A stretch of DNA of 64,000 bases from Roseibaca sp. Y0-43. GTDB taxonomy: Bacteria; Pseudomonadota; Alphaproteobacteria; Rhodobacterales; Rhodobacteraceae. The stretch is taken from NCBI RefSeq assembly GCF_020667835.1, contig NZ_JAFMPR010000007.1, positions 1-64,000 on the forward strand, in the 5' to 3' direction. The position numbers were made by a program, and so were the translations under genes. How positions within the stretch are numbered: the first letter of the stretch is position 1; each line of letters opens with the position of its first letter. The notes under the pieces are model-generated. The model did no database searches and had not been told where the DNA came from. It was given only the letters and a program-made list of their open reading frames with translations. Shown here in pieces: positions 1 to 64,000 of this stretch.

Positions 1-54
1 GAAGCAGAGGAGGCGTTCTATGCAAACCTGAACACACTCGATATGGTCGCCTGA
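1..54 (+). mobile_element. C-terminal end of an IS3-like transposase (partial at window edge)
   Basis: Reading frame 1 from the first base encodes EAEEAFYANLNTLDMVA and then TGA at 52-54. This resembles, from memory, the tail of IS3-family OrfB transposases, which often end in a short Leu-Asp-Met-Val/Ala-Ala stretch. Only 17 codons are in the window, so the family is a tentative call. The right inverted repeat of the IS could not be placed. A tRNA fragment about 320 bp downstream supports a mobile-element boundary here. Confidence 0.5.
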
Positions 55-372
55 AAAATGAACAAATCACCCTCCGGTAAACCCGGGGCGGTTCAGTTTG
101 CGTTTCATAAGCCCATGATAAGATGGGCGGATGAGCCGCGTCAGGGACAACCCTAGAAGGTTTGCAGGGTTTTGGATCGGCCTGTGCTGGATCGAGATAC
201 CCGTGTGGTCTTCGGCGTCCGTGGGTATCGCTGGGGTAGCAGGAGCGGTGTGCTTGAATGCTCCGGCGCGAGACGGGTCGAGACGATCTGCCAAGCGCAA
301 AGCTCAAGGTTTTCAACCGGCTACGTTATGGGTTGAGCGATCCTGAGACAGCGTGCGCGGATCAACAGACCA
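55..372. other. Non-coding or unassigned stretch between transposase end and tRNA fragment
   Basis: No convincing gene is visible. A 71-codon plus-strand frame at 131-346 contains a short hydrophobic part but has no clear ribosome binding site and no family I recognise. A 6-bp hairpin (GCCCAT / ATGGGC, 111-128) lies near the presumed IS end. The region is probably the terminal non-coding part of a mobile element. Confidence 0.4.
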
Positions 373-418
373 ATTGAAAATCCTCGTGTCGGTGGTTCGA
401 TTCCGCCCACGGGCACCA
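373..418 (+). other. 3' fragment of a tRNA-Phe(GAA) gene, probable att-site remnant
   Basis: The 46 nt start inside the anticodon stem-loop (ATTGAAAATCC, anticodon GAA), run through a variable region and a perfect T arm (GGTGG TTCGATT CCGCC, 391-407), and end in a 3' acceptor strand CACGGGC plus ACCA. The 5' half (acceptor 5' strand GCCCGTG and the D arm) is absent: the preceding bases do not pair with it. tRNA 3' halves duplicated in this way are the normal product of tyrosine-recombinase integration into a tRNA gene. The fragment lies between an IS3-like tail and the end of the urt operon, so it most likely marks one end of an integrated element whose body lies to the left of the window. 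Confidence 0.75.
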
Positions 419-541
419 CTTTTGAACTCACGACAATTGCAAGCTGACGTTGTTTTTCGACCATGTCCAGCTAGTGGTTGGCGCAAATTGTCCGGCTGGC
501 CGTGCAGCGAGGCAACAGGCGAGGTTGTCTAGGCCGGGCGC

Positions 542-1237
542 TTAGATAGATACCTCTGCCAGCAGTTTGTCGCGCGTAACCTCTGATGAGGGCGCGGACA
601 GGCGCACTTCGCCCCGGTTGATGGCGACGAAGTCATCGGCCAGGTCATAGGCGAAATCGAAGAACTGCTCGACCAGCACAATGGCGATCTCGCCTTCGTC
701 GCGCAGCAGTTTGATGACCTCGCCGATCTGCTTGATGATATTGGGCTGGATGCCTTCTGTCGGCTCGTCCAGCAAAAGCACGCGGGGGCGGGCGATCAGC
801 GCGCGGGCGATGGCCAGTTGCTGTTGCTGCCCGCCCGACAGATCGCCCCCGCGGCGCGTGCTCATCTGCTGTAGCACGGGGAACAAGTCGTAAATGCGCG
901 GGGGGATGTGGTGCTGGTCGCGGGGCAGGCAGGCAAAGCCGGTTTGCAGGTTCTCGGTCACGGTCAGAAGCGGAAATATCTCGCGCCCCTGGGGGACATA
1001 GGCAATGCCCGCGCGCGCGGCCTGCGCGGCGCTCAGATGGTCGAGGGGGCGGCCATCCAGCGTGATCGTGCCGCCCGAATAGGGGTGACGGCCGGCAAGC
1101 GCCTTCAGCAGGCTGGTCTTGCCTACGCCATTCGTGCCCATGACCGCCGTGACAGCCCCCGGACGGGCCACAAGGTCGATACCGTAGAGGATTTGGCTGG
1201 CACCGTAATGCAGGGTCAGGTTCTCGACTTTCAGCAT
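542..1237 (-). CDS. urtE: Urea ABC transporter ATP-binding protein UrtE
   Basis: This 231-aa ATPase powers a branched-chain-amino-acid-type ABC importer for urea. Walker A is GTNGVGKT (residues 34-41), the ABC signature is LSGGQQQQLAIAR and Walker B is VLLLDEPTEG; the GIQPNII that follows is typical of UrtE/LivF. It is the last gene of urtABCDE, 3 bp after urtD, so co-transcription is very likely. The start MLKVENL gives the usual family length. No urease genes follow in the window: the operon runs into a tRNA-Phe fragment and mobile DNA, so any urease genes must lie elsewhere. Confidence 0.93.
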   Translation of the reverse strand: MLKVENLTLHYGASQILYGIDLVARPGAVTAVMGTNGVGKTSLLKALAGRHPYSGGTITLDGRPLDHLSAAQAARAGIAYVPQGREIFPLLTVTENLQTGFACLPRDQHHIPPRIYDLFPVLQQMSTRRGGDLSGGQQQQLAIARALIARPRVLLLDEPTEGIQPNIIKQIGEVIKLLRDEGEIAIVLVEQFFDFAYDLADDFVAINRGEVRLSAPSSEVTRDKLLAEVSI

Positions 1238-1240
1238 GGT

Positions 1241-1981
1241 TTACCGCCCCAGATAGACATCGATCACCTGTTGGTTCTGCGTGACATGGTCGAGACTTCC
1301 CTCGGCCAGAACCGACCCTTCATGCAGCACCGTCACCTTGCAGTTCAGGCGACGAATGAATTCCATGTCATGCTCGATCACCACGACCGCGCGGGTTTGG
1401 GCCGCGCGGGTCAGCAATTCGGTGGTATGTTCACGCTCTGCCGGGGTCATGCCGGCGGCGGGTTCGTCGACCAGCAAGAGGCGCGGGTCTTGCGCCAGAA
1501 GCATCCCGATTTCCAGCCATTGCTTTTGGCCGTGGCTCAGGTCGCCCGCGCGGCGCGGCAGATGGTCCGAGAGGCCGATTTCCTCGGCCAGTTCGGCAAT
1601 CCGGGCGCGGGCGTGGCGGTTGGGCTTGTAGAACAGCACATCGAACGGCCCCCGCTTGTTGCGCAGCGCCATGGCCAAGTTTTCGCGCACAGTCTGGTCT
1701 TCGAACACGGTGGGTTTCTGGAACTTGCGGCCAATGCCCGCGCGGGCGATCGCGGATTCGGACATGCCCAGCAGGTTCATCGACGTCTCGCCCCAAAGCA
1801 CGCGCCCCTCATCGGGCTTGGTCTTGCCGGTGACGATATCCATGAAAGTTGTCTTGCCCGCGCCATTGGGGCCGATGACCGCGCGCAGCTCCGGCTCTCC
1901 GATAGAGATGGACAGGTTGTTGATGGCACGGAACCCGTCGAACGTGACCGACACGCCAGAGACTTCGAGAAGCGCGCTCAT
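1241..1981 (-). CDS. urtD: Urea ABC transporter ATP-binding protein UrtD
   Basis: This 246-aa ATPase is the second nucleotide-binding subunit of the urea importer. Walker A is GPNGAGKT (residues 37-44), the signature is LSHGQKQWLEIG and Walker B is LLLVDEPAAGM, as in LivG-type subunits. The open frame extends upstream to 2074, but I chose the ATG at 1981 (MSALLEVSG) because it overlaps the urtC stop as ATGA and matches family length. That overlap suggests translational coupling with urtC. Confidence 0.93.
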   Translation of the reverse strand: MSALLEVSGVSVTFDGFRAINNLSISIGEPELRAVIGPNGAGKTTFMDIVTGKTKPDEGRVLWGETSMNLLGMSESAIARAGIGRKFQKPTVFEDQTVRENLAMALRNKRGPFDVLFYKPNRHARARIAELAEEIGLSDHLPRRAGDLSHGQKQWLEIGMLLAQDPRLLLVDEPAAGMTPAEREHTTELLTRAAQTRAVVVIEHDMEFIRRLNCKVTVLHEGSVLAEGSLDHVTQNQQVIDVYLGR

Positions 1982-3162
1982 GGTTTCCTCACAAGGTAGT
2001 CGAACAAGCCGCCAATGCCCTTGGGGAAGAACAGCGTGACCGCCACAAAGCCAAGGCCCAGCAGCACCAGCCACCAGTCGGTCCAGACGATCTCGTAAAA
2101 CCCAAGGTCGATATTCGGCGCGCCGCCGCCGGTGAACCAGCTTGACAGCAGGCTGACCGTGGCCGCGCCGATGACCGCGCCGTAAAGCCGCCCACGCCCG
2201 CCGATGGCGACCCAGACGGCAAGGTAGATGGACGTGATCGGCGCGATTTCGGCGGGGTTAATGATGCCCGCCTGCGGGTAATAGAGCGCCCCCGCGATGG
2301 CAGAGACAATGGCCGTCACGGTGAACACCACCAGCTTGTAGCTTTCGACATGGTAGCCAAGGAAGCGCACGCGGCTTTCATTGTCGCGGATGGCGCGCAC
2401 CACCGACCCGAACTTGCCCGACACAAGCCACGCGAACAGCAGGTAGCCCAAACCAAGTGCCAGGGCAGAGGCCCAGAAGAACCACAGCGCAATGGTCGAT
2501 TGCGGCAGGTGCAATAGGCCTGGGATGTTCTGCAAACCCGACAGGCCATTGTTGCCGCGCAGCCCCGTGTCGTTCTGGAACAGGTAAAGCGACAGCGCCA
2601 GTGTCATGGCTTGGGTCAGGATCGACAGGTAAACGCCGGTTACGCGCGAGCGGAAGGCCAGCCAGCCAAAGACCAGCGCCAGCAGGCCCGGCACCAGCAC
2701 GATCATCAGCAATTGCAGCGTCAGGCTGTGGGCAAAGCCCCAGATGAACGGCAACTCGGTGCTGCCCACCACGCTGAAAATCTGCGTGGCTATGGCGTCG
2801 CGTACCTCGCCCTCGGTGGCCGGGATGGGCGCGTTGGCCAGGGATTCGCGGACGATGCCCTCTGTGCGAGCATACATCAGCCACATGCCGATGCCGTAGC
2901 CGCCCAGCCCGAAAAAGGCAAAATGCCCAAGGCTGAGGATGCCGCAATAGCCCCAGACCACGTCCATCGCGACCGCGATCAGGCACAGGCACAGCGTCAT
3001 GCCCAGCACCTTCAGAAATGAGGTCGAGACGATGCCCGCGCCGAACCCTTCGGAAAGCGCCGTGACGATCAGCGTGAAGACGGTGAGCAAGCCCAGAAAG
3101 CGCAAGACGGACGGGTTTTCTGACAGGAAGCCTTTGCGCGGGGCGAGGGTGACTTTCGCCAT
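1978..3162 (-). CDS. urtC: Urea ABC transporter permease UrtC
   Basis: This 394-aa inner-membrane permease is of the LivM type, with many hydrophobic segments and the conserved stretch WGYCGILSLGHFAFFGLGGYG near the N-terminus. It pairs with UrtB to form the urea channel. The frame extends upstream to 3282, but the ATG at 3162 (MAKVTLAPRKGF) begins 4 bp after the stop of the upstream acetyltransferase gene and gives the usual length. It overlaps urtD by 4 bp. Confidence 0.92.
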   Translation of the reverse strand: MAKVTLAPRKGFLSENPSVLRFLGLLTVFTLIVTALSEGFGAGIVSTSFLKVLGMTLCLCLIAVAMDVVWGYCGILSLGHFAFFGLGGYGIGMWLMYARTEGIVRESLANAPIPATEGEVRDAIATQIFSVVGSTELPFIWGFAHSLTLQLLMIVLVPGLLALVFGWLAFRSRVTGVYLSILTQAMTLALSLYLFQNDTGLRGNNGLSGLQNIPGLLHLPQSTIALWFFWASALALGLGYLLFAWLVSGKFGSVVRAIRDNESRVRFLGYHVESYKLVVFTVTAIVSAIAGALYYPQAGIINPAEIAPITSIYLAVWVAIGGRGRLYGAVIGAATVSLLSSWFTGGGAPNIDLGFYEIVWTDWWLVLLGLGFVAVTLFFPKGIGGLFDYLVRKP

Positions 3163-3166
3163 TGTG

Positions 3167-3637
3167 TCAGTCCTTTGCCAAAGCCAAGGTGTAATAGGTG
3201 CTGTTTGCATCTTCGGTATAGCTGCCGAAGGGCGGGCAGGTGACGAAACCGAAGCGCTCATACAGGGCACGCGCCGGGGCAAAGGCGGCGTTCGACCCGG
3301 TTTCCAGCGAAAGACTGCTCAGCCCGATCTCGTGCGCCTTGGCAATGATGGCCTGCAACAGCGCCCGCCCCACGCCCGCGCCGCGCGCGGTGGCAAGCGT
3401 GTGCATGGATTTCACCTCTCCCGCCATGTCGCTCAGGCGTTGCAGCGCACCAATGCCCAGCAAACTGTCGCCCCGCCACGCGCCCCACAGGGTGACAGAC
3501 GGATCGTCCAGCTTTGCGCCGGTGAAATAGTGGCACGATCCGGCGGGCGTCACCGCCTCGCAATACCCTGCATGGCTGCGGATAAGGGCGGCCACCTCTG
3601 GCACGTTCGGATGGGTGATACGGATGTCGAGCGTCAT
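3167..3637 (-). CDS. GNAT-family N-acetyltransferase inside the urt operon
   Basis: This 156-aa protein has GNAT features: a central beta-strand region with an acetyl-CoA pyrophosphate loop ARGAGVGRALLQ, and a C-terminal ALYERFGFV block typical of single-domain GNATs. The start at 3637 (MTLDIRITHP) lies 4 bp after the urtB stop; an upstream start at 3676 would overlap urtB. The gene sits in the gap between urtB and urtC with 4-bp spacings on both sides, so it should be co-transcribed with the urea transporter. Its substrate cannot be deduced. Insertion of such a gene in urtABCDE is not the standard layout. Confidence 0.85.
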   Translation of the reverse strand: MTLDIRITHPNVPEVAALIRSHAGYCEAVTPAGSCHYFTGAKLDDPSVTLWGAWRGDSLLGIGALQRLSDMAGEVKSMHTLATARGAGVGRALLQAIIAKAHEIGLSSLSLETGSNAAFAPARALYERFGFVTCPPFGSYTEDANSTYYTLALAKD

Positions 3638-3641
3638 GACT

Positions 3642-5606
3642 TCAATCTCCCGCCGCGCGGCCTTTGAGAGCGACAATGCCCTTGGGCCGGAACTGGATGA
3701 ACAAGATCACGAACAGTACCATATAGGTTTGTGCGGCCAAGGTATTCGATGGGTTGAACCATTCGATCCCCTTTTGCAGAAAGCCGATGAGCGACGCGCC
3801 CGCAAGCGTGCCCCAGACATTGCCCACGCCGCCCACAACGACCGTCATGAAACTTTGCACGATGTAATTCGACCCCATTTCGGACGTGACCTGTGCATAA
3901 AGCCCGATGGCCACACCCGCGATGCCCGCAATCCCCGACCCAAGCCCGAAGGTCAGCATGTTGATGCGGTCGGGGTTGATGCCCATGCTCGCGGCCATTC
4001 CGGGGTTTTGCGTGACCGCGCGCACTTCCAGCCCCAGCCGGGTGCGCTTCAGGATATACAGCAAAAGGCCCAGAAAGATCAGCGCCAGCACGAAGATCGC
4101 CACGCGAATCGTGCTGATACCCACAATGTCGTTGAAGGTGATCGCCCCGCCCAGCCAGTCGGGCGCGGTCAGTGGGCGCGCCTGCGTGCCGAAGATGTTC
4201 TTGGCCAATTGTTGCAGCGCGATGGAAATGCCGAAGGTCGCCAGAAGCGTTTCCAGCGGGCGGGTGTAAAGATGGCGGATAACAGAGCGCTCCATCGCGA
4301 CACCCGCGCCGAAGGTCACGAGGAAGGCCAAGGGCAGCGCGACCAGCAGGCTGATCGTGTAATCGGGGATGAAAAGCTGCACGACATAGCCCGTATAGGC
4401 CCCCATCATGATGAACTCGCCATGCGCCATGTTGATGACGCCCATCACCCCGAAGGTGATGGCAAGCCCAATGGCGGCCAGGAAGAAGATCGACGCCAGC
4501 GATAGCCCGTCCAGCACCAGATCGGCCACCTGATAGGCCGCAATCGCCTGAGAAGTGCTGTCAAGCGCGGCCTGCGCGGCGGCGGTGATCTCGGGGTCAT
4601 CCAGAACGTAGCTCTCGTAGAAGACATGCGCGGCCACGGCCTGCGCGGCTTCATCCGGGGCAGCGCGGGGCGGCACGGTGCCCGCGGCTTCCAGCGCCTC
4701 ATAGGCCTCTATCCGGGCGGCGGGGTCGCTCAGCCGCCCGATGGGCACACCGCCCACGCGGCCATCGACGATATTCTGCGCCAGAACCTCGCGCAGCATG
4801 GCCGGGGTCTGGGCGGGTTCGGCCAGACCGGCGGCGACCAGTTGGTCATAAGCCTCGGCCTCGGTCAGGTCGGTGCCGACCTCTAGCACGCGGGCGATAT
4901 TCGCGCCCTCGGGCAGGGTGGGCGCGACTTCGGTCTGCGTGGCCGTCAGGCGCGCCAGCACGCCCCGCGCTTCGATGCTGATATCGCCGCCAAGCGCCTC
5001 GATCGCGGCCAGTTGCACGGCGCGGTCCTCGGAGAACTGCGCTTGCAGAAGCAATAACAGCCGTTCCTTGCGCGTGGCGAGCGTGGCGTCCTCTTCGCGC
5101 GCGATGCTGTCTTGCAGGGGCGCGATCTGGCTGGCATCGGGGCTGCGGCTGATCGCGTCAAGGGCGGCGGCACGGCGCACGCGCTCGGGCGCGTTCAACT
5201 CCAGCGGCACGAGGGCCGCGGCAATCACGCGCTGCACGCCCGAATTGGTGCGAATCTGTGTCACGTCACGGCTGGACACTTCGGCCACCGTCGCGCCGCT
5301 GTCGATGTCGATCAGGCGGACAAGGTCGCCTGCATCCTCGGCGTAAAAGAACAGCCCGTCTTCTGGCCGTTGCACGACCTCGCGGGCGCTGTAGCGGCGC
5401 AGGAATTCGCCGATATTGGGCTGCCCGCCCTCGATCAGGGCGGTCACGACGCTTTCGATGGTTCGCCGTGATGGGCTGGCCAGTTCCTCGGCAAACGCTT
5501 GCAGCGCGGGTTGCAGCGCGTCTTGGGCGCGGGCCGGGCCGGGCAGGGCGGCAAAGGCCAGCGCCACACAGGCCAGCGCGCGGAATATCAGGGTGCGAAG
5601 GGGCAT
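3642..5606 (-). CDS. urtB: Urea ABC transporter permease UrtB (long form)
   Basis: The protein is 654 aa. A signal peptide (about residues 1-27, ending ARAQ) precedes an extracytoplasmic domain of roughly 330 residues that occurs in long UrtB proteins. The LivH-type permease domain follows from about residue 360 (DGLSLASIFFLAAIGLAITFGVMGVINMAHGEF). The start MPLRTLIF at 5606 is preferred over the upstream 5651 start because it gives a clean signal peptide. It follows urtA by 66 bp. The role of the N-terminal domain is not established from sequence. Confidence 0.92.
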   Translation of the reverse strand: MPLRTLIFRALACVALAFAALPGPARAQDALQPALQAFAEELASPSRRTIESVVTALIEGGQPNIGEFLRRYSAREVVQRPEDGLFFYAEDAGDLVRLIDIDSGATVAEVSSRDVTQIRTNSGVQRVIAAALVPLELNAPERVRRAAALDAISRSPDASQIAPLQDSIAREEDATLATRKERLLLLLQAQFSEDRAVQLAAIEALGGDISIEARGVLARLTATQTEVAPTLPEGANIARVLEVGTDLTEAEAYDQLVAAGLAEPAQTPAMLREVLAQNIVDGRVGGVPIGRLSDPAARIEAYEALEAAGTVPPRAAPDEAAQAVAAHVFYESYVLDDPEITAAAQAALDSTSQAIAAYQVADLVLDGLSLASIFFLAAIGLAITFGVMGVINMAHGEFIMMGAYTGYVVQLFIPDYTISLLVALPLAFLVTFGAGVAMERSVIRHLYTRPLETLLATFGISIALQQLAKNIFGTQARPLTAPDWLGGAITFNDIVGISTIRVAIFVLALIFLGLLLYILKRTRLGLEVRAVTQNPGMAASMGINPDRINMLTFGLGSGIAGIAGVAIGLYAQVTSEMGSNYIVQSFMTVVVGGVGNVWGTLAGASLIGFLQKGIEWFNPSNTLAAQTYMVLFVILFIQFRPKGIVALKGRAAGD

Positions 5607-5672
5607 TTCAGGTCCAGTCACAGGCAGGACGAAACCGGGCGCGCGAGCCATCTGCCGCGCGCCCGCACATGC

Positions 5673-6962
5673 TTAGTAGTTCGAGGTCAGCTGGACGCAG
5701 GTCGAGGTCTGCGTGTTATACATGCCGCATTCCAGCTCTTGCCAATCGCTGGTCAGCACAGAGCTTTCCGGCAGGTAGTCGGTCCAGGCATCGCCCGGCA
5801 CTTCCTCGGTCTGGCTGATGATGTCGAACTGGCCATCCTCGCGGATTTCGCCGATCAGCACGGGCTTCGACAGGTGGTGATTGGGGTTCATCACGGCGGT
5901 GCCGCCGGTCAGGTTGGGAAATTCCTGCCCCCACATCGCGGCGCGCACGGCGTCCACATCGGTGGTGCCGGCTTCGGTCACGGCGTTCACCCACATGTTG
6001 AAGCCGATGTAATGCGCTTCCATCGGGTCGTTGGTCACACGCTCGGTCGTGCCGATGAAATCATGCCATGCGGCGATGAAGGCTTCGTTTTCGGGCGTAT
6101 CGGCGGACATGAAGTAGTTCCACGCGGCCAGATGGCCCGCCAGCGGCCCGGTATCCAGACCCGACAACTCTTCTTCCCCGACCGAGAAGGCAACGACCGG
6201 GATGTCATCGGCGCTGACGCCTTGCGCGGCCAATTCGGTGTAGAAGCCCACATTGGCATCGCCATTGATGGTCGAGATCACGCCCACCTGCTTGCCGCCC
6301 GCACCCAGCGCCACCACGTCCGACACGATGGTCGACCAGTCGGAATGGCCGAAGGGCGTGTAGTTCACGAAGATGTCCTCGGCGGCAATGCCCTTGGACA
6401 GAAGGTAGGATTCAAGGATCGCGTTCGTGGTGCGCGGATAGACATAGTCGGTGCCCAGAAGCGCGAAGCTTTCGACGCCAAGTTCCTCAAGGAAGTAATC
6501 CACCGCAGGGATCGCCTGCTGGTTCGGGGCGGCACCCGTGTAGAACACGTTGCGCGAGGATTCCTCGCCTTCATACTGCACCGGGTAGAACATCAGCCCG
6601 TTCAGCTCTTCCAGCACCGGCAGCGCCGATTTGCGGCTGACAGAGGTCCATGACCCGAATATCACATCTACCTCGTCGACCGTCAGTAGCTGGCGCGTCA
6701 GTTCCGCGAAAAGCGGCCAATCCGATGCCGGGTCGACAACCACGGCTTCGATCTGGCAGCCCAGCAGGCCACCGGCGGCATTCTGCTGCTCGATCAGCAT
6801 CAGCATCACGTCGCGTAGGGTAGTTTCGGAAATGGCCATGCTGCCCGACAGCGAATGCAGCACGCCGACCTTGATCGGCTCGGCGCAGTCCTGCGCAAGG
6901 GCGGGTGCGGCAACAAGGGCAGTGCTGGCAGCAAGGGCAGAAAGCAGAGTTCTGGGTGTCAT
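5673..6962 (-). CDS. urtA: Urea-binding periplasmic protein UrtA
   Basis: This 429-aa solute-binding protein of the Leu/Ile/Val-binding type delivers urea to UrtBC. It has an Sec signal peptide (MTPRTLLSALAASTALVAAP, cleaved near ALA-QD), then IKVGVLHSLSGSMAISE and the VVVDPASDWPLFAE block characteristic of UrtA and amide-binding AmiC-like proteins. It is the first gene of the operon. In this family urt expression is usually nitrogen-controlled; a possible upstream sigma-54-like element is described separately and is weak evidence. Confidence 0.95.
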   Translation of the reverse strand: MTPRTLLSALAASTALVAAPALAQDCAEPIKVGVLHSLSGSMAISETTLRDVMLMLIEQQNAAGGLLGCQIEAVVVDPASDWPLFAELTRQLLTVDEVDVIFGSWTSVSRKSALPVLEELNGLMFYPVQYEGEESSRNVFYTGAAPNQQAIPAVDYFLEELGVESFALLGTDYVYPRTTNAILESYLLSKGIAAEDIFVNYTPFGHSDWSTIVSDVVALGAGGKQVGVISTINGDANVGFYTELAAQGVSADDIPVVAFSVGEEELSGLDTGPLAGHLAAWNYFMSADTPENEAFIAAWHDFIGTTERVTNDPMEAHYIGFNMWVNAVTEAGTTDVDAVRAAMWGQEFPNLTGGTAVMNPNHHLSKPVLIGEIREDGQFDIISQTEEVPGDAWTDYLPESSVLTSDWQELECGMYNTQTSTCVQLTSNY

Positions 6963-7451
6963 TTATAAAGCGCTCCTATGTCCGTGCCGTGCGGTCTGTA
7001 CGACCTGTTTCCACTCGATTGCACTGGGACACACACGGCAGAAGGTTTTTGTCGGCCTGTTGGTCCGGTCGCCCGGTCGCCCGGATGCGGGGGCAACAAC
7101 CCCGCCAAGGCACCTTGAGCAGAGGACAGCTATGCAAAGCTGCCAAGCGGCGCGCTGGCTTGCGCCCCTGCGACTGGGACAGATCGCGCGGCGGTGGCGA
7201 AAAAAGATGCGTTGCGATGAATTTCTTTGCAGTTGCAGAAGCATCGCGCGCTGCAATGCCGCATCAGGCAGCGGTCAAGCCCCCGAATCCGGCTTTGGCC
7301 TGAGTCTTGTTCGTGGAACAGCCGAATGACGGACGCGGTTCTCTTTGTTTCCCCCTCGCTTTTCCATTTCCGATTTTTCTTGCAACACGTTGGTCCAGCG
7401 GCTTTCTTAGGCACAGGTGCCAGTTCAACAACATGTCAAAACGGAGCTTCC
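6963..7451. other. 489-bp divergent intergenic region urtA / porin
   Basis: No credible gene is visible; short frames here lack ribosome binding sites or family resemblance. It must hold the leftward urtA promoter and the rightward promoter of the barrel protein. On the minus strand TTGGC-GGGGTTG-TTGC (plus coordinates 7093-7108) has the GG-N10-GC spacing of a sigma-54 promoter about 130 bp before urtA, but it lacks the A of TGGCA. Confidence 0.4.
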
Positions 7452-8963
7452 ATGCGGTGCATGTCCTTATTGCGTTGTCTGGTAACGACGAGGCCGATGG
7501 CTGTGATTGCGCCAATTTTTCTAGGGACACGCTTGCCCTCGGCGCTTTCTTCCGTGTGCACCTGCCTGACGCTGATCTGCTTCACTTTAGCGCCCGCAGC
7601 GGCGCAAGACCGCGATCCGATGCTGATTTACCAGCAGGATGGCGCAACCTTGCGCGGCCATCTTCAATTCGGCCTGAATGCCGTTGCAGAGCGCAATCTC
7701 TACTGGGATCTTGCGGCAACGACCGCGCCAGCAAGCGGCTTCGACCCCGACACGAATTGGCTGGAGGCCTATATCAAGCCCGGTATCAGCTTCGAATACA
7801 AACTTGATGCCGGGTCTACCCTCTATGGCAAGCTTTCGGCCGTGTCGTCCTACACGCTGGGGACAGATGCGTTCGATACCGGCAATACCGGTGCCTCGAC
7901 CTTGGAAGAGGCATTTATAGGCCTGAAGGGAGAGTTGGCGAACGGCCTGTCCTATGACTTTTCCTTGGGGCGTCGCGAATTGGTGCTGGGAACCGGAATG
8001 CTGATTGCAAATGGCGCGACCAGCGGTTTCGAGCGGGGCGCACTGAAATTCGGCCCGCGCAAGGCGTGGGAGATGTCCGCGATTGCGCGTCTGTCACTTG
8101 GCAACGTGACCGGCACGGCGTTCTATCTGGACCCGAACGAATTGCCGTCTACAGATGGGCAGAACGAGTTGGCTGGGGTCGACCTGCGCTACGATCATCC
8201 CGATGGTGGCTTCCTCGGGGCGACCTATGTCGACGTGTTGCGGTCGAACTCGTCTTATCCCAGTGCGGCACCGGGCGGGGTCGGGCCGCCTACGGTCACG
8301 CCCGGCGCGCGCGAAGACACCAAGACCATTGGCCTTTATGCCAAGACCAGCCCGATGGGCGGTGCCCTGGCCAACTGGACCTTCACGGGTGACATCGCGT
8401 TTCAGTGGAATGACAGGATCGATCTGAGGGCATGGGCCGGGCGCGTGACCGCCGCCTATAGCTTTGCCAACATGCCATGGTCCCCGAATCTGACGCTTGG
8501 CTACCAGACCTTTTCGGGCGACGATCCGAACACGCCGCAACTGGAGCGGTTCGATCCGCTTTACTATCAAGGCAGCCCAAGCGCTTGGGCGACAGGGTCC
8601 AAGTCGGCCTCGACCTTCATCAATTCCAACGTGAATGCCGTTACGCTGGCGCTGCGGGTAAAGCCCACACAACAGGACACCTGGACATTGCGCTACGCGC
8701 ATATCCGGGCCAACGAGCTAAACAGCCCGGTCCAGTTCGGGCAGGCGACCCGTGTCACCATCAACGGGAACGTGGTGTCCGGCGTCACGGATGCCCATCT
8801 CGCCGATGACCTGTTTCTGGAATACAGCCGCGTCATCAATCGCAACACCTTTCTGACGGCCGGGGTCTCTGTCTCGTTTCCCGGCGCGGGTATCGACAAT
8901 GTCATCGGTCGGCAGGCAGGGCCATGGACGGGAGGATTCGTAAATGTCGTCTTCAATTTCTAG
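7452..8963 (+). CDS. Outer-membrane beta-barrel porin, alginate-export (AlgE)-like
   Basis: This 503-aa protein has an N-terminal signal sequence (hydrophobic stretch ending in LAPAAAQ, about residue 51) and then alternating polar/aromatic beta strands throughout. It ends in a C-terminal aromatic strand (FVNVVFNF), the usual outer-membrane insertion signal. The layout resembles the alginate-export porin family, meaning a diffusion channel; export of alginate itself is not implied. The frame is open upstream to 7227, but ATG 7452 has GGAG five bases upstream and gives a sensible signal peptide. Its 3' end overlaps the serine hydrolase gene by 20 bp, so the two form one transcription unit. Confidence 0.75.
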   Translation: MRCMSLLRCLVTTRPMAVIAPIFLGTRLPSALSSVCTCLTLICFTLAPAAAQDRDPMLIYQQDGATLRGHLQFGLNAVAERNLYWDLAATTAPASGFDPDTNWLEAYIKPGISFEYKLDAGSTLYGKLSAVSSYTLGTDAFDTGNTGASTLEEAFIGLKGELANGLSYDFSLGRRELVLGTGMLIANGATSGFERGALKFGPRKAWEMSAIARLSLGNVTGTAFYLDPNELPSTDGQNELAGVDLRYDHPDGGFLGATYVDVLRSNSSYPSAAPGGVGPPTVTPGAREDTKTIGLYAKTSPMGGALANWTFTGDIAFQWNDRIDLRAWAGRVTAAYSFANMPWSPNLTLGYQTFSGDDPNTPQLERFDPLYYQGSPSAWATGSKSASTFINSNVNAVTLALRVKPTQQDTWTLRYAHIRANELNSPVQFGQATRVTINGNVVSGVTDAHLADDLFLEYSRVINRNTFLTAGVSVSFPGAGIDNVIGRQAGPWTGGFVNVVFNF

Positions 8964-10281
8964 GCTGACCGCACTGACCCTTGGCGCATGTCTTGCGACC
9001 GGACTGGCGGGCGCGGCCGGCGCACAGACAGCACCGCTAAGTGCGCAAGACTCCGACCCGACTGTTTTGGGCTGGATGCAAGGCTTCCCGCCGCCTGCGG
9101 ACAAGTTGATTACCCAGCCGGACAGCAATTATTTCAGTTTTCCGAAACTGCGCTGGTCGGTCTGCCACCTTCGCGAATTCCTGCCGACGGAAGAAATTAG
9201 CCGTGGTTTGGGCGCGCCAGTGCCGCTGGAGTATCCAAGCCCCGCTGAATTCGCGGAGCTGCGCGCGCAGATAGACGCGCTGACCTTCCTGCCGATGAAT
9301 TCAGACACAGAGATGACTTGGGAAGAGTCGCTCTACGCCAATTATACCGACGGTATGCTGATCCTGCATGAAGGGAAGGTCGTCTATGAGCGCTATTTCG
9401 GCTGTCTGGAAGAAGATGGCAAACACGCGATCATGTCGATGACCAAGTCGATCACCGGCTTGCTGGCAGAGATCCTTGTTGTCGAGGGCGCGCTGGACGA
9501 CACACTCCTCGTGCGCGACCTAATTCCGGAAATCGGGGACAGCGCCTTCGCGACCGCCACGGTCCGGCAGGTGATGGATATGACGACGGGCGTGAAGTAT
9601 TCAGAGGATTACTCTGACCCGAATGCGGATATCTGGCTGTATTCCCGCGCCGCCAGCCCGCTGCCGAAGCCCGCCGACTACGACGGTCCGGATGGCTATT
9701 GGGAATACCTTCAGCAGGTGCAGCCAGATGGCAATCACGGCGACGCATTTCACTACAAAACCATCAATTCCGACATGCTGGGCTGGATCATCAGCCGTGT
9801 GACAGGCCAGTCGGTGACAGAGCTTGCCTCTGAGCGGCTTTGGCGGTCCATGGGCGCGGAAATGGACGCATATCAGACCGTAGACGGCAAAGGCGTGCCC
9901 TTTGCCGGTGGTGGTGTCACCGCGGGCCTGCGAGACTTGGGGCGACTGGGCCAGCTTATGCTGAATGGCGGCGCAATCAACGGCGAGCGCCTGTTCCCGC
10001 AACAGGTTGTGGACAAGATCGCGGCTGGTGGCGATCCGGCGAAATTCGGCGGGTTCGCAACCATTCCGAATGGCAGCTACACCAGCCAGTGGTGGGTGTT
10101 CCACAATGACAACGGCGCATTCGCGGCACGGGGGGTGCATGGGCAGACGATCTATGTCGACCCGACGGCACAGATGGTTCTTGTGCGTTTGGCCTCTTTC
10201 CCGCGGGCACAGAACGGGTTTATAGACCCGACATCGCTGCCGGCCTACCAAGCGGTCGCCGACTACCTGATGTCACGCTGA
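8944..10281 (+). CDS. Exported serine hydrolase, class C beta-lactamase / 6-aminohexanoate-dimer-hydrolase-like
   Basis: This 445-aa protein has a signal peptide (cleavage near AGA-QT, residue 27) and a penicillin-binding-type hydrolase fold. The nucleophile motif SxxK is SMTK (residues 165-168), a Tyr-containing YSEDY block follows at about 219, and HGQTIYV near the C-terminus replaces the KTG box. This pattern is that of NylB-like esterases or amidases rather than true beta-lactamases. It is translated from within the end of the porin gene (20-bp overlap), suggesting that pore and periplasmic hydrolase act on the same imported molecule. The substrate is unknown. Confidence 0.8.
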   Translation: MSSSISRLTALTLGACLATGLAGAAGAQTAPLSAQDSDPTVLGWMQGFPPPADKLITQPDSNYFSFPKLRWSVCHLREFLPTEEISRGLGAPVPLEYPSPAEFAELRAQIDALTFLPMNSDTEMTWEESLYANYTDGMLILHEGKVVYERYFGCLEEDGKHAIMSMTKSITGLLAEILVVEGALDDTLLVRDLIPEIGDSAFATATVRQVMDMTTGVKYSEDYSDPNADIWLYSRAASPLPKPADYDGPDGYWEYLQQVQPDGNHGDAFHYKTINSDMLGWIISRVTGQSVTELASERLWRSMGAEMDAYQTVDGKGVPFAGGGVTAGLRDLGRLGQLMLNGGAINGERLFPQQVVDKIAAGGDPAKFGGFATIPNGSYTSQWWVFHNDNGAFAARGVHGQTIYVDPTAQMVLVRLASFPRAQNGFIDPTSLPAYQAVADYLMSR

Positions 10282-10499
10282 CGCGCAGGGGCCAAGAACA
10301 TCCCGTTCGGGTGGACCCTGCTTTGGTCAGGGCAGGGCATATGCCCGTTCTACGCGCAGAAATGCGTGTCACCGGGCGCTGGACAGATCGTAGGCTCTAG
10401 ACGTTTGTCCAAGCGCGCGCCATTCTCGGGCCTGTGAGGGCGGGCGCAGACCCGTCGCACGCCCCAGCCGGGGCTCCAACATATTCGGGAGAAACTCGC

Positions 10500-11588
10500 G
10501 TGACCAAACTGAAACTAGCGGTATCTTTTGCAGCCCTTGCGGCGGCGACACCCGCGCTGGCCGAAGGTGAACTGCGTCTGTTCATCTGGTCGGATTACAT
10601 CACCGACGCCGCCATCGAACGCTTCGAGGCAGAGACCGGCATCGACGTGACGGTCGATGTCTATGACAGCAACGAAACGCTGGAAGCACGGCTGCTGGCC
10701 GGCTCTACCGGGTTCGACATCGTGGTTCCCACGGGCAATTTCATGGCCCGCCAGATCGCGGCAGGTGTGCACCAGCCGCTGAACAAGGACATGCTGCCGA
10801 ACCTGTCGAACATGGACCCGGCATTGATGGAGCGCTCTGCCCGGTTCGATGCGGGCAACGAGCATTCCACCATTTACATGTGGGGCACGACCGGGATCGG
10901 CTACAATATCGACGCGATCGCCGAACGTCTGGGCGCGGATTACGAGGTCAATAGCTGGGATCTGGTCTTTAACCCGGAAACCGCGGCCAAAGTGGCCGAT
11001 TGCGGCATCAGCTTCCTTGATTCCGCCGACGAGATGCTGCCCCCCGCGCTGGCCTATCTGGGCCTGAACCCGGAATCGCGCGAAACCGCCGATCTGGAAG
11101 CGGCGGCGGAACTGCTGGGGTCGGTGCGCGAGCATGTGCGCTATTTCCACTCGTCGCAATATATTTCCGACCTCGCCAATGGCGAAACCTGTGTCGCGGT
11201 CGGCTTTTCGGGCGACGTGTTCCAAGCTGCCGCCCGCGCCGAAGAAGCAGGGCAGGGCGTGAATGTCTGGTATGCCATCCCGCAGGAAGGCGCGCAGGTC
11301 TGGTTCGACATGCTGGTGATCCCGGCAGACGCGCCGAACGTGGAAAACGCGCATCGTTTCATCAACTACCTGATGGAACCCGACGTGATCGCAGAGATCA
11401 CCAACTATGTCTGGTATGCGAATGCCAACCGCCCGTCCTGGCCGCTGGTGGACGAAGAAATCACCTCTGACCCGGCGATCTTCCCCACCGAAGAGGTGAT
11501 GGCGAAGCTCTTCACCTCTGTCACTGCCGATTCGCGTACCGACCGGACGATGACGCGTCTGTGGACCACCGTTCGCACCGGCCAATAA
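10500..11588 (+). CDS. potF: Putrescine/polyamine ABC transporter substrate-binding protein PotF
   Basis: This 362-aa periplasmic binding protein has a signal peptide (KLAVSFAALAAATPALA) followed by LRLFIWSDYITDAAIERFE, a hallmark of PotF/PotD proteins. The start is a GTG at 10500 with GGGAG eight bases upstream; the frame extends to 10434 without a good binding site. It is first in a potFGHI unit. A strong hairpin lies between it and potG, as is common after highly expressed binding-protein genes. Putrescine versus another polyamine or amine cannot be settled from sequence. Confidence 0.9.
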   Translation: MTKLKLAVSFAALAAATPALAEGELRLFIWSDYITDAAIERFEAETGIDVTVDVYDSNETLEARLLAGSTGFDIVVPTGNFMARQIAAGVHQPLNKDMLPNLSNMDPALMERSARFDAGNEHSTIYMWGTTGIGYNIDAIAERLGADYEVNSWDLVFNPETAAKVADCGISFLDSADEMLPPALAYLGLNPESRETADLEAAAELLGSVREHVRYFHSSQYISDLANGETCVAVGFSGDVFQAAARAEEAGQGVNVWYAIPQEGAQVWFDMLVIPADAPNVENAHRFINYLMEPDVIAEITNYVWYANANRPSWPLVDEEITSDPAIFPTEEVMAKLFTSVTADSRTDRTMTRLWTTVRTGQ

Positions 11589-11598
11589 CCGCAAATAG

Positions 11599-11624
11599 CC
11601 CCGCCCGGCACTCCGGGCGGGGCC
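11599..11624 (+). terminator. GC-rich hairpin between potF and potG
   Basis: A near-perfect inverted repeat GCCCCGCCCGG / CCGGGCGGGGC with a 4-nt loop follows the potF stop by 10 bp. There is no strong T-run (CATTTCTG), so partial termination or mRNA 3'-end protection, raising binding-protein levels over the transporter, is the likely role. Confidence 0.6.
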
Positions 11625-11642
11625 ATTTCTGAAAGGCACGCC

Positions 11643-12788
11643 ATGTCCAGCCAAGCCCAACCCGCTGTGGCCGCAGACCTGCGCCCGTGGACCGACCCCG
11701 ATGCGACGCCCTTCATCTCGGTCAAGGGCGTGTCGAAGCGCTTCGGCACGTTCACCGCCGTCAGCGACGTGTCGCTCGACATCTACCGGGGCGAGGTGTT
11801 TTGCCTGTTGGGCGGGTCCGGTTGTGGCAAGACCACGCTCTTGCGTATGTTGGCAGGGTTTGAGTCCCCCACCGAGGGCAAGATCCTGATCGACGGCAAG
11901 GACATGGCCAATGTGCCCGCGGACCGTCGCCCCACCAACATGATGTTCCAGTCCTACGCGCTGTTTCCGCATATGAGCGTCGAAAAGAACGTAGCCTACG
12001 GGCTGCTGCGCGAAGGCAAATCCAAACCCGAAGCCATGGATCGCGTGGCCCAGATGCTGAAGCTGGTCAAGCTGGAACCCTATGCCAAGCGTAAGCCGCA
12101 TCAATTGTCGGGCGGCCAGCGCCAGCGGGTCGCGCTTGCGCGCGCGCTGGTCAAGCAACCCAAGGTGCTGCTGCTCGACGAACCCTTGGGTGCCTTGGAC
12201 AAGAAACTGCGCGAGGAAACCCAGTTCGAACTGATCCGCATTCAGGAAACGCTGGGTGTGACCTTCATTGTCGTGACCCATGACCAGGAAGAGGCGATGA
12301 CGCTCGCCACCCGCATCGGCGTCATGACCGAGGGTGAAATCCGCCAGATCGGTGAACCGCGCGAGATTTACGAATCCCCCAACAGCCGCTTTGTTGCCGA
12401 TTTCATCGGCTCGGTGAACCTGTTCGAGGGCACGGTCGCCTCCCTGAACGGGGCGCAGGCCGTGGTCGATACGGCAGACCTTGGGCCCGTCACCACCACC
12501 GCGCCAGAGGGGGTGAGCGTGGGCCAGACCGTGACCTTGGCCATCCGCCCCGAACGCTTTGCGCTGACACGCGCAGCACCCGCCGAGGGCACGCCCAACA
12601 CCTGCCGCGCGATGGTGCGCGATATGGGCTATGGCGGGCATATCAGCAGCTATCGGCTGAAATTGGGGAATGGGCGCATCGTCTCTGCCACGCAATCGAA
12701 CCGGCTGCGCGACGAAGACCCGATCATGTGGGACGAGGAAATCAGCATCACCTTCCCGCCCCCCGTCGTCCGGGTGCTGACGCGATGA
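11643..12788 (+). CDS. potG: Polyamine ABC transporter ATP-binding protein PotG
   Basis: This 381-aa ATPase has Walker A GGSGCGKTT, signature LSGGQRQRVALARAL and Walker B VLLLDEPLGALDKKLRE, followed by a TOBE-type C-terminal domain (from about residue 270, IRPERFAL). This is the PotA/PotG subtype. Its stop overlaps the potH start as ATGA, indicating translational coupling. It energises the PotHI permease pair. Confidence 0.92.
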   Translation: MSSQAQPAVAADLRPWTDPDATPFISVKGVSKRFGTFTAVSDVSLDIYRGEVFCLLGGSGCGKTTLLRMLAGFESPTEGKILIDGKDMANVPADRRPTNMMFQSYALFPHMSVEKNVAYGLLREGKSKPEAMDRVAQMLKLVKLEPYAKRKPHQLSGGQRQRVALARALVKQPKVLLLDEPLGALDKKLREETQFELIRIQETLGVTFIVVTHDQEEAMTLATRIGVMTEGEIRQIGEPREIYESPNSRFVADFIGSVNLFEGTVASLNGAQAVVDTADLGPVTTTAPEGVSVGQTVTLAIRPERFALTRAAPAEGTPNTCRAMVRDMGYGGHISSYRLKLGNGRIVSATQSNRLRDEDPIMWDEEISITFPPPVVRVLTR

Positions 12789-13852
12789 GCGCGGGCGCGC
12801 TGGACAGGGCCGGGGCAGGGCGCTTCGCGCTGCCCTTGCCACTCAAGATCACGTTCGGGCTGCTGGTCCTGCTGGCGGCGGCGGGCGCGGTGTTGTTGCC
12901 GCAGAACGCAGCCCTTCTGCTGGGCGGCCTGGTCGCGGCGGTGTTGGTGGCCTTTGGCTTGGGCCGCGCGGCGGGCATCAGTGACCGCTGGCTGGTCATC
13001 GCCATTCCCATGCTGTGGCTGTTCGTCTTTTTCCTTGTGCCGTTTCTGGTCCTAGGCCGGATCAGCCTGTCAGAGGCGATGATCGCGCGCCCGCCCTATT
13101 CGCCCTTGTTCGAGCAAGGCGCGGATGGCTGGGAATACGCCGGCAGCTTCGGCAATTACCAGTTCCTCGCCGAGGACCCGCTCTATGCCAGCGCCTATAT
13201 CTCGTCGATCCGCATCGCCGCGACTTCAACGCTTCTGGCGCTGCTCATCGGCTATCCGCTGGCCTATTTCATCGCCCGCTCGCCAGAGCCGCGCCGGTCG
13301 ATCCTGCTGCTTCTGGTGATCCTGCCCTTCTGGACATCGTTCCTGCTGCGTGTCTACGCGTGGATCGGGCTGTTGCGCCGCGATGGGGTTATCAACGGGT
13401 TCCTGATGTGGACGGGGATCATCGACCAGCCCTTGGTCATGCTCCAGACCGATTTCGCGGTCTATCTGGGCATCGTCTATACCTATCTGCCTTTCATGAT
13501 CCTGCCGCTTTACGCCAATCTCGTGAAGCTGGACGGCGCGCTGCTGGAAGCGGCATCCGACCTTGGTGCATCGCCCATCTTGACCTTTTTCACGGTCACG
13601 CTGCCCTTGTCGCTGCCGGGCATCATCGCGGGGTCGATGCTGGTCTTCATCCCCGCCATCGGCGAATTCGTGATCCCGGCATTGCTGGGCGGCCCCGATA
13701 CGCTGATGATCGGCCGTGTGCTGTGGGATGAGTTCTTCTCGGCCCGCGACTGGCCCGTCGCCTCTGCGGTGGCGATCGTCATGCTCTTTCTGGTCGTGGT
13801 GCCCATCATGTGGCTGCAATCGGTGCAGAACCGGCAAGAGGGCGCGCAATGA
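12785..13852 (+). CDS. potH: Polyamine ABC transporter permease PotH
   Basis: This 355-aa inner-membrane permease has an extra N-terminal hydrophobic region (two membrane segments before residue 70) ahead of the core. The inner-membrane permease EAA-like loop is EAASDLGASPILTFFTVTLPLS. The ATG at 12785 overlaps the potG stop; the earlier start at 12728 is rejected. It overlaps potI by 4 bp. Confidence 0.9.
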   Translation: MSAGALDRAGAGRFALPLPLKITFGLLVLLAAAGAVLLPQNAALLLGGLVAAVLVAFGLGRAAGISDRWLVIAIPMLWLFVFFLVPFLVLGRISLSEAMIARPPYSPLFEQGADGWEYAGSFGNYQFLAEDPLYASAYISSIRIAATSTLLALLIGYPLAYFIARSPEPRRSILLLLVILPFWTSFLLRVYAWIGLLRRDGVINGFLMWTGIIDQPLVMLQTDFAVYLGIVYTYLPFMILPLYANLVKLDGALLEAASDLGASPILTFFTVTLPLSLPGIIAGSMLVFIPAIGEFVIPALLGGPDTLMIGRVLWDEFFSARDWPVASAVAIVMLFLVVVPIMWLQSVQNRQEGAQ

Positions 13853-14649
13853 GAGGGTCTTGGTTCCTGCCTGCCGCCAGCTTTCTGGGCTTTGCGTTCC
13901 TCTATATCCCCATCCTGTCGTTGATTATCTACTCGTTCAACGACAGCCAGTTGGTCACGGTCTGGGGCGGGTTTTCGACGCGCTGGTATGGCGAGTTGCT
14001 GAATGACGCGCAAATCCTTGGCGCGGCATGGATCAGCCTGAAAGTGGGCGTGTTATCCGCGACCATCGCGACCGTGATCGGCACATTGGCCGCCTTCGTG
14101 CTGACCCGCTTTGGCCGCTTCCGGGGGCGTCTGCTGATGACCGGCATGGTCACGGCCCCGCTGGTCATGCCCGAAGTGCTGATCGGCCTGTCGCTGCTCT
14201 TGTTGTTCGTGTCGATGGAATTGGCGCTGGGCTGGCCGTCAGAGCGTGGCATGGTCACTGTCGTGATCGCGCATTCGACCTTTTGCGCGGCCTATGTGGC
14301 GGTCATCGCGCAATCGCGCCTGCGCGATATGGATGACAGTCTGGAAGAGGCCGCCCGCGATCTGGGCGCGGGCCCGGTGCGGGTGTTTTTCGACATTACC
14401 CTGCCGGTGATCGCGCCCGCGCTGGTGTCGGGCTGGCTGTTGGCCTTCACCCTGTCGCTGGATGATCTGGTCATCGCGTCTTTCGTATCCGGCCCCGGCG
14501 CTTCAACCCTGCCGATGGTGATCTTTTCCAAGGTGCGGCTGGGCGTCAGCCCCGATGTGAACGCGCTGGCGACGCTTATTATCCTGATCGTCGCCGTCGC
14601 GGTCAGCGTGGCGGGCTGGGTGCTTTATCGGCAGTCAAAGCGCGGGTAA
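13849..14649 (+). CDS. potI: Polyamine ABC transporter permease PotI
   Basis: This 266-aa permease has about six membrane segments and the coupling loop EEAARDLGAGPVRVFFDITLP. It is the partner of PotH and the last gene of the potFGHI unit. Its stop codon directly abuts the cobT stop on the other strand (14649/14650), leaving no room for a conventional terminator between the two convergent units. Confidence 0.9.
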   Translation: MRGSWFLPAASFLGFAFLYIPILSLIIYSFNDSQLVTVWGGFSTRWYGELLNDAQILGAAWISLKVGVLSATIATVIGTLAAFVLTRFGRFRGRLLMTGMVTAPLVMPEVLIGLSLLLLFVSMELALGWPSERGMVTVVIAHSTFCAAYVAVIAQSRLRDMDDSLEEAARDLGAGPVRVFFDITLPVIAPALVSGWLLAFTLSLDDLVIASFVSGPGASTLPMVIFSKVRLGVSPDVNALATLIILIVAVAVSVAGWVLYRQSKRG

Positions 14650-16524
14650 TCACCCCGCGCGTTTGATGCCCGCAAACCGCGCCCGCGCGCGCGGGTCTTT
14701 GTCGAACAGCGCGGCAAGCTGTTCGGTCATGGCACCCGCAAGCTGTTCGACATCGGTAATCGTGACCGCGCGATTATAGTAGCGCGTCACGTCATGGCCG
14801 ATGCCGATGGCCAAAAGCTCCACCGCCCGACGCTTTTCGACCATGGCGATCACGTCGCGCAAATGACGTTCCAGGTAGTTGGCGGGGTTCACCGATAGCG
14901 TGCTGTCATCGACCGGCGCCCCGTCCGAGATGACCATCAGGATTTTCCGCGCCTCGGGCCGTGCCAGCATCCGCTTATGCGCCCATTCCAGCGCCTCGCC
15001 GTCGATATTTTCCTTCAGCAAACCCTCTTTCATCATCAGCCCAAGGTTCGGGCGCACGCGCCGCCAAGGTGCGTCGGCTTGCTTGTAGATGATATGGCGC
15101 AGATCGTTCAGCCGGCCCGGTTGCAGGCTGCGGCCCTCGGCCAGCCATTTCTCGCGCGACAGGCCACCCTTCCACGCGCGGGTGGTGAAGCCAAGGATTT
15201 CGACCTTGACGTTGCAGCGCTCCAGCGTGCGGGCCAGCACATCGGCGCAGATCGCAGCAATCGAGATCGGCCGCCCGCGCATGGACCCGGAATTGTCCAG
15301 CAGCAGCGTAACCACGGTGTCGCGGAATTCGGTGTCTTTTTCCTGCTTGAAGGACAGGGGCGTGGTGGGGTTGGCCACCACGCGCGCCAGGCGCCCGGCA
15401 TCGAGCGTTCCCTCTTCCAGATCGAACAGCCACGACCGGTTTTGCTGCGCTTGCAAGCGACGTTGCAGCTTGTTGGCCAGCCGCGACACGGCCCCTTTCA
15501 GCGGTTCCAACTGCTGGTCCAGATAGGCGCGCAGGCGTTCCAACTCGGCTGCTTCGGCCAAATCCTCGGCACGGATTTCCTCGTCATGGGCGGTGGTGAA
15601 GACCTTGTAATCCGCGCTTGCCTCGGAATGCGGCGGGGGTGGCGGCGGGTCCATGGGCGCTTCGCCCTCGGGCAGTTCCGCCTCGTCCGACATCTCGTCC
15701 TCGGCATCGTCATCGACGGCCATATCGGCTTGCGCCGCGTCCTGCGATTGGCCGTCCTCATCGGCGCTGTCGTCGTCGTTGCTGTCGTCCTCGCCTTGGC
15801 TGTCGGGGTTTTCCGGCTCTTCGGGCTGGTCTTCGCTGTCGTCCTCGGTGCCCTCGTCCTCGTCGCCAGTGTCGTCGGGGTCGTCGCCCAACTGGTCGCC
15901 AAAGCCCAGATCCTCGATCATGCGGCGGGTGAAGCGGGCAAAGGCGCCTTGGTCGGCCAGCACATCGTCCAGCCCTTCCAGCGTGCTGCCCGCGCGCTCT
16001 TCGATAAAGCCGCGCCACAGATCCAGCACATGATCGGCCCCCTCGGGCAGATCGCGGCCCGTGGCCAGTTGGCGGATCATGTAGCTGGCCGCGACGGGCA
16101 GCGGCGCATCCTGACGGTCGCGGATCTGCGCATAGCCCTTGCGCCGCGCGTCATGGGCGATGCGCGCGTCTATGTTTCCCGCCGTGCCCGGCATGTGCTG
16201 CGCGCCCACGGCTTCGCAGCGGGCATCTTCCATCGCCTGATACAGCTCGCGCGCCATCTCGCCCTGCGGCATGTAGCGGGCATGGGTCTTTGCGTCGTGA
16301 AAGCGGCGGCGCAGGGCCAGGCTGTCGGCGGTGCCGCGCGCCAGAAGCACCTCGTCGCGGGTCATGCGGCGGGTCACTTGCGGCAGGCGCATCGCATCGC
16401 CCGACAGACCCGGCGGATCGACCGAATAGGTGACGGTCATGTCACGGGCATCGGCCAGCGTGCGGGCGGTTTCCGACAAGGCTTTCTTGAACGGGTCGGC
16501 CGGGTTGTCGGAAGGCTTGCTCAT
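14650..16524 (-). CDS. cobT: Cobaltochelatase subunit CobT
   Basis: This 624-aa protein is the large subunit of the aerobic cobalamin-pathway cobalt chelatase CobNST. It acts with the AAA+ subunit CobS to drive cobalt insertion into hydrogenobyrinic acid a,c-diamide by CobN. It contains the family's long acidic linker (about residues 205-295, almost all Asp/Glu/Ser) and a C-terminal von Willebrand A domain with an intact MIDAS motif DNSGS (about residue 408). Length is normal. cobS lies about 2.4 kb away on the same strand, with three unrelated genes between them. Confidence 0.95.
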
Positions 16525-16695
16525 GCGTCACCAAGGCGTGGGAAATCACTGTCCCCAACAGATAGACCAGCGCCCCCCGAAAGAAAAGCGCAGACCCCGC
16601 GCGGGCGCACATCGACTGTGCGCAAACCGGCCTTTCCGGGCACGCGGCCGCGGACAATATGCGCTTATACAAAACCCCACACCGGAGAGCACACC

Positions 16696-17307
16696 ATGAC
16701 CACCACCCCCCGCATTGGCGTCATCCTTGGCACCACCCGCGACAGCCGTTTCGGGCTGGCCCCCGCAGAATGGATCGTGGCCCGCGCGAAAGCGCGCGGC
16801 GATTGGCAGGTCGACCTAATCGACCTGAAAGACCATCCGCTGCCCCTGTTCAACGAAATGGCGTCGAACGCATGGATGCCCAGCCAGGACGCCGCCGCCG
16901 TGAAATGGCAAGAGACGCTGGCGCAGTATGACGGGTTCATCTTCGTCACCCCCGAATACAACCGCTCGATCACCGGCGCTCTGAAGAACGCGTTGGACCA
17001 AGCCTATAACGAATGGAACCGCAAGGCGTTCGGCATTGTCAGCTATGGCTCTGTCGGGGGCACCCGCGCGGCCGAACACCTGCGCACCATCGGGATAGAG
17101 CTGCAAATGGCCTCGACCCGGTCGGCGGTTCATATTGGCGGCGGCGATTTCTTCAGCGTGCATCCGCTGGGCGGCGACCCCAAACCGATCGAGACGCTGG
17201 AAGCCAGCATCGGCGCATCCGCCGACGCCATGCTGTCGGAACTGGATTGGTGGACCCGCGCAACCATGGCCGCGCGCGCGGTAGAGGGACAGCGCGAAGC
17301 CGCCTGA
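16696..17307 (+). CDS. NADPH-dependent FMN reductase family protein
   Basis: This 203-aa flavodoxin-fold reductase has the N-terminal beta-strand and phosphate loop IGVILGTTRDSRFG, then FVTPEYNRSITGALKNALD, the classic NADPH-dependent FMN reductase (ArsH/ChrR/SsuE-like) segment. The start ATG 16696 has GGAGAG seven bases upstream. The same frame is open far upstream, antisense to cobT, but that part is a shadow. It is divergent from cobT with a 171-bp intergenic region. Flavin or quinone reduction is likely; the physiological acceptor is unknown. Confidence 0.87.
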   Translation: MTTTPRIGVILGTTRDSRFGLAPAEWIVARAKARGDWQVDLIDLKDHPLPLFNEMASNAWMPSQDAAAVKWQETLAQYDGFIFVTPEYNRSITGALKNALDQAYNEWNRKAFGIVSYGSVGGTRAAEHLRTIGIELQMASTRSAVHIGGGDFFSVHPLGGDPKPIETLEASIGASADAMLSELDWWTRATMAARAVEGQREAA

Positions 17308-17324
17308 TGTCGCTATCAAGAAGA

Positions 17325-17351
17325 CCCCCGTCACCGGTCTGGTGGCGGGGG
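17325..17351 (+). terminator. Bidirectional terminator hairpin
   Basis: The inverted repeat CCCCCGTCACC / GGTGGCGGGGG with a 5-nt loop lies between the convergent FMN reductase and lipoprotein genes, followed by a short T-rich stretch (CACTGTTTTG). Confidence 0.6.
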
Positions 17352-17375
17352 GCACTGTTTTGTCTGGCGAGCGGG

Positions 17376-18344
17376 TCAGAAACGCGGAGACGGGGCCACG
17401 CAATTCACGCCGCTATGCTCTGAGCAGCCAAGCATGATGCCGGTCATGCCGCCGCTGTCATTGCCGAAGCCGAAGGTGCCAGCGGCTTCTTCCGCATTCG
17501 GACCGTAAAAGGCGCCGTCCAATTCGCCCCAAGCCTGCGAGCCGTTATAGGAAAAGCCGGTGTCTTCGGTGTTGTAGAACCGGCCATCAGGGCCGATCAC
17601 CGCATCTTCGAAGCCCGCGGTCAGCTCTACATAGGTGTCGCGGCTTTCGTCGTAGATATGGCCGTTGAAATCGCCCGACAGGCTGCCCGCGTTGAAATCG
17701 GCGTTCAGGTCCATCGACCCGTTCGCGCGGCCTTCGTATGTGACACCGTTGCGGGTTACGCCGGCGCCTGCCTGAAAGCGGCCAGAGTAATTCACATCAT
17801 CGCCCGGCAGTTGGACGAATTCGTCCTCTGACATGCCGGGGCCAGAATGGATGGCGACAAAGCTGTTCTGGTCGCCATTCGGGCCATGCCCCTCGATGGC
17901 GAAAGAGCCGGCATAGGCATAGGTGCCGCTCAGCTCATTTACCAGATAGGCGCGCTCGGCATTCGCGACCTCGCATTCGGGCACGGTGGCACCGCCGCCC
18001 GCGCGGGAGCAGTTCACCGACACACCGGTCAGATCGCCATTGTGGAAGTTCACGCCAGCCCCGTTCGCGCGCATCGGTGCGCCGCGTCCACGGTAGCTGT
18101 TGTAATACATTGTCGCCTCGACCCCTGCGGCGACATCGCCATCGCCAGCCAGAACACCGCCGGAATTGCCTTGGCCCGATTGCGGCAGGGTGTTCGGCGG
18201 GTTCCCGGTGCTGGGGGTTGTGCCGGGCTCGGAGCTTGGTTCGGTGCCGATGGGGCCGCCACTGCCTGCCGGGGCAAATTCGGCACCGCCACAAGCGGAG
18301 AGAAGGGCGATGACGCACAGGGCCGGGGCAAGATGAAAGCGCAT
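17376..18344 (-). CDS. Surface lipoprotein with transferrin-binding-protein B-like barrel domain
   Basis: This 322-aa lipoprotein has a signal peptide ending in the lipobox LLSAC (Cys 18). A Gly/Ser/Pro/Thr-rich linker follows (about residues 20-65) and then a beta-rich domain. The C-terminal block GELDGAFYGPNAEEAAGTF matches the TbpB/Slam-dependent surface lipoprotein barrel signature (xGxFYGPxAxExxGxF). ATG 18344 has GAGGA nine bases upstream; a TTG at 18353 is an alternative. Iron or haem acquisition and surface display are family-based inferences. No TonB receptor or Slam gene is adjacent. Confidence 0.8.
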   Translation of the reverse strand: MRFHLAPALCVIALLSACGGAEFAPAGSGGPIGTEPSSEPGTTPSTGNPPNTLPQSGQGNSGGVLAGDGDVAAGVEATMYYNSYRGRGAPMRANGAGVNFHNGDLTGVSVNCSRAGGGATVPECEVANAERAYLVNELSGTYAYAGSFAIEGHGPNGDQNSFVAIHSGPGMSEDEFVQLPGDDVNYSGRFQAGAGVTRNGVTYEGRANGSMDLNADFNAGSLSGDFNGHIYDESRDTYVELTAGFEDAVIGPDGRFYNTEDTGFSYNGSQAWGELDGAFYGPNAEEAAGTFGFGNDSGGMTGIMLGCSEHSGVNCVAPSPRF

Positions 18345-18468
18345 GTTAGGCAATCCTCAATTAACCATCTTGCGCAAGTGATGCCCTCGCATTGGGGCCG
18401 GTTCACGAAATAAATATGGCCAGAAAAAGGAATTGTTCGCAGGCCCGCAACGATAGAACAGGGGCCGG

Positions 18469-18909
18469 TCAGTCTTCCAATTCCGGGTGCCAATAGCGTT
18501 GCATCACCAGGTAGGTGAAGGACGCCGACCACGTAATCAGCAGGAACCCGTTGAGAGAGGCCATGGCCACGACCAGGCGCAGGGGGCCGGTCGGGTAGAC
18601 CTCGCCAATGCCAAGGGTGGTGTAGCTGGTCATGGCGAAATAGATCAGGTCTGTCGCGGTGCCGGTGAACAGCCCCTCTATGCCGCCAAGCGTGGGAAAG
18701 CGCAGGATCAGCCCGAAGGCCGCCGCGTAGATCAGGATCTCGACCAGATGCGCGGCAAGACAGCCAAGGATAACCAGAAGCACCTTGATCCGCGGCTGAA
18801 TGCGACTGCCTGCCATGGCGCGGCCCAACTGGCGCAAGGCTTCGTAATGCACCGCGACCGTGGTCAGGATCAGCGCCAGCCCGATGGCCCCCGCCAGCGC
18901 CGGCATCAT
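18469..18909 (-). CDS. Small two-pore-helix ion channel (Ion_trans_2-like)
   Basis: This 146-aa membrane protein has hydrophobic segments at about residues 4-22, 43-70 and 110-136. A pore-loop and selectivity-filter-like stretch TSYTTLGIGEVYPTG lies before the last helix. The filter TTLGIGE resembles the potassium channel TxGxGD consensus with Ile for Tyr/Phe and Glu for Asp, so K+ selectivity is not certain. No cytoplasmic RCK/TrkA domain is attached. It starts 4 bp after the cobS stop, so it is probably read through from cobS. Confidence 0.8.
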   Translation of the reverse strand: MMPALAGAIGLALILTTVAVHYEALRQLGRAMAGSRIQPRIKVLLVILGCLAAHLVEILIYAAAFGLILRFPTLGGIEGLFTGTATDLIYFAMTSYTTLGIGEVYPTGPLRLVVAMASLNGFLLITWSASFTYLVMQRYWHPELED

Positions 18910-18913
18910 CGCG

Positions 18914-19885
18914 TTAGCCCAAGCTCATGCTGGCCGCCGATTCCGGCAGTTCCTCGTCGAAACAACGCTGGTAGAACTCGGCGACGGTCTGGCGCTCCAA
19001 CTCGTCGCATTTGTTCAGGAAGGACAGGCGGAACGCGTATCCGATGGACCGGAAGATGCGGGCATTCTCGGCCCAGTTGATGACGGTGCGGGGCGACATG
19101 ACGGTCGACAGATCGCCATTCATAAATGCCGTGCGCGTCATGTCCGCGACCGTCACCATCTGGCTGATTTCCTTGCGGCCCGCAGCGGTGTTGTAAGCCG
19201 GATTCTTCGCCAGCACGATGGCCGCTTCGGCATCGTGGCTGAGATAGTTCAGCGTGGCCACCAGCGACCAGCGGTCCATCTGCGCTTGGTTGATCTGCTG
19301 CGTGCCGTGATACAGGCCCGTCGTGTCGCCCAGACCTACGGTGTTCGCGGTCGCGAACAGCCGGAAAGACGGGTGCGGCGTGATGATCTCGTTCTGGTCC
19401 AGCAGTGTCAGCTTGCCGTCATGTTCCAGCACGCGCTGGATGACGAACATCACATCGGGGCGGCCCGCATCGTATTCGTCGAACACGATTGCCACCGGGT
19501 TGCGCAGCGCCCAAGGCAGGATGCCGTCCTGGAATTCCGTGACCTGAACGCCGTCGCGCAGCTTGATCGCGTCCTTGCCGATCAGGTCGATCCGGCTGAT
19601 ATGGCTGTCAAGGTTCACCCGCACCGAAGGCCAGTTCAACCGCGCGGCCACCTGTTCGATATGGGTGGATTTGCCGGTGCCGTGGTAGCCCTGGATCATG
19701 ACGCGCCGGTTATAGGCAAAGCCTGCCAGGATCGCGAGCGTCGTATCGGGGTCGAACTTGTAGGTCGGGTCCATCGCGGGCACGCGGTCGGTCGCCTCGG
19801 CAAAGCCCTTGACGGTCATGTCACTGTCAATTCCGAACACGTCGCGGACGGAAATCTCTTCGGTGGGCTTCATCGGGTTGGTCAT
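18914..19885 (-). CDS. cobS: Cobaltochelatase subunit CobS (AAA+ ATPase)
   Basis: This 323-aa protein is the MoxR-like AAA+ motor of the CobNST chelatase. Walker A is GYHGTGKST (residues 66-74) and Walker B is [10 protein letters not shown]. The frame is open to 20218 but that part is antisense to the P450; ATG 19885 ([10 protein letters not shown]) matches family length. It is upstream of, and nearly touching, the ion-channel gene. It shares a function with CobT at 14650-16524. Confidence 0.95.
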
Positions 19886-19989
19886 GCCTGTGGTCCTGCT
19901 TGTCTCTGGCGGCGGTGGGGTGCGGACATCACCGGGCCGCAGCTTGTGCCGTGTGTGTAACATATGGCGCCAAGGTTCAAGGGGAAGCC

Positions 19990-21171
19990 CTAATCCAAGG
20001 CGACCATCAACCGCTCCAGCCCGTGAAAATGGTAGATATTCGCCATGCGCGGCGGCTCTGTCAGGCTCAGGCGCGGCAATCTGGCGCAAAGCGCGCTCAG
20101 GGCGTGGCGAAGCTCCAGCCGGGCAAGGGGCGCGCCAAGGCAGAAATGCAGCCCCGCGCCAAAGCCTGCATGGGGTTTGGCCGGGCGGTCTGGGGTGAAC
20201 AGATGCGCATCCTCCCAATGGCGCGGGCAGCGATTGGCCGCGCCGAGCAGGCAGGCGATTTGCGCCCCACGCGGGATGGTCACGCCCATCACGTCGATGT
20301 CGTCATAGGCCCAACGGGTGAACAGATGCAGGGCAGGGTCAAAGCGCAAACATTCCTCTATCAGCGCGTCGGTGATGGGGGCGGGCCACAGCCCATGTTC
20401 CAGCAGCGTTTTCACCGCCAGCCCAAGGCTGTGCACTGTCGCCTCGTGCCCCGCGTTCAGCAAAAGGATGCAGGTCGAGATCATCTCGTCCGTGCTCAGC
20501 TTTTGCCCGTCCTCTTCCGCCGCGATTAGATGGGTTATCAGGTCATCGGCAGGATTGGCGCGGCGCGCGTCAATATAGCCGCGCAGGAAATCGGTGAACT
20601 CGGTCGCGGCAAGGCTTGCGGCGTCTTCCATCGCGCGGCTGCGCCCGGCCTGATACATGCCGACCATCGCATTCGACCAGCGCAAAAGGTCAGGGGCCAT
20701 GGATTCGGGCACCCCCAGCAGACGCGCGATGATGATGACGGGCAGGGGCTGGGCAAAGTGTTCCAGCAGATCGAACGGGCCGCGCGGCAGCCTGTCGATC
20801 AACTCATGCGCCAGCGCGTCGATCTGGGGGCCAAGCGCCGCGATCCGACGCGAGGTGAACGCCCGCAGAACCAGCGCGCGCAGCCGCGTGTGGCGCGGGG
20901 GTTCCAACTCCAGCATGGAATGCGCCTCGACCGCGTAGAACGGGGCCAGATGCGGCGCGATCTCGGGTGGGGTCAGCGGCACCCGCCCGAAGCGACGGTC
21001 GCGCAGCACCGCGTTGGTGGCGGCAAAGCTTGTGGTGCAGATCAGGCCGTAATCCTGCCAATGGACCAGCGACCCGAGTGCCCGCATCCGGTCGTAAGCG
21101 GAATAGGGATCTTGCACAAATCGAACATCTGTCGGATTTTGCGCAAAAACCGGCAAGCCCTCAAGTTCCAC
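19990..21171 (-). CDS. Cytochrome P450
   Basis: This haem-thiolate monooxygenase is 393 aa from the GTG at 21171. The I-helix oxygen-binding motif is AGHEAT (about 240-245), the ExxR pair is EECLR (about 272-276), and the haem loop [17 protein letters not shown] carries the Cys ligand (about residue 344). An ATG at 21210 would overlap the upstream peptidase gene by 37 bp. AAAGG sits seven bases before GTG 21171, and a TTG at 21177 overlaps the peptidase stop. I prefer the GTG. It appears to be co-transcribed with the M20 peptidase. Redox partners are not adjacent, and the substrate is unknown. Confidence 0.9.
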
Positions 21172-21173
21172 GT

Positions 21174-22559
21174 TCAAGCCTTTGAAATCGCGTCGATGAT
21201 CCGTGCCCAAGACCGGATGCCTCGGTGGAAGCTGTCCAGATCATACTTTTCATTTGGCGAGTGTATGGCGTCATCATCCTTGGCAAAGCCGATCAGCATG
21301 GAATCCATGCCCAAGATCGTTTTGAAGTATCCCGCGATCGGGATCGACCCGCCAGAGCCGATGAACGCCGCAGGCTTCGGCCATTCCGCGCTGAGTGCCT
21401 GACGCGCCGCCTCGAATGCCGGGTGGTCGGTGGCCATGACCGACGCCCCGGACGCGCCATGTTCGGCAAATTCGGCGCGGCAATCGCCGGGCAGGCGGTC
21501 TTGCACGAACTCGCGGAATGCCGCGCGTATCTTGTGCGGGTCTTGGCCGCCCACCAGCCGGAAGCTGACCTTGGCGCTGGCCTGCGCGGGCAGCACGGTC
21601 TTGAACCCCGCGCCGGTATAGCCAGAGATCATGCCGTTGATCTCGCAAGTCGGGCGCGCCCAGATCATTTCCAGCGCGGTGCGGTCCTGTTCACCCGCGG
21701 GCAGACGCAGGCCCACCTTGCCAAGGAAGGCTTCGGCATCGAACCCCAAACCCGCCCATTGCGCACGAATATCCTGTCCCAACTCTGGCACATCGTCGTA
21801 AAAGCCGGGTAGGGTGACACGGCCCTGATCGTCATGCAGATCGGCCAAAATACGCGCCAGCACGCGGGCGGGGTTCATCGCGGCGCCGCCGAACATGCCC
21901 GAATGCAGGTCGCGGTCGGCGGCATGGATCGTCACCTCTTCGCCCAGCAGCCCGCGCAGCATGGTGGTGATGGCGGGGGTCTCGGCGTCATACATCGTCG
22001 TGTCGCAGATCAGCGCGACATCGGCCTTCAGTGCCTCGGCATGCTCTTTCATGTAGGGCACAAGCGAGGGCGAGCCGCTTTCCTCTTCCCCTTCCAGAAA
22101 GAAGGTCAGTTGCACCGGCAGGCTGCCATGCACCGCAAGCCACGCGCGGCAGGCTTCCACGAAGGTCATAAGCTGGCCCTTGTCGTCTGACGCGCCGCGC
22201 GCGCGGATCACTTTTCCGCGCGGCGTGTCCTGCACTTCGGGGTCGAACGGGTCGCGGTGCCACAGGTTCAGCGGGTCGACGGGTTGCACATCGTAATGCC
22301 CGTAGAACAGCAGATGCGGGCCTGCCTGCGCGCCGCCCGTGGCAACAACCATCGGGTGGCCTGTGGTTGGGTCTTTGCGGGCCGAAAAACCCATTGCGGC
22401 CAAGTCCTTGACCAGCCAGTCGGCGGCGGCTTCGACATCTGCCTTATGCGCCGGATCGGTCGAGATGGACGGGATGCGCAGCAGGTCTGACAACCGATCC
22501 AACGCCTGCGGCAGGTCGGCGTCGATCCGGGACAGGACAGGGGCGAGGGGGTCGGTCAT
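21174..22559 (-). CDS. M20-family metallopeptidase (dipeptidase)
   Basis: This 461-aa zinc peptidase has the metal-site motifs FYGHYDVQP (His 88, Asp 90), GASDDKG and EGEEESGS (Glu pair about 158-160), and a central dimerisation domain. The length and motifs fit the CNDP-like dipeptidase branch (usually annotated as M20/M25/M40 hydrolase or dipeptidase). ATG 22559 (MTDPLAPVL) is chosen because the upstream part of the frame to 22727 is low-quality sequence. No signal peptide is visible, so it is cytoplasmic. It is followed directly by the P450. Confidence 0.88.
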   Translation of the reverse strand: MTDPLAPVLSRIDADLPQALDRLSDLLRIPSISTDPAHKADVEAAADWLVKDLAAMGFSARKDPTTGHPMVVATGGAQAGPHLLFYGHYDVQPVDPLNLWHRDPFDPEVQDTPRGKVIRARGASDDKGQLMTFVEACRAWLAVHGSLPVQLTFFLEGEEESGSPSLVPYMKEHAEALKADVALICDTTMYDAETPAITTMLRGLLGEEVTIHAADRDLHSGMFGGAAMNPARVLARILADLHDDQGRVTLPGFYDDVPELGQDIRAQWAGLGFDAEAFLGKVGLRLPAGEQDRTALEMIWARPTCEINGMISGYTGAGFKTVLPAQASAKVSFRLVGGQDPHKIRAAFREFVQDRLPGDCRAEFAEHGASGASVMATDHPAFEAARQALSAEWPKPAAFIGSGGSIPIAGYFKTILGMDSMLIGFAKDDDAIHSPNEKYDLDSFHRGIRSWARIIDAISKA

Positions 22560-22678
22560 CACATGCTCCGCTTTTTGCGATTTTGACGAAGGGTAACACC
22601 TGCCTTGGGGGTGTCCAGACCCCGCGCGCGGGCTATAACCCCGCCCAGCAACTGGATTCGAGTTTGGAGTGAGCGCGT

Positions 22679-23074
22679 ATGAAAACCCCGAGCATGATCG
22701 CAATCGCGGCGGCACTGATGGCCGCACCGCTTCAGGCGCAGGATGTGCCGCGCGAAACCTACACGCTGGACGGGGTGCAGATTGCGCTGTCGCTGCACAG
22801 CTTCCTGTCGCCAGAGGGCGTGGCGATGCTGCGTCTGGTCGGGCAGAATCGCGATGCGCTGGCGCTGTTCGTGCCCGATGGCGCGCGGTTCGCGGCCATG
22901 GCGCTCGCGCCAGAGGACGGCTTGGTCAAGGACGGGCTGTTGGCGGAATCGGCGGTTGCGGTTGCCGATCTTCCCTCGCTGGACGAGGCGCGCGCGGCGG
23001 CGCTGGACGGCTGCAACGCCGCCAGAAGCGGTGGCCCGGATTGCGTTATCGCCTTGGAAATCCAGCCAGAATAG
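22679..23074 (+). CDS. Small exported protein of unknown function
   Basis: This 131-aa protein has a signal peptide (MKTPSMIAIAAALMAAPLQAQ, cleavage about residue 21). The mature part is small and acidic, with two Cys near the C-terminus (GCNAARSGGPDCV) that could form a disulfide. I do not recognise a family. A GGAG-type binding site precedes ATG 22679. It is divergent from the M20 peptidase and lies 182 bp upstream of hemA in the same direction. Confidence 0.7.
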   Translation: MKTPSMIAIAAALMAAPLQAQDVPRETYTLDGVQIALSLHSFLSPEGVAMLRLVGQNRDALALFVPDGARFAAMALAPEDGLVKDGLLAESAVAVADLPSLDEARAAALDGCNAARSGGPDCVIALEIQPE

Positions 23075-23133
23075 ACGGCGCGACGATTCGGCGCGCCGGT
23101 ATGCGGCGGTATTCGGTATCCTTCGGCTTAGAC

Positions 23134-23147
23134 TTGATCTAAGTCAT
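23134..23147. promoter_or_regulatory. FNR/FnrL-like box upstream of hemA
   Basis: TTGAT-CTAA-GTCAT matches the FNR consensus TTGAT-N4-ATCAA at 8 of 10 positions, with a perfect left half. It lies 110 bp before the hemA start. In Rhodobacter, FnrL is known to regulate hemA, which makes the position meaningful. Confidence 0.5.
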
Positions 23148-23256
23148 GGGAAGTTCGCAAATTGCATGGGAATTGTGCAGTCAGGGTAATTTGGTTTGCA
23201 TGAACCAAGAATATCTATAAAAGCGAATATACCGAGCCGATGCCAGGGAGTGGGTA

Positions 23257-24480
23257 GTGAACTACGAAGCCGCAATCGATGCCGCCCTTAACCAGCTTCA
23301 TGTAGAGGGGCGTTATCGCACCTTCATCGACATCGAACGGCAAAAGGACCATTTCCCCAAGGCTGTCTGGAACCGCCCCGATGGTACCAAGCAAGACATC
23401 GTGGTGTGGTGCGGCAACGACTATCTTGGCATGGGGCAGAACCCGGCGGTTCTGAGCGCGATGCATGAAGCGCTGGACGCGACCGGTGCAGGTTCTGGCG
23501 GCACGCGCAACATTTCCGGCACGACGGCCTATCACAAGCGTCTGGAAGCATCGCTTGCCGATCTGCACCAGAAGGAAGCGGCGCTGCTGTTCACCTCGGC
23601 CTATATCGCCAATGACGCCACGCTTTCGACCCTGCCCAAGCTGTTTCCGGGCCTGATTATCTATTCGGACGCGTTGAACCACGCCTCGATGATCGAGGGC
23701 GTGCGCCGCAATGGCGGGGCCAAGCGCATCTTCCGCCACAATGATCTGGCCCATCTGCGCGAGCTGCTGGCCGCCGACGACCCTGCCGCGCCCAAGCTGA
23801 TCGCCTTCGAATCGATCTATTCGATGGATGGCGATTTTGGCCCGATCAAAGAGATTTGCGACCTTGCCGATGAATTCGGCGCGCTGACCTATATTGATGA
23901 GGTGCACGCGGTGGGCATGTATGGCCCGCGCGGCGCTGGCGTGGCCGAGCGTGACGGGCTGATGGACCGTATCGACATCATCAACGGAACGCTCGCCAAA
24001 GCCTATGGCGTGATGGGCGGCTATATCGCGGCATCGGCCAAAATGTGTGACGCGATCCGCTCTTACGCGCCGGGCTTCATCTTCACCACCTCGCTGCCGC
24101 CGGCGATCGCGGCGGGGGCAGCGGCCTCTGTCGAGTATCTGAAGACCGGGCAGTATCTGCGTGATAAACAACAGGAAAATGCCCGCATCCTGAAAATGCG
24201 GCTGCGCGGGTTGGGCCTGCCGATCATCGACCATGGCAGCCATATCGTGCCGGTCCATGTGGGCGACCCGGTGCATTGCAAGAAGATCTCGGACATGCTG
24301 CTCAGCGAATACGGGATCTATGTGCAGCCGATCAACTTCCCGACCGTGCCGCGCGGGACCGAACGCCTGCGGTTCACGCCCTCTCCGGTGCATGATCCGA
24401 AGATGATCGACCGTCTGGTTCACGCGATGGACGGGCTTTGGGCGCATTGTGCGCTGAATCGTGCCGAAATGTCTGCCTGA
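23257..24480 (+). CDS. hemA: 5-aminolevulinate synthase HemA
   Basis: This 407-aa PLP enzyme condenses glycine and succinyl-CoA to 5-aminolevulinate, the first step of tetrapyrrole synthesis in alphaproteobacteria. The PLP lysine is Lys 248 in NGTLAKAYG, matching the residue number known for the Rhodobacter enzyme. [10 protein letters not shown] (about 215-223) and the glycine-rich [12 protein letters not shown] block are intact. Translation starts at GTG 23257 with GGGAG about eight bases upstream. An FNR-like box upstream suggests oxygen control. Confidence 0.97.
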
Positions 24481-24490
24481 CGCTTGTTAT

Positions 24491-24507
24491 CACTTCAAAT
24501 CGAAGTG
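24491..24507. repeat. Short inverted repeat after hemA
   Basis: CACTTC-AAATC-GAAGTG forms a 6-bp stem with a 5-nt loop just after the hemA stop. There is no T-run. It could be a weak hairpin or an operator for the downstream gene. Confidence 0.35.
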
Positions 24508-24605
24508 AAACCCCTTATACTGCAAAATCATAGCGGCCCATCAGAGGTCGGGTTTGTGTGCAAGTTGGGGCTCAGGTGAGCAATCAAGCGGTCAAAGGGC
24601 GGGCA

Positions 24606-25829
24606 ATGGACTGGTTTGGCGGTAAATCCAAAGACATGCCGGTAGATGATACCCAGCAACCGGGCTTCGATGATTTCGAAGTGCGGCTGGGTGACATCAT
24701 TCGCGGCGAACGCGCGACAATGGGCAAGTCGCTGCTGGATGTGCAGCGCGAATTGCATATTCGCGCGACCTACATCGCGGCAATCGAAGCGGGCGACCTG
24801 TCTGCATTCGAAGCGCCGAGCTTCGTGGCAGGTTATGTGCGTTCCTACGCGCGCTATCTGGGGATGGACCCGGATTGGTGCTACCAGCGCTTCTGTGCTG
24901 AAACGAATTTCGCCATCAACCCCGATCTGGAACGCAGCCCCGTGTCGCGCCCCCGTGCAGAGCTGGGCGGCACAGGAGAGTTGTCTCAGGGCTTGCTGTC
25001 GCGCACCCGTCTGGCCGAGGGGCCAGAGCCGTTCTGGCGCAGCATGGATTACGGCGCGGTCGGCTCTGTCGCGGTGGTTCTTGCGCTTGTCATCGGTCTG
25101 GGCTTTGGCGGTTGGACCGTGTTGAAAGAGGTGCAGCGCGTGCAACTCGCACCCGCCGACCAGTCGCCAGAGGTGATGGCGGAACTGGACCCGGTGATCG
25201 CCAATGCCGCGCCGCGTGTCGATACCGCTGATGCGGGCGCGCTTTTGCCCGCCGCGCGCTTGGCCGAAGACCCCATCGCGCAAACCGCGTTGCCGGGCGA
25301 TGCTGCCCCGGCGCAGGGCGTGGTGCGCAGCTACCAGCCCGAAGCGCTGGACGCGCCCATCATGGTATCGCGCGACGGCCCGATCGGCGCCATTCGCATG
25401 GTGCAGGATGAAGCGACACCCACCGAGATTGACGAGGCCATCGGTCTTGCCCTGAACGACGCGGGCAGCGCCCCGCAAATTCAGGTGCTGCGCGATGGTC
25501 CGCCGCAGGTCGAAGTGCTGGCCGTGCGCCCAAGCTGGATCCGCGTGCGCGCCGCCGATGGCACCGTGCTGTTCGAAAAGGTTCTGGACGCGGGCGAGCG
25601 CTACACCGTGCCGCAAACCGAAGAACCGGCTGTCTTGCGCGCGGGCAATTCGGGGTCCGTCTACCTGCTGGTCGATGGACAGCCTTACGGTCCAACCGCG
25701 CCGGGTGCACAAGTCGTGGACCGCATTGCCCTGACGCCAGAGGCCGTGACCGAAAGCTTCACGACCGCCGATCTGTCGGGCGACCAAGACCTGCGCAATT
25801 TCGTGAACGTGGCCGAAGCGCAGCAATAA
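24606..25829 (+). CDS. RodZ-like helix-turn-helix membrane protein (HTH_25 / DUF4115)
   Basis: This protein is 407 aa from ATG 24606. An N-terminal HTH domain (about residues 22-95: VRLGDIIRGERATMGKSLLD, then ATYIAAIEAGD) is followed by one transmembrane helix (about 160-182) and a long extracytoplasmic part ending in a DUF4115-type domain (about 300-375). This is the RodZ-like architecture linked to cell shape. AAAGGG sits six bases before ATG 24606; GTG starts at 24558 or 24576 are possible. It lies next to ispG, a common alphaproteobacterial arrangement. Confidence 0.82.
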   Translation: MDWFGGKSKDMPVDDTQQPGFDDFEVRLGDIIRGERATMGKSLLDVQRELHIRATYIAAIEAGDLSAFEAPSFVAGYVRSYARYLGMDPDWCYQRFCAETNFAINPDLERSPVSRPRAELGGTGELSQGLLSRTRLAEGPEPFWRSMDYGAVGSVAVVLALVIGLGFGGWTVLKEVQRVQLAPADQSPEVMAELDPVIANAAPRVDTADAGALLPAARLAEDPIAQTALPGDAAPAQGVVRSYQPEALDAPIMVSRDGPIGAIRMVQDEATPTEIDEAIGLALNDAGSAPQIQVLRDGPPQVEVLAVRPSWIRVRAADGTVLFEKVLDAGERYTVPQTEEPAVLRAGNSGSVYLLVDGQPYGPTAPGAQVVDRIALTPEAVTESFTTADLSGDQDLRNFVNVAEAQQ

Positions 25830-25927
25830 CGCACGCTGATTGGCTCTAACCTACAGAGGGGCGTTGCTTGTCGCAGCGCCCCTCTTGGTTTATGTCTTTG
25901 GGCAAACCCGCATGGCACAAGGCTTGC

Positions 25928-27061
25928 ATGATGGACCACAACCATATCCGCCCCTGGCGTAATATCGAGCGCCGCAAATCCCGTCAGATCATGGTCGGGA
26001 AAGTGCCGGTGGGCGGCGGCGCGCCGATCAGCGTGCAGACCATGACCAACACCGATTCAGGCGATGCGGCGGCAACGATCAAGCAGGTGCTGGCCTGTGC
26101 CGAAGCCGGGGCTGACATCGTCCGCGTGTCGGTGCCTGACACCGACGCCAGCCGCGCGCTGCGCGAGGTGGTGCGTGAAAGCCCGGTGCCCATCGTGGCC
26201 GACATTCATTTCCACTACAAACGCGCGATCGAGGCCGCAGAGGCCGGTGCCGCTTGCCTGCGTATCAACCCCGGCAATATCGGTGACGCATCGCGCGTGC
26301 GCGAGGTCATCAAGGCCGCGCGCGATCATGGCTGTTCCATCCGCATCGGGGTGAATGCGGGATCTTTGGAGCGGCACTTGCTGGAAAAATACGGCGAGCC
26401 GTGCCCGGATGCGATGATCGAGTCGGGCCTCGACCATATCCGCATCTTGCAGGACAATGATTTCCACGAGTTCAAGATCAGCGTGAAAGCCTCGGACGTG
26501 TTCCTGGCCTCTGCCGCCTATATGGGGTTGGCCGAGGCGACGGATGCGCCGATCCATCTGGGGATTACCGAAGCAGGCGGCATGATTTCCGGCACCGTGA
26601 AATCCGCCATCGGCCTTGGCAACCTACTGTGGATGGGGATCGGCGACACGATCCGCGTGTCGCTGTCGGCCGACCCGGTGGAAGAGGTGAAGATCGGCTA
26701 CGAGATTTTGAAATCTCTGGGTCTGCGGCACCGCGGCGTGAACATCATTTCCTGCCCGTCCTGCGCGCGGCAGGGGTTTGATGTCATCAAGACCGTCTCG
26801 GTGCTGGAAGAGCGCCTTGCCCATATCAAGACCCCGATGAGCCTGTCGATCATCGGCTGCGTGGTGAACGGGCCGGGCGAGGCGCTGATGACCGATGTGG
26901 GCTTTACCGGCGGCGGGGCCGGGTCGGGTATGGTCTATCTGGCGGGCAAGCAAAGCCACAAGATGAGCAACGACCAGATGGTCGACCATATCGTGGAACA
27001 GGTCGAAAAGAAGGCGGCCGAGATCGAGGCGGCGCGCGCTGCTGCCGAGGCTGCCGAATAG
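25928..27061 (+). CDS. ispG: 4-hydroxy-3-methylbut-2-enyl-diphosphate synthase IspG
   Basis: This 377-aa [4Fe-4S] enzyme catalyses the penultimate step of the MEP isoprenoid pathway. Cluster-binding cysteines lie in [10 protein letters not shown] and [12 protein letters not shown]; the TIM-barrel part includes [10 protein letters not shown] and INPGNIGD. The frame opens at 25868, but the ATGs at 25928/25931 ([10 protein letters not shown]) fit family length. A strong terminator follows. Confidence 0.95.
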
Positions 27062-27084
27062 TCTGACGATGTTTGATCCAACGG

Positions 27085-27114
27085 AAAAAGGGCGGCCCGC
27101 TGGGCCGCCCTTTT
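27085..27114. terminator. Strong bidirectional rho-independent terminator
   Basis: The perfect stem GGGCGGCCC / GGGCCGCCC with a 3-nt loop is flanked by AAAAA on the left and TTTT on the right. It lies between the convergent ispG and tkt genes and can serve both strands. Confidence 0.9.
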
Positions 27115-27156
27115 AAGTCTATTCCCAGGGAAAGGGCGCGCTGGCGCGCGGCCCCT

Positions 27157-29178
27157 TCATTTCAGCAGCGATTTGACCTTCGCGACCACATCTTCCGCCG
27201 TGATCCCGAGCTCTTTGTAAAGCGTGGGGGCCGGGGCGGATGCGCCGAAATCATGCATCCCGATGAAGCCCGATTTCTCGCGCCGACCGCGCTCGCCATA
27301 AAGCCAGCGGTCCCAGCCAAAGCGGATCGCGGCCTCGATCGCGACACGCACCGGGCCTGCGGGCAGAACCTTGCGCCGATAGGCCTCTGGCTGCTCTTCG
27401 AACAGCTCCCAGCAGGGCATGGACACAACGCGCGTGCCGATCCCTTCGGCGTGCAACATCTCGCGCGCATTCATGGCGATTTCCACCTCGGAGCCGGTCG
27501 CCATCAGGATGGCCTGGCGCTTGCCGATCGCATCGGCCAGCACGTAAGCGCCTTGGGCGGTCAGGTTCTTGACCTTGTGCTCGGTGCGGTAGGTGGGCAG
27601 GTTTTGCCGTGTCAGCGCCAGAACCGACGGCGTGCGGGCGTTGGTCAGCGCGAGTTCCCACGCCTCGGCGGTTTCCACCGTGTCGCAGGGGCGGAAGACG
27701 TTCGTGTTCGGCGTCGCGCGCAGCATGGCCAGATGTTCGACCGGCTGGTGCGTCGGGCCATCTTCGCCCAACCCGATGCTGTCATGCGTCATGACATAGG
27801 TCACGGGCACGCCCATCAACGCCGACAGACGCATCGCGCCGCGCGCGTAATCGGTAAAGCACAGGAAAGTGCCGCCATAGGGTTTCAGCCCCCCATGCAG
27901 CGCCAGCCCGTTCATCGCCGCCGCCATGCCATGCTCTCGGATACCGTAATAGACATAGCGGCCCTTGCGGTCGTCAGCCGAGAACACGCCCAACCCTGCT
28001 GTCTTGGTATTGTTGGACCCGGTCAAGTCGGCAGAGCCGCCGATGGTTTCGGGGCAAACGCTGTTGACCACTTCCAGAACCATCTCCGAGGATTTGCGGG
28101 TGGCAACCGAAGGCGCGCTTTCCGAGATCTGCTTTTTGAAGGCGCGGATTGCGCTTTCCAGCTTTTTGGCGGGTGCACCCGTCATGCGGCGAGTGAATTC
28201 GGCCTGCTTGGCGGCGGAAAGGGCGGCGAAGCGGGTTTTCCACTCTTCATGGGCTTTCGCCCCGCGCGACCCGATGGCGCGCCACGCGTCCAGAACATCG
28301 GCCGGAATCTCGAACGGGCCATGTTCCCAGCCATAGGCGGCCTTGGTCGCGGCGATCTCTGCATCGCCCAATGGCGAGCCATGCGCGCCAGAGGTGTCGG
28401 CCTTTTTCGGGCTGCCAAAGCCGATGACGGTCTTGCAGTCGATCAAAACAGGGCGGTCGCTGCCCTTGGCTTCGGTCAGCGCGCGGTCGATATCGGCCGC
28501 GTCATGCCCGTCGCAGGACAGCACTTTCCAGCCAGCGGCAGCGAAACGCGCGCGCTGGTCGGTGCGGTCTGACAGCGATACCCGCCCGTCGATGGTAATG
28601 TCGTTATTGTCCCACAGCACGATCAAGCGGCCCAGCTTCTGGTGGCCCGCCAGACCGATTGCTTCGTGGCTGATCCCCTCCATCAGGCAGCCATCGCCCG
28701 CGATGACATAGGTGTAATGGTCGACCACCTTCGGCCCGAATTCGGCCCGCAGCTTTTCTTCGGCCATGGCAAAGCCCACGGCGTTGGAGATGCCCTGACC
28801 CAAGGGGCCGGTCGTGGTTTCCACACCGTCAACATGGCCATATTCCGGGTGGCCGGCAGTGATCGCGCCCCATTGGCGGAAATTCTTGATCTGATCGAGC
28901 GTCATCTGCTGGTAGCCGGTCAGGTACAAGAGCGCGTAAATCAGCATCGACCCGTGACCTGCCGACAGGATGAACCGGTCGCGGTCGGCCCAGTCGGGGG
29001 CGCTTGCGTCGAATTTCAGGTGCTTCTCGAACAACACGGTCGCCACATCGGCCATGCCCATCGGCATCCCCGGATGGCCGGAATTGGCGGCTTGCACGGC
29101 ATCCATGGCCAAAGCACGGATGGCGGTGGCCTTTTTCCAATGGTCGGGATCGGCGGTTTTCAGGGCAGCAATATCCAC
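27157..29178 (-). CDS. tkt: Transketolase (full-length)
   Basis: This 673-aa thiamine-diphosphate enzyme serves the pentose phosphate (and possibly Calvin) pathway. It has the N-terminal substrate His block [10 protein letters not shown], the ThDP/Mg motif [13 protein letters not shown]...DNNDITIDG, and the pyrimidine-domain GIREHGM and GEDGPTHQP blocks. Length is standard. It contrasts with the two-gene split transketolase at 56162-58122, so the split enzyme is not the housekeeping copy. Confidence 0.97.
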
Positions 29179-29416
29179 GTCTGGTCTTCCTCGGCTGGAC
29201 AGGGCGATGTTAGCGGTATCAATCCGCGACGGCGATCATACGGGCTTGCGCCTTGAGTGCAACCAAGAGCGGCCCGAAACCGCGTGTCGCCTGCCTCTGA
29301 ACTTGGCCCAAGGTTGGAAAGCCAAAAGTTTGGGGGTAGGCTTGTGCGGCGTGGGTTGCCATACCCTGCATGGAATGATTCGGCCATGTGAAAGCGCTAT
29401 TTGGGAAAGAGCAGGC

Positions 29417-29905
29417 ATGACGGATATAAAACAGATGGAAAGCCGGCTGGCACGCGCGCTGGACCGGATTTCGGCGGCGGCGGGCAAATTGTCGGCCGCA
29501 CCCGCAGCCCCGGCGGGCGACGGCGATAGCGCTGCGCTCCAAGCCGCGCTGGAGGCAGAGCGCGCCAAGACCGCGCAACTGACAGAGCGGGTGAATGCCG
29601 TGCGCCAGCGTCAGGACAGCTCTGTCGCCTCGCTCGAGCGGCGGCTGGCGCGGATGACCGAACAGCTTGATTTGCAAAGCCTGGAGATGCTGCGCCTGAA
29701 GAAAGCCAATTCCAAGCTGATCGAAGCCAATCGCCAATTGCGCGAAGGGGTCGAGGCGCAGGTCGTCGAACCCAGCGCCATCAACCGCTCGCTCGTGGCG
29801 GAACTGGAAGCCTTGCGCGCCGAGCGCGCCGCCGAACTGGCCGAGATGGAAGATGTCTTGGGCGAATTGAAGCCACTGATGGGGGCAGGGGGGCGCGATG
29901 CCTGA
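29417..29905 (+). CDS. Coiled-coil protein upstream of zapA
   Basis: This 162-aa protein has a low-complexity Ala-rich N-terminal region and a long predicted coiled coil (about residues 40-145, rich in Leu/Glu/Arg heptads: LERRLARMTEQLDLQSLEM). It is encoded directly upstream of zapA with an 8-bp overlap, so the two are co-translated. By position and composition it may be a division-associated partner of ZapA, functionally similar to ZapB, but I see no direct sequence proof. The start ATG 29417 is preferred over the long upstream frame that overlaps tkt. Confidence 0.8.
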   Translation: MTDIKQMESRLARALDRISAAAGKLSAAPAAPAGDGDSAALQAALEAERAKTAQLTERVNAVRQRQDSSVASLERRLARMTEQLDLQSLEMLRLKKANSKLIEANRQLREGVEAQVVEPSAINRSLVAELEALRAERAAELAEMEDVLGELKPLMGAGGRDA

Positions 29906-30284
29906 ACAAGTAATCACGATCGGCAACAAGGATTTCGAAGTCGCCTGTCAGCCCGGTGAAGAGCAGTTCCTGCTGGCAGCCGCCGCCATGCTGGATGCCG
30001 AGGCGCGCACATTGCTGGAGCAGATCGGGCGCGTGCCGGCCGAGCGGATGTTGTTGATGTCGGGGCTGATGCTGGCCGACAAGACCGCAGCGGTCGAGGA
30101 CAAGCTGAAAGAGGCCGAGGCGCAGATCGACTCCATGCGCGAGGAAATCTCGCGCCTGCACGCGCGCCCGGCGCAAAAGGTCGAGGTGCCGGTGGTGCCG
30201 CAGGACCTGACCGACGCTTTGTCGGAACTGGCCGCGCGCGCCGAAGCGGTGGCCGAGGATATGGAAAGCCGCGCCTCAGCGTAA
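29898..30284 (+). CDS. zapA: Cell division protein ZapA
   Basis: This 128-aa ZapA-type protein promotes FtsZ filament bundling at the division site. It has the N-terminal beta-hairpin domain (VITIGNKDFEVACQPGEEQFLLAAA, then MLDAEA) and a C-terminal helical coiled coil. It overlaps the upstream coiled-coil gene by 8 bp, and its end overlaps the convergent hydrolase gene by 9 bp. Confidence 0.85.
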   Translation: MPEQVITIGNKDFEVACQPGEEQFLLAAAAMLDAEARTLLEQIGRVPAERMLLMSGLMLADKTAAVEDKLKEAEAQIDSMREEISRLHARPAQKVEVPVVPQDLTDALSELAARAEAVAEDMESRASA

Positions 30285-31040
30285 GGCGCGGCGCAGGGCG
30301 GGCACGAGTTCCGGGTGGTTGTAGATGTCGTTATGGCCCGCGTTCAGGCGGGTCATGGAGGCGTTTGGAAGGGTATCGGCCAGTGCGTTCGAGCGCGGGG
30401 CCGGGATCACCTCGTCGCGCGTGGCGATGAACAGGGTGACGGGCGCTTGATTGGCCTGCATGTCCTGTGCGGCGGGCATGTCGTGCCGGAACAGCCAGCG
30501 CACGGGCAGGAAGGGCAGGCTGTCTGATGCCACCTTGGCCAGACTGTCGAAAGGCGTGACGAGGATGACGCGGTCCAGCCGCCGCGCGCCCGCCAGATGG
30601 GCCGCCACGCCGCTGCCGATGCTGAACCCCACCGCCGCCACCGGGCCAGTCAGGCTGTCATGGATCGCCAGCGCATCGGCCATCAGCGCTTGGGCCGAAG
30701 CGCTGCCGGTCGAGGGCGCATAGCCCCGGTAATGATAAACGACCACATCCTGTGCGGGCGCGATTTGGTGCAGGAACAGCGCCATCGCCTCTGCATTCCA
30801 CGCGTTGCCGGGAAAGCCAAGGATCGTGGGGCGCGCAGGGTCGCGGCCCGGAATGCGCACGCCATGCAGGGTTGCGTCGCCCAGATTCAGCGTCAGGCGT
30901 TCGGTTTGGTTGGGCAGCGCGGGGGGCGGGCCGACCATCTGGCGCGGGAAAACAAGCGATTGTTGAAAAAATGCAAGTGCCGCCACGAAAGCGACATAGA
31001 GAACCGCGCCAGCGATCAAGATTTTCATCAGCAATGACAA
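30276..31040 (-). CDS. Membrane-anchored alpha/beta hydrolase (ABHD13/Bem46-like)
   Basis: This 254-aa protein has one N-terminal membrane anchor (about residues 5-25). The hydrolase domain has the nucleophile elbow GFSIGSG and a C-terminal catalytic His in AGHNDIY; LGFPGNAWNAEAM gives the oxyanion region. The order and the N-terminal anchor match the Bem46/ABHD13 group. The substrate is unknown. It is convergent with zapA, overlapping by 9 bp. Confidence 0.83.
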   Translation of the reverse strand: MSLLMKILIAGAVLYVAFVAALAFFQQSLVFPRQMVGPPPALPNQTERLTLNLGDATLHGVRIPGRDPARPTILGFPGNAWNAEAMALFLHQIAPAQDVVVYHYRGYAPSTGSASAQALMADALAIHDSLTGPVAAVGFSIGSGVAAHLAGARRLDRVILVTPFDSLAKVASDSLPFLPVRWLFRHDMPAAQDMQANQAPVTLFIATRDEVIPAPRSNALADTLPNASMTRLNAGHNDIYNHPELVPALRRALR

Positions 31041-31105
31041 TTGATTATGCCCAACTCTGTGGCGCAGGGCGCGCGACAGCCAATGCCGCCAAAAATCGCG
31101 AATCT

Positions 31106-31831
31106 TTAAGCCGTGTCGTCCTCTGCACGGCCTCGGAACCCGGTTGCGACGACGTATTTCTCTGACGAATCCGACCGGCTGGCAGGCGGTTTCACATTGG
31201 CGACCTTTCGGAAATTCTGCTTCAGAAGTTGCTGCAACTCGCCCTCGGCCCCACCGGCCAGAACCTTGGCAACGAAGGTGCCGCCCTCTTCCAGCACGTC
31301 GAAGGCGAAATAGGCCGCCGCCTCACATAGCGCCATGATGCGCAAATGATCGGTCTGCTTGTGACCAGAAGAGGCCGCCGCCATGTCCGACATGACCACA
31401 TCGGCGCTGCCGCCCAGCCAGTCCTTGACCTTGGCGTCGGCACCATCTTCGAGGAAATCCAGCACATGGGCCGTGGCACCGGCCAAGGGTTCCACCTCTT
31501 GCAGGTCCACGCCCAGCACGGTGCCCACGCGTTTGCCCTTTTTCTCGCCCAAGGCATTCACGCGCACCACGGCCACTTGTAGCCAGCCGCCCGGCGCACA
31601 GCCCAGATCGACCACCCGCGCGCCGGGCACAAGGAAGCGATACTTGTCGTCCAGTTCCAACAGCTTGTAGGCCGCGCGCCCCCGGTAGCCATCGCGCCGC
31701 GCGGCGGCGACATAGGGGTCGTTCAACTGCCGTTCCAGCCAACGGGTCGAGGACAGCTTGCGCCCGCGCGCGGTCTTGACCTTGACCTTCAGGTCACGTT
31801 GCCCGCGCCCGGATGTGTTCTTGCCCGTCAT
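31106..31831 (-). CDS. rlmE: 23S rRNA (uridine-2'-O)-methyltransferase RlmE
   Basis: This 241-aa SAM-dependent enzyme is homologous to FtsJ/RrmJ, which methylates U2552 of 23S rRNA. Motif I is [15 protein letters not shown]. Parts of the K-D-K-E catalytic tetrad are visible: Lys in RGRAAYKL, Asp in VVMSDMAA, Lys in FVAKVL and Glu in [11 protein letters not shown]. It starts 10 bp after the Ppx/GppA gene, so the two form one unit. Confidence 0.93.
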
Positions 31832-31841
31832 GTCTCAACTC

Positions 31842-32981
31842 TCAATTCTGGGTCAGGTCCAGCGCGCCATCGCCGCTCATCTGCGCGTAAAGCAGCCCCT
31901 CGCGCAAGCCGCGATCGGCAACCGACATGCGTTCCGTCGGCCAAACCCGCATCAGCGCGGTCAGAATGGCCGCGCCCGACATGATCTGGGTGTGCCGCTC
32001 GCGCCCGATGCGCGGGTCTTGCCGCCGCCCGATGGGGCCGAGCGCAAGGTATTCGCGGATCACGCTATCGACCTGCCCTGAGTTCATCACCAGCCCGTCG
32101 ACCTTGTTGCGGTCATAGCGCTTCAGCCGCAGGTAGCTGGCCGCGACAGTGGTAATGGTGCCGGAGGTGCCGATGATCTGGAACGCCTTGTGCGGCGTCG
32201 CATCGGCGTAGGGGGTGAAGGCCTCTAGCTGCTCTTCGAAATACCAGCTCATCAGCGCGAAGCGCGCGGCGTCGTCATCGACATCGGCGAAATAGTCTTT
32301 CAGCGTGGCCACGCCCAAGGGCACGCTGATCCAGTCGACCACGCGCGGCTTGCCGGGCAGGCTCTCGCGGTTGAAGGCACCTTGATACATGGACAAGATA
32401 GCGTTGCGTCGCTCGTCCGGGGCCACGCGCGACAAGTCGATCCAGACCAGTTCGGTGGACCCGCCGCCAATGTCGATGACTAGCAATTGCTCTGTATCCT
32501 GCGCCACGAGCGAGGCACAGGACACAACAGCCAGCCGCGCCTCTTCCTCTGCGGTGATGATGTCCAGCTTCAGCCCGGTTTCGCGCTGCGCACGGCGAAT
32601 GAAATCGCGGCTGTTGCGCGCGCGGCGGCACGCTTCGGTCGCGACCAGCCGCATTTTTCGCACATCATGGCGTTCCAGCTTGGACCGGCAGATGCGCAAG
32701 GCTTGCAACGTGCGTTGCATGGGTTTGTGCGACAGCAGGCCAGAGCTTTCCAGCCCCGTGCCCAGTTCGACGGCTTTGGAAAAGCTGTCCACGACTTCGA
32801 ATTGCCCGCCCTTGGGGCGCGCAATGAGCATGCGACAACTATTCGTGCCCAGATCCAGGGCCGCGTAGAGCGGCGCAGATCCGGGGTGGCGCGGGGCCTT
32901 TGACGATGTCCGGGCCGCGCCGCTTGGCGGGCCTTCTGGTGTCGGGGGCGTGCCCGCGCCTGCGGGACGCTGGGGCGTCAT
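31842..32981 (-). CDS. Ppx/GppA family phosphatase
   Basis: This 379-aa exopolyphosphatase/guanosine-pentaphosphatase-family protein has a Pro/Ser-rich, probably disordered N-terminus (about 35 residues). An actin-like ATPase fold follows, with YAALDLGTNSCRMLIA (phosphate 1), VIDIGGGSTELVW (phosphate 2) and IIGTSGTITT. The single-domain length fits the short alphaproteobacterial form. It acts on polyphosphate and/or pppGpp; sequence does not separate these. It is co-transcribed with rlmE. Confidence 0.9.
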   Translation of the reverse strand: MTPQRPAGAGTPPTPEGPPSGAARTSSKAPRHPGSAPLYAALDLGTNSCRMLIARPKGGQFEVVDSFSKAVELGTGLESSGLLSHKPMQRTLQALRICRSKLERHDVRKMRLVATEACRRARNSRDFIRRAQRETGLKLDIITAEEEARLAVVSCASLVAQDTEQLLVIDIGGGSTELVWIDLSRVAPDERRNAILSMYQGAFNRESLPGKPRVVDWISVPLGVATLKDYFADVDDDAARFALMSWYFEEQLEAFTPYADATPHKAFQIIGTSGTITTVAASYLRLKRYDRNKVDGLVMNSGQVDSVIREYLALGPIGRRQDPRIGRERHTQIMSGAAILTALMRVWPTERMSVADRGLREGLLYAQMSGDGALDLTQN

Positions 32982-33142
32982 CTATCGCCCTCCAATTCAT
33001 GTTAGGCTCAAGGTAGTCCAGCGCCGCCCCTCGCGCAAGGCTTAGCTTGGGTCGCCCCTGCCGGGTGCAAGGTCGGATTTGGCACGGGCCGTCTTGGCCA
33101 TCCGCGCTAACAAGGGGGCATGAATGCGAAAAAGGGCAGGGC

Positions 33143-33439
33143 ATGGCACAGCTTGTGATCGTCTATTGGCGCGACATTCCGGCGCAGGTTATCGCGGGGC
33201 AGGGCCGTCGCGCGCGCAAGCTGCAACTGTCCGAGCGGTTCGAGCAAGCCATCGACCGCTGCGCCATGAAGGTGGGCGCGAAAGATGCCGACGCTTACCT
33301 GGCCGATTGGCGCAAGGCCGACCCGGTCGAGGTCGCTGGCAGCGATGAAGAGGTCGCAAGCGCCACCGCTGCCCGGCTGGAACAAGAGTATGACGCAGAC
33401 AGGCTGCGCGCGCTGATCGCCAATGATGGTTGGGCATAG
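33143..33439 (+). CDS. Small conserved protein of the 'virulence factor' family next to MTHFR
   Basis: This 98-aa cytoplasmic protein begins MAQLVIVYWRDIPAQVI and is rich in charged residues. It resembles, from memory, a small alphaproteobacterial family labelled 'virulence factor', which is often beside a methylenetetrahydrofolate reductase. ATG 33143 has AGGGCAGGG upstream. It lies 39 bp before the MTHFR-like gene, so it likely has a one-carbon-metabolism role; the name says nothing about pathogenicity here. Confidence 0.72.
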   Translation: MAQLVIVYWRDIPAQVIAGQGRRARKLQLSERFEQAIDRCAMKVGAKDADAYLADWRKADPVEVAGSDEEVASATAARLEQEYDADRLRALIANDGWA

Positions 33440-33478
33440 GCGCTCAAGGTGGCACGGCTTTCGCTTGGGAGGATGCTG

Positions 33479-34390
33479 ATGGGACTGTTGAATTTCCGCC
33501 GCCCGGTAGAGATGGCGCCGCCCGTGACGGGCGCGGTCGCCGCGCTGATGCGGGGCTTTTCACTGGAAGTCATGCCGCGCACGGCTGAAAAGATCGCGGA
33601 TTTCCGCGCGCTTCTGCCCTTGGGCACGCGCGTTTATGTTGCCCATATAGACGGCACGCCCATTGCCGAGATGGTCGCCACCGCTGCGCGCCTTCATGCC
33701 GAGGGCATGGCGCCCATGCCGCATTTCCCCGCGCGCATTATCCACAACCGGGCAGAGCTGGCCGATTGGGTTACGCGCTACCGCGATGTGGGTGTGCGTC
33801 AGGCGCTTATGCTGGGCGGCGGTGTTGCGACGCCCGCAGGTGTGTATGACAATTCCATGCAATTGCTGGAGACGGGCCTGTTCGACGGGTTCGACCGCCT
33901 GCATGTCGCGGGCCACCCCGAAGGCAACCGCGATATCGAACCCGCAGGGCAGGACCGCGTGGTCATGGACGCGCTGCGCTGGAAGCAGGAATTCGCACGC
34001 AGCACGGGCGTGGAGATGGCCATTGTCACCCAATTCGCCTTCGAGGCCGCGCCGATCATCGCTTGGGGCAACCGCCTGCGCGAGGAAGGCATCACCTTGC
34101 CCGTGCATCTGGGCGTGGCGGGACCGGCGAAGCTGCAAACGCTGATAAAATTCGCCGTGGCTTGCGGGGTTGGGCCGTCTTTGCGCGTGCTGCAAAAACG
34201 CGCGAAGGATGTCTCTAAGCTGCTGTTGCCGTTCGAGCCGACAGAGCTGGTGCAGGCCTTGGCCGCCCACAAGTCTGCGCATCCCGATTTCGCGGTCGAC
34301 AAGCTGCATGTCTTCCCGCTGGGCGGCATCAAGGCCAGCACCGACTGGACCGCAACCCATGGCGGCGCGGCTGCGCGCCCTGCCATCTAA
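33479..34390 (+). CDS. Methylenetetrahydrofolate reductase-like protein
   Basis: This protein is 303 aa from ATG 33479 (MGLLNFRRPVEM), with GGGAGG about seven bases upstream; ATGs at 33449 and 33473 are less likely. It is a TIM-barrel flavoprotein of the MTHFR superfamily. The FSLEVMPRTAEKI, LMLGGG, VAGHPEGN and VTQFAFEA blocks align with the EFFPPK, RGD, YPEGH and TQFFFD blocks of MetF. The divergence from classical MetF suggests a specialised branch. The neighbouring pterin-binding methyltransferase suggests coupling to methyl-THF-dependent methyl transfer. Confidence 0.82.
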   Translation: MGLLNFRRPVEMAPPVTGAVAALMRGFSLEVMPRTAEKIADFRALLPLGTRVYVAHIDGTPIAEMVATAARLHAEGMAPMPHFPARIIHNRAELADWVTRYRDVGVRQALMLGGGVATPAGVYDNSMQLLETGLFDGFDRLHVAGHPEGNRDIEPAGQDRVVMDALRWKQEFARSTGVEMAIVTQFAFEAAPIIAWGNRLREEGITLPVHLGVAGPAKLQTLIKFAVACGVGPSLRVLQKRAKDVSKLLLPFEPTELVQALAAHKSAHPDFAVDKLHVFPLGGIKASTDWTATHGGAAARPAI

Positions 34391-34411
34391 CCCTTTGCGA
34401 TTGGACCGAGC

Positions 34412-35401
34412 ATGACCCGCACCGTCATCGAATCCGCCACCAAAACCGTTGTCATCGGCTTTGACGAGCCGTTTTGCGTCATCGGCGAGCGCATCAACCC
34501 CACGGGCCGCAAGAAGCTGGCGGCAGAGCTGGAGGCGGGCGATTTCACCACCGTCGAGCGTGACGCGCTGGAGCAGGTCGCCTGCGGGGCCAATGTGCTG
34601 GACATCAATTCGGGCGCGGTGTTTTCCAACAAGATGGCCGAAGATCCGCGCTATGCCGATAACAACTTTGTCGAGCCGCCCTTGATGCGCGATCTGTGCG
34701 CGCGGGTGCAGGCGCTGGTGGACGTGCCCTTGTGCATCGACTCTTCCGTGCCCGCCGCGTTGCTGGCCGGGTTGGAGACCTGTAACGGCCGGCCCTTGTT
34801 GAATTCGGTGACGGGTGAAGAGGAACGGCTGGAAGCGATCCTGCCGCTGGTCAAGAAATTCAACGTGCCCGTGGTGGCCATTTCCAACGATCACACGGGC
34901 ATTTCCGAAGACCCCGATGTGCGTTTTGCCGTGGCCAAGAAGATCGTCGAGCGCGCTGCCGATTACGGCATTCCCGCGCATGACATCGTTGTGGACCCGC
35001 TGGTCATGCCCATCGGGGCCATGGCGACGGCGGGGCATCAGGTGTTCACGCTGGTGCGGCGCTTGCGCGACGAGTTGGGCGTGAACACGACCTGCGGCGC
35101 GTCGAATATCAGCTTCGGGCTGCCGAACCGGCACGGGATCAACGCGGCGTTTCTGCCCATGGCGATCGGCGCGGGTATGACCAGCGCCATCATGAACCCG
35201 GTGCGCGCGCAGGAAATGGAAGCGATCCGCGCGGCGAACCTGCTGATGAACCATGACGCGAATGGCGGCGCATGGATCGGGCTGACCAAGGTGATGGACG
35301 CGATGGGCGAGGGTGTCAGCTTCGCCGACGCTTCGCGCGCGGCGATGGACGCGGGCGCGCGCACCGGCGGGCGGCGCGGCGGGCGGCGCGCGCGGGGTTA
35401 A
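34412..35401 (+). CDS. Methyltetrahydrofolate:corrinoid methyltransferase (pterin-binding domain protein)
   Basis: This 329-aa protein consists of a pterin-binding TIM barrel alone. It has the entry motif GERINPTGRKKL, DINSGA, CIDSS and PLLNSVTGEEERLEAILPLV, as in MetH domain 2, AcsE and MtvA. The C-terminus is an unusual Arg/Gly tail (GGRRGGRRARG). It moves a methyl group between methyl-THF and a corrinoid protein, which is not encoded in the window. It is probably part of a split methionine synthase or a demethylation route, as inferred for related Rhodobacteraceae. It lies 21 bp after the MTHFR-like gene. Confidence 0.85.
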   Translation: MTRTVIESATKTVVIGFDEPFCVIGERINPTGRKKLAAELEAGDFTTVERDALEQVACGANVLDINSGAVFSNKMAEDPRYADNNFVEPPLMRDLCARVQALVDVPLCIDSSVPAALLAGLETCNGRPLLNSVTGEEERLEAILPLVKKFNVPVVAISNDHTGISEDPDVRFAVAKKIVERAADYGIPAHDIVVDPLVMPIGAMATAGHQVFTLVRRLRDELGVNTTCGASNISFGLPNRHGINAAFLPMAIGAGMTSAIMNPVRAQEMEAIRAANLLMNHDANGGAWIGLTKVMDAMGEGVSFADASRAAMDAGARTGGRRGGRRARG

Positions 35402-35418
35402 GCCACCCTCTGGATTGT

Positions 35419-35452
35419 AAAAAAACCGCCCGGACATGTCCGGGCGGTTTCT
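35419..35452. terminator. Bidirectional rho-independent terminator
   Basis: AAAAAACCGCCCGGA - CATG - TCCGGGCGGTTTCTT forms a perfect 11-bp stem with A and T tracts on both sides. It separates the convergent methyltransferase and clpX genes. Confidence 0.9.
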
Positions 35453-35475
35453 TGATGTCTGGGGCAGGGCGTCGG

Positions 35476-36738
<1,263 letters not shown>

Positions 36739-36892
36739 CACTCACCTCTGCGGTCTGGTCTGCGATAGGGATCTTGGGTCGAGCCGTTGACCGGCCTTCT
36801 AGCTGGCAAGCCTAGGTCACTCGCACGGCAGGGACAATGCAAAACTGCATTGCCCCCGATGTTTGCGCGCAAGGCCGAGTGCGCCTTGGGCA

Positions 36893-37516
36893 TCAGCCCT
36901 CTGCGGCGTCGGCGCGCGAGGTCACGATCTCGTCGATATGGCCCCAGTCCTTGGCTTCTTCCGGGGTCATCCACTTGTCGCGGTCCAGTGCCTGTTGCAC
37001 GGTTTCATAGCTTTGGCCGGTATGGCGCATGTAAAGCTGGTAGAAGCGTTCGCGCGTCTGTTCGATATGGCGCGACTGGATCAGGATGTCCGCCGCCGTG
37101 CCCTGGCTGCCGCCAGAGGGCTGGTGCACCAGGAATTCCGAGTTCGGCAGCGAGAAGCGCATCCCCTTTTGGCCACCCAGTGCGATCACGGACCCCATGG
37201 ACGCGGCCAGTCCGCAGACAAGCGTGGACACGGGCGGTTTGATATATTGCATCGTGTCATAAATGCTCATCCCCGCGATGACGGATCCGCCCGGGGAGTT
37301 GATATACATCGAAATCTCTTTCGAGGGGTTTTCCGCTTCCAGATGCAGAAGCTGCGCCACGATCAGCGACGCCATGCCGTCATGCACCGGGCCGTTCACG
37401 AAGATGATGCGTTCCTTCAGCAGGCGCGAGAAAATGTCATACGCGCGCTCGCCCCGGCTGGTCTGTTCCACAACCATCGGGACAAGGTTCATATAGGTTT
37501 GGACTGGATCGTTCAT
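36893..37516 (-). CDS. clpP: ATP-dependent Clp protease proteolytic subunit ClpP
   Basis: This 207-aa serine protease has the catalytic triad Ser 106 (GLAASMGS), His 131 (FLVHQPSGG) and Asp 180 (DRDKWM). The frame runs on to 38056, antisense-like inside the neighbouring oxidoreductase region, but ATG 37516 ([18 protein letters not shown]) is the family start. It forms the ClpXP protease with the next gene. Confidence 0.97.
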
Positions 37517-37641
37517 TGCGCCTGCTTTCCTCTTGGCCCTGTCAGGGTCGGTGATACCGTCTATTGGTTGATTGAATCTTAGTGCTGCGTCGGGCGGGTC
37601 GCAAGGGGCGCTGGCCAAGTTTGACCCGGCGCAACACTGCG

Positions 37642-38592
37642 CTACCCGGCCGCGTCGAAAATCGCGTCGATCATGGCCTGGTTGCCGCGCGAAAACTCCA
37701 GCGGGCAGGCGAAAGGCGCGCCTGTTGCGGCGCTGGCGGCGAAATTCTCCAGCATCAGCGCATATTGGTCGACATTGTTGAAGCGCTGCATGTGCAACAC
37801 GCCGCCTGACAGCCATTCGACCCGCGCATCGCCATAGACATGGCCATTGAAGGGCGCCGACAGTTCGATCCAGCCGTCTTGGCCGTGAAAGACCATGTGC
37901 TGGCGGCGCGTCTGCATCATGCCGCAGTAAAACGACATGGTGAAATCCGGGAAATCGGCCCAGACACGGGCGAAGATATCGACCCCGTTTTGCAGCCGGA
38001 TATCGGACCGCAGCCGCGTGGGTTCGGCACCCGTGGCCATGCGCGCGGTGATGCACGGGTAGACCCCCACATCGCGCAAACCGCCGCCGCCCTTGGCCGG
38101 GTCATGGCGGATATTGCCCAAGTCGCGATTGGTATAGGTGAAGCAGCCCTCGACATGTTCCAGCCGCCCGATCACGCCTTGTGCCAGCAGGTCACGCACA
38201 AGGGTCCATTGCGGGTGGTGGGCGACCATGAACGCCTCTGCGATCAGCTTGCCCGTCGCGTCGCGTGCGGCAATCAGGTGGTCGATCTGCTCGGCCCGCA
38301 GCGCGATGGGCTTCTCGCATAGCACATGTTTGCCTGCCTGCGCGGCACGGATGGACCAGTCCACGTGCATGTCATTGGGCAAGGGAATATAGACCGCGTC
38401 CACATCCGGGTCGGCCAGCAGCGCGTCGTAGCTGTCATGCACCCGCAAACCGGGGGCAAGCGCCTGAAAGGGGCCAGCCTTGGCCGGGTCGCGCGTGGCG
38501 AGGGCGACAAGCTCTGCCCCGCGCGCCAGTTGCATGGCCGGTGCCAGATCGGTGCGCGCGATCTTCGCGGCCCCCAGAATTCCCCAACGCAT
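37642..38592 (-). CDS. Gfo/Idh/MocA-family oxidoreductase
   Basis: This 316-aa NAD(P)-dependent dehydrogenase has an N-terminal Rossmann fold ([12 protein letters not shown]), the conserved CEKPIAL block with the catalytic Lys, and a C-terminal beta-sheet domain. [13 protein letters not shown] is typical of the trans-dihydrodiol/glucose-fructose-oxidoreductase-like branch. It acts on a sugar or polyol; the substrate is unknown. It is divergent from argS and upstream of clpP on the same strand, with 125 bp between them. Confidence 0.87.
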
Positions 38593-38717
38593 GACATGCC
38601 TCCCGCTACGTTGGCGCTACCATAGCGGGGCCAAACGCCTGCGCAAGGGCGGGGCAGACCATTGACGCTTGCGCGCCTGCCGGATAGGGCAAGTCGCAAG
38701 ACAAAGGATGGCCGCAG

Positions 38718-40451
38718 ATGAACCTGTTTACCGAATTTCACGCCTGTGTTCTGGACAAGCTTGCCGCGCTGACCGCCAAGGGCGCGCTGCCCGAGGGGCT
38801 GGATTTCGCCAATGTCACGGTCGAACCCCCACGCGACGCGGCCCATGGCGATCTGGCAACGAATGCCGCGATGGTTCTGGCCAAGCCCGCGGGCCTGAAG
38901 CCCCGCGATATTGCCGAAGCCTTGGCCGCTGAATTGGCCACCGATCCGCGCATTGCCAGCGCCGAGGTGGCAGGGCCGGGCTTTCTGAACATGCGGCTGG
39001 AAAACGCGGTTTGGGCCGATGTGTTGGGCAATGTGCTGACCCAGGGCGCGGAATTCGGACGCTCTACCATGGGGCAGGGCACCCGTGTGAACGTGGAATT
39101 CGTCAGTGCCAACCCGACGGGGCCGATGCATGTCGGCCATACGCGGGGCGCGGTTGTGGGCGACGCGCTGTCGAACCTCTTGGCCTATGCGGGCTATGAC
39201 GTGACGCGCGAATATTACATCAACGATGGCGGCGCGCAGGTCGATGTGCTGGCACGCTCTGCCTATGAACGTTACCGCGAGGCGCATGGCCTGTCCCCCG
39301 AGATTGCCGAGGGGCTTTACCCCGGCGAATATTTGATCGAGGTGGGTGAAGCGCTGAAAGCCGAATTCGGCGACCGCTTTCTTGACAAGCCCGAATCCGA
39401 CTGGCTGGAGACAATCCGCAATTTCGCGACCGAGCGCATGATGGCCATGATCCGCGAGGATCTGGCCGCGCTGGGCGTGACGATGGATGTCTATTCCTCC
39501 GAGAAGGCGCTTTACGGCACCGGAGAGATCGAGCGCGCGATCGACAGTCTGCGCGCCAAGGGGCTGATCTATCGCGGCACGCTGGAGCCGCCCAAGGGCA
39601 AGACCCCCGAAGATTGGGAGCCGCGCGAGCAGACGCTCTTCAAATCTACCGCTTATGGCGATGACGTGGACCGCCCGATCATGAAATCGGATGGAAGCTG
39701 GACCTATTTCGCCCCCGACATTGCCTATCATTCCAACAAGGTGAACCGGGGCTTCGATCTGCTGATCGACATTTTCGGCGCCGATCATGGCGGCTATGTC
39801 AAACGTATGAAAGCGGCGGTTGCGGCACTGTCCGAAGAGCGCGTGCCGCTGGAAATTCGGCTGATCCAGTTGGTGAAGCTTTATAAAAACGGCGAGCCGT
39901 TCAAAATGTCGAAACGTGCGGGTACGTTCGTGACCCTGCGCGATGTGGTCGACGAGGTGGGCGCGGATGTCACCCGTTTCGTGATGCTGACGCGCAAGAA
40001 TGACGCCACGCTGGATTTCGACTTTGACAAGGTGCTGGAACAGTCGCGCGACAACCCGGTCTGGTATGTGCAATATGCCAGCGCCCGCGTGCAATCGGTG
40101 TTGCGCAAGGCCGAAGATATGGGCGTAAGCGCCGACACGCCCGCCGATCTGTCCACGTTGACACATGACGCCGAACTGGGCTTGATCCGAAAGCTGGCCG
40201 AGTGGCCGCGCCTGGTCGAACTGGCCGCGCGCGTGCACGAGCCGCACCGCGTGGCTGGCTACCTGTCGGAACTGGCTGCCGAATTCCATGCCTTCTGGAA
40301 CCGGGGCAATGACACGCCCGAGCTGCGCTTCGTGCAAGAGGGCGATCCGGCCACAACGGCGGCCAAAACGGCGCTGGCGCGCGCGACAGGGATTGTCATC
40401 GCCAACGGGCTGGCTATCTTGGGCGTGGCCGCGATGAGCGAGATGCGCTGA
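38718..40451 (+). CDS. argS: Arginyl-tRNA synthetase
   Basis: This 577-aa class I synthetase has the HIGH-type motif [15 protein letters not shown] and the KMSKS-type motif FKMSKRAG. The N-terminal additional domain (about residues 1-100) and C-terminal anticodon-binding domain (DALR-like, ending [14 protein letters not shown]) are intact, and length is normal. It is followed by the SPOR gene after 116 bp. Confidence 0.96.
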
Positions 40452-40567
40452 AAAGGCTGCATTTTTCGCGGGACGAAACCGCCCATGCATGTTATGCTGG
40501 GCGGACAAATCGAGAATAAGCGCAAAAACGCGCATAATATGGCAATGTCGAGCAGACGCTTGCCACC

Positions 40568-41950
40568 ATGAATTCAGACGACGGGCAGGGGCACTCCCTT
40601 GCCGCGCATGAGGCAGGTATGGGTGACGGCAGATATTTCACTGCGCATGGGGCCTATCCGCAAGGCGGGTATCGGCCTGAAGAGGGCGTTCGGGAACCGG
40701 CGCATGCAGCGGGCTACCATGACGGGGCGGCTTGGGCCGCGCCGCAATGGCCCGCGCAGGCGCCCACGCATCCCGACCTGACGGGCGGTTACGCGCATCA
40801 GCCCTCGGCCCCGCAGGCACATGGCGGCTGGCCGCAGCCGACGGCCGGGCCGCGCCCCGGCCCGCGTGCAGAGCCGCGCTTGTCGGCGGCCCCGCAAGCT
40901 GCACCGACCCAGCCTCAGCCTCAGCCGCACTCTGCCTATGCCAGCGCTGCACAAGCGCCGGGATATGTCGCGCAGCCCTATGGCTACGCCGCCGATGAGG
41001 CCGCGACGCAGGTCTATGGTTCCGCTCAGCACTACACCCAAAGCTGTGCCTATGATGCGCAGATGCCGCCCCAGCGCCCCAGCCTGCCGCCCCTGTCCAT
41101 GGGGGGCATGGCGCGCGGTTTCGGTGCAGTCATGTCGCTTGTGCTGATGGTCGGCGGGGGCGTCTGGACATGGCAGATGATGCAGCGCGATGTCTCTGGC
41201 GTGCCAGTTGTCCGCGCGCTCGAAGGTCCGCTGCGCGTGGCCCCCGACGATCCCGGCGGGGTGCAGGCCGCGCATCAGGGCTTGTCGGTGAACGAGCTTG
41301 CCGCCGATGGCGAAAGCGGCCTGCCCAATGAGATCGTGCTGGCCCCGCAACCGCTGGATCTGGACAGCGACCTGTCGCGCCCCGCCCAGACACAAATGCC
41401 CGTGGCGCAGCCGGAAACCTTGATCGAGGTCGGCCTGCCCGTGCCCGCGGGGGACACCGCATTGGCCGATGCGGCCCCCCTCGGCTTTGTCACGCCGAAC
41501 CGCTCGGCCGTCACCCGCTCGCCCCGCCCGGTGGGGCGCTCGTCCCAAGTGGCTGGTGCGCCGCAACAACCCGGTTCGGGTGCCGCCGTCCCAAGCGATA
41601 GCGCCGCCGATGCCGCCTTGGCCGCCGCCGTGGCCAATTCCGTCGCCGCCGACCTGTCGCGCGGCAGCGGCATCGACGTGGACCCGGCCAGCATCGGCCC
41701 CGGCACGCGCCTTGTGCAACTGGGTGCCTATGACAGCGCAGCAGAGGCCCGCGCAGCCTGGGACACGCTGGCGCAACGTTTCAGCCCGCTTCTGGACGAC
41801 CGGGGCCGCGTGATCGAGGCCGCGCATAGCGGCGGGTCGGTTTTCTACCGGCTGCGCGCGCATGGCTTTACCGATGAACGCGATGCGCGGCGGTTCTGCG
41901 CGGCGCTGATCGACCAGCGGCTGGATTGTATCCCCGTGCTGATCCGATGA
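40568..41950 (+). CDS. SPOR-domain membrane protein
   Basis: This 460-aa protein has a long Pro/Gln/Ala/Tyr-rich disordered N-terminus (about 175 residues), one transmembrane helix (about 183-203: FGAVMSLVLMVGGGVWTWQM), a low-complexity periplasmic linker and a C-terminal SPOR domain (about 378-460: LVQLGAYDSAAEARAAWDTL). SPOR domains bind denuded peptidoglycan at the septum. It overlaps nagZ as ATGA; the pair argS-SPOR-nagZ is a familiar Rhodobacterales order. Confidence 0.88.
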   Translation: MNSDDGQGHSLAAHEAGMGDGRYFTAHGAYPQGGYRPEEGVREPAHAAGYHDGAAWAAPQWPAQAPTHPDLTGGYAHQPSAPQAHGGWPQPTAGPRPGPRAEPRLSAAPQAAPTQPQPQPHSAYASAAQAPGYVAQPYGYAADEAATQVYGSAQHYTQSCAYDAQMPPQRPSLPPLSMGGMARGFGAVMSLVLMVGGGVWTWQMMQRDVSGVPVVRALEGPLRVAPDDPGGVQAAHQGLSVNELAADGESGLPNEIVLAPQPLDLDSDLSRPAQTQMPVAQPETLIEVGLPVPAGDTALADAAPLGFVTPNRSAVTRSPRPVGRSSQVAGAPQQPGSGAAVPSDSAADAALAAAVANSVAADLSRGSGIDVDPASIGPGTRLVQLGAYDSAAEARAAWDTLAQRFSPLLDDRGRVIEAAHSGGSVFYRLRAHGFTDERDARRFCAALIDQRLDCIPVLIR

Positions 41951-42948
41951 CCGCGCGCGCGGTCATCTTCGGCTGCGAAGGCTTGCGGCTGACGCCCGAG
42001 GAGAAGCGCTTTTTCGGACAGGTCCAGCCATGGGGCGCGATCCTGTTCGCCCGCAATATCGACATGCCCGAACAGGTGCGCGCCCTGACCGCCGACTGGC
42101 GCGAGGCCGTGGGCCGCGACCTGCCCATCCTGATCGACCAGGAAGGCGGGCGCGTGCAGCGCATGGGGCCGCCGCATTGGCGCGGCTGGCTGCCCGCGCT
42201 CGAGCAATGCGCTAGGGCCACGGACCCCGCGCGGGCGATGTATCTGCGCGGACGGTTGATTGCCGATGACCTGCGCGCCGTGGGCGTGGATGTGAACTGT
42301 GCCCCCTTGGCCGACATCGCTCGCGCCGAGACCCATGCGATCCTGCGCAACCGCTGCTATGGCGAAACGCGCGCCGATGTGGTCGCCCGCGCCCGCGCCA
42401 TGGCCGAGGGGCTGATGGCGGGCGGGGTGCTGCCGGTGGTGAAACACATGCCGGGCCACGGGCTTGGGACGCTGGACAGCCATCTGGATTTACCGGTAGT
42501 CGACGCCGATGCAGACACGCTTCGCAAGCAGGATTTCGCGGCCTTTCGCGCGCTTTCGGACCTGCCCTTGGCGATGAGCGCGCATATCGTCTTTGCCGCC
42601 TTCGATGCGCAGCACCCGGCCACGACATCCCTCATAATGCAACGCCTGATCCGCGAAGAGATCGGCTTTGACGGCGCGTTGATGACGGATGATCTGTCGA
42701 TGCAGGCGCTCAAGGGCAGCTTGGACCAGCGCGCGACCGCCGCTTTGCAGGCAGGCTGCGATCTGGTCTTGCATTGCAACGGCGTCATGGCCCAGATGCA
42801 GCAGGTGGCCCCGGTCTGTCCGGCGCTGGATGGCACGGCGCGCGCCCGCTGCGACCGCGCGCTGGCGCAGCGCCGCTTCGCGGACGGGGCCGATATAGCC
42901 GCGCTGGAGCATGAATTTGCCCAGCTATTGCAAGGAAACGTGGCATGA
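41947..42948 (+). CDS. nagZ: Beta-N-acetylhexosaminidase NagZ (GH3)
   Basis: This 333-aa cytoplasmic GH3 enzyme removes GlcNAc from peptidoglycan turnover products. It has the DQEGGRVQR block, the NagZ-specific KHMPGHGLGTLDSH loop with its catalytic His, and nucleophile Asp in MTDDLSMQAL. ATG 41947 overlaps the SPOR gene stop; the 41926 start is rejected. It overlaps the following LysR gene by 4 bp. Confidence 0.94.
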   Translation: MTARAVIFGCEGLRLTPEEKRFFGQVQPWGAILFARNIDMPEQVRALTADWREAVGRDLPILIDQEGGRVQRMGPPHWRGWLPALEQCARATDPARAMYLRGRLIADDLRAVGVDVNCAPLADIARAETHAILRNRCYGETRADVVARARAMAEGLMAGGVLPVVKHMPGHGLGTLDSHLDLPVVDADADTLRKQDFAAFRALSDLPLAMSAHIVFAAFDAQHPATTSLIMQRLIREEIGFDGALMTDDLSMQALKGSLDQRATAALQAGCDLVLHCNGVMAQMQQVAPVCPALDGTARARCDRALAQRRFADGADIAALEHEFAQLLQGNVA

Positions 42949-43844
42949 GCCTGGAAGCTTGGGACGAATTGCGCACCGCGTTGCACGTGGCCCGCTCTGG
43001 CACCGTCAGCGGAGCCGCGCAGCATCTGGGCGTGCATCATGCCACCGTCATCCGCCATATTGACGCGCTGGAGGACCGGCTGGGCGTGAAACTGTTCCAG
43101 CGCCACGCCAAGGGCTACACCCTGACCGAAGCGGGCCGGATGCTGACCGACAGCGCTGCCGAGGCAGAGGCGCGGTTCGACAACCTCGCCTCGCGGCTGA
43201 GCATGTTGCAAAGCGGGATCGAAGGCGAGCTATGCGTGACCACGCTGCCGGAACTGTCCGAACTGGTGCTGCCCGTGCTGATGGACCTGCGCGCAAGCCA
43301 CCCCAAGCTGCTGCCCTGCCTGCGGGTCGAGGTGCGACTTGCCCGGCTGGAATATGGCGAGGCGCATCTGGCCATTCGCGCCGGCAGCCGCCCGCAGGAA
43401 CCCGACAATGTGGTGCAGCCGCTGGGCAGCTTGCAGACCGCGCTTTATGCCTCCGAAAGCTATGTCGAACAGCATGGCCTACCAGAAACCGATGCCGACC
43501 TTGCCCGGCATGACGTCCTGACGGTCGAGCCGGGCCAATCCCGCGCCCCGTTCGACCTTTGGATGGAAGCGCACGCCCCGCGCGTCAGCCTGCACAGCAA
43601 CGACCGCGCCACACTCAACGCCGCGCTGCGGGCGGGGCAGGGGATAGGTTTTCGGCCCGTGGGTTTCGGCGAGGACGGGCTGGTGCAAGTCATGCCGCCG
43701 CGCCCGGAGTGGACGTCGGATCTATGGCTTGTCACCCATGTCGACCTGCACCGCAGCCCGAAGGTGCAAGCCGCCGCCGCCGCGCTGAAAGACCGCTTCG
43801 CCGCCGTCACCACGCAAATATCGGGCGATGCGACGAAAACCTGA
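42945..43844 (+). CDS. LysR-family transcriptional regulator
   Basis: This 299-aa regulator has an N-terminal winged HTH (ELRTALHVARSGTVSGAAQHLGVHHATVIRHIDALEDRLG) and a LysR substrate-binding domain. Its start overlaps the nagZ stop (ATGA), so it is translated with the peptidoglycan-recycling unit. In many relatives I would expect scpA/scpB after nagZ, so this is a synteny difference. The target is unknown. Confidence 0.88.
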   Translation: MSLEAWDELRTALHVARSGTVSGAAQHLGVHHATVIRHIDALEDRLGVKLFQRHAKGYTLTEAGRMLTDSAAEAEARFDNLASRLSMLQSGIEGELCVTTLPELSELVLPVLMDLRASHPKLLPCLRVEVRLARLEYGEAHLAIRAGSRPQEPDNVVQPLGSLQTALYASESYVEQHGLPETDADLARHDVLTVEPGQSRAPFDLWMEAHAPRVSLHSNDRATLNAALRAGQGIGFRPVGFGEDGLVQVMPPRPEWTSDLWLVTHVDLHRSPKVQAAAAALKDRFAAVTTQISGDATKT

Positions 43845-43888
43845 TTTTCCGGTTGCGGCGACCCGCGCGCTTGATTAGACGGGTCGGC

Positions 43889-43978
43889 GGAGACGTGGCC
43901 GAGTGGTCGAAGGCGCTCCCCTGCTAAGGGAGTAGGCGGGAAACCGTCTCGAGGGTTCGAATCCCTTCGTCTCCGCCA
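43889..43978 (+). tRNA. tRNA-Ser (anticodon GCU)
   Basis: This complete class II tRNA is 90 nt. The acceptor GGAGACG pairs with CGTCTCC, discriminator G, and CCA is encoded (43976-43978). The anticodon stem is CTCCC/GGGAG with loop CTGCTAA, giving GCU. It has a long variable arm and a T loop TTCGAAT. It is followed by an AT-richer accessory gene, consistent with use of the tRNA as an integration site, although no second copy of its 3' end is in the window. Confidence 0.97.
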
Positions 43979-44058
43979 TTACAGATTGATTTTATTTGAT
44001 AAAATCGAACCTCTGCCAATCCACCCACGAACTACCCACAGCCTGAAAGGGCCTTGGA

Positions 44059-44988
44059 ATGGCCGAAACCTTCGATCTGGACGACTTCGAGAACCCGCCC
44101 CCGCCGCCGCGATATCTGTACAAATACCTCTCCGCAGAGCGTGTCGGCAACGTCTTGGAGGGTGGAACGGTGCGTTTCACGCCTCTTATGAACACGAACG
44201 ATATCTTTGAGGTACGTTCGACGTTCGAAAAGCTCGCAGGCCCTAAGTTCATTGCGATGCTATCGGAGCAGATGGACAATACAGTATCCGAGGCAAACGT
44301 GCGCGATATGATCGCGGAGGAACTAAAGAAATATGGGCTCGGTTTCCTTCCCCCAGACGATGCAATAAAACTTGTCGAGCAACAGACGGGCCAGAACCTT
44401 CTTACGACGCTGCGCAATCAGATGCAGTCTTCCGTTGATACTATGCTTGTCCCAACGTTCAACGACCCAAAGAAAATTGAAGATCTACTCGAAAAGTTGG
44501 GCCGTGAATTGCTTTGTTTTTCGCTGTCCGAGCGTATGGATGTGGCTCCGATGTGGGCACACTACGCCGACAACAATAGCGGTTTTGTAGTCGCCTTTGA
44601 CACCGCGCACGAATGGTTGCAGCGTAGAAAGGACGGACAGAAAACCCGCTTGCAAAAGGTGACTTACTTCGACGGTAAGGTTGAAGAACCCTTGGCAGAT
44701 ATTCAAGCCGCTCTCATTTCAAAAACTACGGCATGGGCTTACGAACGCGAGTGGCGGCTATATGTGAAAAAGGATCAGGTCGATAGAATCGTTGGTGATC
44801 CCGCCGACCCAATTCATCTAGTGGACTTTCCGCCCGACGCCGTTGACCGCGTGATTTTGGGGCCGAAGACGCGCGAGGAAACTGCTGAGAGAATACGCAA
44901 TGCTTTGGCCGCAAGGTATCCGAATGCCCGGCTTGTTCGTGCCTTGCCGAACCGTGCGAACCATACCTACGACGAAGTGTCAGAATGA
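44059..44988 (+). CDS. DUF2971-type accessory protein
   Basis: This 309-aa cytoplasmic protein has the features I associate with DUF2971: an N-terminal LYKYLS block, NTNDIFE, a central CFSLSERMDVAPMWAHYADNNSGFVVAFD and a C-terminal TTAWAYEREWRLYV. Function is unknown; members are common in accessory and defence-type islands. Base composition is visibly lower in GC, with more A/T-ending codons than its neighbours. It starts 80 bp after tRNA-Ser and is followed by its own hairpin, so it is probably a recent single-gene acquisition. Confidence 0.8.
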   Translation: MAETFDLDDFENPPPPPRYLYKYLSAERVGNVLEGGTVRFTPLMNTNDIFEVRSTFEKLAGPKFIAMLSEQMDNTVSEANVRDMIAEELKKYGLGFLPPDDAIKLVEQQTGQNLLTTLRNQMQSSVDTMLVPTFNDPKKIEDLLEKLGRELLCFSLSERMDVAPMWAHYADNNSGFVVAFDTAHEWLQRRKDGQKTRLQKVTYFDGKVEEPLADIQAALISKTTAWAYEREWRLYVKKDQVDRIVGDPADPIHLVDFPPDAVDRVILGPKTREETAERIRNALAARYPNARLVRALPNRANHTYDEVSE

Positions 44989-44994
44989 AAAGAA

Positions 44995-45027
44995 ACCCCG
45001 GTTGCGACGGTGAACGCAAACCGGGGT
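44995..45027 (+). terminator. Hairpin after the DUF2971 gene
   Basis: ACCCCGGTT-GCG ... CGC-AAACCGGGGT forms an imperfect stem of about 11 bp starting 7 bp after the stop. There is no strong T-run. The next 140 bp (45028-45168) hold nothing recognisable. Confidence 0.5.
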
Positions 45028-45168
45028 CAGTTGCCCTCGGCTCCTAGGGAAGGGTCGTCAGGCAGCGGTATAGGACGCGCGGCAAAGCTGTTGTGCCCGA
45101 CTACGGTCCTTGCGTATATCTTTGCTTGCCGCGTTTCACAGCACGGATTGCCCCAATAGCAGGGCGTT

Positions 45169-45191
45169 GGGCGGCGAGGGTTTCGCCGCCC
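45169..45191 (-). terminator. Hairpin after the aldolase/dehydrogenase gene
   Basis: GGGCGGCGA / TCGCCGCCC with a 5-nt loop lies 7 bp beyond the stop of the leftward aldolase gene. It lacks a T-run, so it is a likely weak terminator. Confidence 0.5.
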
Positions 45192-45197
45192 GTCCCG

Positions 45198-47240
45198 TCA
45201 GCGCAGTGCCGCTTCGATATTGCCGCCGTCCACGGTCATCACATGCGCCGTGGTGCGCTCAGAAAGTGCAAGCGCCACGAAGGCATCGGCGACGTGGCGG
45301 GCTTCCACCTCTGATTTCAACAGATTGCCGCCCAGATAGGTTGCCACATCGACACCGCGCGCCGCCGCGCGGTCCGCGATCATCTCGGGCGTCAGCAGGC
45401 CCGAGCGGATGCGGTCGGCATTGATGCCATTGACCCGGATACCCTCGGCCCCAAGTTCCAGCGCAAGCTGGCGCAGCAGGAAGAAGGTGGCCGCCTTGGG
45501 CAGACCATAGGCGGCAAAGCCCTTGCCGGGGTTCACCGCCTGTTTCGAGACGTTGAACAGGATCTGCCCGCCGCGCCCCTGCTTGCGGAATACCGCGATG
45601 GCCGCCTGCGAGAAGGCGACATGTGCGAAGAAGTTCAGCTCGAACGCCGCGCGCAAGGTCTGGTCCGGCAGTGTGGCAAGCTCGTGGTTGATCGCGGCGC
45701 CTGCGTTATTGACCAACAGGTCCAGCCCGCCGAACCGCGCGACGCAGGCGTCCACCGCCGCTTGGCCCGCGCCGGGTTGCGTGATGTCCAGCGCGATGCC
45801 GCCGTGATCCGGCCCAAGCGTGGCCAATGCGCTGTCGAGCGCGTCCTGGCTCAGATCGACCAGAAAGACCGTCGCGCCCTTGGCCTTGAACGCTTGGGCG
45901 GTCGCCAGCCCGATGGCCCCGGCACCGCCCGTTATCAGCACGACCCGGCCCCGCAGCGCGGGCGCGGCGCCTTTGCCAAGCTTGGCCTGTTCCAGCGACC
46001 AGTATTCCATGTCGAAGAGGTCCGCTTCCTCGATCGGGAAGAAGCCCCCGGCCGCTTCGGCGTCGATCATCACGCGGGTGTTCTGCTCTCCCAGATCGGC
46101 TGCGATCCGTGCGGCCTTGGCATCGGTGCCGATGCCCACAAGGCCCAGACCCTCTATCCAGGCTAGGTTCGGCAGGGGCGAGAGCATGATCTTGGCACCC
46201 CCGTAGCGCGGGGCCTGGCGGTCGAAATAGGCGGTATAGGCATCTTTGAACGCGGCGACCTTGGCGGCGATGGCATCGGGACCGGCGGCAATATCGGCAG
46301 CGGTCAGGTGCAGGGGGCGGCCCTTGATGCGGATCACGTGGTCAGGGGTGGCCACGCCACGGGTGGCAAGCGTGGCAAGGTCGTCGCGCATCAGGAAGCT
46401 GCGGATCGCATCATTGTCGCGCGTGTCGAACACCGGCATGGCCGCGCCTTCGGGCAGATGCGCGCCGATTGCGCCGCGCAGCGCCGAGAGGGTCGCGGCG
46501 CGCGGCGCGTCGGGCAGGGCGGCGGCGGGCTTTAGCGGTGCGGGGCGGCGGTCAGCGAACCAGTCCGCCACAAGGTTGGTATGCGCGACGATCCTGTCAT
46601 AGGACGATTTTGCATCGGGTCCCCATGCGAAATGCCCGTGCTTGAGCAGCAACAGCCCTTCTGCATCCGGGTTGGCGTCAAACGCGGCGGCGGCGCGCTT
46701 GGCCAGCTCGAATCCCGGCATGACATAGGGCACCAGCGTCAGCTTGTCGCCGAACAGCTCTCGGGTGACGGCATCGACCTCTGGCAGGTCGGCAAGTGCC
46801 AGCATGGCCGTGGCATGGGTGTGGTCGACATAGGTATGGGGCAGGTAGGCGTGCAGCAGCGTCTCGACCGAGGGGTTGGGCGCGGTCGAGTCCAGCAGGT
46901 TCGAGCGCTGCACATTGACCATGTCCTCGTCGGACAGCGCATCCAGGCTGCGCAACCGCATCAGCGGGGCCATGCGGACCGCGGGCATCCCGCGCGCTTC
47001 CATCGTTTCCAGATCCCAGCCCGACCCCTTGATGTGCAGCACCTCGACCTCGTCGCCGTAAACGTCGCGCGCGGTCAGCTTGACAGAGGTGTTGCCGCCG
47101 CCATGCTGCACAAGGTCGGCATCCGCTCCGATCAGACGCGAGCTATAGACCCGCAGCGCCAATTCGCGCGCGCCCGCATCATCCCCGGCGGCATCCTGAA
47201 AGCGCCGCGCATCTGCGTCTCGCCATCTGTTCACGATCAT
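45198..47240 (-). CDS. Bifunctional class II aldolase / short-chain dehydrogenase
   Basis: This 680-aa fusion has two parts. Residues about 1-400 are a class II (zinc) aldolase domain: phosphate loop GGGNTS (47-52), catalytic-type Glu in PSVETLLHAYLP, zinc ligands His 140/His 142 (DHTHA) and HGH (201-203). Residues about 430-680 are a short-chain dehydrogenase: ITGGAGAIG, VNNAG and catalytic YGLPK. The layout is that of rhamnulose-1-phosphate aldolase/lactaldehyde dehydrogenase fusions. With MtnA- and MtnK-like genes nearby, cleavage of a 5-modified ribulose 1-phosphate to DHAP and an aldehyde, then aldehyde oxidation or reduction by the second domain, is the likely role. AGGGAG precedes ATG 47240. 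It is divergent from the SorC regulator, with an operator between. Confidence 0.87.
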   Translation of the reverse strand: MIVNRWRDADARRFQDAAGDDAGARELALRVYSSRLIGADADLVQHGGGNTSVKLTARDVYGDEVEVLHIKGSGWDLETMEARGMPAVRMAPLMRLRSLDALSDEDMVNVQRSNLLDSTAPNPSVETLLHAYLPHTYVDHTHATAMLALADLPEVDAVTRELFGDKLTLVPYVMPGFELAKRAAAAFDANPDAEGLLLLKHGHFAWGPDAKSSYDRIVAHTNLVADWFADRRPAPLKPAAALPDAPRAATLSALRGAIGAHLPEGAAMPVFDTRDNDAIRSFLMRDDLATLATRGVATPDHVIRIKGRPLHLTAADIAAGPDAIAAKVAAFKDAYTAYFDRQAPRYGGAKIMLSPLPNLAWIEGLGLVGIGTDAKAARIAADLGEQNTRVMIDAEAAGGFFPIEEADLFDMEYWSLEQAKLGKGAAPALRGRVVLITGGAGAIGLATAQAFKAKGATVFLVDLSQDALDSALATLGPDHGGIALDITQPGAGQAAVDACVARFGGLDLLVNNAGAAINHELATLPDQTLRAAFELNFFAHVAFSQAAIAVFRKQGRGGQILFNVSKQAVNPGKGFAAYGLPKAATFFLLRQLALELGAEGIRVNGINADRIRSGLLTPEMIADRAAARGVDVATYLGGNLLKSEVEARHVADAFVALALSERTTAHVMTVDGGNIEAALR

Positions 47241-47296
47241 CTTAAACTCCCTTGCAGCGTGACGCCCGGCATGGCCCCACTTGATTTGTCGGGATA

Positions 47297-47325
47297 CTTA
47301 TACAAAAGTCATGTAGGGTTGTCAT
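47297..47325 (-). promoter_or_regulatory. Leftward promoter of the aldolase gene
   Basis: On the minus strand ATGACA (plus 47320-47325) and TATAAG (plus 47297-47302) are spaced by 17 bp, a good sigma-70-type match. The -35 box lies in the operator at 47307-47324. Transcription would start about 50 bp before the aldolase ATG. Confidence 0.55.
47307..47324. promoter_or_regulatory. Operator 1 of the SorC-type regulon
   Basis: AGTCATGTAGGGTTGTCA is one of three related 18-bp sites in the cluster (consensus GTCAnnTAnnnTTGaCA). With its left flank it shares the 11-mer TACAAAAGTCA (47301-47311) with operator 3. It lies between the divergent aldolase and regulator genes and overlaps the aldolase -35. 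Confidence 0.65.
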
Positions 47326-47346
47326 AAATAAAATATTGGAAGCGGG

Positions 47347-48315
47347 ATGGCAGGGACAAAACGTCGCTCGAAAGGCCGGATCAGCGGCGAGAACGTCGTG
47401 ATCGAGGTGTCGTGGCTTTATTATCAGGAAGGGCTTAACCAGAAGGACATCGCCGACAAGCTGGCGATTTCGCGCGCGACGGTGGTGAATTACCTGCAAG
47501 AGGCGCGCGAGAAGGGCATGGTCAACATTTCCCTGACCGCACCCGCCTTCACCACCCATCGCGCGGCGGTCGAACTGGTCGAGAAATTCGGCCTGACCTC
47601 TGCCTATATCATGCCCGATGAAGATGCGGACATGGAAGAGATGTTCACCCGTGTCGTGCGTGGGGCGGCGTCGTGGTTGCCTGAATTGCTGGTGCCGGGC
47701 GACCGTATCGGGGTGGCCTGGGGAAAAACCATGTATGACATGGCCGAGGCGATGGAGCGCCAGCGCATCGACGATCTGGCGGTGCTTCAGCTGATCGGGT
47801 CGATGGCCACGCCCTATGGTTTCACCGCAGAGGCCTGCTCGACCCGGCTGGGCCAAAAGCTGGGGGCAGAGATCCTGAACCTTCATGCCCCCGCGATCCT
47901 GTCGAATGCCAAGCTGGCGGATGAATTGCGCCAAGAGCCGATCATCCACCGTCAGCTTGACCGCCTTGGAAGCTGCAACAAATTCGTGTTTTCCGTCGGC
48001 ACGGTCGAGCGCGACAGCCATATCGTCGGCTCTGGCCTTGCCACGCAGGACGACCTTGCGTGGTATCTGGAACAGGGCGCGCGCGGCGTGATCTGCGGCC
48101 GCTTCGTCGATGCCGAGGGCCATGCCATTCACGGCCCGCTTGACGACCGCATGATCGGCATTCCGCTGGAACATCTGGTCGGGCTGGAAATGGGCATTCT
48201 GGTCACGCCGGGGCCGGACAAGATCGACGCGTCGCTGGCCGCGATCCGGGGCGGCTATGTCACCCATATGGTCACAAGCCTGTCGGTGGCTGACGCGCTG
48301 CTGGCGGCGGGATAA
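47347..48315 (+). CDS. SorC/DeoR-type sugar-responsive transcriptional regulator
   Basis: This 322-aa regulator has an N-terminal HTH (WLYYQEGLNQKDIADKLAISRATVVNYLQEAREKG, about residues 22-56) and a large C-terminal sugar-phosphate-binding domain of the SorC type (GDRIGVAWGKTMYDM, LIGSMATPYGFTAE, GARGVICGRFVDAEG). Regulators of this family bind phosphorylated sugars as inducers. It is divergent from the aldolase gene and convergent with mtnA. Three matching dyads at the cluster promoters are its likely binding sites. Confidence 0.9.
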   Translation: MAGTKRRSKGRISGENVVIEVSWLYYQEGLNQKDIADKLAISRATVVNYLQEAREKGMVNISLTAPAFTTHRAAVELVEKFGLTSAYIMPDEDADMEEMFTRVVRGAASWLPELLVPGDRIGVAWGKTMYDMAEAMERQRIDDLAVLQLIGSMATPYGFTAEACSTRLGQKLGAEILNLHAPAILSNAKLADELRQEPIIHRQLDRLGSCNKFVFSVGTVERDSHIVGSGLATQDDLAWYLEQGARGVICGRFVDAEGHAIHGPLDDRMIGIPLEHLVGLEMGILVTPGPDKIDASLAAIRGGYVTHMVTSLSVADALLAAG

Positions 48316-48321
48316 GGGCAC

Positions 48322-48347
48322 ATGGCCCGGACAGACATCCGGGCCAT
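48322..48347. terminator. Hairpin between convergent regulator and mtnA-like genes
   Basis: The perfect inverted repeat ATGGCCCGGA / TCCGGGCCAT with a 6-nt loop is symmetric and can act in both directions. No T-run is present. Confidence 0.6.
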
Positions 48348-48359
48348 TCCGGTCAGTGC

Positions 48360-49454
48360 CTAGCGCTTTGCGTGTTCGGGAAAGGCTGCGGCCATCGCGT
48401 CGGCCGTCGCCGCGACCACGCCGCGCTCGGTAATCAGCCCCGTCACCAGCTCTGCCGGGGTCACGTCAAAGGCGGGGTTGCGACCGGGCGTGCCGTCGGG
48501 CGAAATCTGCACCGAGATGATCTTGCCCTCGGGGTCTTTGCCCTGAACATGCGTCACCTCTTCATCGGTCCGCTCTTCGATCGGAATTTCCCGCACGCCG
48601 TCCCACACCGTCCAGTCGATCGTGGGCGAGGGCAGGGCGACATAGAAGGGCACATCATTGGCCTTGGCCGCCAGCGCTTTCAGATAGGTTCCGATCTTGT
48701 TGGCGACATCGCCGCGCGCGGTGGTGCGGTCGGTGCCGACGATGACAAGATCGACCTCGCCATGCTGCATCAGGTGGCCACCGGCATTGTCCACGATCAA
48801 CTGGTGGCTGACCCCGGCTGAATTCAGCTCCCATGCCGTCAACAAGGCGCCCTGGTTGCGGGGGCGGGTTTCATCGACATAGACATGCACGTCGATCCCG
48901 GCCTCTACCGCGTGGTAGATGGGCGAGGTGGCGGTGCCCCAATCGACCGTCGCGGGCCAGCCGGCATTGCAATGGGTCAGGATATTCACCCGCCCGCCAT
49001 TCTTGCGCTTGGCGATCTCGCGGATCAGCTCGATACCATACACCCCGATCATGCGGTTGGTCTCGACATCCTCGTCGCAGATTTCCGCCGCGCGCCGAAA
49101 GGCGGCTTCCGCGCGCTCTTCGGGGGCGAGCGGTTTCAGCACGCGCGTCATCTCGTCCAGCGCCCATTTCAGGTTGATCGCCGTCGGGCGGGTGGCGTGC
49201 AGCAGGTCGTAGGTTTCCCCAAGCGACGCATCGGACGGGTCCGCCGCCATCTGAACCGCCATGCCATAGGCTGCGGTTGCGCCGATCAGCGGCGCGCCCC
49301 GGACCCACATCTCGAAAATCGCGTCGGCGAAATCCTTGCGGTCCTTCAGCTCTACGATGCGCAGCTCATGCGGCAGCCAGCGCTGGTCGATAATCATCAC
49401 CCGGCCATCGGCGTCACGCCAGATAGAGCGATAGGGTTTGCCGTTGATCTTCAC
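48360..49454 (-). CDS. MtnA-like 5-substituted-ribose-1-phosphate isomerase
   Basis: This 364-aa protein belongs to the MTR-1-P isomerase/eIF2B-like family. RGAPLIG (52-58), catalytic Cys 162 in THCNAG and Asp 242 in [18 protein letters not shown] are conserved, which supports aldose-1-phosphate to ketose-1-phosphate isomerisation. Some family blocks differ from classical Mtn[14 protein letters not shown], and [15 protein letters not shown] where TRPxxQGARLTA is usual. A substrate other than methylthioribose 1-phosphate is therefore possible, such as 5-deoxyribose 1-phosphate. It overlaps the upstream kinase gene by 4 bp (ATGA). Confidence 0.88.
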
Positions 49455-50716
49455 AGGTATTCCTCCTTGTTGACCTGTCGGGCAAGGTCAACGACCTGCG
49501 CCATCGAGGTGATCTTCTCGCGGCCCACGGCCAGCATGCGCCCCATCATCAGCGCGCGCGCTTCCAGCCGGGCGCGGGTCGCGTCATCCGCGATGGATTC
49601 GAAATCGGCATTATGCGCGAGGCCAAGGATCCGCCGGTGCATCTCTATCCCGCAAAAGCCCAGCGTATCGCGCCAGATCGCGGCCAGCCGCTCAATCCGG
49701 GCCTGTTCGGCGCCACGGGCATGGCCTTGATCCTCGAACAGGCTGGCCTGATACAGGATGCCGTGGCGCTCGCTGCGCCACAGGCGCGTGAACTCGGCTT
49801 CGAAAGCGGCCCAGATGTCGGCGGTGACGGTCAGGATCCAGCTCTGGTAATCGTCGCGCGCGCCCTCTGTTGCGGCATGGCCGGGCTGGGCGAAATAGGC
49901 GTGCAGGAAATTGGCCAGCAACATCCCCACATCGAAACCGATGGGGCCGTATGTGGCGAATTCGGGGTCGATGACCTTGGTTTCGGTGTCCGTCACCATC
50001 ACCGACCCGGTGTGCAGATCGCCATGCAGCATGGTCTCGGCATTCGACGCGAAGGCCCATTTCATATGCTGCGCCGCCACTTTCAGGTCGATATCGTCGC
50101 GCAAGATCTTGACGACCGGGTCTAGTCCGGGCGTGTGGCGGTTCAATTCGGCCTCGAAATACGGGTCCGAGAAGACAAGGTTCTCGGTGATGTCGCAAAG
50201 CTCGACATTGCCTAGGAACAGCGCCGCATCGGCTTTGCGCTGCGCGGTCGGCATCGCCAGGTCAGAGCCACGGAACAGCGTGCGCGCACAGAATTTGCCA
50301 AGCGTGTCGGCCAGCCCTTCGACCCGGCCGCCGTCGATCAGCACCTTGCGCAAGATGACATGCGGCGACAGGAATTCCATCGCGATGATCGCCTGCGCCT
50401 CGTCGAAATGATAGACTTGCGGCACCGATCCGGGATCGCGGGCCTCTTGCCGGATCAGCGCGTTATATTCAAAGAAGGCGCGTTTCAGGGGCAGGGGCCA
50501 GCTATCGCCGACCAGCCGAACATAGGGCAAGGCCTGCTTCACGATGACGCTGCCTTTCGGCCCGTCCACGATGAAGACAAGGTTCAGATTGCCGTCCCCG
50601 ACCTCGCGCACCTGCCATTGGGCCGGGTCGCCCAGATGCGAGCGGATCGATTCGACCGACCCCAGTCGGCCGGCCAGCGTTTCAGGGCTTAACGCCTCGT
50701 ATTCTTGATTGGACAC
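49451..50716 (-). CDS. MtnK-like 5-methylthioribose (5-substituted ribose) kinase
   Basis: This 421-aa kinase of the aminoglycoside-phosphotransferase-like fold makes aldose 1-phosphates. It has the N-terminal [12 protein letters not shown] and [11 protein letters not shown], Lys in [10 protein letters not shown], the catalytic [12 protein letters not shown] and the metal-binding [15 protein letters not shown], all MtnK features. It starts at GTG 50716 with an excellent GGAGGAG four bases upstream. It is first of an mtnK-mtnA unit, divergent from the ABC importer across a shared operator. No mtnB, mtnC, mtnD or mtnE genes are present, so this is not the classical methionine salvage set. Confidence 0.9.
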
Positions 50717-50811
50717 GGGTCTCCTCCCCAGAAAATCCTGCGTGGTTTTGTGGTTGAACGCCCCCGTCCGGGGCCGCTTTCAAGATGCAGGATTTCGCGT
50801 TTTCACCCAAT

Positions 50812-50829
50812 TGTCAAATTATATTGACA
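50812..50829. promoter_or_regulatory. Operator 2 of the SorC-type regulon, perfect palindrome
   Basis: TGTCAAATTATATTGACA is a perfect 18-bp palindrome in the divergent region between the kinase and ABC operons. It places TTGACA on both strands, so one site could block two -35 boxes. The rightward reading TTGACA (50824-50829) with TAGCTT 18 bp later is a possible promoter for the transporter. Operators 1 and 3 match it at the outer GTCA and TTGaCA arms. Confidence 0.72.
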
Positions 50830-50877
50830 TTTGAAAGTTTTGGGGGCTAGCTTCGGTCCAACGGGAGGAATTCAGAC

Positions 50878-52395
50878 GTGAGTGAGCAGGCGATCCGCCT
50901 AGAGGGGCTGCAAAAGGCCTTTGGCAAGAATCGGGTATTGCGCGGGATCGACATGCAGATTCCGCGTGGCAAGGTCACTGTGCTGATGGGGGCCAACGGG
51001 GCCGGGAAATCGACCTTAGTCAAGGTTCTGTGCGGGGTCCATCGCGCCGATGGCGGCAAGGTCATGCTGGGCGACACGCTTTTTGCCCCCGAAACCCCGT
51101 CCGAGGCGCTACGCTCGGGCGTGGTGACGGTGCATCAGAACATCAATGACGGCGTTGTGCCCGATCTGGATGTCACCTCGAACCTGCTGCTGGATACGCT
51201 GGCCTCTGGCGGAAGCACCTTTTTGAACCGGGCGCAGATGCGGGCGAAGGCGCACGAGATCGCGGCCAATGTCGGGCTGGAGATTGACGTGACCCTGCCG
51301 GTGGCGGGCCTGTCGCTGGCGGATCGTCAATTGGTGGCCATCGCGCGGGCCATGGCGCATGACCCGCAAGTGTTGATTCTGGATGAGCCGACCTCGTCGC
51401 TGTCTGCGGCTGAAACCAAGCGGCTGTTCGAAATGGTCGAACGGCTGCGCGATCAAGGGGTTGCGATCCTCTACATCTCGCACCGGATGTCCGATATCCG
51501 GCGGCTGGCCGACCGCATCCTGTCGATGCGCGACGGCCAGATCGTTCAGCAATTCGAAGACAAGCCGCTCGATTACGAAGGCGCGGTGCGCGCGATGCTG
51601 GGCCATGAGATCACAGAGGTCGATATCCGCATTCCCACGCCCGGCAAGCCGGTGCTGGAATTGCGCGACCTTGTCCTGCAAGAGGGCGCCGCCCCCTTCT
51701 CGATAGAGGCGCGCGAGAACGAGGTCATCGCGGTGGCGGGTCTTGTTGGGTCCGGCAAATCGGCGCTGGCATCGGTCCTCTTCGGTCTGACCCAGGCGAA
51801 ATCGGGCGAGATCATGCTGGACGGCCAACCGCACCGCCCGCGCAGCGCCGCAGACGCTATTGCCGCCGGGGTCTATATGTGCCCCAAGGACCGGCTGGTG
51901 AATGCCGTGGTCAAGGATTTTGACATCACCCGCAACATCACGCTGCCCTTCACCAAGCGGCACGCGCGCGGCGGCGGGTTCCTGTCCTTCCGCTCGGAAC
52001 GCGCCAAGGCGAAACACATGATCGCCGAGATGGGCGTCGTCTGCCAAGGCGCGGGCGATGGCATCCTGACCCTGTCGGGCGGCAACCAGCAAAAGGTCAT
52101 GGTCGCCCGCTGGATGGCAGAGGCCAGCCGGGTGCTGATCCTCGATGAGCCGTTTCAAGGCGTCGACATTCAGGCGCGGCGTGACATCGGCCACAAGATA
52201 CGCGAAACCGCACACACCCGCACGACGATCGTGTTCGTCGCCGAACTCGACGAGGCCATAGAGGTCGCCGACCGCATCATGGTGATGAGCGAGCATTCGA
52301 TTGTCGGCGATCACCGCAATGAAAACATCGACGTCGCCGCGATCATGGCCGAAGTGGTCCATGCCGCCGACGCGCGCAGCGCAGCAGGATTTTAA
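50878..52395 (+). CDS. Sugar ABC transporter ATP-binding protein (RbsA-like, tandem ATPase)
   Basis: This 505-aa protein has two nucleotide-binding domains. The first has Walker A GANGAGKS, and Walker B VLILDEPTSSL. The second has a degenerate Walker A GLVGSGKSAL and signature LSGGNQQKVMVARW. This is the ribose/xylose/galactose type (CUT2). It starts at GTG 50878 after GGGAGGAA. It leads the operon ATPase, permease, binding protein, mutarotase. Confidence 0.92.
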   Translation: MSEQAIRLEGLQKAFGKNRVLRGIDMQIPRGKVTVLMGANGAGKSTLVKVLCGVHRADGGKVMLGDTLFAPETPSEALRSGVVTVHQNINDGVVPDLDVTSNLLLDTLASGGSTFLNRAQMRAKAHEIAANVGLEIDVTLPVAGLSLADRQLVAIARAMAHDPQVLILDEPTSSLSAAETKRLFEMVERLRDQGVAILYISHRMSDIRRLADRILSMRDGQIVQQFEDKPLDYEGAVRAMLGHEITEVDIRIPTPGKPVLELRDLVLQEGAAPFSIEARENEVIAVAGLVGSGKSALASVLFGLTQAKSGEIMLDGQPHRPRSAADAIAAGVYMCPKDRLVNAVVKDFDITRNITLPFTKRHARGGGFLSFRSERAKAKHMIAEMGVVCQGAGDGILTLSGGNQQKVMVARWMAEASRVLILDEPFQGVDIQARRDIGHKIRETAHTRTTIVFVAELDEAIEVADRIMVMSEHSIVGDHRNENIDVAAIMAEVVHAADARSAAGF

Positions 52396-52399
52396 CGAG

Positions 52400-53404
52400 A
52401 TGCAAAAAAGCGCCACCCTTCTGGATTTCGCCATCAAATACGGCTTCCTTGCCCTGATGGCGGGACTGGTCATCTTCTTCAGCGTCACCGCCGAAGGCTT
52501 CATGTCGCCCTTCTCTGCGGTGTTCATCCTGCAATCGGTGGCCATTACCGGCATCCTGGCGCTGGGCGTGACCTCTACGCTGGTGGTCGACGGGTTCGAC
52601 CTGTCCATCGGTGCGGTCGCCACCTCTGCGCTGATGCTGTCGGCCTATGTCATGGTCGTGTGGGAGTTGAGCGCGTTCTGGGCCGTGGCCCTTAGCCTGA
52701 CGATGGGCGCGATGGTCGGCGCGGTGAACGGGGTTCTGGTGGTGAAATTCAAGGTGCCCGACCTGCTGGCCACGCTGGGCATGATGTTCCTGCTTCTGGG
52801 CGCGCAACGTATCCCGACAGAGGGGCGTTCTGTGTCGACCGGGATGGCGTTGCCCGATGGCACTATTGCCAATGGCACCTTCTCGGAAAGCTTCTTGATG
52901 CTGGGCCGCTACCGGATTGCCGATCTGGTGCCGCTGTCGGTGGTGTTCCTGATCGCCGCCGCGGTGCTGATCTGGGTGTTTTTGGAACTGACGCGCCACG
53001 GTCGGCTGATGTATGCCATCGGGTCGAATGCGCAGGCGGCCAGCCTCGCCGGGACCAATGTGAACCGCTACAAGATCCTTGCCTACATGATTTCCGGCAC
53101 CATGGCCGCGCTGGGCGGCGTGCTGCTGGCGGCGCGTCTGGGCCGGGGGGACGTGGCATCGGGCAACAACCTGTTGCTGGATGCGGTCGCGGCGGCCCTG
53201 ATCGGCTTTGCCGTTCTGGGGGCGGGCAAGCCGAACGCTTTCGGCACCGCCATTGGCGCGCTGTTCGTGGGGATCCTCTTGCAGGGTCTGACGATGCTGA
53301 ACGCGCCTTATTACACGCAAGACTTCATCAAGGGCGCGGTGCTTGTCGTCGCCCTGGTGTTCACCTTCGCGCTTTCCGGCCGCACCGGCCGGGGCAAGGC
53401 GTGA
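52400..53404 (+). CDS. Sugar ABC transporter permease (RbsC-like)
   Basis: This 334-aa inner-membrane permease of the CUT2 family has about 8-10 membrane segments and the family blocks GFDLSIGAV, GxxxGxxNGxLVVKFKVPDLLATLG, and AIGSNAQAASLAGTNVNRYKILAYMISG. ATG 52400 (MQKSATLLDF) lies 4 bp after the ATPase stop; the frame's upstream part to 52301 is a shadow. Confidence 0.9.
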   Translation: MQKSATLLDFAIKYGFLALMAGLVIFFSVTAEGFMSPFSAVFILQSVAITGILALGVTSTLVVDGFDLSIGAVATSALMLSAYVMVVWELSAFWAVALSLTMGAMVGAVNGVLVVKFKVPDLLATLGMMFLLLGAQRIPTEGRSVSTGMALPDGTIANGTFSESFLMLGRYRIADLVPLSVVFLIAAAVLIWVFLELTRHGRLMYAIGSNAQAASLAGTNVNRYKILAYMISGTMAALGGVLLAARLGRGDVASGNNLLLDAVAAALIGFAVLGAGKPNAFGTAIGALFVGILLQGLTMLNAPYYTQDFIKGAVLVVALVFTFALSGRTGRGKA

Positions 53405-53437
53405 AATTGGTCCAATAGGGAGAAGAGGGAGGAAACC

Positions 53438-54475
53438 ATGATCTCTAGACGCGTATTTACCAGCCTGCTCGGGGCCGTCGCCATGATGCCGGCGGTCGGC
53501 TTCGCCGCCGATATGCCGGCGCCGTTCGACAATCCCGGCGAGGTGAAAGTGGCGCTGGTACGCTACCTGTCCACCGGCGATTTCTTTCAGGCCTACCTGT
53601 CGGGCGTGGAAAAGCAGGCCGAGGCGATCGGCGTTGACCTGCGGGTCTTCGACAGCCGCCAGGATGCCGCACTTCAGGCCGATATGGTCGATCAGGCCAT
53701 CGCGCTTGGCGTGGACGGTATCATCATCCAGCACGGGCTGACGGAATCGATGCAGGCCGCTGCGCAGCGCGCGGTTGACGCAGGCATCAAGGTCGTCGCC
53801 TTCGACGTGGATGTCGAGAATGACGCCATCCCGCAGATCGAGCAATCCGACCGCGACTTGGCCCGCCTTGCGCTGGAAGCCGCGCTGGCAGACAACGGCA
53901 ACGAGTTCGTTGCGGGTTACGTCTATGTGCCGGGCATCGCCCCGCTTGACCGTCGCGACGAAACCTGGGTTCAGGTCAAGGCAGACAATCCGGGTATCAA
54001 CGAAGTGGCCATGTTCGGCACGCTCGACAACCCGATTGCCAATTCCGTGGCCAACCAGGCGCGCGCGGTGCTGTCCGCGAACCCGAACATCACCGTCATG
54101 TTCGCGCCCTATGACGAATTCGCCAAGGGTGTGAAGATCGCGGTGGATGAAGCGGGCATGACCGATCAGGTCTCGATCTACTCGGCCGACGTCTCGACCG
54201 CTGACATCGCGGCGATGCGCGAGCCGGGTTCGTCTTGGAAGGCAACGGCTGCCACCAACCCCGCCGTGGTGGGTGAAGTGTCGGTCCGCGCGCTGGCAAT
54301 GCTGCTGGCGGGTGAAAACCCCGGCGACAGCGTGATCGTGCCGCCGACCCTGATTACCCAGACCATGCTGAACGAGCTGGACATCACCAATATGGAAGAT
54401 CTGGGCGCGAAGATGCCCGCATTTGCCCATGCCGATGTCGCGGTCCCGGACTGGATGCCGCTGCCGGCCCGCTGA
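53438..54475 (+). CDS. Sugar ABC transporter periplasmic binding protein
   Basis: This 345-aa periplasmic binding protein has an N-terminal signal peptide (MISRRVFTSLLGAVAMMPAVGFAAD, Tat-like twin Arg without the full motif). A type I sugar-binding fold (RbsB-like) follows: DLRVFDSRQDAALQADMVDQAIALGVDGIIIQ. It is third in the ABC operon. The bound sugar is not determinable by eye. A ribose derivative is inferred from the kinase and isomerase in the same regulon. Confidence 0.88.
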   Translation: MISRRVFTSLLGAVAMMPAVGFAADMPAPFDNPGEVKVALVRYLSTGDFFQAYLSGVEKQAEAIGVDLRVFDSRQDAALQADMVDQAIALGVDGIIIQHGLTESMQAAAQRAVDAGIKVVAFDVDVENDAIPQIEQSDRDLARLALEAALADNGNEFVAGYVYVPGIAPLDRRDETWVQVKADNPGINEVAMFGTLDNPIANSVANQARAVLSANPNITVMFAPYDEFAKGVKIAVDEAGMTDQVSIYSADVSTADIAAMREPGSSWKATAATNPAVVGEVSVRALAMLLAGENPGDSVIVPPTLITQTMLNELDITNMEDLGAKMPAFAHADVAVPDWMPLPAR

Positions 54476-54545
54476 TCGGCTGCGCCTTGAACACGACAAG
54501 GGGCCGGGGCAAGTTGCCCTGGCCCATTTGCTTGGAGGAAGACCC

Positions 54546-54989
54546 ATGCTCAAAGGAATAGACCCAAGGATGCCCGCCGCGCTGCTGGATGTGCTGATGC
54601 GGATGGGGCACGGCGATGAAATCGCGGTGGTGGATGCGAATTTCCCCTCGCATTCCACCGCTGCGGATACGGTCACAGGTCAGGTCATCGAACTGCCTGG
54701 CTTCACCGCGCCAGAGGCGATTGCGCTTGTCACATCGCTGATGCCGCTCGATGCTTTCGTGCCCGAGGGCGCGTTCTGGATGCAGCGCGACGGCGCGGGC
54801 GATGTCCCGGACGAGGTTCATTCCGAAGCGCTGAAGGTCATGATGGCCGAAATGCCGGATGGCGGCGCGGTCGGGTCACTCGAACGGCAGAAGTTTTACA
54901 AGCGTGCGCGCCAAGGCTTCGCGGTGCTGCGCACGACAGAGCCGCGCCCCTTCGGCTGTTTCATCCTGCGCAAGGGCGTGATTTTCTGA
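54546..54989 (+). CDS. RbsD/FucU-family sugar mutarotase
   Basis: This 147-aa protein has the conserved GHGDEIAVVDANFPS block near the N-terminus and the C-terminal RTTEPRPFGCFILRKGV, as in FucU (fucose mutarotase). It equilibrates sugar anomers and so supplies the anomer used by the kinase. ATG 54546 has GGAGGAA five bases upstream. It is last in the ABC operon, 70 bp after the binding protein. Confidence 0.9.
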   Translation: MLKGIDPRMPAALLDVLMRMGHGDEIAVVDANFPSHSTAADTVTGQVIELPGFTAPEAIALVTSLMPLDAFVPEGAFWMQRDGAGDVPDEVHSEALKVMMAEMPDGGAVGSLERQKFYKRARQGFAVLRTTEPRPFGCFILRKGVIF

Positions 54990-55011
54990 CGCCGCAAGTG
55001 CTGCTTGCCAT

Positions 55012-55033
55012 GCCGGGGGCATGGGCCCCCGGT
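55012..55033. terminator. Hairpin between convergent FucU and RLP genes
   Basis: CCGGGGGC / GCCCCCGG with a short loop lies 23 bp after the FucU stop and 8 bp before the RLP stop on the other strand. It is symmetric and has no T-run. Confidence 0.55.
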
Positions 55034-55040
55034 CATGCCG

Positions 55041-56162
55041 TCAGCGGGCAGAGGCGTCAATCGCGGCGCGCATCGCGGCAATGCCTTCGCCGATCTGCTC
55101 GCCAAGGCGCAGAAGCGACCCGCCCAGCAGATAGACCACGTCATCGCCATACATCTCGACCATGTCCGCCGCGCGCGCGACACTCATGCCGCCGCCGGGG
55201 CTTGGCAACATGGGCTTGCCGGGGCCAGAGGGGTCGCGGCACGCGTCCGCAATGGCGCGGCACTCGTCGGGGGTAAAGCCGAAGCGGCCGCCGACATTGG
55301 GAAAGACCGAAATATCGGACCCCGCCAGCCGTTGCAGCGTGCCGAACATCATCCCATGTGAAAACCCGGTATCCTCGGACAAGACATAGGGGCCAAAGAA
55401 GGACGGGTGCGTCATCACCGGCAGATCAAGGCTGTTGTCGCGCGCGATGCGGTTGACCACGCCAAAGCCCAGAAGCCCCGGCATGACCAGCAGCCCATCG
55501 GCCCCGGCTTGCTTGGCGAAGTGAATATTCGCCTCCAGATCCTGCGGGCGACCGGCCAGCGACGGAAAGTAAAGTGCGCGACCGCCGGTTTCCGCATTCG
55601 CCCGCTGCACGGCGGCGCTGACCTTTTCGACCCGTTCGCGGAAGGGGGCCATGCTTTGGTCGGTGATCCCGTGATCTTCCTTGACCACATCCGCCCCGGC
55701 CTTTGCGCAAAGATAGGCGATCCGAGCCAGCGCGTCGGCATCCAGCCCTTGTGGCTTGAGCACCGGCGCAATCAGCCCGCCGCGCGCGCGCCCGGCGCGG
55801 TCGCGAATGCCCGCGATTCCGAAGCGCGGGCCGGGATGGCGCGCCAGCATGTCGGCCCCCGGATCAATCGCGATGACCTTCAACCCCTTCTGGATAGAGG
55901 AATTGCCGAAGATCACGTTCAGGAATTGCGTGAACTCATGCCCCGCGCCGTCGGGCGAATAAGAGATCGTCGCGCGAAAGCGGCCCGCGCCCTCGGGGCC
56001 GATTTCCTCGATCTGGCCGACGATCTGATCGGCGATATAGCCCGGCGGCACCACGTCCAGCGGCACCTCGACGGTCTGCTCAAGTGCTATCCCCTCGGCG
56101 CGGGCGCGGGCCTCTGCCAGATCGGCGGCAAAGATGCGGTAGGTGACGGCGAAGCGCTGCAT
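55041..56162 (-). CDS. Form IV RuBisCO-like protein (RLP)
   Basis: This 373-aa RuBisCO-fold protein is shorter than true large subunits. Key residues by alignment to RuBisCO: Lys 136 in VLKPQG (K175 kept, K177 changed to Gln); Lys 161-Asp 163-His 164 in VVKEDHG (K201 and D203 kept, E204 changed to His); His 252 in THPS (H294 kept, R295 changed to Pro); phosphate-site GGG at 323-325 and LLGG at 346-348. The changes rule out carboxylase activity. KxDHG resembles, from memory, the rhizobial IV-NonPhoto group. It overlaps the transketolase C-subunit stop by 1 nt (TAATG), so it is translated with it. It is probably an isomerase or decarboxylase-type enolase on a sugar phosphate. Confidence 0.9.
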   Translation of the reverse strand: MQRFAVTYRIFAADLAEARARAEGIALEQTVEVPLDVVPPGYIADQIVGQIEEIGPEGAGRFRATISYSPDGAGHEFTQFLNVIFGNSSIQKGLKVIAIDPGADMLARHPGPRFGIAGIRDRAGRARGGLIAPVLKPQGLDADALARIAYLCAKAGADVVKEDHGITDQSMAPFRERVEKVSAAVQRANAETGGRALYFPSLAGRPQDLEANIHFAKQAGADGLLVMPGLLGFGVVNRIARDNSLDLPVMTHPSFFGPYVLSEDTGFSHGMMFGTLQRLAGSDISVFPNVGGRFGFTPDECRAIADACRDPSGPGKPMLPSPGGGMSVARAADMVEMYGDDVVYLLGGSLLRLGEQIGEGIAAMRAAIDASAR

Positions 56163-57166
56163 TACAGCGCCTCTGCCTTGACGTTGGAATGGACCGCGTC
56201 GACCCGCACGGCGTCCAGCGCATTCTCGTCAATGCCGGTTTCAACCCCCATCAACCGTTCTATCCCGCGCACCAGCGCAATCGCGTCCAGCCCGTAATAG
56301 CGCATCAGATAGGGCCGAGAGCCGCCATGCGCATAGGTGTCTTGCAGCCCCAGCCGGATCAGCTTCTTGCCCAGCCCCGCCTCTGCCATCGCCTCTGCCA
56401 CCATGGACCCGATGCCCCCGGCGACGACGTGGTTTTCCAGCGTGACCACGCCATGTTTGACGCTTGCGGCATGGGCGATGATCGCCTCGGCATCGAAGGG
56501 CTTGAGCGTGGACAGGTGCAAATGGCGCACCGAGACACCCGCCGCATCCAGCGCGCCGCGCGCGCGGATCGCTTCTTCGGTGGTGATCCCGGCGGTGACG
56601 ACCATCACATCCGTGCCCTCGGACAGAACGCGCAATTCGCCCAAGCGCAGCGGCGTGTCGAACAGGCGCGGGACAGAGCCGCGCAGCACGCGGCAATAGA
56701 CCGGCCCGTCAATCGAGTCGGCCACCTCGACAATGCTCTCGACCTCTGTCGCGTCGCCGGTTTCAAGCACGGTCATGTTGGGAATGGCGCGCATGACAGA
56801 GATGTCTTCGATGGCCTGATGGGTCATGCCACCGGGTGTGGTGATGCCGGGCAGAAACCCCATCAGCCGGACCTTGCGGCGCGGATAGGCGACAGAGGCC
56901 ATCAGCTGGTCATAGGGCCGCCGGTACAGAAACACCGCGAAGGTGTGAATGAAGGGCCGAAACCCGGCAAGCCCCATGCCGCCCGCGAAAGACAGCATGT
57001 TCTGCTCGGCCATCCCCATGGACAGGAATTGCTCTGGGTGGCGATCGCGAAAGCCGTCGATCTCGACCGAAGAGGTCAGATCGGCCGACAGCGCGATCAC
57101 TTCGGGGTGCTTGACCGCATATGTCTCGAAGGCGGTGGCGTAGGGGCGGGCGACCATTTCAACCAT
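56162..57166 (-). CDS. Transketolase C-terminal subunit (split transketolase)
   Basis: This 334-aa protein contains the pyrimidine-binding and C-terminal transketolase domains. The catalytic-type Glu lies in FLSMGMAEQNMLSFAGG, followed by GITTPGGMTHQAIED and VVTAGITTEEAI. ATG 57166 (MVEMVARPY) has GAGGAG seven bases upstream, made by the end of the N-subunit gene; a TTG at 57181 is less likely. It pairs with the next gene to make one active enzyme. Confidence 0.9.
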   Translation of the reverse strand: MVEMVARPYATAFETYAVKHPEVIALSADLTSSVEIDGFRDRHPEQFLSMGMAEQNMLSFAGGMGLAGFRPFIHTFAVFLYRRPYDQLMASVAYPRRKVRLMGFLPGITTPGGMTHQAIEDISVMRAIPNMTVLETGDATEVESIVEVADSIDGPVYCRVLRGSVPRLFDTPLRLGELRVLSEGTDVMVVTAGITTEEAIRARGALDAAGVSVRHLHLSTLKPFDAEAIIAHAASVKHGVVTLENHVVAGGIGSMVAEAMAEAGLGKKLIRLGLQDTYAHGGSRPYLMRYYGLDAIALVRGIERLMGVETGIDENALDAVRVDAVHSNVKAEAL

Positions 57167-57177
57167 GATCTGTCTCC

Positions 57178-58122
57178 TCAATGCGCGTAGTCGATGGGGT
57201 CGATGCCCAGTTCGGCAGCAATCGACATGTTGTATTCGGCGCGCTCGTCTTCAGATTTGAAGCGGACGTAATGCAGTTTCGGAAAGCGCCGCTCGAGGAT
57301 GCTCATGCCCTTGGTCGGCGAGGTATAGGCAAGGATAATCAACGGCTTGCCCTCGTGCTTTTCCTGCTTCGCCTGACGCATCGCGCTCAGGTCATGGCCG
57401 TCGATCTCGACACAGACCGCGCCGAAATCGACGAATTTCTGGCGGATGTCGCCGACCTGCATGACCTCGTCCATCGCGCCATCGCATTGCTGGCGGTTCA
57501 CGTCCATGATGGCCCAGAGGTTGTCGATGCCGTGATGGGCGGCGGCCTGAACCGCTTCCCACGTCTGGCCTTCCTGAACCTCGCCATCCGACATGAACAC
57601 GGCCACATCGCCCGCGTCGCCGTTGCGCCGCCGCCCCCAGGCCAGACCCGCGCCGGTGGACAGCCCGATCCCAAGCGTGCCGTTATGCACCTCCATGCCG
57701 GGGCTGTGTTCGGCCCCGATCATTTCCACCGAAGAGCCGTCCTTGTTGAACATCTCCAGCCCTTCGGGCGCCATGCGGCCGGTTTCAATCAGGGTTGCAT
57801 AGGCCACCAGCGCGTAATGCGCGGGCGCGATGAACAGCCGGTCGAATTGCGGCTCGAACGGGCCGTTATAGCCCGCACCGGTGTGGTAGTCGGGATTGCT
57901 GGCAGAGGGCACGCCGCCGAATGGTTTCGGGATCATCGGCAGGGTCGGCTGCCCCAGCGTCAGCGCTTCGTTATACAGAAACGCAAGCTGTTCGGCGGCG
58001 GAACAGGCCTGCGAGAGATAGCCGCCATTGTTGCGGATCGTATGCTCGAAGACGCGCCGGCGGATGCCGAGCGCGACCTCTTCGGTCGTTTTTGCGTTTT
58101 TCAGGCCGAAAGCGTCAGGCAA
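57178..58122 (-). CDS. Transketolase N-terminal subunit (split transketolase)
   Basis: This protein is 314 aa from a TTG start at 58122. It has the thiamine-diphosphate domain: NNGGYLSQACSAAEQLAFLY, GLSTGAGLAWG, VFMSDGEVQEGQTWEAVQAA and DVNRQQCDG. There is no Met near the domain start, but GGAGGAG lies seven bases before TTG 58122 and the -10 box lies 41 bp upstream, so TTG is well supported. The frame to 58380 would run through the operator. It is first in a unit N-subunit, C-subunit, RLP. Confidence 0.85.
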   Translation of the reverse strand: MPDAFGLKNAKTTEEVALGIRRRVFEHTIRNNGGYLSQACSAAEQLAFLYNEALTLGQPTLPMIPKPFGGVPSASNPDYHTGAGYNGPFEPQFDRLFIAPAHYALVAYATLIETGRMAPEGLEMFNKDGSSVEMIGAEHSPGMEVHNGTLGIGLSTGAGLAWGRRRNGDAGDVAVFMSDGEVQEGQTWEAVQAAAHHGIDNLWAIMDVNRQQCDGAMDEVMQVGDIRQKFVDFGAVCVEIDGHDLSAMRQAKQEKHEGKPLIILAYTSPTKGMSILERRFPKLHYVRFKSEDERAEYNMSIAAELGIDPIDYAH

Positions 58123-58162
58123 GGCGGGCTCCTCCGAGGATGTGCAGCGAGTTCTTCGGGCG

Positions 58163-58191
58163 ATGTTACAAAAGTCAGATAGTGTTGACAA
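58163..58191 (-). promoter_or_regulatory. Promoter of the split transketolase-RLP operon
   Basis: On the minus strand TTGTCA (plus 58186-58191) and TAACAT (plus 58163-58168) are spaced by 17 bp. The -35 lies in operator 3. The spacer contains TGACTTTTG, which also occurs in the aldolase promoter. Confidence 0.6.
58173..58190. promoter_or_regulatory. Operator 3 of the SorC-type regulon
   Basis: AGTCAGATAGTGTTGACA matches operator 1 and the palindromic operator 2. The extended 11-mer TACAAAAGTCA (58167-58177) is identical to that at operator 1. It lies 51 bp before the TTG start of the transketolase N-subunit. Confidence 0.68.
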
Positions 58192-58310
58192 ATGGAATTT
58201 GATGCGCCGCCCCATTATTCGCGCGACACCCCCGCGTGCTTCCGGGGTGGCGCGGGCGGGCTGTCGGGTTTTCCCTGTTTCGGGACACGCACAGGCTTGG
58301 GTCAAAATGC

Positions 58311-58346
58311 AAAACGCCCCCGCTTGCGCGACGGCAAACGGGGGCG
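58311..58346 (-). terminator. Rho-independent terminator of the GS-ALDH-ADH unit
   Basis: On the minus strand CGCCCCCG...CGGGGGCG is followed by TTTTGCATTTT. It lies 86 bp after the iron alcohol dehydrogenase stop and isolates that unit from the RLP operon. Confidence 0.75.
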
Positions 58347-58431
58347 GGGCATCGTGGCACGTGGGATCATGCGGCGGCAACGCCGTTGCAAGCCGCCCCC
58401 GCGTGCAGGTGCTACGCGCGGGCCAGCCGGG

Positions 58432-59577
58432 TTACAGGCAGCTTTCGAACAGCGCGCGCGTGTTCTCGCGCGTCAGCTCTATCGGGTTGCCGCCACAGGA
58501 CGGGTCCAGAAGCGCCATTTCGGTCAGCTCGTCCAGCCGGTCGGCGCTGACACCCATGGCCGACAGGTTGGCCGGGATCGACAGGCTTTCGCGCAGCGCC
58601 ATGATCCGTGCCATGAAACCGGCAAAGCCGCCCTCTATGCCTAGATAAGCCGCTGCGCGGTCAATACGTGCCTCGATCGCCGGGCGGTTGAACTCCAGCA
58701 CCATCGGCATGACGACCGCATTCGTGGTGCCGTGATGGGTGTTGTAGACCGCGCCGATCGGATGGCTGAGCGCATGGATTGCCCCCAAGCCCTTCTGGAA
58801 CGCCACCGCCCCCATCGCGGCGGCCGACATCATGTTGGCGCGCGCGTCCAGATCATCGGGCGTGGCATAGGCGCGGGGCAGGTTTTCAAACACCAGCCGC
58901 ATCCCTTCCAGCGCGATGCCTTGGCTCATCGGGTGGTAATGCGGGCTGCAATAGGCTTCCAGGCAATGCGCCAGCGCATCCATCCCGGTGCCCGCGGTGA
59001 TGAAGGCAGGCATTCCCACCGTCAGTTGCGGGTCGCAAATGGTGACAGCGGGCATCAGCTTGGGGTGAAAGATGATCTTTTTGCGATGCGTGGCGCTATC
59101 GGTCAGCACGCCCGCGCGCCCCACCTCGGACCCGGTGCCCGCCGTCGTGGGCACGGCGATGATGGGCGCGATGGTATCAGGGTTGGCGCGGGTCCACCAG
59201 TCGCCGATATCCTCCAACTCCCACACGCTGACCGGCTGGTCGACCATCAGCGCGATCATCTTGCCCAGATCCAGCGCAGAGCCGCCGCCAAAGGCCACGA
59301 CCCCGTCATGCCCGCCCGCGCGATAGACCGCCAGACCGGCCTGCATGTTTGCTTCGGTCGGGTTCGCGTCCACCTCGGAAAACACCGCGCGACCAAGCCC
59401 GGCCGCGTCCAGAATATCCAACGCCTGCGCGGTGATGGGCAGGGCGGCCAGCGCGCGGTCCGTTACCAGAAGCGGCTTGGCAATGCCCGCGGCCTTGCAC
59501 TGGTCAGCCAGTTCCGAAATCCGCCCCGCGCCGAACTTGATCGCGGTCGGGTAGCTCCAATTTGCCGTCAGTCCCAT
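58432..59577 (-). CDS. Iron-containing alcohol dehydrogenase
   Basis: This 381-aa Fe-ADH (group III) has NAD-binding GGGSALDLGK and the TTAGTGSEV block. Metal ligands lie in MDALAHCLEAY (His), and HALSHPIGAVYNTHHG (two His). The nearly full length (381 aa) is normal. It begins 3 bp after the ALDH stop, so the two are co-translated. It oxidises or reduces a small alcohol/aldehyde; the substrate is unknown. Confidence 0.92.
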   Translation of the reverse strand: MGLTANWSYPTAIKFGAGRISELADQCKAAGIAKPLLVTDRALAALPITAQALDILDAAGLGRAVFSEVDANPTEANMQAGLAVYRAGGHDGVVAFGGGSALDLGKMIALMVDQPVSVWELEDIGDWWTRANPDTIAPIIAVPTTAGTGSEVGRAGVLTDSATHRKKIIFHPKLMPAVTICDPQLTVGMPAFITAGTGMDALAHCLEAYCSPHYHPMSQGIALEGMRLVFENLPRAYATPDDLDARANMMSAAAMGAVAFQKGLGAIHALSHPIGAVYNTHHGTTNAVVMPMVLEFNRPAIEARIDRAAAYLGIEGGFAGFMARIMALRESLSIPANLSAMGVSADRLDELTEMALLDPSCGGNPIELTRENTRALFESCL

Positions 59578-59580
59578 ATG

Positions 59581-60960
59581 TCAGGCCTTTTTCAGGTGGT
59601 AAGACTTGGCGCGGGTCAGCGCCAGATAACCCAGTTTCGACAGCGCCGCGCCGCGCCCGGTATCCTTGCAGCCGGTCCAGCACAGGGCCGGGTCCAGATA
59701 GTCGCAGCGGTTCATCAGGATGGTGCCGGTCTGGATTTGTGCCCCGATGGCGCGCGCGGCCCCGGCATCCTTGGTCCAGATCGACGCGGTCAGCCCGAAA
59801 TCGCTGTCATTCATCAGCGCCACGGCCTCGGCATCATCCTTGACGGGCATGATCCCCACGACAGGGCCAAAGCTTTCCTCGCGCATGACGCGCATGTCAT
59901 GGGTCACTTCGACTAGGATTTGCGGGGCCAAGTAAGCGCCGCCATCATCGGCGGGAAACTCTGCCACATCTATCAGCGCCCGCGCACCTTGGGCCAGCGC
60001 ATCGGCGATCTGCTCGCGCACGGTGACGGCAAAGCGCGCGTGCGCCATCGGGCCCATGGTGGTTTCCTGTTCCAAAGGATTGCCAAGCCGCTGCGCGCGC
60101 ACCCAAGCGACGGCCTTTTCGACAAAGGCATCGAACATGCTCTCATGCACATAGATGCGTTCGATCCCGCAGCAGCACTGGCCCGAATTGAACATCGCGC
60201 CATCCATCAGCCCGTCCACGGCGGCGTCCAGATCGGCATCGGCGCGGACATAGCCGGGGTCTTTGCCGCCCAGTTCCAGCCCCGTGCCGGTGAAGGTGCC
60301 TGCGGCCGCTCTCTCTATCGCGCGCCCGCCCCCGACAGATCCGGTGAAATTCACGAAATCGAACGCACGGGCGGCGATCAGGGCTTCGGTCGTGGCATGG
60401 TCCAGCACCACGTTCTGGAACACGTCCTCTGGCACGCCCGCCTTGTGCATGGCCTGCGCCAAACGCTCGCCCGCGATCAGCGTTTGCGTGGCGTGTTTTA
60501 GCACCACCGCATTGCCCGCGATCAGCGCGGGCACAACTGTGTTGACCGCCGTCAGGAATGGGTAGTTCCACGGCGCGATTACGAAAACCACGCCCTGCGG
60601 CTCGCGCGCCAGCAGGCGGGTGGCGGCGGGGCTGTCTTCGATCACGTCATCGGCCAAGGCCTCTGGCGCGATCTGCGCCATATAGGCCGCGCGCTCGCGT
60701 ACGCCGCCGAATTCGCCGCCATAGCGCACCGGGCGGCCCATTTGCCATGCCAGTTCCGGCACGATCTGGGGCGCCATCGCTTCCAGCGCGTCGATGCCCG
60801 CCATGACGGTCTTGATCCGCTCTGCCAAGGGAAGCGCGGCCCAGTCGCGTTGCGCCGCGCGGGCGCGGGCAACCGCCGCTTGCGCCGCGTCCAAGCCCAA
60901 GGGCGTGCGTTCGGCATAGATCGATCCGTCTACGGGCGAGACGAGTTTGATCGTCGACAT
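59581..60960 (-). CDS. Aldehyde dehydrogenase family protein
   Basis: This 459-aa NAD(P)-dependent aldehyde dehydrogenase has cofactor and active-site blocks VIAPWNYPFLTAVN, LELGGKDPGYV (Glu) and NSGQCCCGIERIYV (catalytic Cys region). The triple Cys and NSGQCCCG are typical of succinate-semialdehyde/aminobutyraldehyde-type enzymes. ATG 60960 (MSTIKLVSPVDG) is chosen over the frame opening at 61188. It lies between the GS-like and Fe-ADH genes. Confidence 0.92.
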   Translation of the reverse strand: MSTIKLVSPVDGSIYAERTPLGLDAAQAAVARARAAQRDWAALPLAERIKTVMAGIDALEAMAPQIVPELAWQMGRPVRYGGEFGGVRERAAYMAQIAPEALADDVIEDSPAATRLLAREPQGVVFVIAPWNYPFLTAVNTVVPALIAGNAVVLKHATQTLIAGERLAQAMHKAGVPEDVFQNVVLDHATTEALIAARAFDFVNFTGSVGGGRAIERAAAGTFTGTGLELGGKDPGYVRADADLDAAVDGLMDGAMFNSGQCCCGIERIYVHESMFDAFVEKAVAWVRAQRLGNPLEQETTMGPMAHARFAVTVREQIADALAQGARALIDVAEFPADDGGAYLAPQILVEVTHDMRVMREESFGPVVGIMPVKDDAEAVALMNDSDFGLTASIWTKDAGAARAIGAQIQTGTILMNRCDYLDPALCWTGCKDTGRGAALSKLGYLALTRAKSYHLKKA

Positions 60961-61003
60961 GATGTCTCCTGTCTGTGTCGATAAATCTTCGGGCCGGGCG
61001 CGG

Positions 61004-62371
61004 TCAGCCGCGCTCCAGCAGGCGTTTGCGTTCCCAATCGGTGACGACGCGGTCATGTTCCTCGACCTCCCACCGCGCGGCGCGGGTGTAATGGTCGACC
61101 ACCTCGTCGCCAAAGGCCGCGCGCAACATGGCAGAACCATCCAGCAGGTCGGCGGCATGGCGCAGCGTCTTGGGGATCTCGCGGGCATTGCGGTTCTGGT
61201 AGCTGTCGCCGGTCATCTCTGCCTCCAGCTCCATGCCTTGCTCTATACCCGCAAGTCCGGCAGCCAACAGTCCCGCGCAGGCCAGATAGGGGTTCAGGTC
61301 CGCGCCCCCGATGCGGCATTCCACGCGCACCGCTTTCGTGCCATCGCCGCAGACGCGGAACCCCGCCGTGCGGTTGTCCAGCGACCAGACCGCCTTGGTC
61401 GGGGCGAACATGCCCACGCAAAAGCGCTTGTAGCTGTTCACATTGGGGGCCAGCAGCGCCGTCAACTCGCCCGCATGGGCCAGTTGCCCCGCCATATACT
61501 GCCGCATCAGCGCCGACATGCCGTATTCCGCGCCCTTGTCCATGAAGGCGGGCTGGCCGTCGAGTGTCCAGAGCGACTGGTGCACATGGCTGGACGACCC
61601 CGCGCGCCGATGGTCGTATTTCGCCATGAAGGTCACGGATTTGCCCAGAGCGGCGGCAATTTCCTTGGTGGCCTGCTTGGTGATGACATGCTGGTCGGCG
61701 GTGGTCAGCATCTCGGCATAGCGGATGTTGATCTCGGCTTGGCCTGCCTCGGCCTCGCCCTTGGAATTTTCGACCGGGATGCCCGCGCCGTAAAGCCCGT
61801 TGCGCAAGGCGCGCATCAAGGGCTCTTCTTTCGAGGTCTGGAACAGGTGGTAATCCTCGTTATAGCCCGAGATCGGCGTCAGATGCTCGGTGCCGTGGTC
61901 GCGCAGCGCCTCGTAGCTTTGCTCGAAGATGAAGAACTCCAGCTCGGTCGCGGCCATCGCCTGATACCCCATCGCGCGGGCGCGCGCGACCTGGGCCTTC
62001 AGGATGGCGCGGGGGGAAATCGCCACCTCTTCATGCGTGTGATGGTCCAGCAAGTCACACAGCACCAGCGCCGTGCCCGGTAGCCACGGGACGCGGCGCA
62101 GCGTGGCCAGATCGGGCTTCATGACGTAATCGCCATAGCCCTTTTCCCAACTGGTAGAGGCATAGCCCTCGACCGTCAGCATCTCCATGTCGGTGGCCAG
62201 AAGGTAGTTGCAGCAATGCGTTTCTTCATAGCCCGACTCCAGGAAATGGGCGGCATGAAAGCGCTTGCCCATCAGGCGACCCTGCATGTCGGGCGCGGCC
62301 ACCAGAACGGTATCAATCTCGCCCGCGCCAAAGGCGGTGCGCAAATCTGCCAATGTCATCAGTCCCGGCAT
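61004..62371 (-). CDS. Glutamine-synthetase-family gamma-glutamyl ligase (PuuA-like)
   Basis: This 455-aa protein has the GS fold: the N-terminal beta-grasp domain and catalytic blocks ATELEFFIF, GEAEAGQAEINI, GSSSHVHQSL, NSYKRF and NRTAGFRV. The missing GlnA adenylylation tail and the adjacent aldehyde dehydrogenase fit the PuuA/GlnT/gamma-glutamylamide-synthetase branch rather than nitrogen-assimilating GlnA. It probably ligates glutamate to an amine. It follows dctP on the same strand after a repeat-rich gap. Confidence 0.87.
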   Translation of the reverse strand: MPGLMTLADLRTAFGAGEIDTVLVAAPDMQGRLMGKRFHAAHFLESGYEETHCCNYLLATDMEMLTVEGYASTSWEKGYGDYVMKPDLATLRRVPWLPGTALVLCDLLDHHTHEEVAISPRAILKAQVARARAMGYQAMAATELEFFIFEQSYEALRDHGTEHLTPISGYNEDYHLFQTSKEEPLMRALRNGLYGAGIPVENSKGEAEAGQAEINIRYAEMLTTADQHVITKQATKEIAAALGKSVTFMAKYDHRRAGSSSHVHQSLWTLDGQPAFMDKGAEYGMSALMRQYMAGQLAHAGELTALLAPNVNSYKRFCVGMFAPTKAVWSLDNRTAGFRVCGDGTKAVRVECRIGGADLNPYLACAGLLAAGLAGIEQGMELEAEMTGDSYQNRNAREIPKTLRHAADLLDGSAMLRAAFGDEVVDHYTRAARWEVEEHDRVVTDWERKRLLERG

Positions 62372-62399
62372 TGTCCCTGTTATCCTTCATCCTTGCCCG

Positions 62400-62486
62400 A
62401 AATATCCTCGGGGGGTCTGGGGGGCTTGATAGCCCCCCAGCTTTGGGTCCTGGGTCTGGGGGGCTTGATGCGCCCCCCAGCTTTTT
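62400..62486. repeat. Tandem hairpin repeat in the dctP/GS gap
   Basis: Two near-identical inverted repeats, CTGGGGGGCTTGATAGCCCCCCAG (62419-62442 region) and CTGGGGGGCTTGATGCGCCCCCCAG (62457-62481 region), lie in tandem, the second followed by CTTTTTCTTTT on the plus strand. The adjoining GCCCGAAATATCCTCGGGGGG resembles a common Rhodobacteraceae intergenic element. The T-run suits the plus strand, although all neighbours are on the minus strand. Confidence 0.65.
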
Positions 62487-62489
62487 CTT

Positions 62490-63527
62490 TTATGAATAGC
62501 GATAGGGCCGCCCGGCCTTGTCCATCGCGGCGTTATAGGCGCGGAACACCTCGACCACCTTGCGCTTGGTCTCGGATTCCGACGCGATCTCTTCCCAGAA
62601 ATCGCGCGCCGCCGTCTCGACCGTGGCCCATTCCGCATCGGGGATAGAGGTCAGCTCCAGCTTTGTGCCCTCGGTGCGCAGCCGCGCTTCGCCCGCCCAA
62701 TACCAGTGCTGGCGGTAGTAATGCGACTGCTCGAAACAGGTGGTCAGCAGGGTTTGCAGATGCGGCGGCAATTCGTTCCACCGCTCCATGTTCGAGAAGA
62801 AATGCCCGATCCATGCACCAGAGATATTGTTGGTCAGGAAATGGCTGCAAATATCGGCCCAGCCCACCTCGTAGGCTTCGGTGATGCCACACCACGCGAC
62901 GCCGTCGATCTCGCCGGTTTGCAGCGCGATTTCCACGTCTTCCCATGGCACGGTCACGGGCACGACGCCGAATTGGGACAGGAAGCGCCCGGCCGTCGGG
63001 AAGGTGAAGACCCGCTTGCCCTGCATATCCGCCAGCGACGTGATGGGCGAGGAGGTGATGAAATGGCACGGATCCCACGCACCCGCCGAGATATGCTTGA
63101 CGCCGACGGCGGCGTATTCCTCGGCCCAGATTTCATTCAGACCCCAGTTGTTGAACAGCGCGGGCACATCCAGCGAATAGCGGCTGCCGAAGGGGAAATA
63201 GCCGCCGAACACGGTCACTTCGGTCGGGCCGGCCATGCTGTCATCATCCGATTGCACCGCGTCGATCGTGCCGCGCTGCATGGCCTGGAACAGCTCGCCC
63301 GTGGGCACAAGCTGGTCGGCATAGAACAGGTCGATCTGCATCTCGTCGCCCGCGATGGCGTTGAACATATCGACCGCGGGTTTCACCACCTGCGCGCCCA
63401 GTGAGGCACCGGCATAGGTCTGCATCCGCCAGCGGATGGTCGATTGCGCGTGCACCGCCGGGGCGGCAAGCGCTGCCGCGCCGCCAAGGGCGCTGGTGGT
63501 CAGGAACTTCCGTCTGGTTGTCGTCAT
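62490..63527 (-). CDS. dctP: TRAP transporter periplasmic binding protein DctP
   Basis: This 345-aa binding protein has a twin-arginine-type leader (TTTRRKFLTTSALGG) and a cleavage site near VHAQ. The TRAP DctP/TAXI-like fold shows MQTYAGASLGAQVV, FYADQLVPTGELFQAMQRG, WCGITEAYEVGW and the C-terminal helices. It delivers an organic anion or zwitterion to the DctQM permease. It lies 61 bp after the dctM gene, whose 3' part is in the window. Confidence 0.93.
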   Translation of the reverse strand: MTTTRRKFLTTSALGGAAALAAPAVHAQSTIRWRMQTYAGASLGAQVVKPAVDMFNAIAGDEMQIDLFYADQLVPTGELFQAMQRGTIDAVQSDDDSMAGPTEVTVFGGYFPFGSRYSLDVPALFNNWGLNEIWAEEYAAVGVKHISAGAWDPCHFITSSPITSLADMQGKRVFTFPTAGRFLSQFGVVPVTVPWEDVEIALQTGEIDGVAWCGITEAYEVGWADICSHFLTNNISGAWIGHFFSNMERWNELPPHLQTLLTTCFEQSHYYRQHWYWAGEARLRTEGTKLELTSIPDAEWATVETAARDFWEEIASESETKRKVVEVFRAYNAAMDKAGRPYRYS

Positions 63528-63588
63528 GGTCTTTTCCTTCTCTGTTGGGGTTGAGGATCAGGGCGCGTTGACCGCGCCTTCTGGGGTT

Positions 63589-64000
63589 TCAGGGAAACAG
63601 GATGCCGGGCAGCCAGAGTGCTATCTGCGGAAAGATCATCACCAGCGCGAGGCCGAAGATCATCACCATCACGAAAGGCACGATCGAGCGGTAGATGTCG
63701 CCCAAACTCACGCTGTCCGGGGCCATCGCCCGCATCAGGAACAGGTTATAGCCGAAGGGCGGCGTCATATAGGCGATCTGGCATGTGATCGTATAGAGTA
63801 CGCCATACCAGATCAGGTCGAATTCCAGCATTCGCACGATGGGCACATACAAGGGGGCCACGATGACCAGCATGGCGGTATCGTCCAGAAACATGCCCAT
63901 CAGGATGAAGGAAACCTGCATCAGGATCAGGATTTCCCAGCGCCCAAGGCCCAGGTTTTCCATGAACAGTTCGCGCACGAAATCGACCGCGCGCAGCCCG
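63589..64000 (-). CDS. dctM: TRAP transporter large permease DctM (C-terminal part, cut by window end)
   Basis: The last 136 residues of a DctM-type permease are present, with hydrophobic segments WEILILMQVSFILMGMFLDD, VPIV and a final membrane helix ending ALWLPGILFP. The frame continues beyond position 64000. The SBP gene follows after 61 bp, as in many TRAP operons. A dctQ gene is expected to the right. Confidence 0.92.
   Translation of the reverse strand, partial: GLRAVDFVRELFMENLGLGRWEILILMQVSFILMGMFLDDTAMLVIVAPLYVPIVRMLEFDLIWYGVLYTITCQIAYMTPPFGYNLFLMRAMAPDSVSLGDIYRSIVPFVMVMIFGLALVMIFPQIALWLPGILFP

Follow-up and report, generated by a model that had tools for sequence, protein, structure and literature searches.

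The eleven genes at positions 45198–58122 of the window (the whole 64-kb stretch of DNA that was analysed) probably form a regulated system for the uptake and catabolism of a 5-substituted 5-deoxyribose, most likely 5-methylthioribose (MTR), in which a RuBisCO-like protein (RLP) would be followed by a split transketolase (TK). We infer the substrate, every reaction and the fate of the C2 unit from the sequence. The catabolism of an imported 5-modified ribose had been proposed in a sequence-only reading of the same DNA; it is supported by the co-occurrence of the genes, a motif common to their promoters, a fusion of MtnA with one TK half, the kinship with cupin-partnered RLPs, and an exchange between cupin and TK.

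RESULTS

Gene organization

All genes of the sequence-only reading were open frames on the strands assigned to them (Table 1), and its inventory of MtnK, MtnA, aldolase/SDR fusion, RLP, two-gene TK, CUT2 importer, FucU/RbsD mutarotase and SorC regulator was confirmed with NCBIfam and Pfam profiles. The stop codon of the TK C-half overlaps the start of the RLP gene (TAATG) and that of mtnK the start of mtnA (GTGA); translational coupling, already claimed for RLP and TK, is therefore plausible at both junctions. For the TK C-half, the ATG with a GGAG box at 57166 is more likely to be the start than the TTG at 57181.

Table 1. Genes and operator-like sites of the cluster (positions in the window)
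Feature	Position	Strand	Profile or remark
Bifunctional class II aldolase/short-chain dehydrogenase (SDR) fusion, 680 aa	45198..47240	-	NF006192, PF00596 + PF00106
Operator-like motif GTCATGTAGGGTTGTCA	47308..47324	+	aldolase-SDR/SorC divergent promoter
SorC/DeoR-type sugar-binding regulator	47347..48315	+	PF04198, 184 bits
MtnA-like 5-(methylthio)ribose-1-phosphate isomerase	48360..49454	-	NF004326, TIGR00512
MtnK-like 5-(methylthio)ribose kinase	49451..50716	-	TIGR01767; 4-nt overlap with mtnA
Operator-like motif GTCAAATTATATTGACA, 1 mismatch	50813..50829	+	mtnK/importer divergent promoter
CUT2 sugar ABC importer ATPase	50878..52395	+	family level; below every equivalog cut-off
CUT2 permease	52400..53404	+	starts at ATG directly 3' of ATPase stop
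Periplasmic sugar-binding protein	53438..54475	+	PF13407, 117 bits
FucU/RbsD-type mutarotase	54546..54989	+	PF05025, 102 bits; variable cluster member
RLP, related to cupin-partnered RLPs (DeepYkr, MTRu-1P 1,3-isomerase type)	55041..56162	-	
TK C-half, pyrimidine-binding and C domains	56162..57181	-	PF02779, PF02780
TK N-half, thiamine-diphosphate-binding domain	57178..58122	-	PF00456
Operator-like motif GTCAGATAGTGTTGACA	58174..58190	+	upstream of TK-RLP operon

MtnK scored 485 bits with TIGR01767 (cut-off 275), and MtnA 479 bits with NF004326 (cut-off 271) and 420 bits with TIGR00512 (cut-off 279). By these scores, the MtnK and MtnA pair of the DHAP shunt and of 5-deoxyribose salvage is present in the window. 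The aldolase/SDR fusion (848 bits with NF006192, cut-off 639) is the class II aldolase of the window and a candidate for acting on ribulose 1-phosphate.

The block at 58432–63527 (Fe-ADH, ALDH, a glutamine-synthetase-like protein and a TRAP binding protein) was dropped as part of the pathway because no motif precedes it and because relatives had none of these genes next to the cluster, except for one 33% ALDH match in L108.

A common operator-like motif

The motif occurs three times in the 64-kb window, each time in a cluster promoter, where 0.07 sites were expected. Twenty relatives yielded 29 matches (25 distinct places, four of which count twice as palindromes) against one in reversed sequence, and 28 of the 29 lay in the expected promoters as read by eye. 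A site stood in the expected promoter in 15 of the 20; L150 had one elsewhere only, and none was found in L042, L093, L104 and L147. We infer that SorC binds this motif. The earlier picture of a cluster arranged around one SorC regulator agrees well with a motif shared by all three promoters.

Conservation across genomes

The RLP was detected in 6 of 37 genomes of the host genus, with MtnK in the same six (among 36 genus genomes), and its clade in 25 of 394 sampled genomes of the host family, with one further weak match. In 24 of the 25 family loci, the RLP has TK genes, the N-half included, beside it; the gene set, whose co-occurrence the sequence-only reading had proposed to check, thus recurs across genomes. 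The TK-RLP system was also found in Rhizobiaceae, Devosiaceae, Vibrio plasmids and two more alphaproteobacterial families. Plasmid records carrying a TK N-half of at least 60% identity had the RLP in 20 of 22 cases, several of them near-copies. MtnA was present in 29 of 30 genomes tested, the gene order mtnK-mtnA-TKN-TKC-RLP was found in all four Rhizobiaceae and Devosiaceae plasmids read, and MtnA and the TK N-half are a single 656-aa protein in L072. The sugar-binding protein is 75–93% identical across clusters.

Other members vary. The aldolase-SDR fusion and FucU each occur in 10 of 25 host-family RLP loci, several of these stretches ending at contig or fetch boundaries, and a stand-alone FucA-like aldolase was seen in L089 alone among 40 loci. 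Of the two cleavage routes suggested earlier, the RLP-TK branch was strengthened by co-occurrence and by the exchange described below; the aldolase fusion is not a constant member of the cluster. On the TK-type side, the RLP of an Anaerolineae locus (L045) has no adjoining TK, and a Shinella zoogloeoides plasmid has a short RLP gene with neither TK nor cupin annotated within 20.9 kb. Three TK loci (L145, L146 and L154) have no RLP and MtnA nearby, and the TK is therefore not bound to the MTR route alone.

Genes in loci were counted at a threshold of 44% identity (30% for FucU) and no coverage rule, with every gene in the row of the window itself; the counts are lower bounds, as the stretches span 10–20 kb and some are cut, and MtnA of L108 falls just below the threshold. 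Named-contig loci partly repeat genomes of the genus and family samples: L036, L037, L038, L039, L041 and L043 agree in contig coordinates or lengths with G410, G400, G415, G402, G387 and G570.

Class and phylogeny of the RLP

The RLP matched PF00016 with 70.7 bits (cut-off 30.1) and scored below the RuBisCO equivalog cut-offs, and a true RuBisCO was rejected. MtnW-type methionine salvage was discarded on the MtnW scores (182.5 bits against a cut-off of 409 and 140 against 513.6) and the lack of an MtnD match. Apiose/apionate catabolism was rejected likewise: the OiaX equivalog gave 67.2 bits, far under its cut-off of 700, and none of the other cluster genes was identified by NCBIfam or Pfam as belonging to that pathway.

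In a genome-wide search, MtnD (ARD, PF03079) had no match in the host genome; among 30 genomes, three matched at E 0.001 and one exceeded the cut-off (27.8 bits against 27). The absence of mtnB, mtnC, mtnD and mtnE asserted in the sequence-only reading is thus upheld for mtnD.

In a tree in which every row was kept, 58 TK-type and cupin-type RLP rows came together at 95/97, with one MtnW row and one OiaX row, the latter a distant outgroup, outside; the tree program flagged long branches that join at this point. With the MtnW, OiaX and Vibrio rows removed, TK-type and cupin-type RLPs (43 and 14 rows) separated at 100/100. L044 was left out of the TK C-half and RLP rows. The phylogeny that the earlier reading had called for thus unites the RLP with the cupin-partnered ones and separates it from MtnW and OiaX.

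A K[DE]DHG active-site stretch, which is a pattern found in the present alignment and not a published one, was shared by 41 of 42 TK-type RLPs (a Vibrio row being the exception) and 14 of 14 cupin-type RLPs, and by neither of the two outgroup rows, MtnW and OiaX having KDDE instead. A KPQG motif occurs in 25 of 42 TK-type against 14 of 14 cupin-type RLPs, and the active sites of the two types are therefore not identical.

Exchange of cupin and TK

In the related clade, 14 of the 15 RLPs examined have a homologue of a Cupin_2 protein next to them, and the remaining one sits at a contig end. By tblastn, the cupin stood next to the RLP in 13 of the 14 class-level loci, and in 14 of 15 once L163 was included; the flanks of 13 of the 14 class-level loci were long, and L013 offered no more than 2,976 bases. 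A Pfam match for the cupin was obtained only in L083 and L152, the other cupins being homologues of these. The cupin-adjacent RLPs matched 3qfw best (432 bits), presumably a Rhodopseudomonas RLP; the cupin was assigned to the methylthio-acting kind by its family and by adjacency to these RLPs.

The RLP-linked cupin gave no match in 29 TK genomes, the host included, at E 1e-8, and was found in four of four control genomes with the same search. The sole family genome with RLP but without TK, G643, has the cupin. It keeps the importer, MtnK, MtnA and the RLP, the last of which falls within the TK clade of the tree. Among the genomes tested, cupin and TK were mutually exclusive. The exchange was seen once, in a draft assembly in which cupin and RLP lie on separate contigs, so that a binning error is possible. 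The RLP-cupin pair of R. palustris is described as making and then consuming 1-methylthioxylulose 5-phosphate, with release of methanethiol (PMC5893883; PMC4958253). On the strength of the exchange, RLP and TK most likely catalyse consecutive steps starting from 5-methylthioribulose 1-phosphate, and MTR is favoured among the candidate sugars of the sequence-only reading.

Active site of the split TK

The TK domains are distributed over two consecutive ORFs, PF00456 in one and PF02779 with PF02780 in the next. Four sites are altered in all aligned N-halves (36 of 36) and C-halves (35 of 35): His to Tyr, loss of the His of GHPE, His to Phe, and Asp to Gly. Loci were aligned if their match extended over 60% of the query and contained neither stop nor X; for L072, the N-half row consists of the last 320 residues of the MtnA-TKN fusion. 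We take the four sites, including their roles, to be those of the E. coli donor-site residues H26, H100, H461 and D469. The usual residues are kept in the ordinary TK of the host genome (27157–29178) and in the solved split TK 6yak/6yaj, but are absent from the split TK of the cluster (Tyr, no His, Phe, Gly). The loss of these four residues would fit a donor lacking the C1 hydroxyl. The split TK constitutes a family of its own: among the plasmid matches listed, identity drops from 46% to about 35%.

DISCUSSION

Proposed pathway and alternatives

In the proposed route, the sugar would enter through the CUT2 importer, and FucU may equilibrate its anomers. MtnK would convert MTR to MTR-1-phosphate and MtnA would turn this into 5-methylthioribulose 1-phosphate. 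A 1,3-isomerisation by the RLP, as in cupin-partnered RLPs, would then shift the carbonyl to give 1-methylthioxylulose 5-phosphate. At this point, cupin-type systems release methanethiol and 1-deoxyxylulose 5-phosphate (DXP); here, the two-subunit TK is predicted to cut between C2 and C3, so that glyceraldehyde 3-phosphate is formed and a methylthio-C2 fragment stays bound to thiamine diphosphate (ThDP). The fragment may leave as methylthioacetaldehyde, or as methanethiol and an acetyl unit. In some members, the aldolase-SDR fusion could provide a second exit from ribulose 1-phosphate to DHAP and the same aldehyde, on which the SDR half may act. The SorC-type regulator would control the three promoters through the common site. 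A more specific version, which we put forward tentatively and consider unlikely, is that the TK, after cutting 1-methylthioxylulose 5-phosphate, eliminates methanethiolate from the C2 unit held on ThDP in the way that phosphoketolase eliminates water; the products would be glyceraldehyde 3-phosphate, methanethiol and either acetyl phosphate or acetate. If true, such a TK would provide a dioxygen-independent, carbon-yielding methionine salvage and MTR catabolism paired with an RLP.

Unmodified ribose is an improbable substrate. Ribose or a nucleoside would give ribose 1-phosphate, an MtnA-like enzyme ribulose 1-phosphate, and the RLP xylulose 5-phosphate, the usual TK donor. Beside its MtnA-TKN fusion, L072 indeed has NupC and a purine nucleoside phosphorylase that exceeds two cut-offs (337 against 218 and 318 against 293 bits), and the same phosphorylase family occurs in L108 (300 against 218) and, 96% identical, in L144; the nucleoside variants are served by such phosphorylases and not by the MTA type. 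However, the host already has an ordinary TK, and the split TK lacks the His that we take to contact the C1 hydroxyl of xylulose 5-phosphate. Furthermore, an amidohydrolase of L108 and L144 matches 5'-deoxyadenosine/MTA deaminase models, albeit under their cut-offs, L108 also has an S/N-oxide reductase, and the exchange partner is a cupin of the methylthio-acting kind. Equally hard to reconcile with that cupin replacing TK in G643 is a disposal of 5-deoxyribose, in which kinase, isomerase and aldolase would act as DrdKIA of Bacillus thuringiensis and the TK would cut DXP made by the RLP. The described DrdK/DrdI/DrdA clusters draw on the enzyme families found here, and some of them also encode sugar transporters and a homologue of fucose mutarotase (PMC6079011); both sugars are described as accepted by MtnK and MtnA (PMC10986504); yet an RLP yielding DXP would need no TK, and we regard this reading as quite improbable.

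Broad enzymes acting on another 5-substituted deoxyribose seem the least probable. The substituent could be a sulfoxide, a sulfonate, a halogen or, from arsenosugar chemistry, a dimethylarsinoyl group as in algal arsenosugars. Some carriers are marine, and one is named as an arsenite-oxidising bacterium. Near the TK, L108, L144, L145, L146 and L154 encode molybdopterin oxidoreductases of two types that share 48% identity, that of L108 matching the S/N-oxide reductase family, and L145 and L146 have tau-like importers and sulfatases. These three kinds of genes are absent from clusters of the window type, however, and the cupin exchange points to a methylthio group. A literature search on MTA sulfoxide and sulfoxide reductase yielded nothing on such a pathway among the matches listed.

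Meaning and comparison with known systems

If MTR catabolism via RLP and TK is correct, RLPs that isomerise methylthioribulose would work with two kinds of downstream partner, the cupin and the TK. Through a TK dedicated to a methylthio sugar, Rhodobacterales and rhizobia would feed an organosulfur sugar into central carbon metabolism while bypassing the oxygen-dependent step of methionine salvage. Vague annotations (transketolase, RuBisCO large subunit C-terminal-like protein, methylthioribose kinase) become a testable pathway, and the exchange of cupin and TK is a natural experiment on the RLP product. In the literature searched, we found neither a route combining an RLP and a dedicated TK on a sulfur-bearing ribose nor a TK dedicated to a methylthio sugar.

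Split TKs are also found in apiose and sulfoquinovose catabolism. By sequence, the Carboxydothermus enzyme (6yak/6yaj) resembles the present one in its two subunits and ThDP enzyme family, and differs in family and active-site motifs. The D-apionate RLP OiaX shares the RuBisCO superfamily and a role in sugar catabolism, but is only distantly related. In 5'-deoxyadenosine salvage, 7-deoxysedoheptulose arises from 5-deoxyribose by a TK reaction, and a reaction of this type was proposed for 5-deoxyribulose 1-phosphate in Methanocaldococcus; there, a general promiscuous TK uses 5-deoxyribose as acceptor, and the paper names no RLP, the word rubisco being absent from it (PMC8102628). The DHAP shunt (MtnK/MtnA/Ald2) and DrdKIA share kinase, isomerase and class II aldolase, some clusters having transporters and a mutarotase homologue (PMC6079011; PMC10986504), whereas here the aldolase is fused to an SDR and not constant, and an RLP-TK branch is added. 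The proposed pathway would be a variant of known RLP methylthioribose pathways. The MTA-isoprenoid shunt of Rhodospirillum rubrum and Rhodopseudomonas palustris (DeepYkr RLP and cupin methylsulfurylase) likewise uses MtnA and then a related RLP on 5-methylthioribulose 1-phosphate (PMC5893883; PMC4958253); in contrast, the present cluster has a dedicated split TK in place of the cupin, together with a sugar importer, MtnK and a SorC-type regulator with common operator-like sites.

Gene content and conservation of the cluster

The window was placed at G000:C52:1-64000 in a genome of 3.03 Mb. All genes named in the sequence-only reading were found there with profile scores matching their names, namely the aldolase-SDR fusion, the SorC/DeoR-type regulator, MtnA, MtnK, the CUT2 ATPase, permease and binding protein, FucU/RbsD, the RuBisCO-like protein (RLP) and the two-gene transketolase (TK; N-half TK-N, C-half TK-C). 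The MtnK stop codon overlaps the start codon of MtnA, and that of TK-C overlaps the RLP start; TK-C is itself equipped with a GGAG box and an ATG. The neighbouring block (see table) showed no conservation with the cluster.

Conserved co-occurrence of the gene set, proposed in that reading as a check, was found both in family genomes and in plasmids of Agrobacterium, Pararhizobium, Mariluticola and Ensifer. The RLP was present in 6 of 37 genus genomes, and MtnK in those same six. At an identity of at least 53%, RLPs were detected in 25 of the 394 family genomes sampled, including that of the window; one further match showed 29% identity. In the surrounding sequence, which spanned at most 20 kb per RLP and was incomplete for several, both TK halves were found at 24 of the 25 loci, MtnA at 21 (without L108, whose MtnA falls just below the threshold at 44%), MtnK and CUT2 parts at 20 each, SorC at 18, and the aldolase-SDR fusion and FucU at 10 each. 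A scan of named genome contigs, overlapping in part with the family sample, yielded 11 Rhodobacterales loci, all with TK-N-TK-C-RLP, and one Anaerolineae RLP, around which neither a TK nor a cupin match was found.

On plasmids, TK-N occurred at an identity of at least 60% in 22 records, 20 of which carry the RLP. Two Vibrio nigripulchritudo records followed at 46%, likewise with an RLP, and the next TK-N among the plasmid matches listed stood at about 35%. The RLP, at no less than 42.9%, was found in 21 plasmid records, 20 of them with the split TK; on the remaining one, from Shinella zoogloeoides, no TK or cupin is annotated within 20.9 kb of the short RLP gene, which is perhaps a remnant. 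In all four plasmids read (Agrobacterium, Pararhizobium, Mariluticola, Ensifer), mtnK-mtnA-TKN-TKC-RLP form a single run with the importer, a sugar-binding regulator and the aldolase-SDR fusion alongside. The binding proteins of Rhizobiales loci are 77-78% identical to that of the window while the RLPs share 45-49%, which suggests a single ligand across the loci. Horizontal spread is likely: the window RLP shares 82% identity with its Sinisalibacter counterpart but 72-74% with the RLPs of genus-mates, and the system frequently resides on plasmids.

Shared promoter motif

The motif GTCANNTANNNTTGWCA, allowing for a single mismatch at most, has three occurrences in the window versus 0.07 expected, a number that no shuffle out of 100 attained. 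The three promoters concerned had also supplied the motif, which makes this count partly circular. The loci of relatives served as an independent test: 20 loci gave 29 matches (25 distinct places) versus one in reversed sequence. The motif lay in the expected promoters of 15 loci, was absent from four and occurred once, misplaced, in L150; it is also absent from the neighbouring block. The pathway is probably co-regulated.

Coordinates of features in the window and in related loci
Feature	Location	Remark
GTCANNTANNNTTGWCA site	window 47308	aldolase-SDR/SorC promoter
GTCANNTANNNTTGWCA site	window 50813	mtnK/importer promoter
GTCANNTANNNTTGWCA site	window 58174	TK-RLP promoter
RLP	window 55041-56162	
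Ordinary TK	27157-29178	same genome
DUF2971 protein	window 44059-44988	adjoins cluster
Fe-ADH, aldehyde dehydrogenase, glutamine-synthetase-like protein, TRAP binding protein	window 58432-63527	neighbouring block
Anaerolineae RLP (44% identity)	L045 9965-16842	adjoins CUT2 importer and SDR
Short Shinella zoogloeoides RLP gene	L175 9983-10993	plasmid; stands alone
TK without RLP or MtnA	L145 8365-15944; L146 8391-15944; L154 2477-15646	
Molybdopterin oxidoreductase, type one	L108 5186-7462; L144 11728-14004	L108 copy matches S/N-oxide reductase family
Molybdopterin oxidoreductase, type two	L145 11592-13904; L146 11637-13907	
Rpe-like epimerase, LsrF-like thiolase	L044 2146-3899	between binding-protein and TK genes
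LsrF-like genes	L035 1279-2160; L034 3-557	divergent from TK-N
DhaK/DhaL-like genes, triosephosphate-isomerase-like gene (named by eye), stand-alone FucA-like aldolase	L089 1549-3205 and 7897-9390	cluster with RLP and TK

The RLP and the split transketolase

The best solved relative of the window RLP was 3qfw (237 bits; next at most 129 bits), against which a cupin-partnered RLP scored 432 bits. The RLP phylogeny called for in the sequence-only reading placed the window kind beside the cupin-partnered RLPs: in a 60-row tree, TK-type, Anaerolineae and G643 rows fell on one side (44 rows, 97/90) and cupin-type RLPs formed a separate group (14 rows, 97/97), and the outgroups MtnW and OiaX lay beyond both on long branches, about which the program issued a warning. 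Without the outgroups and the Vibrio row, the two sides, of 43 and 14 rows, were split at 100/100. A putative cupin partner, assigned by family and position, adjoins 14 of 15 cupin-type RLPs examined, the 15th being at a contig end. In R. palustris, such an RLP-cupin pair forms 1-methylthioxylulose 5-phosphate and then consumes it (PMC5893883, PMC4958253).

By sequence, the split TK matches the split TK 6yak/6yaj, DXS and human-type TK; the whole genome holds seven Transket_pyr matches. The patterns GGYLSQ, IGAEHSPG, GFLPG, TPGG and THQ are invariant in the 36 N-halves and 35 C-halves aligned, and all five were present in seven of eight plasmid pairs. The Vibrio pair keeps IGAEHSPG, GFLPG, TPGG and HQ; GGYLSQ was not detected there. 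At the compared active-site places, the ordinary TK encoded in the window's genome differs from the split TK. At the altered places, which we take to be H26, H100, H461 and D469 of the E. coli enzyme, the split TK has Tyr, a residue other than His, Phe and Gly, and it retains the second His as well as an invariant Arg within the final motif (LRG). A lost C1-hydroxyl contact would fit a 1-deoxy-1-substituted donor.

Exchange of transketolase for cupin was explored in 30 genomes (25 with the RLP clade, G202, G344, and G1076, G666 and G1124 found via TK). TK-N was present in all except G643, and MtnA in all except G666, for which the family RLP search gave no match either. The cupin was found in one of the 30, G643, and in four of four cupin-type control genomes. 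G643 retains the RLP and importer (L105) and MtnK-MtnA (L153), and its RLP nests inside the TK clade of the 60-row tree. No TK was found in it by tblastn, and a 0.5-kb gap lies between RLP and binding protein, the place of TK in relatives such as L107. The simplest reading of this exchange, seen in one draft assembly with cupin and RLP on different contigs (GC 62% vs 63%), is that cupin and TK use the same RLP product; a methylthio sugar is therefore favoured.

Variant loci

A single 656-aa protein combining MtnA and TK-N (Pfam IF-2B 6e-79, Transketolase_N 1e-15) is encoded in L072, a locus of G202, which belongs to a different family within the class; its neighbours are TK-C, RLP, a SorC-like regulator, NupC and purine nucleoside phosphorylase. 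The Ponticoccus alexandrii plasmid locus L144 and L108, which closely resembles it (95-98% for most genes), show the order phosphorylase-amidohydrolase-MtnA-molybdopterin oxidoreductase-TKN-TKC-RLP with a divergent BMP-type ABC importer. These three loci are nucleoside-fed variants, in which importer and kinase are replaced and MtnA, RLP and TK kept.

At three loci with TK and without RLP or MtnA (L145, L146, L154), the neighbours are a molybdopterin oxidoreductase, an FGGY kinase, a zinc dehydrogenase, a class II aldolase and a SorC regulator. These may represent another pathway, in which a free ketose or polyol would be converted to the substrate of TK. The TK-associated molybdopterin oxidoreductases are of two types, 48% identical; both are located near TK and that of L108 matches the S/N-oxide reductase family, a hint that the substrate may occur as a sulfoxide. 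This kind of RLP yields xylulose and ribulose products at 3:1, and the epimerase in L044 would suit such a mixture.

Proposed pathway and comparison with known routes

The cluster is a real, conserved pathway, every reaction of which we infer. The sugar would be imported, phosphorylated at O1 and isomerised to the ribulose 1-phosphate, which the RLP may convert by 1,3-isomerisation to a 1-substituted xylulose 5-phosphate. TK would then cut the C2-C3 bond to give glyceraldehyde 3-phosphate plus a methylthio fragment of two carbons, either freeing methylthioacetaldehyde or expelling methanethiolate. Where present, the aldolase-SDR fusion would split the ribulose 1-phosphate into DHAP and methylthioacetaldehyde. 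Ordinary methionine salvage is unlikely because a genome-wide search gave no acireductone dioxygenase match, in keeping with the missing mtnD to which the earlier reading had appealed.

Among the open-access papers listed on RLPs, methylthioribose, split transketolases, apionate and the DeepYkr/MTA-isoprenoid shunt, none dealt with an RLP-transketolase pathway, and the word transketolase is absent from the available portions of PMC4958253, PMC5893883, PMC6302742, PMC10663253 and PMC6079011. Within the literature searched, the nearest precedent appears in the available portion of PMC8102628, in which a promiscuous TK takes 5-deoxyribose as acceptor and a promiscuous TK reaction suggested for 5-deoxyribulose 1-phosphate in Methanocaldococcus is mentioned. 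As predicted from its genes, the pathway is new as a variant among the RLP routes of methylthioribose metabolism.
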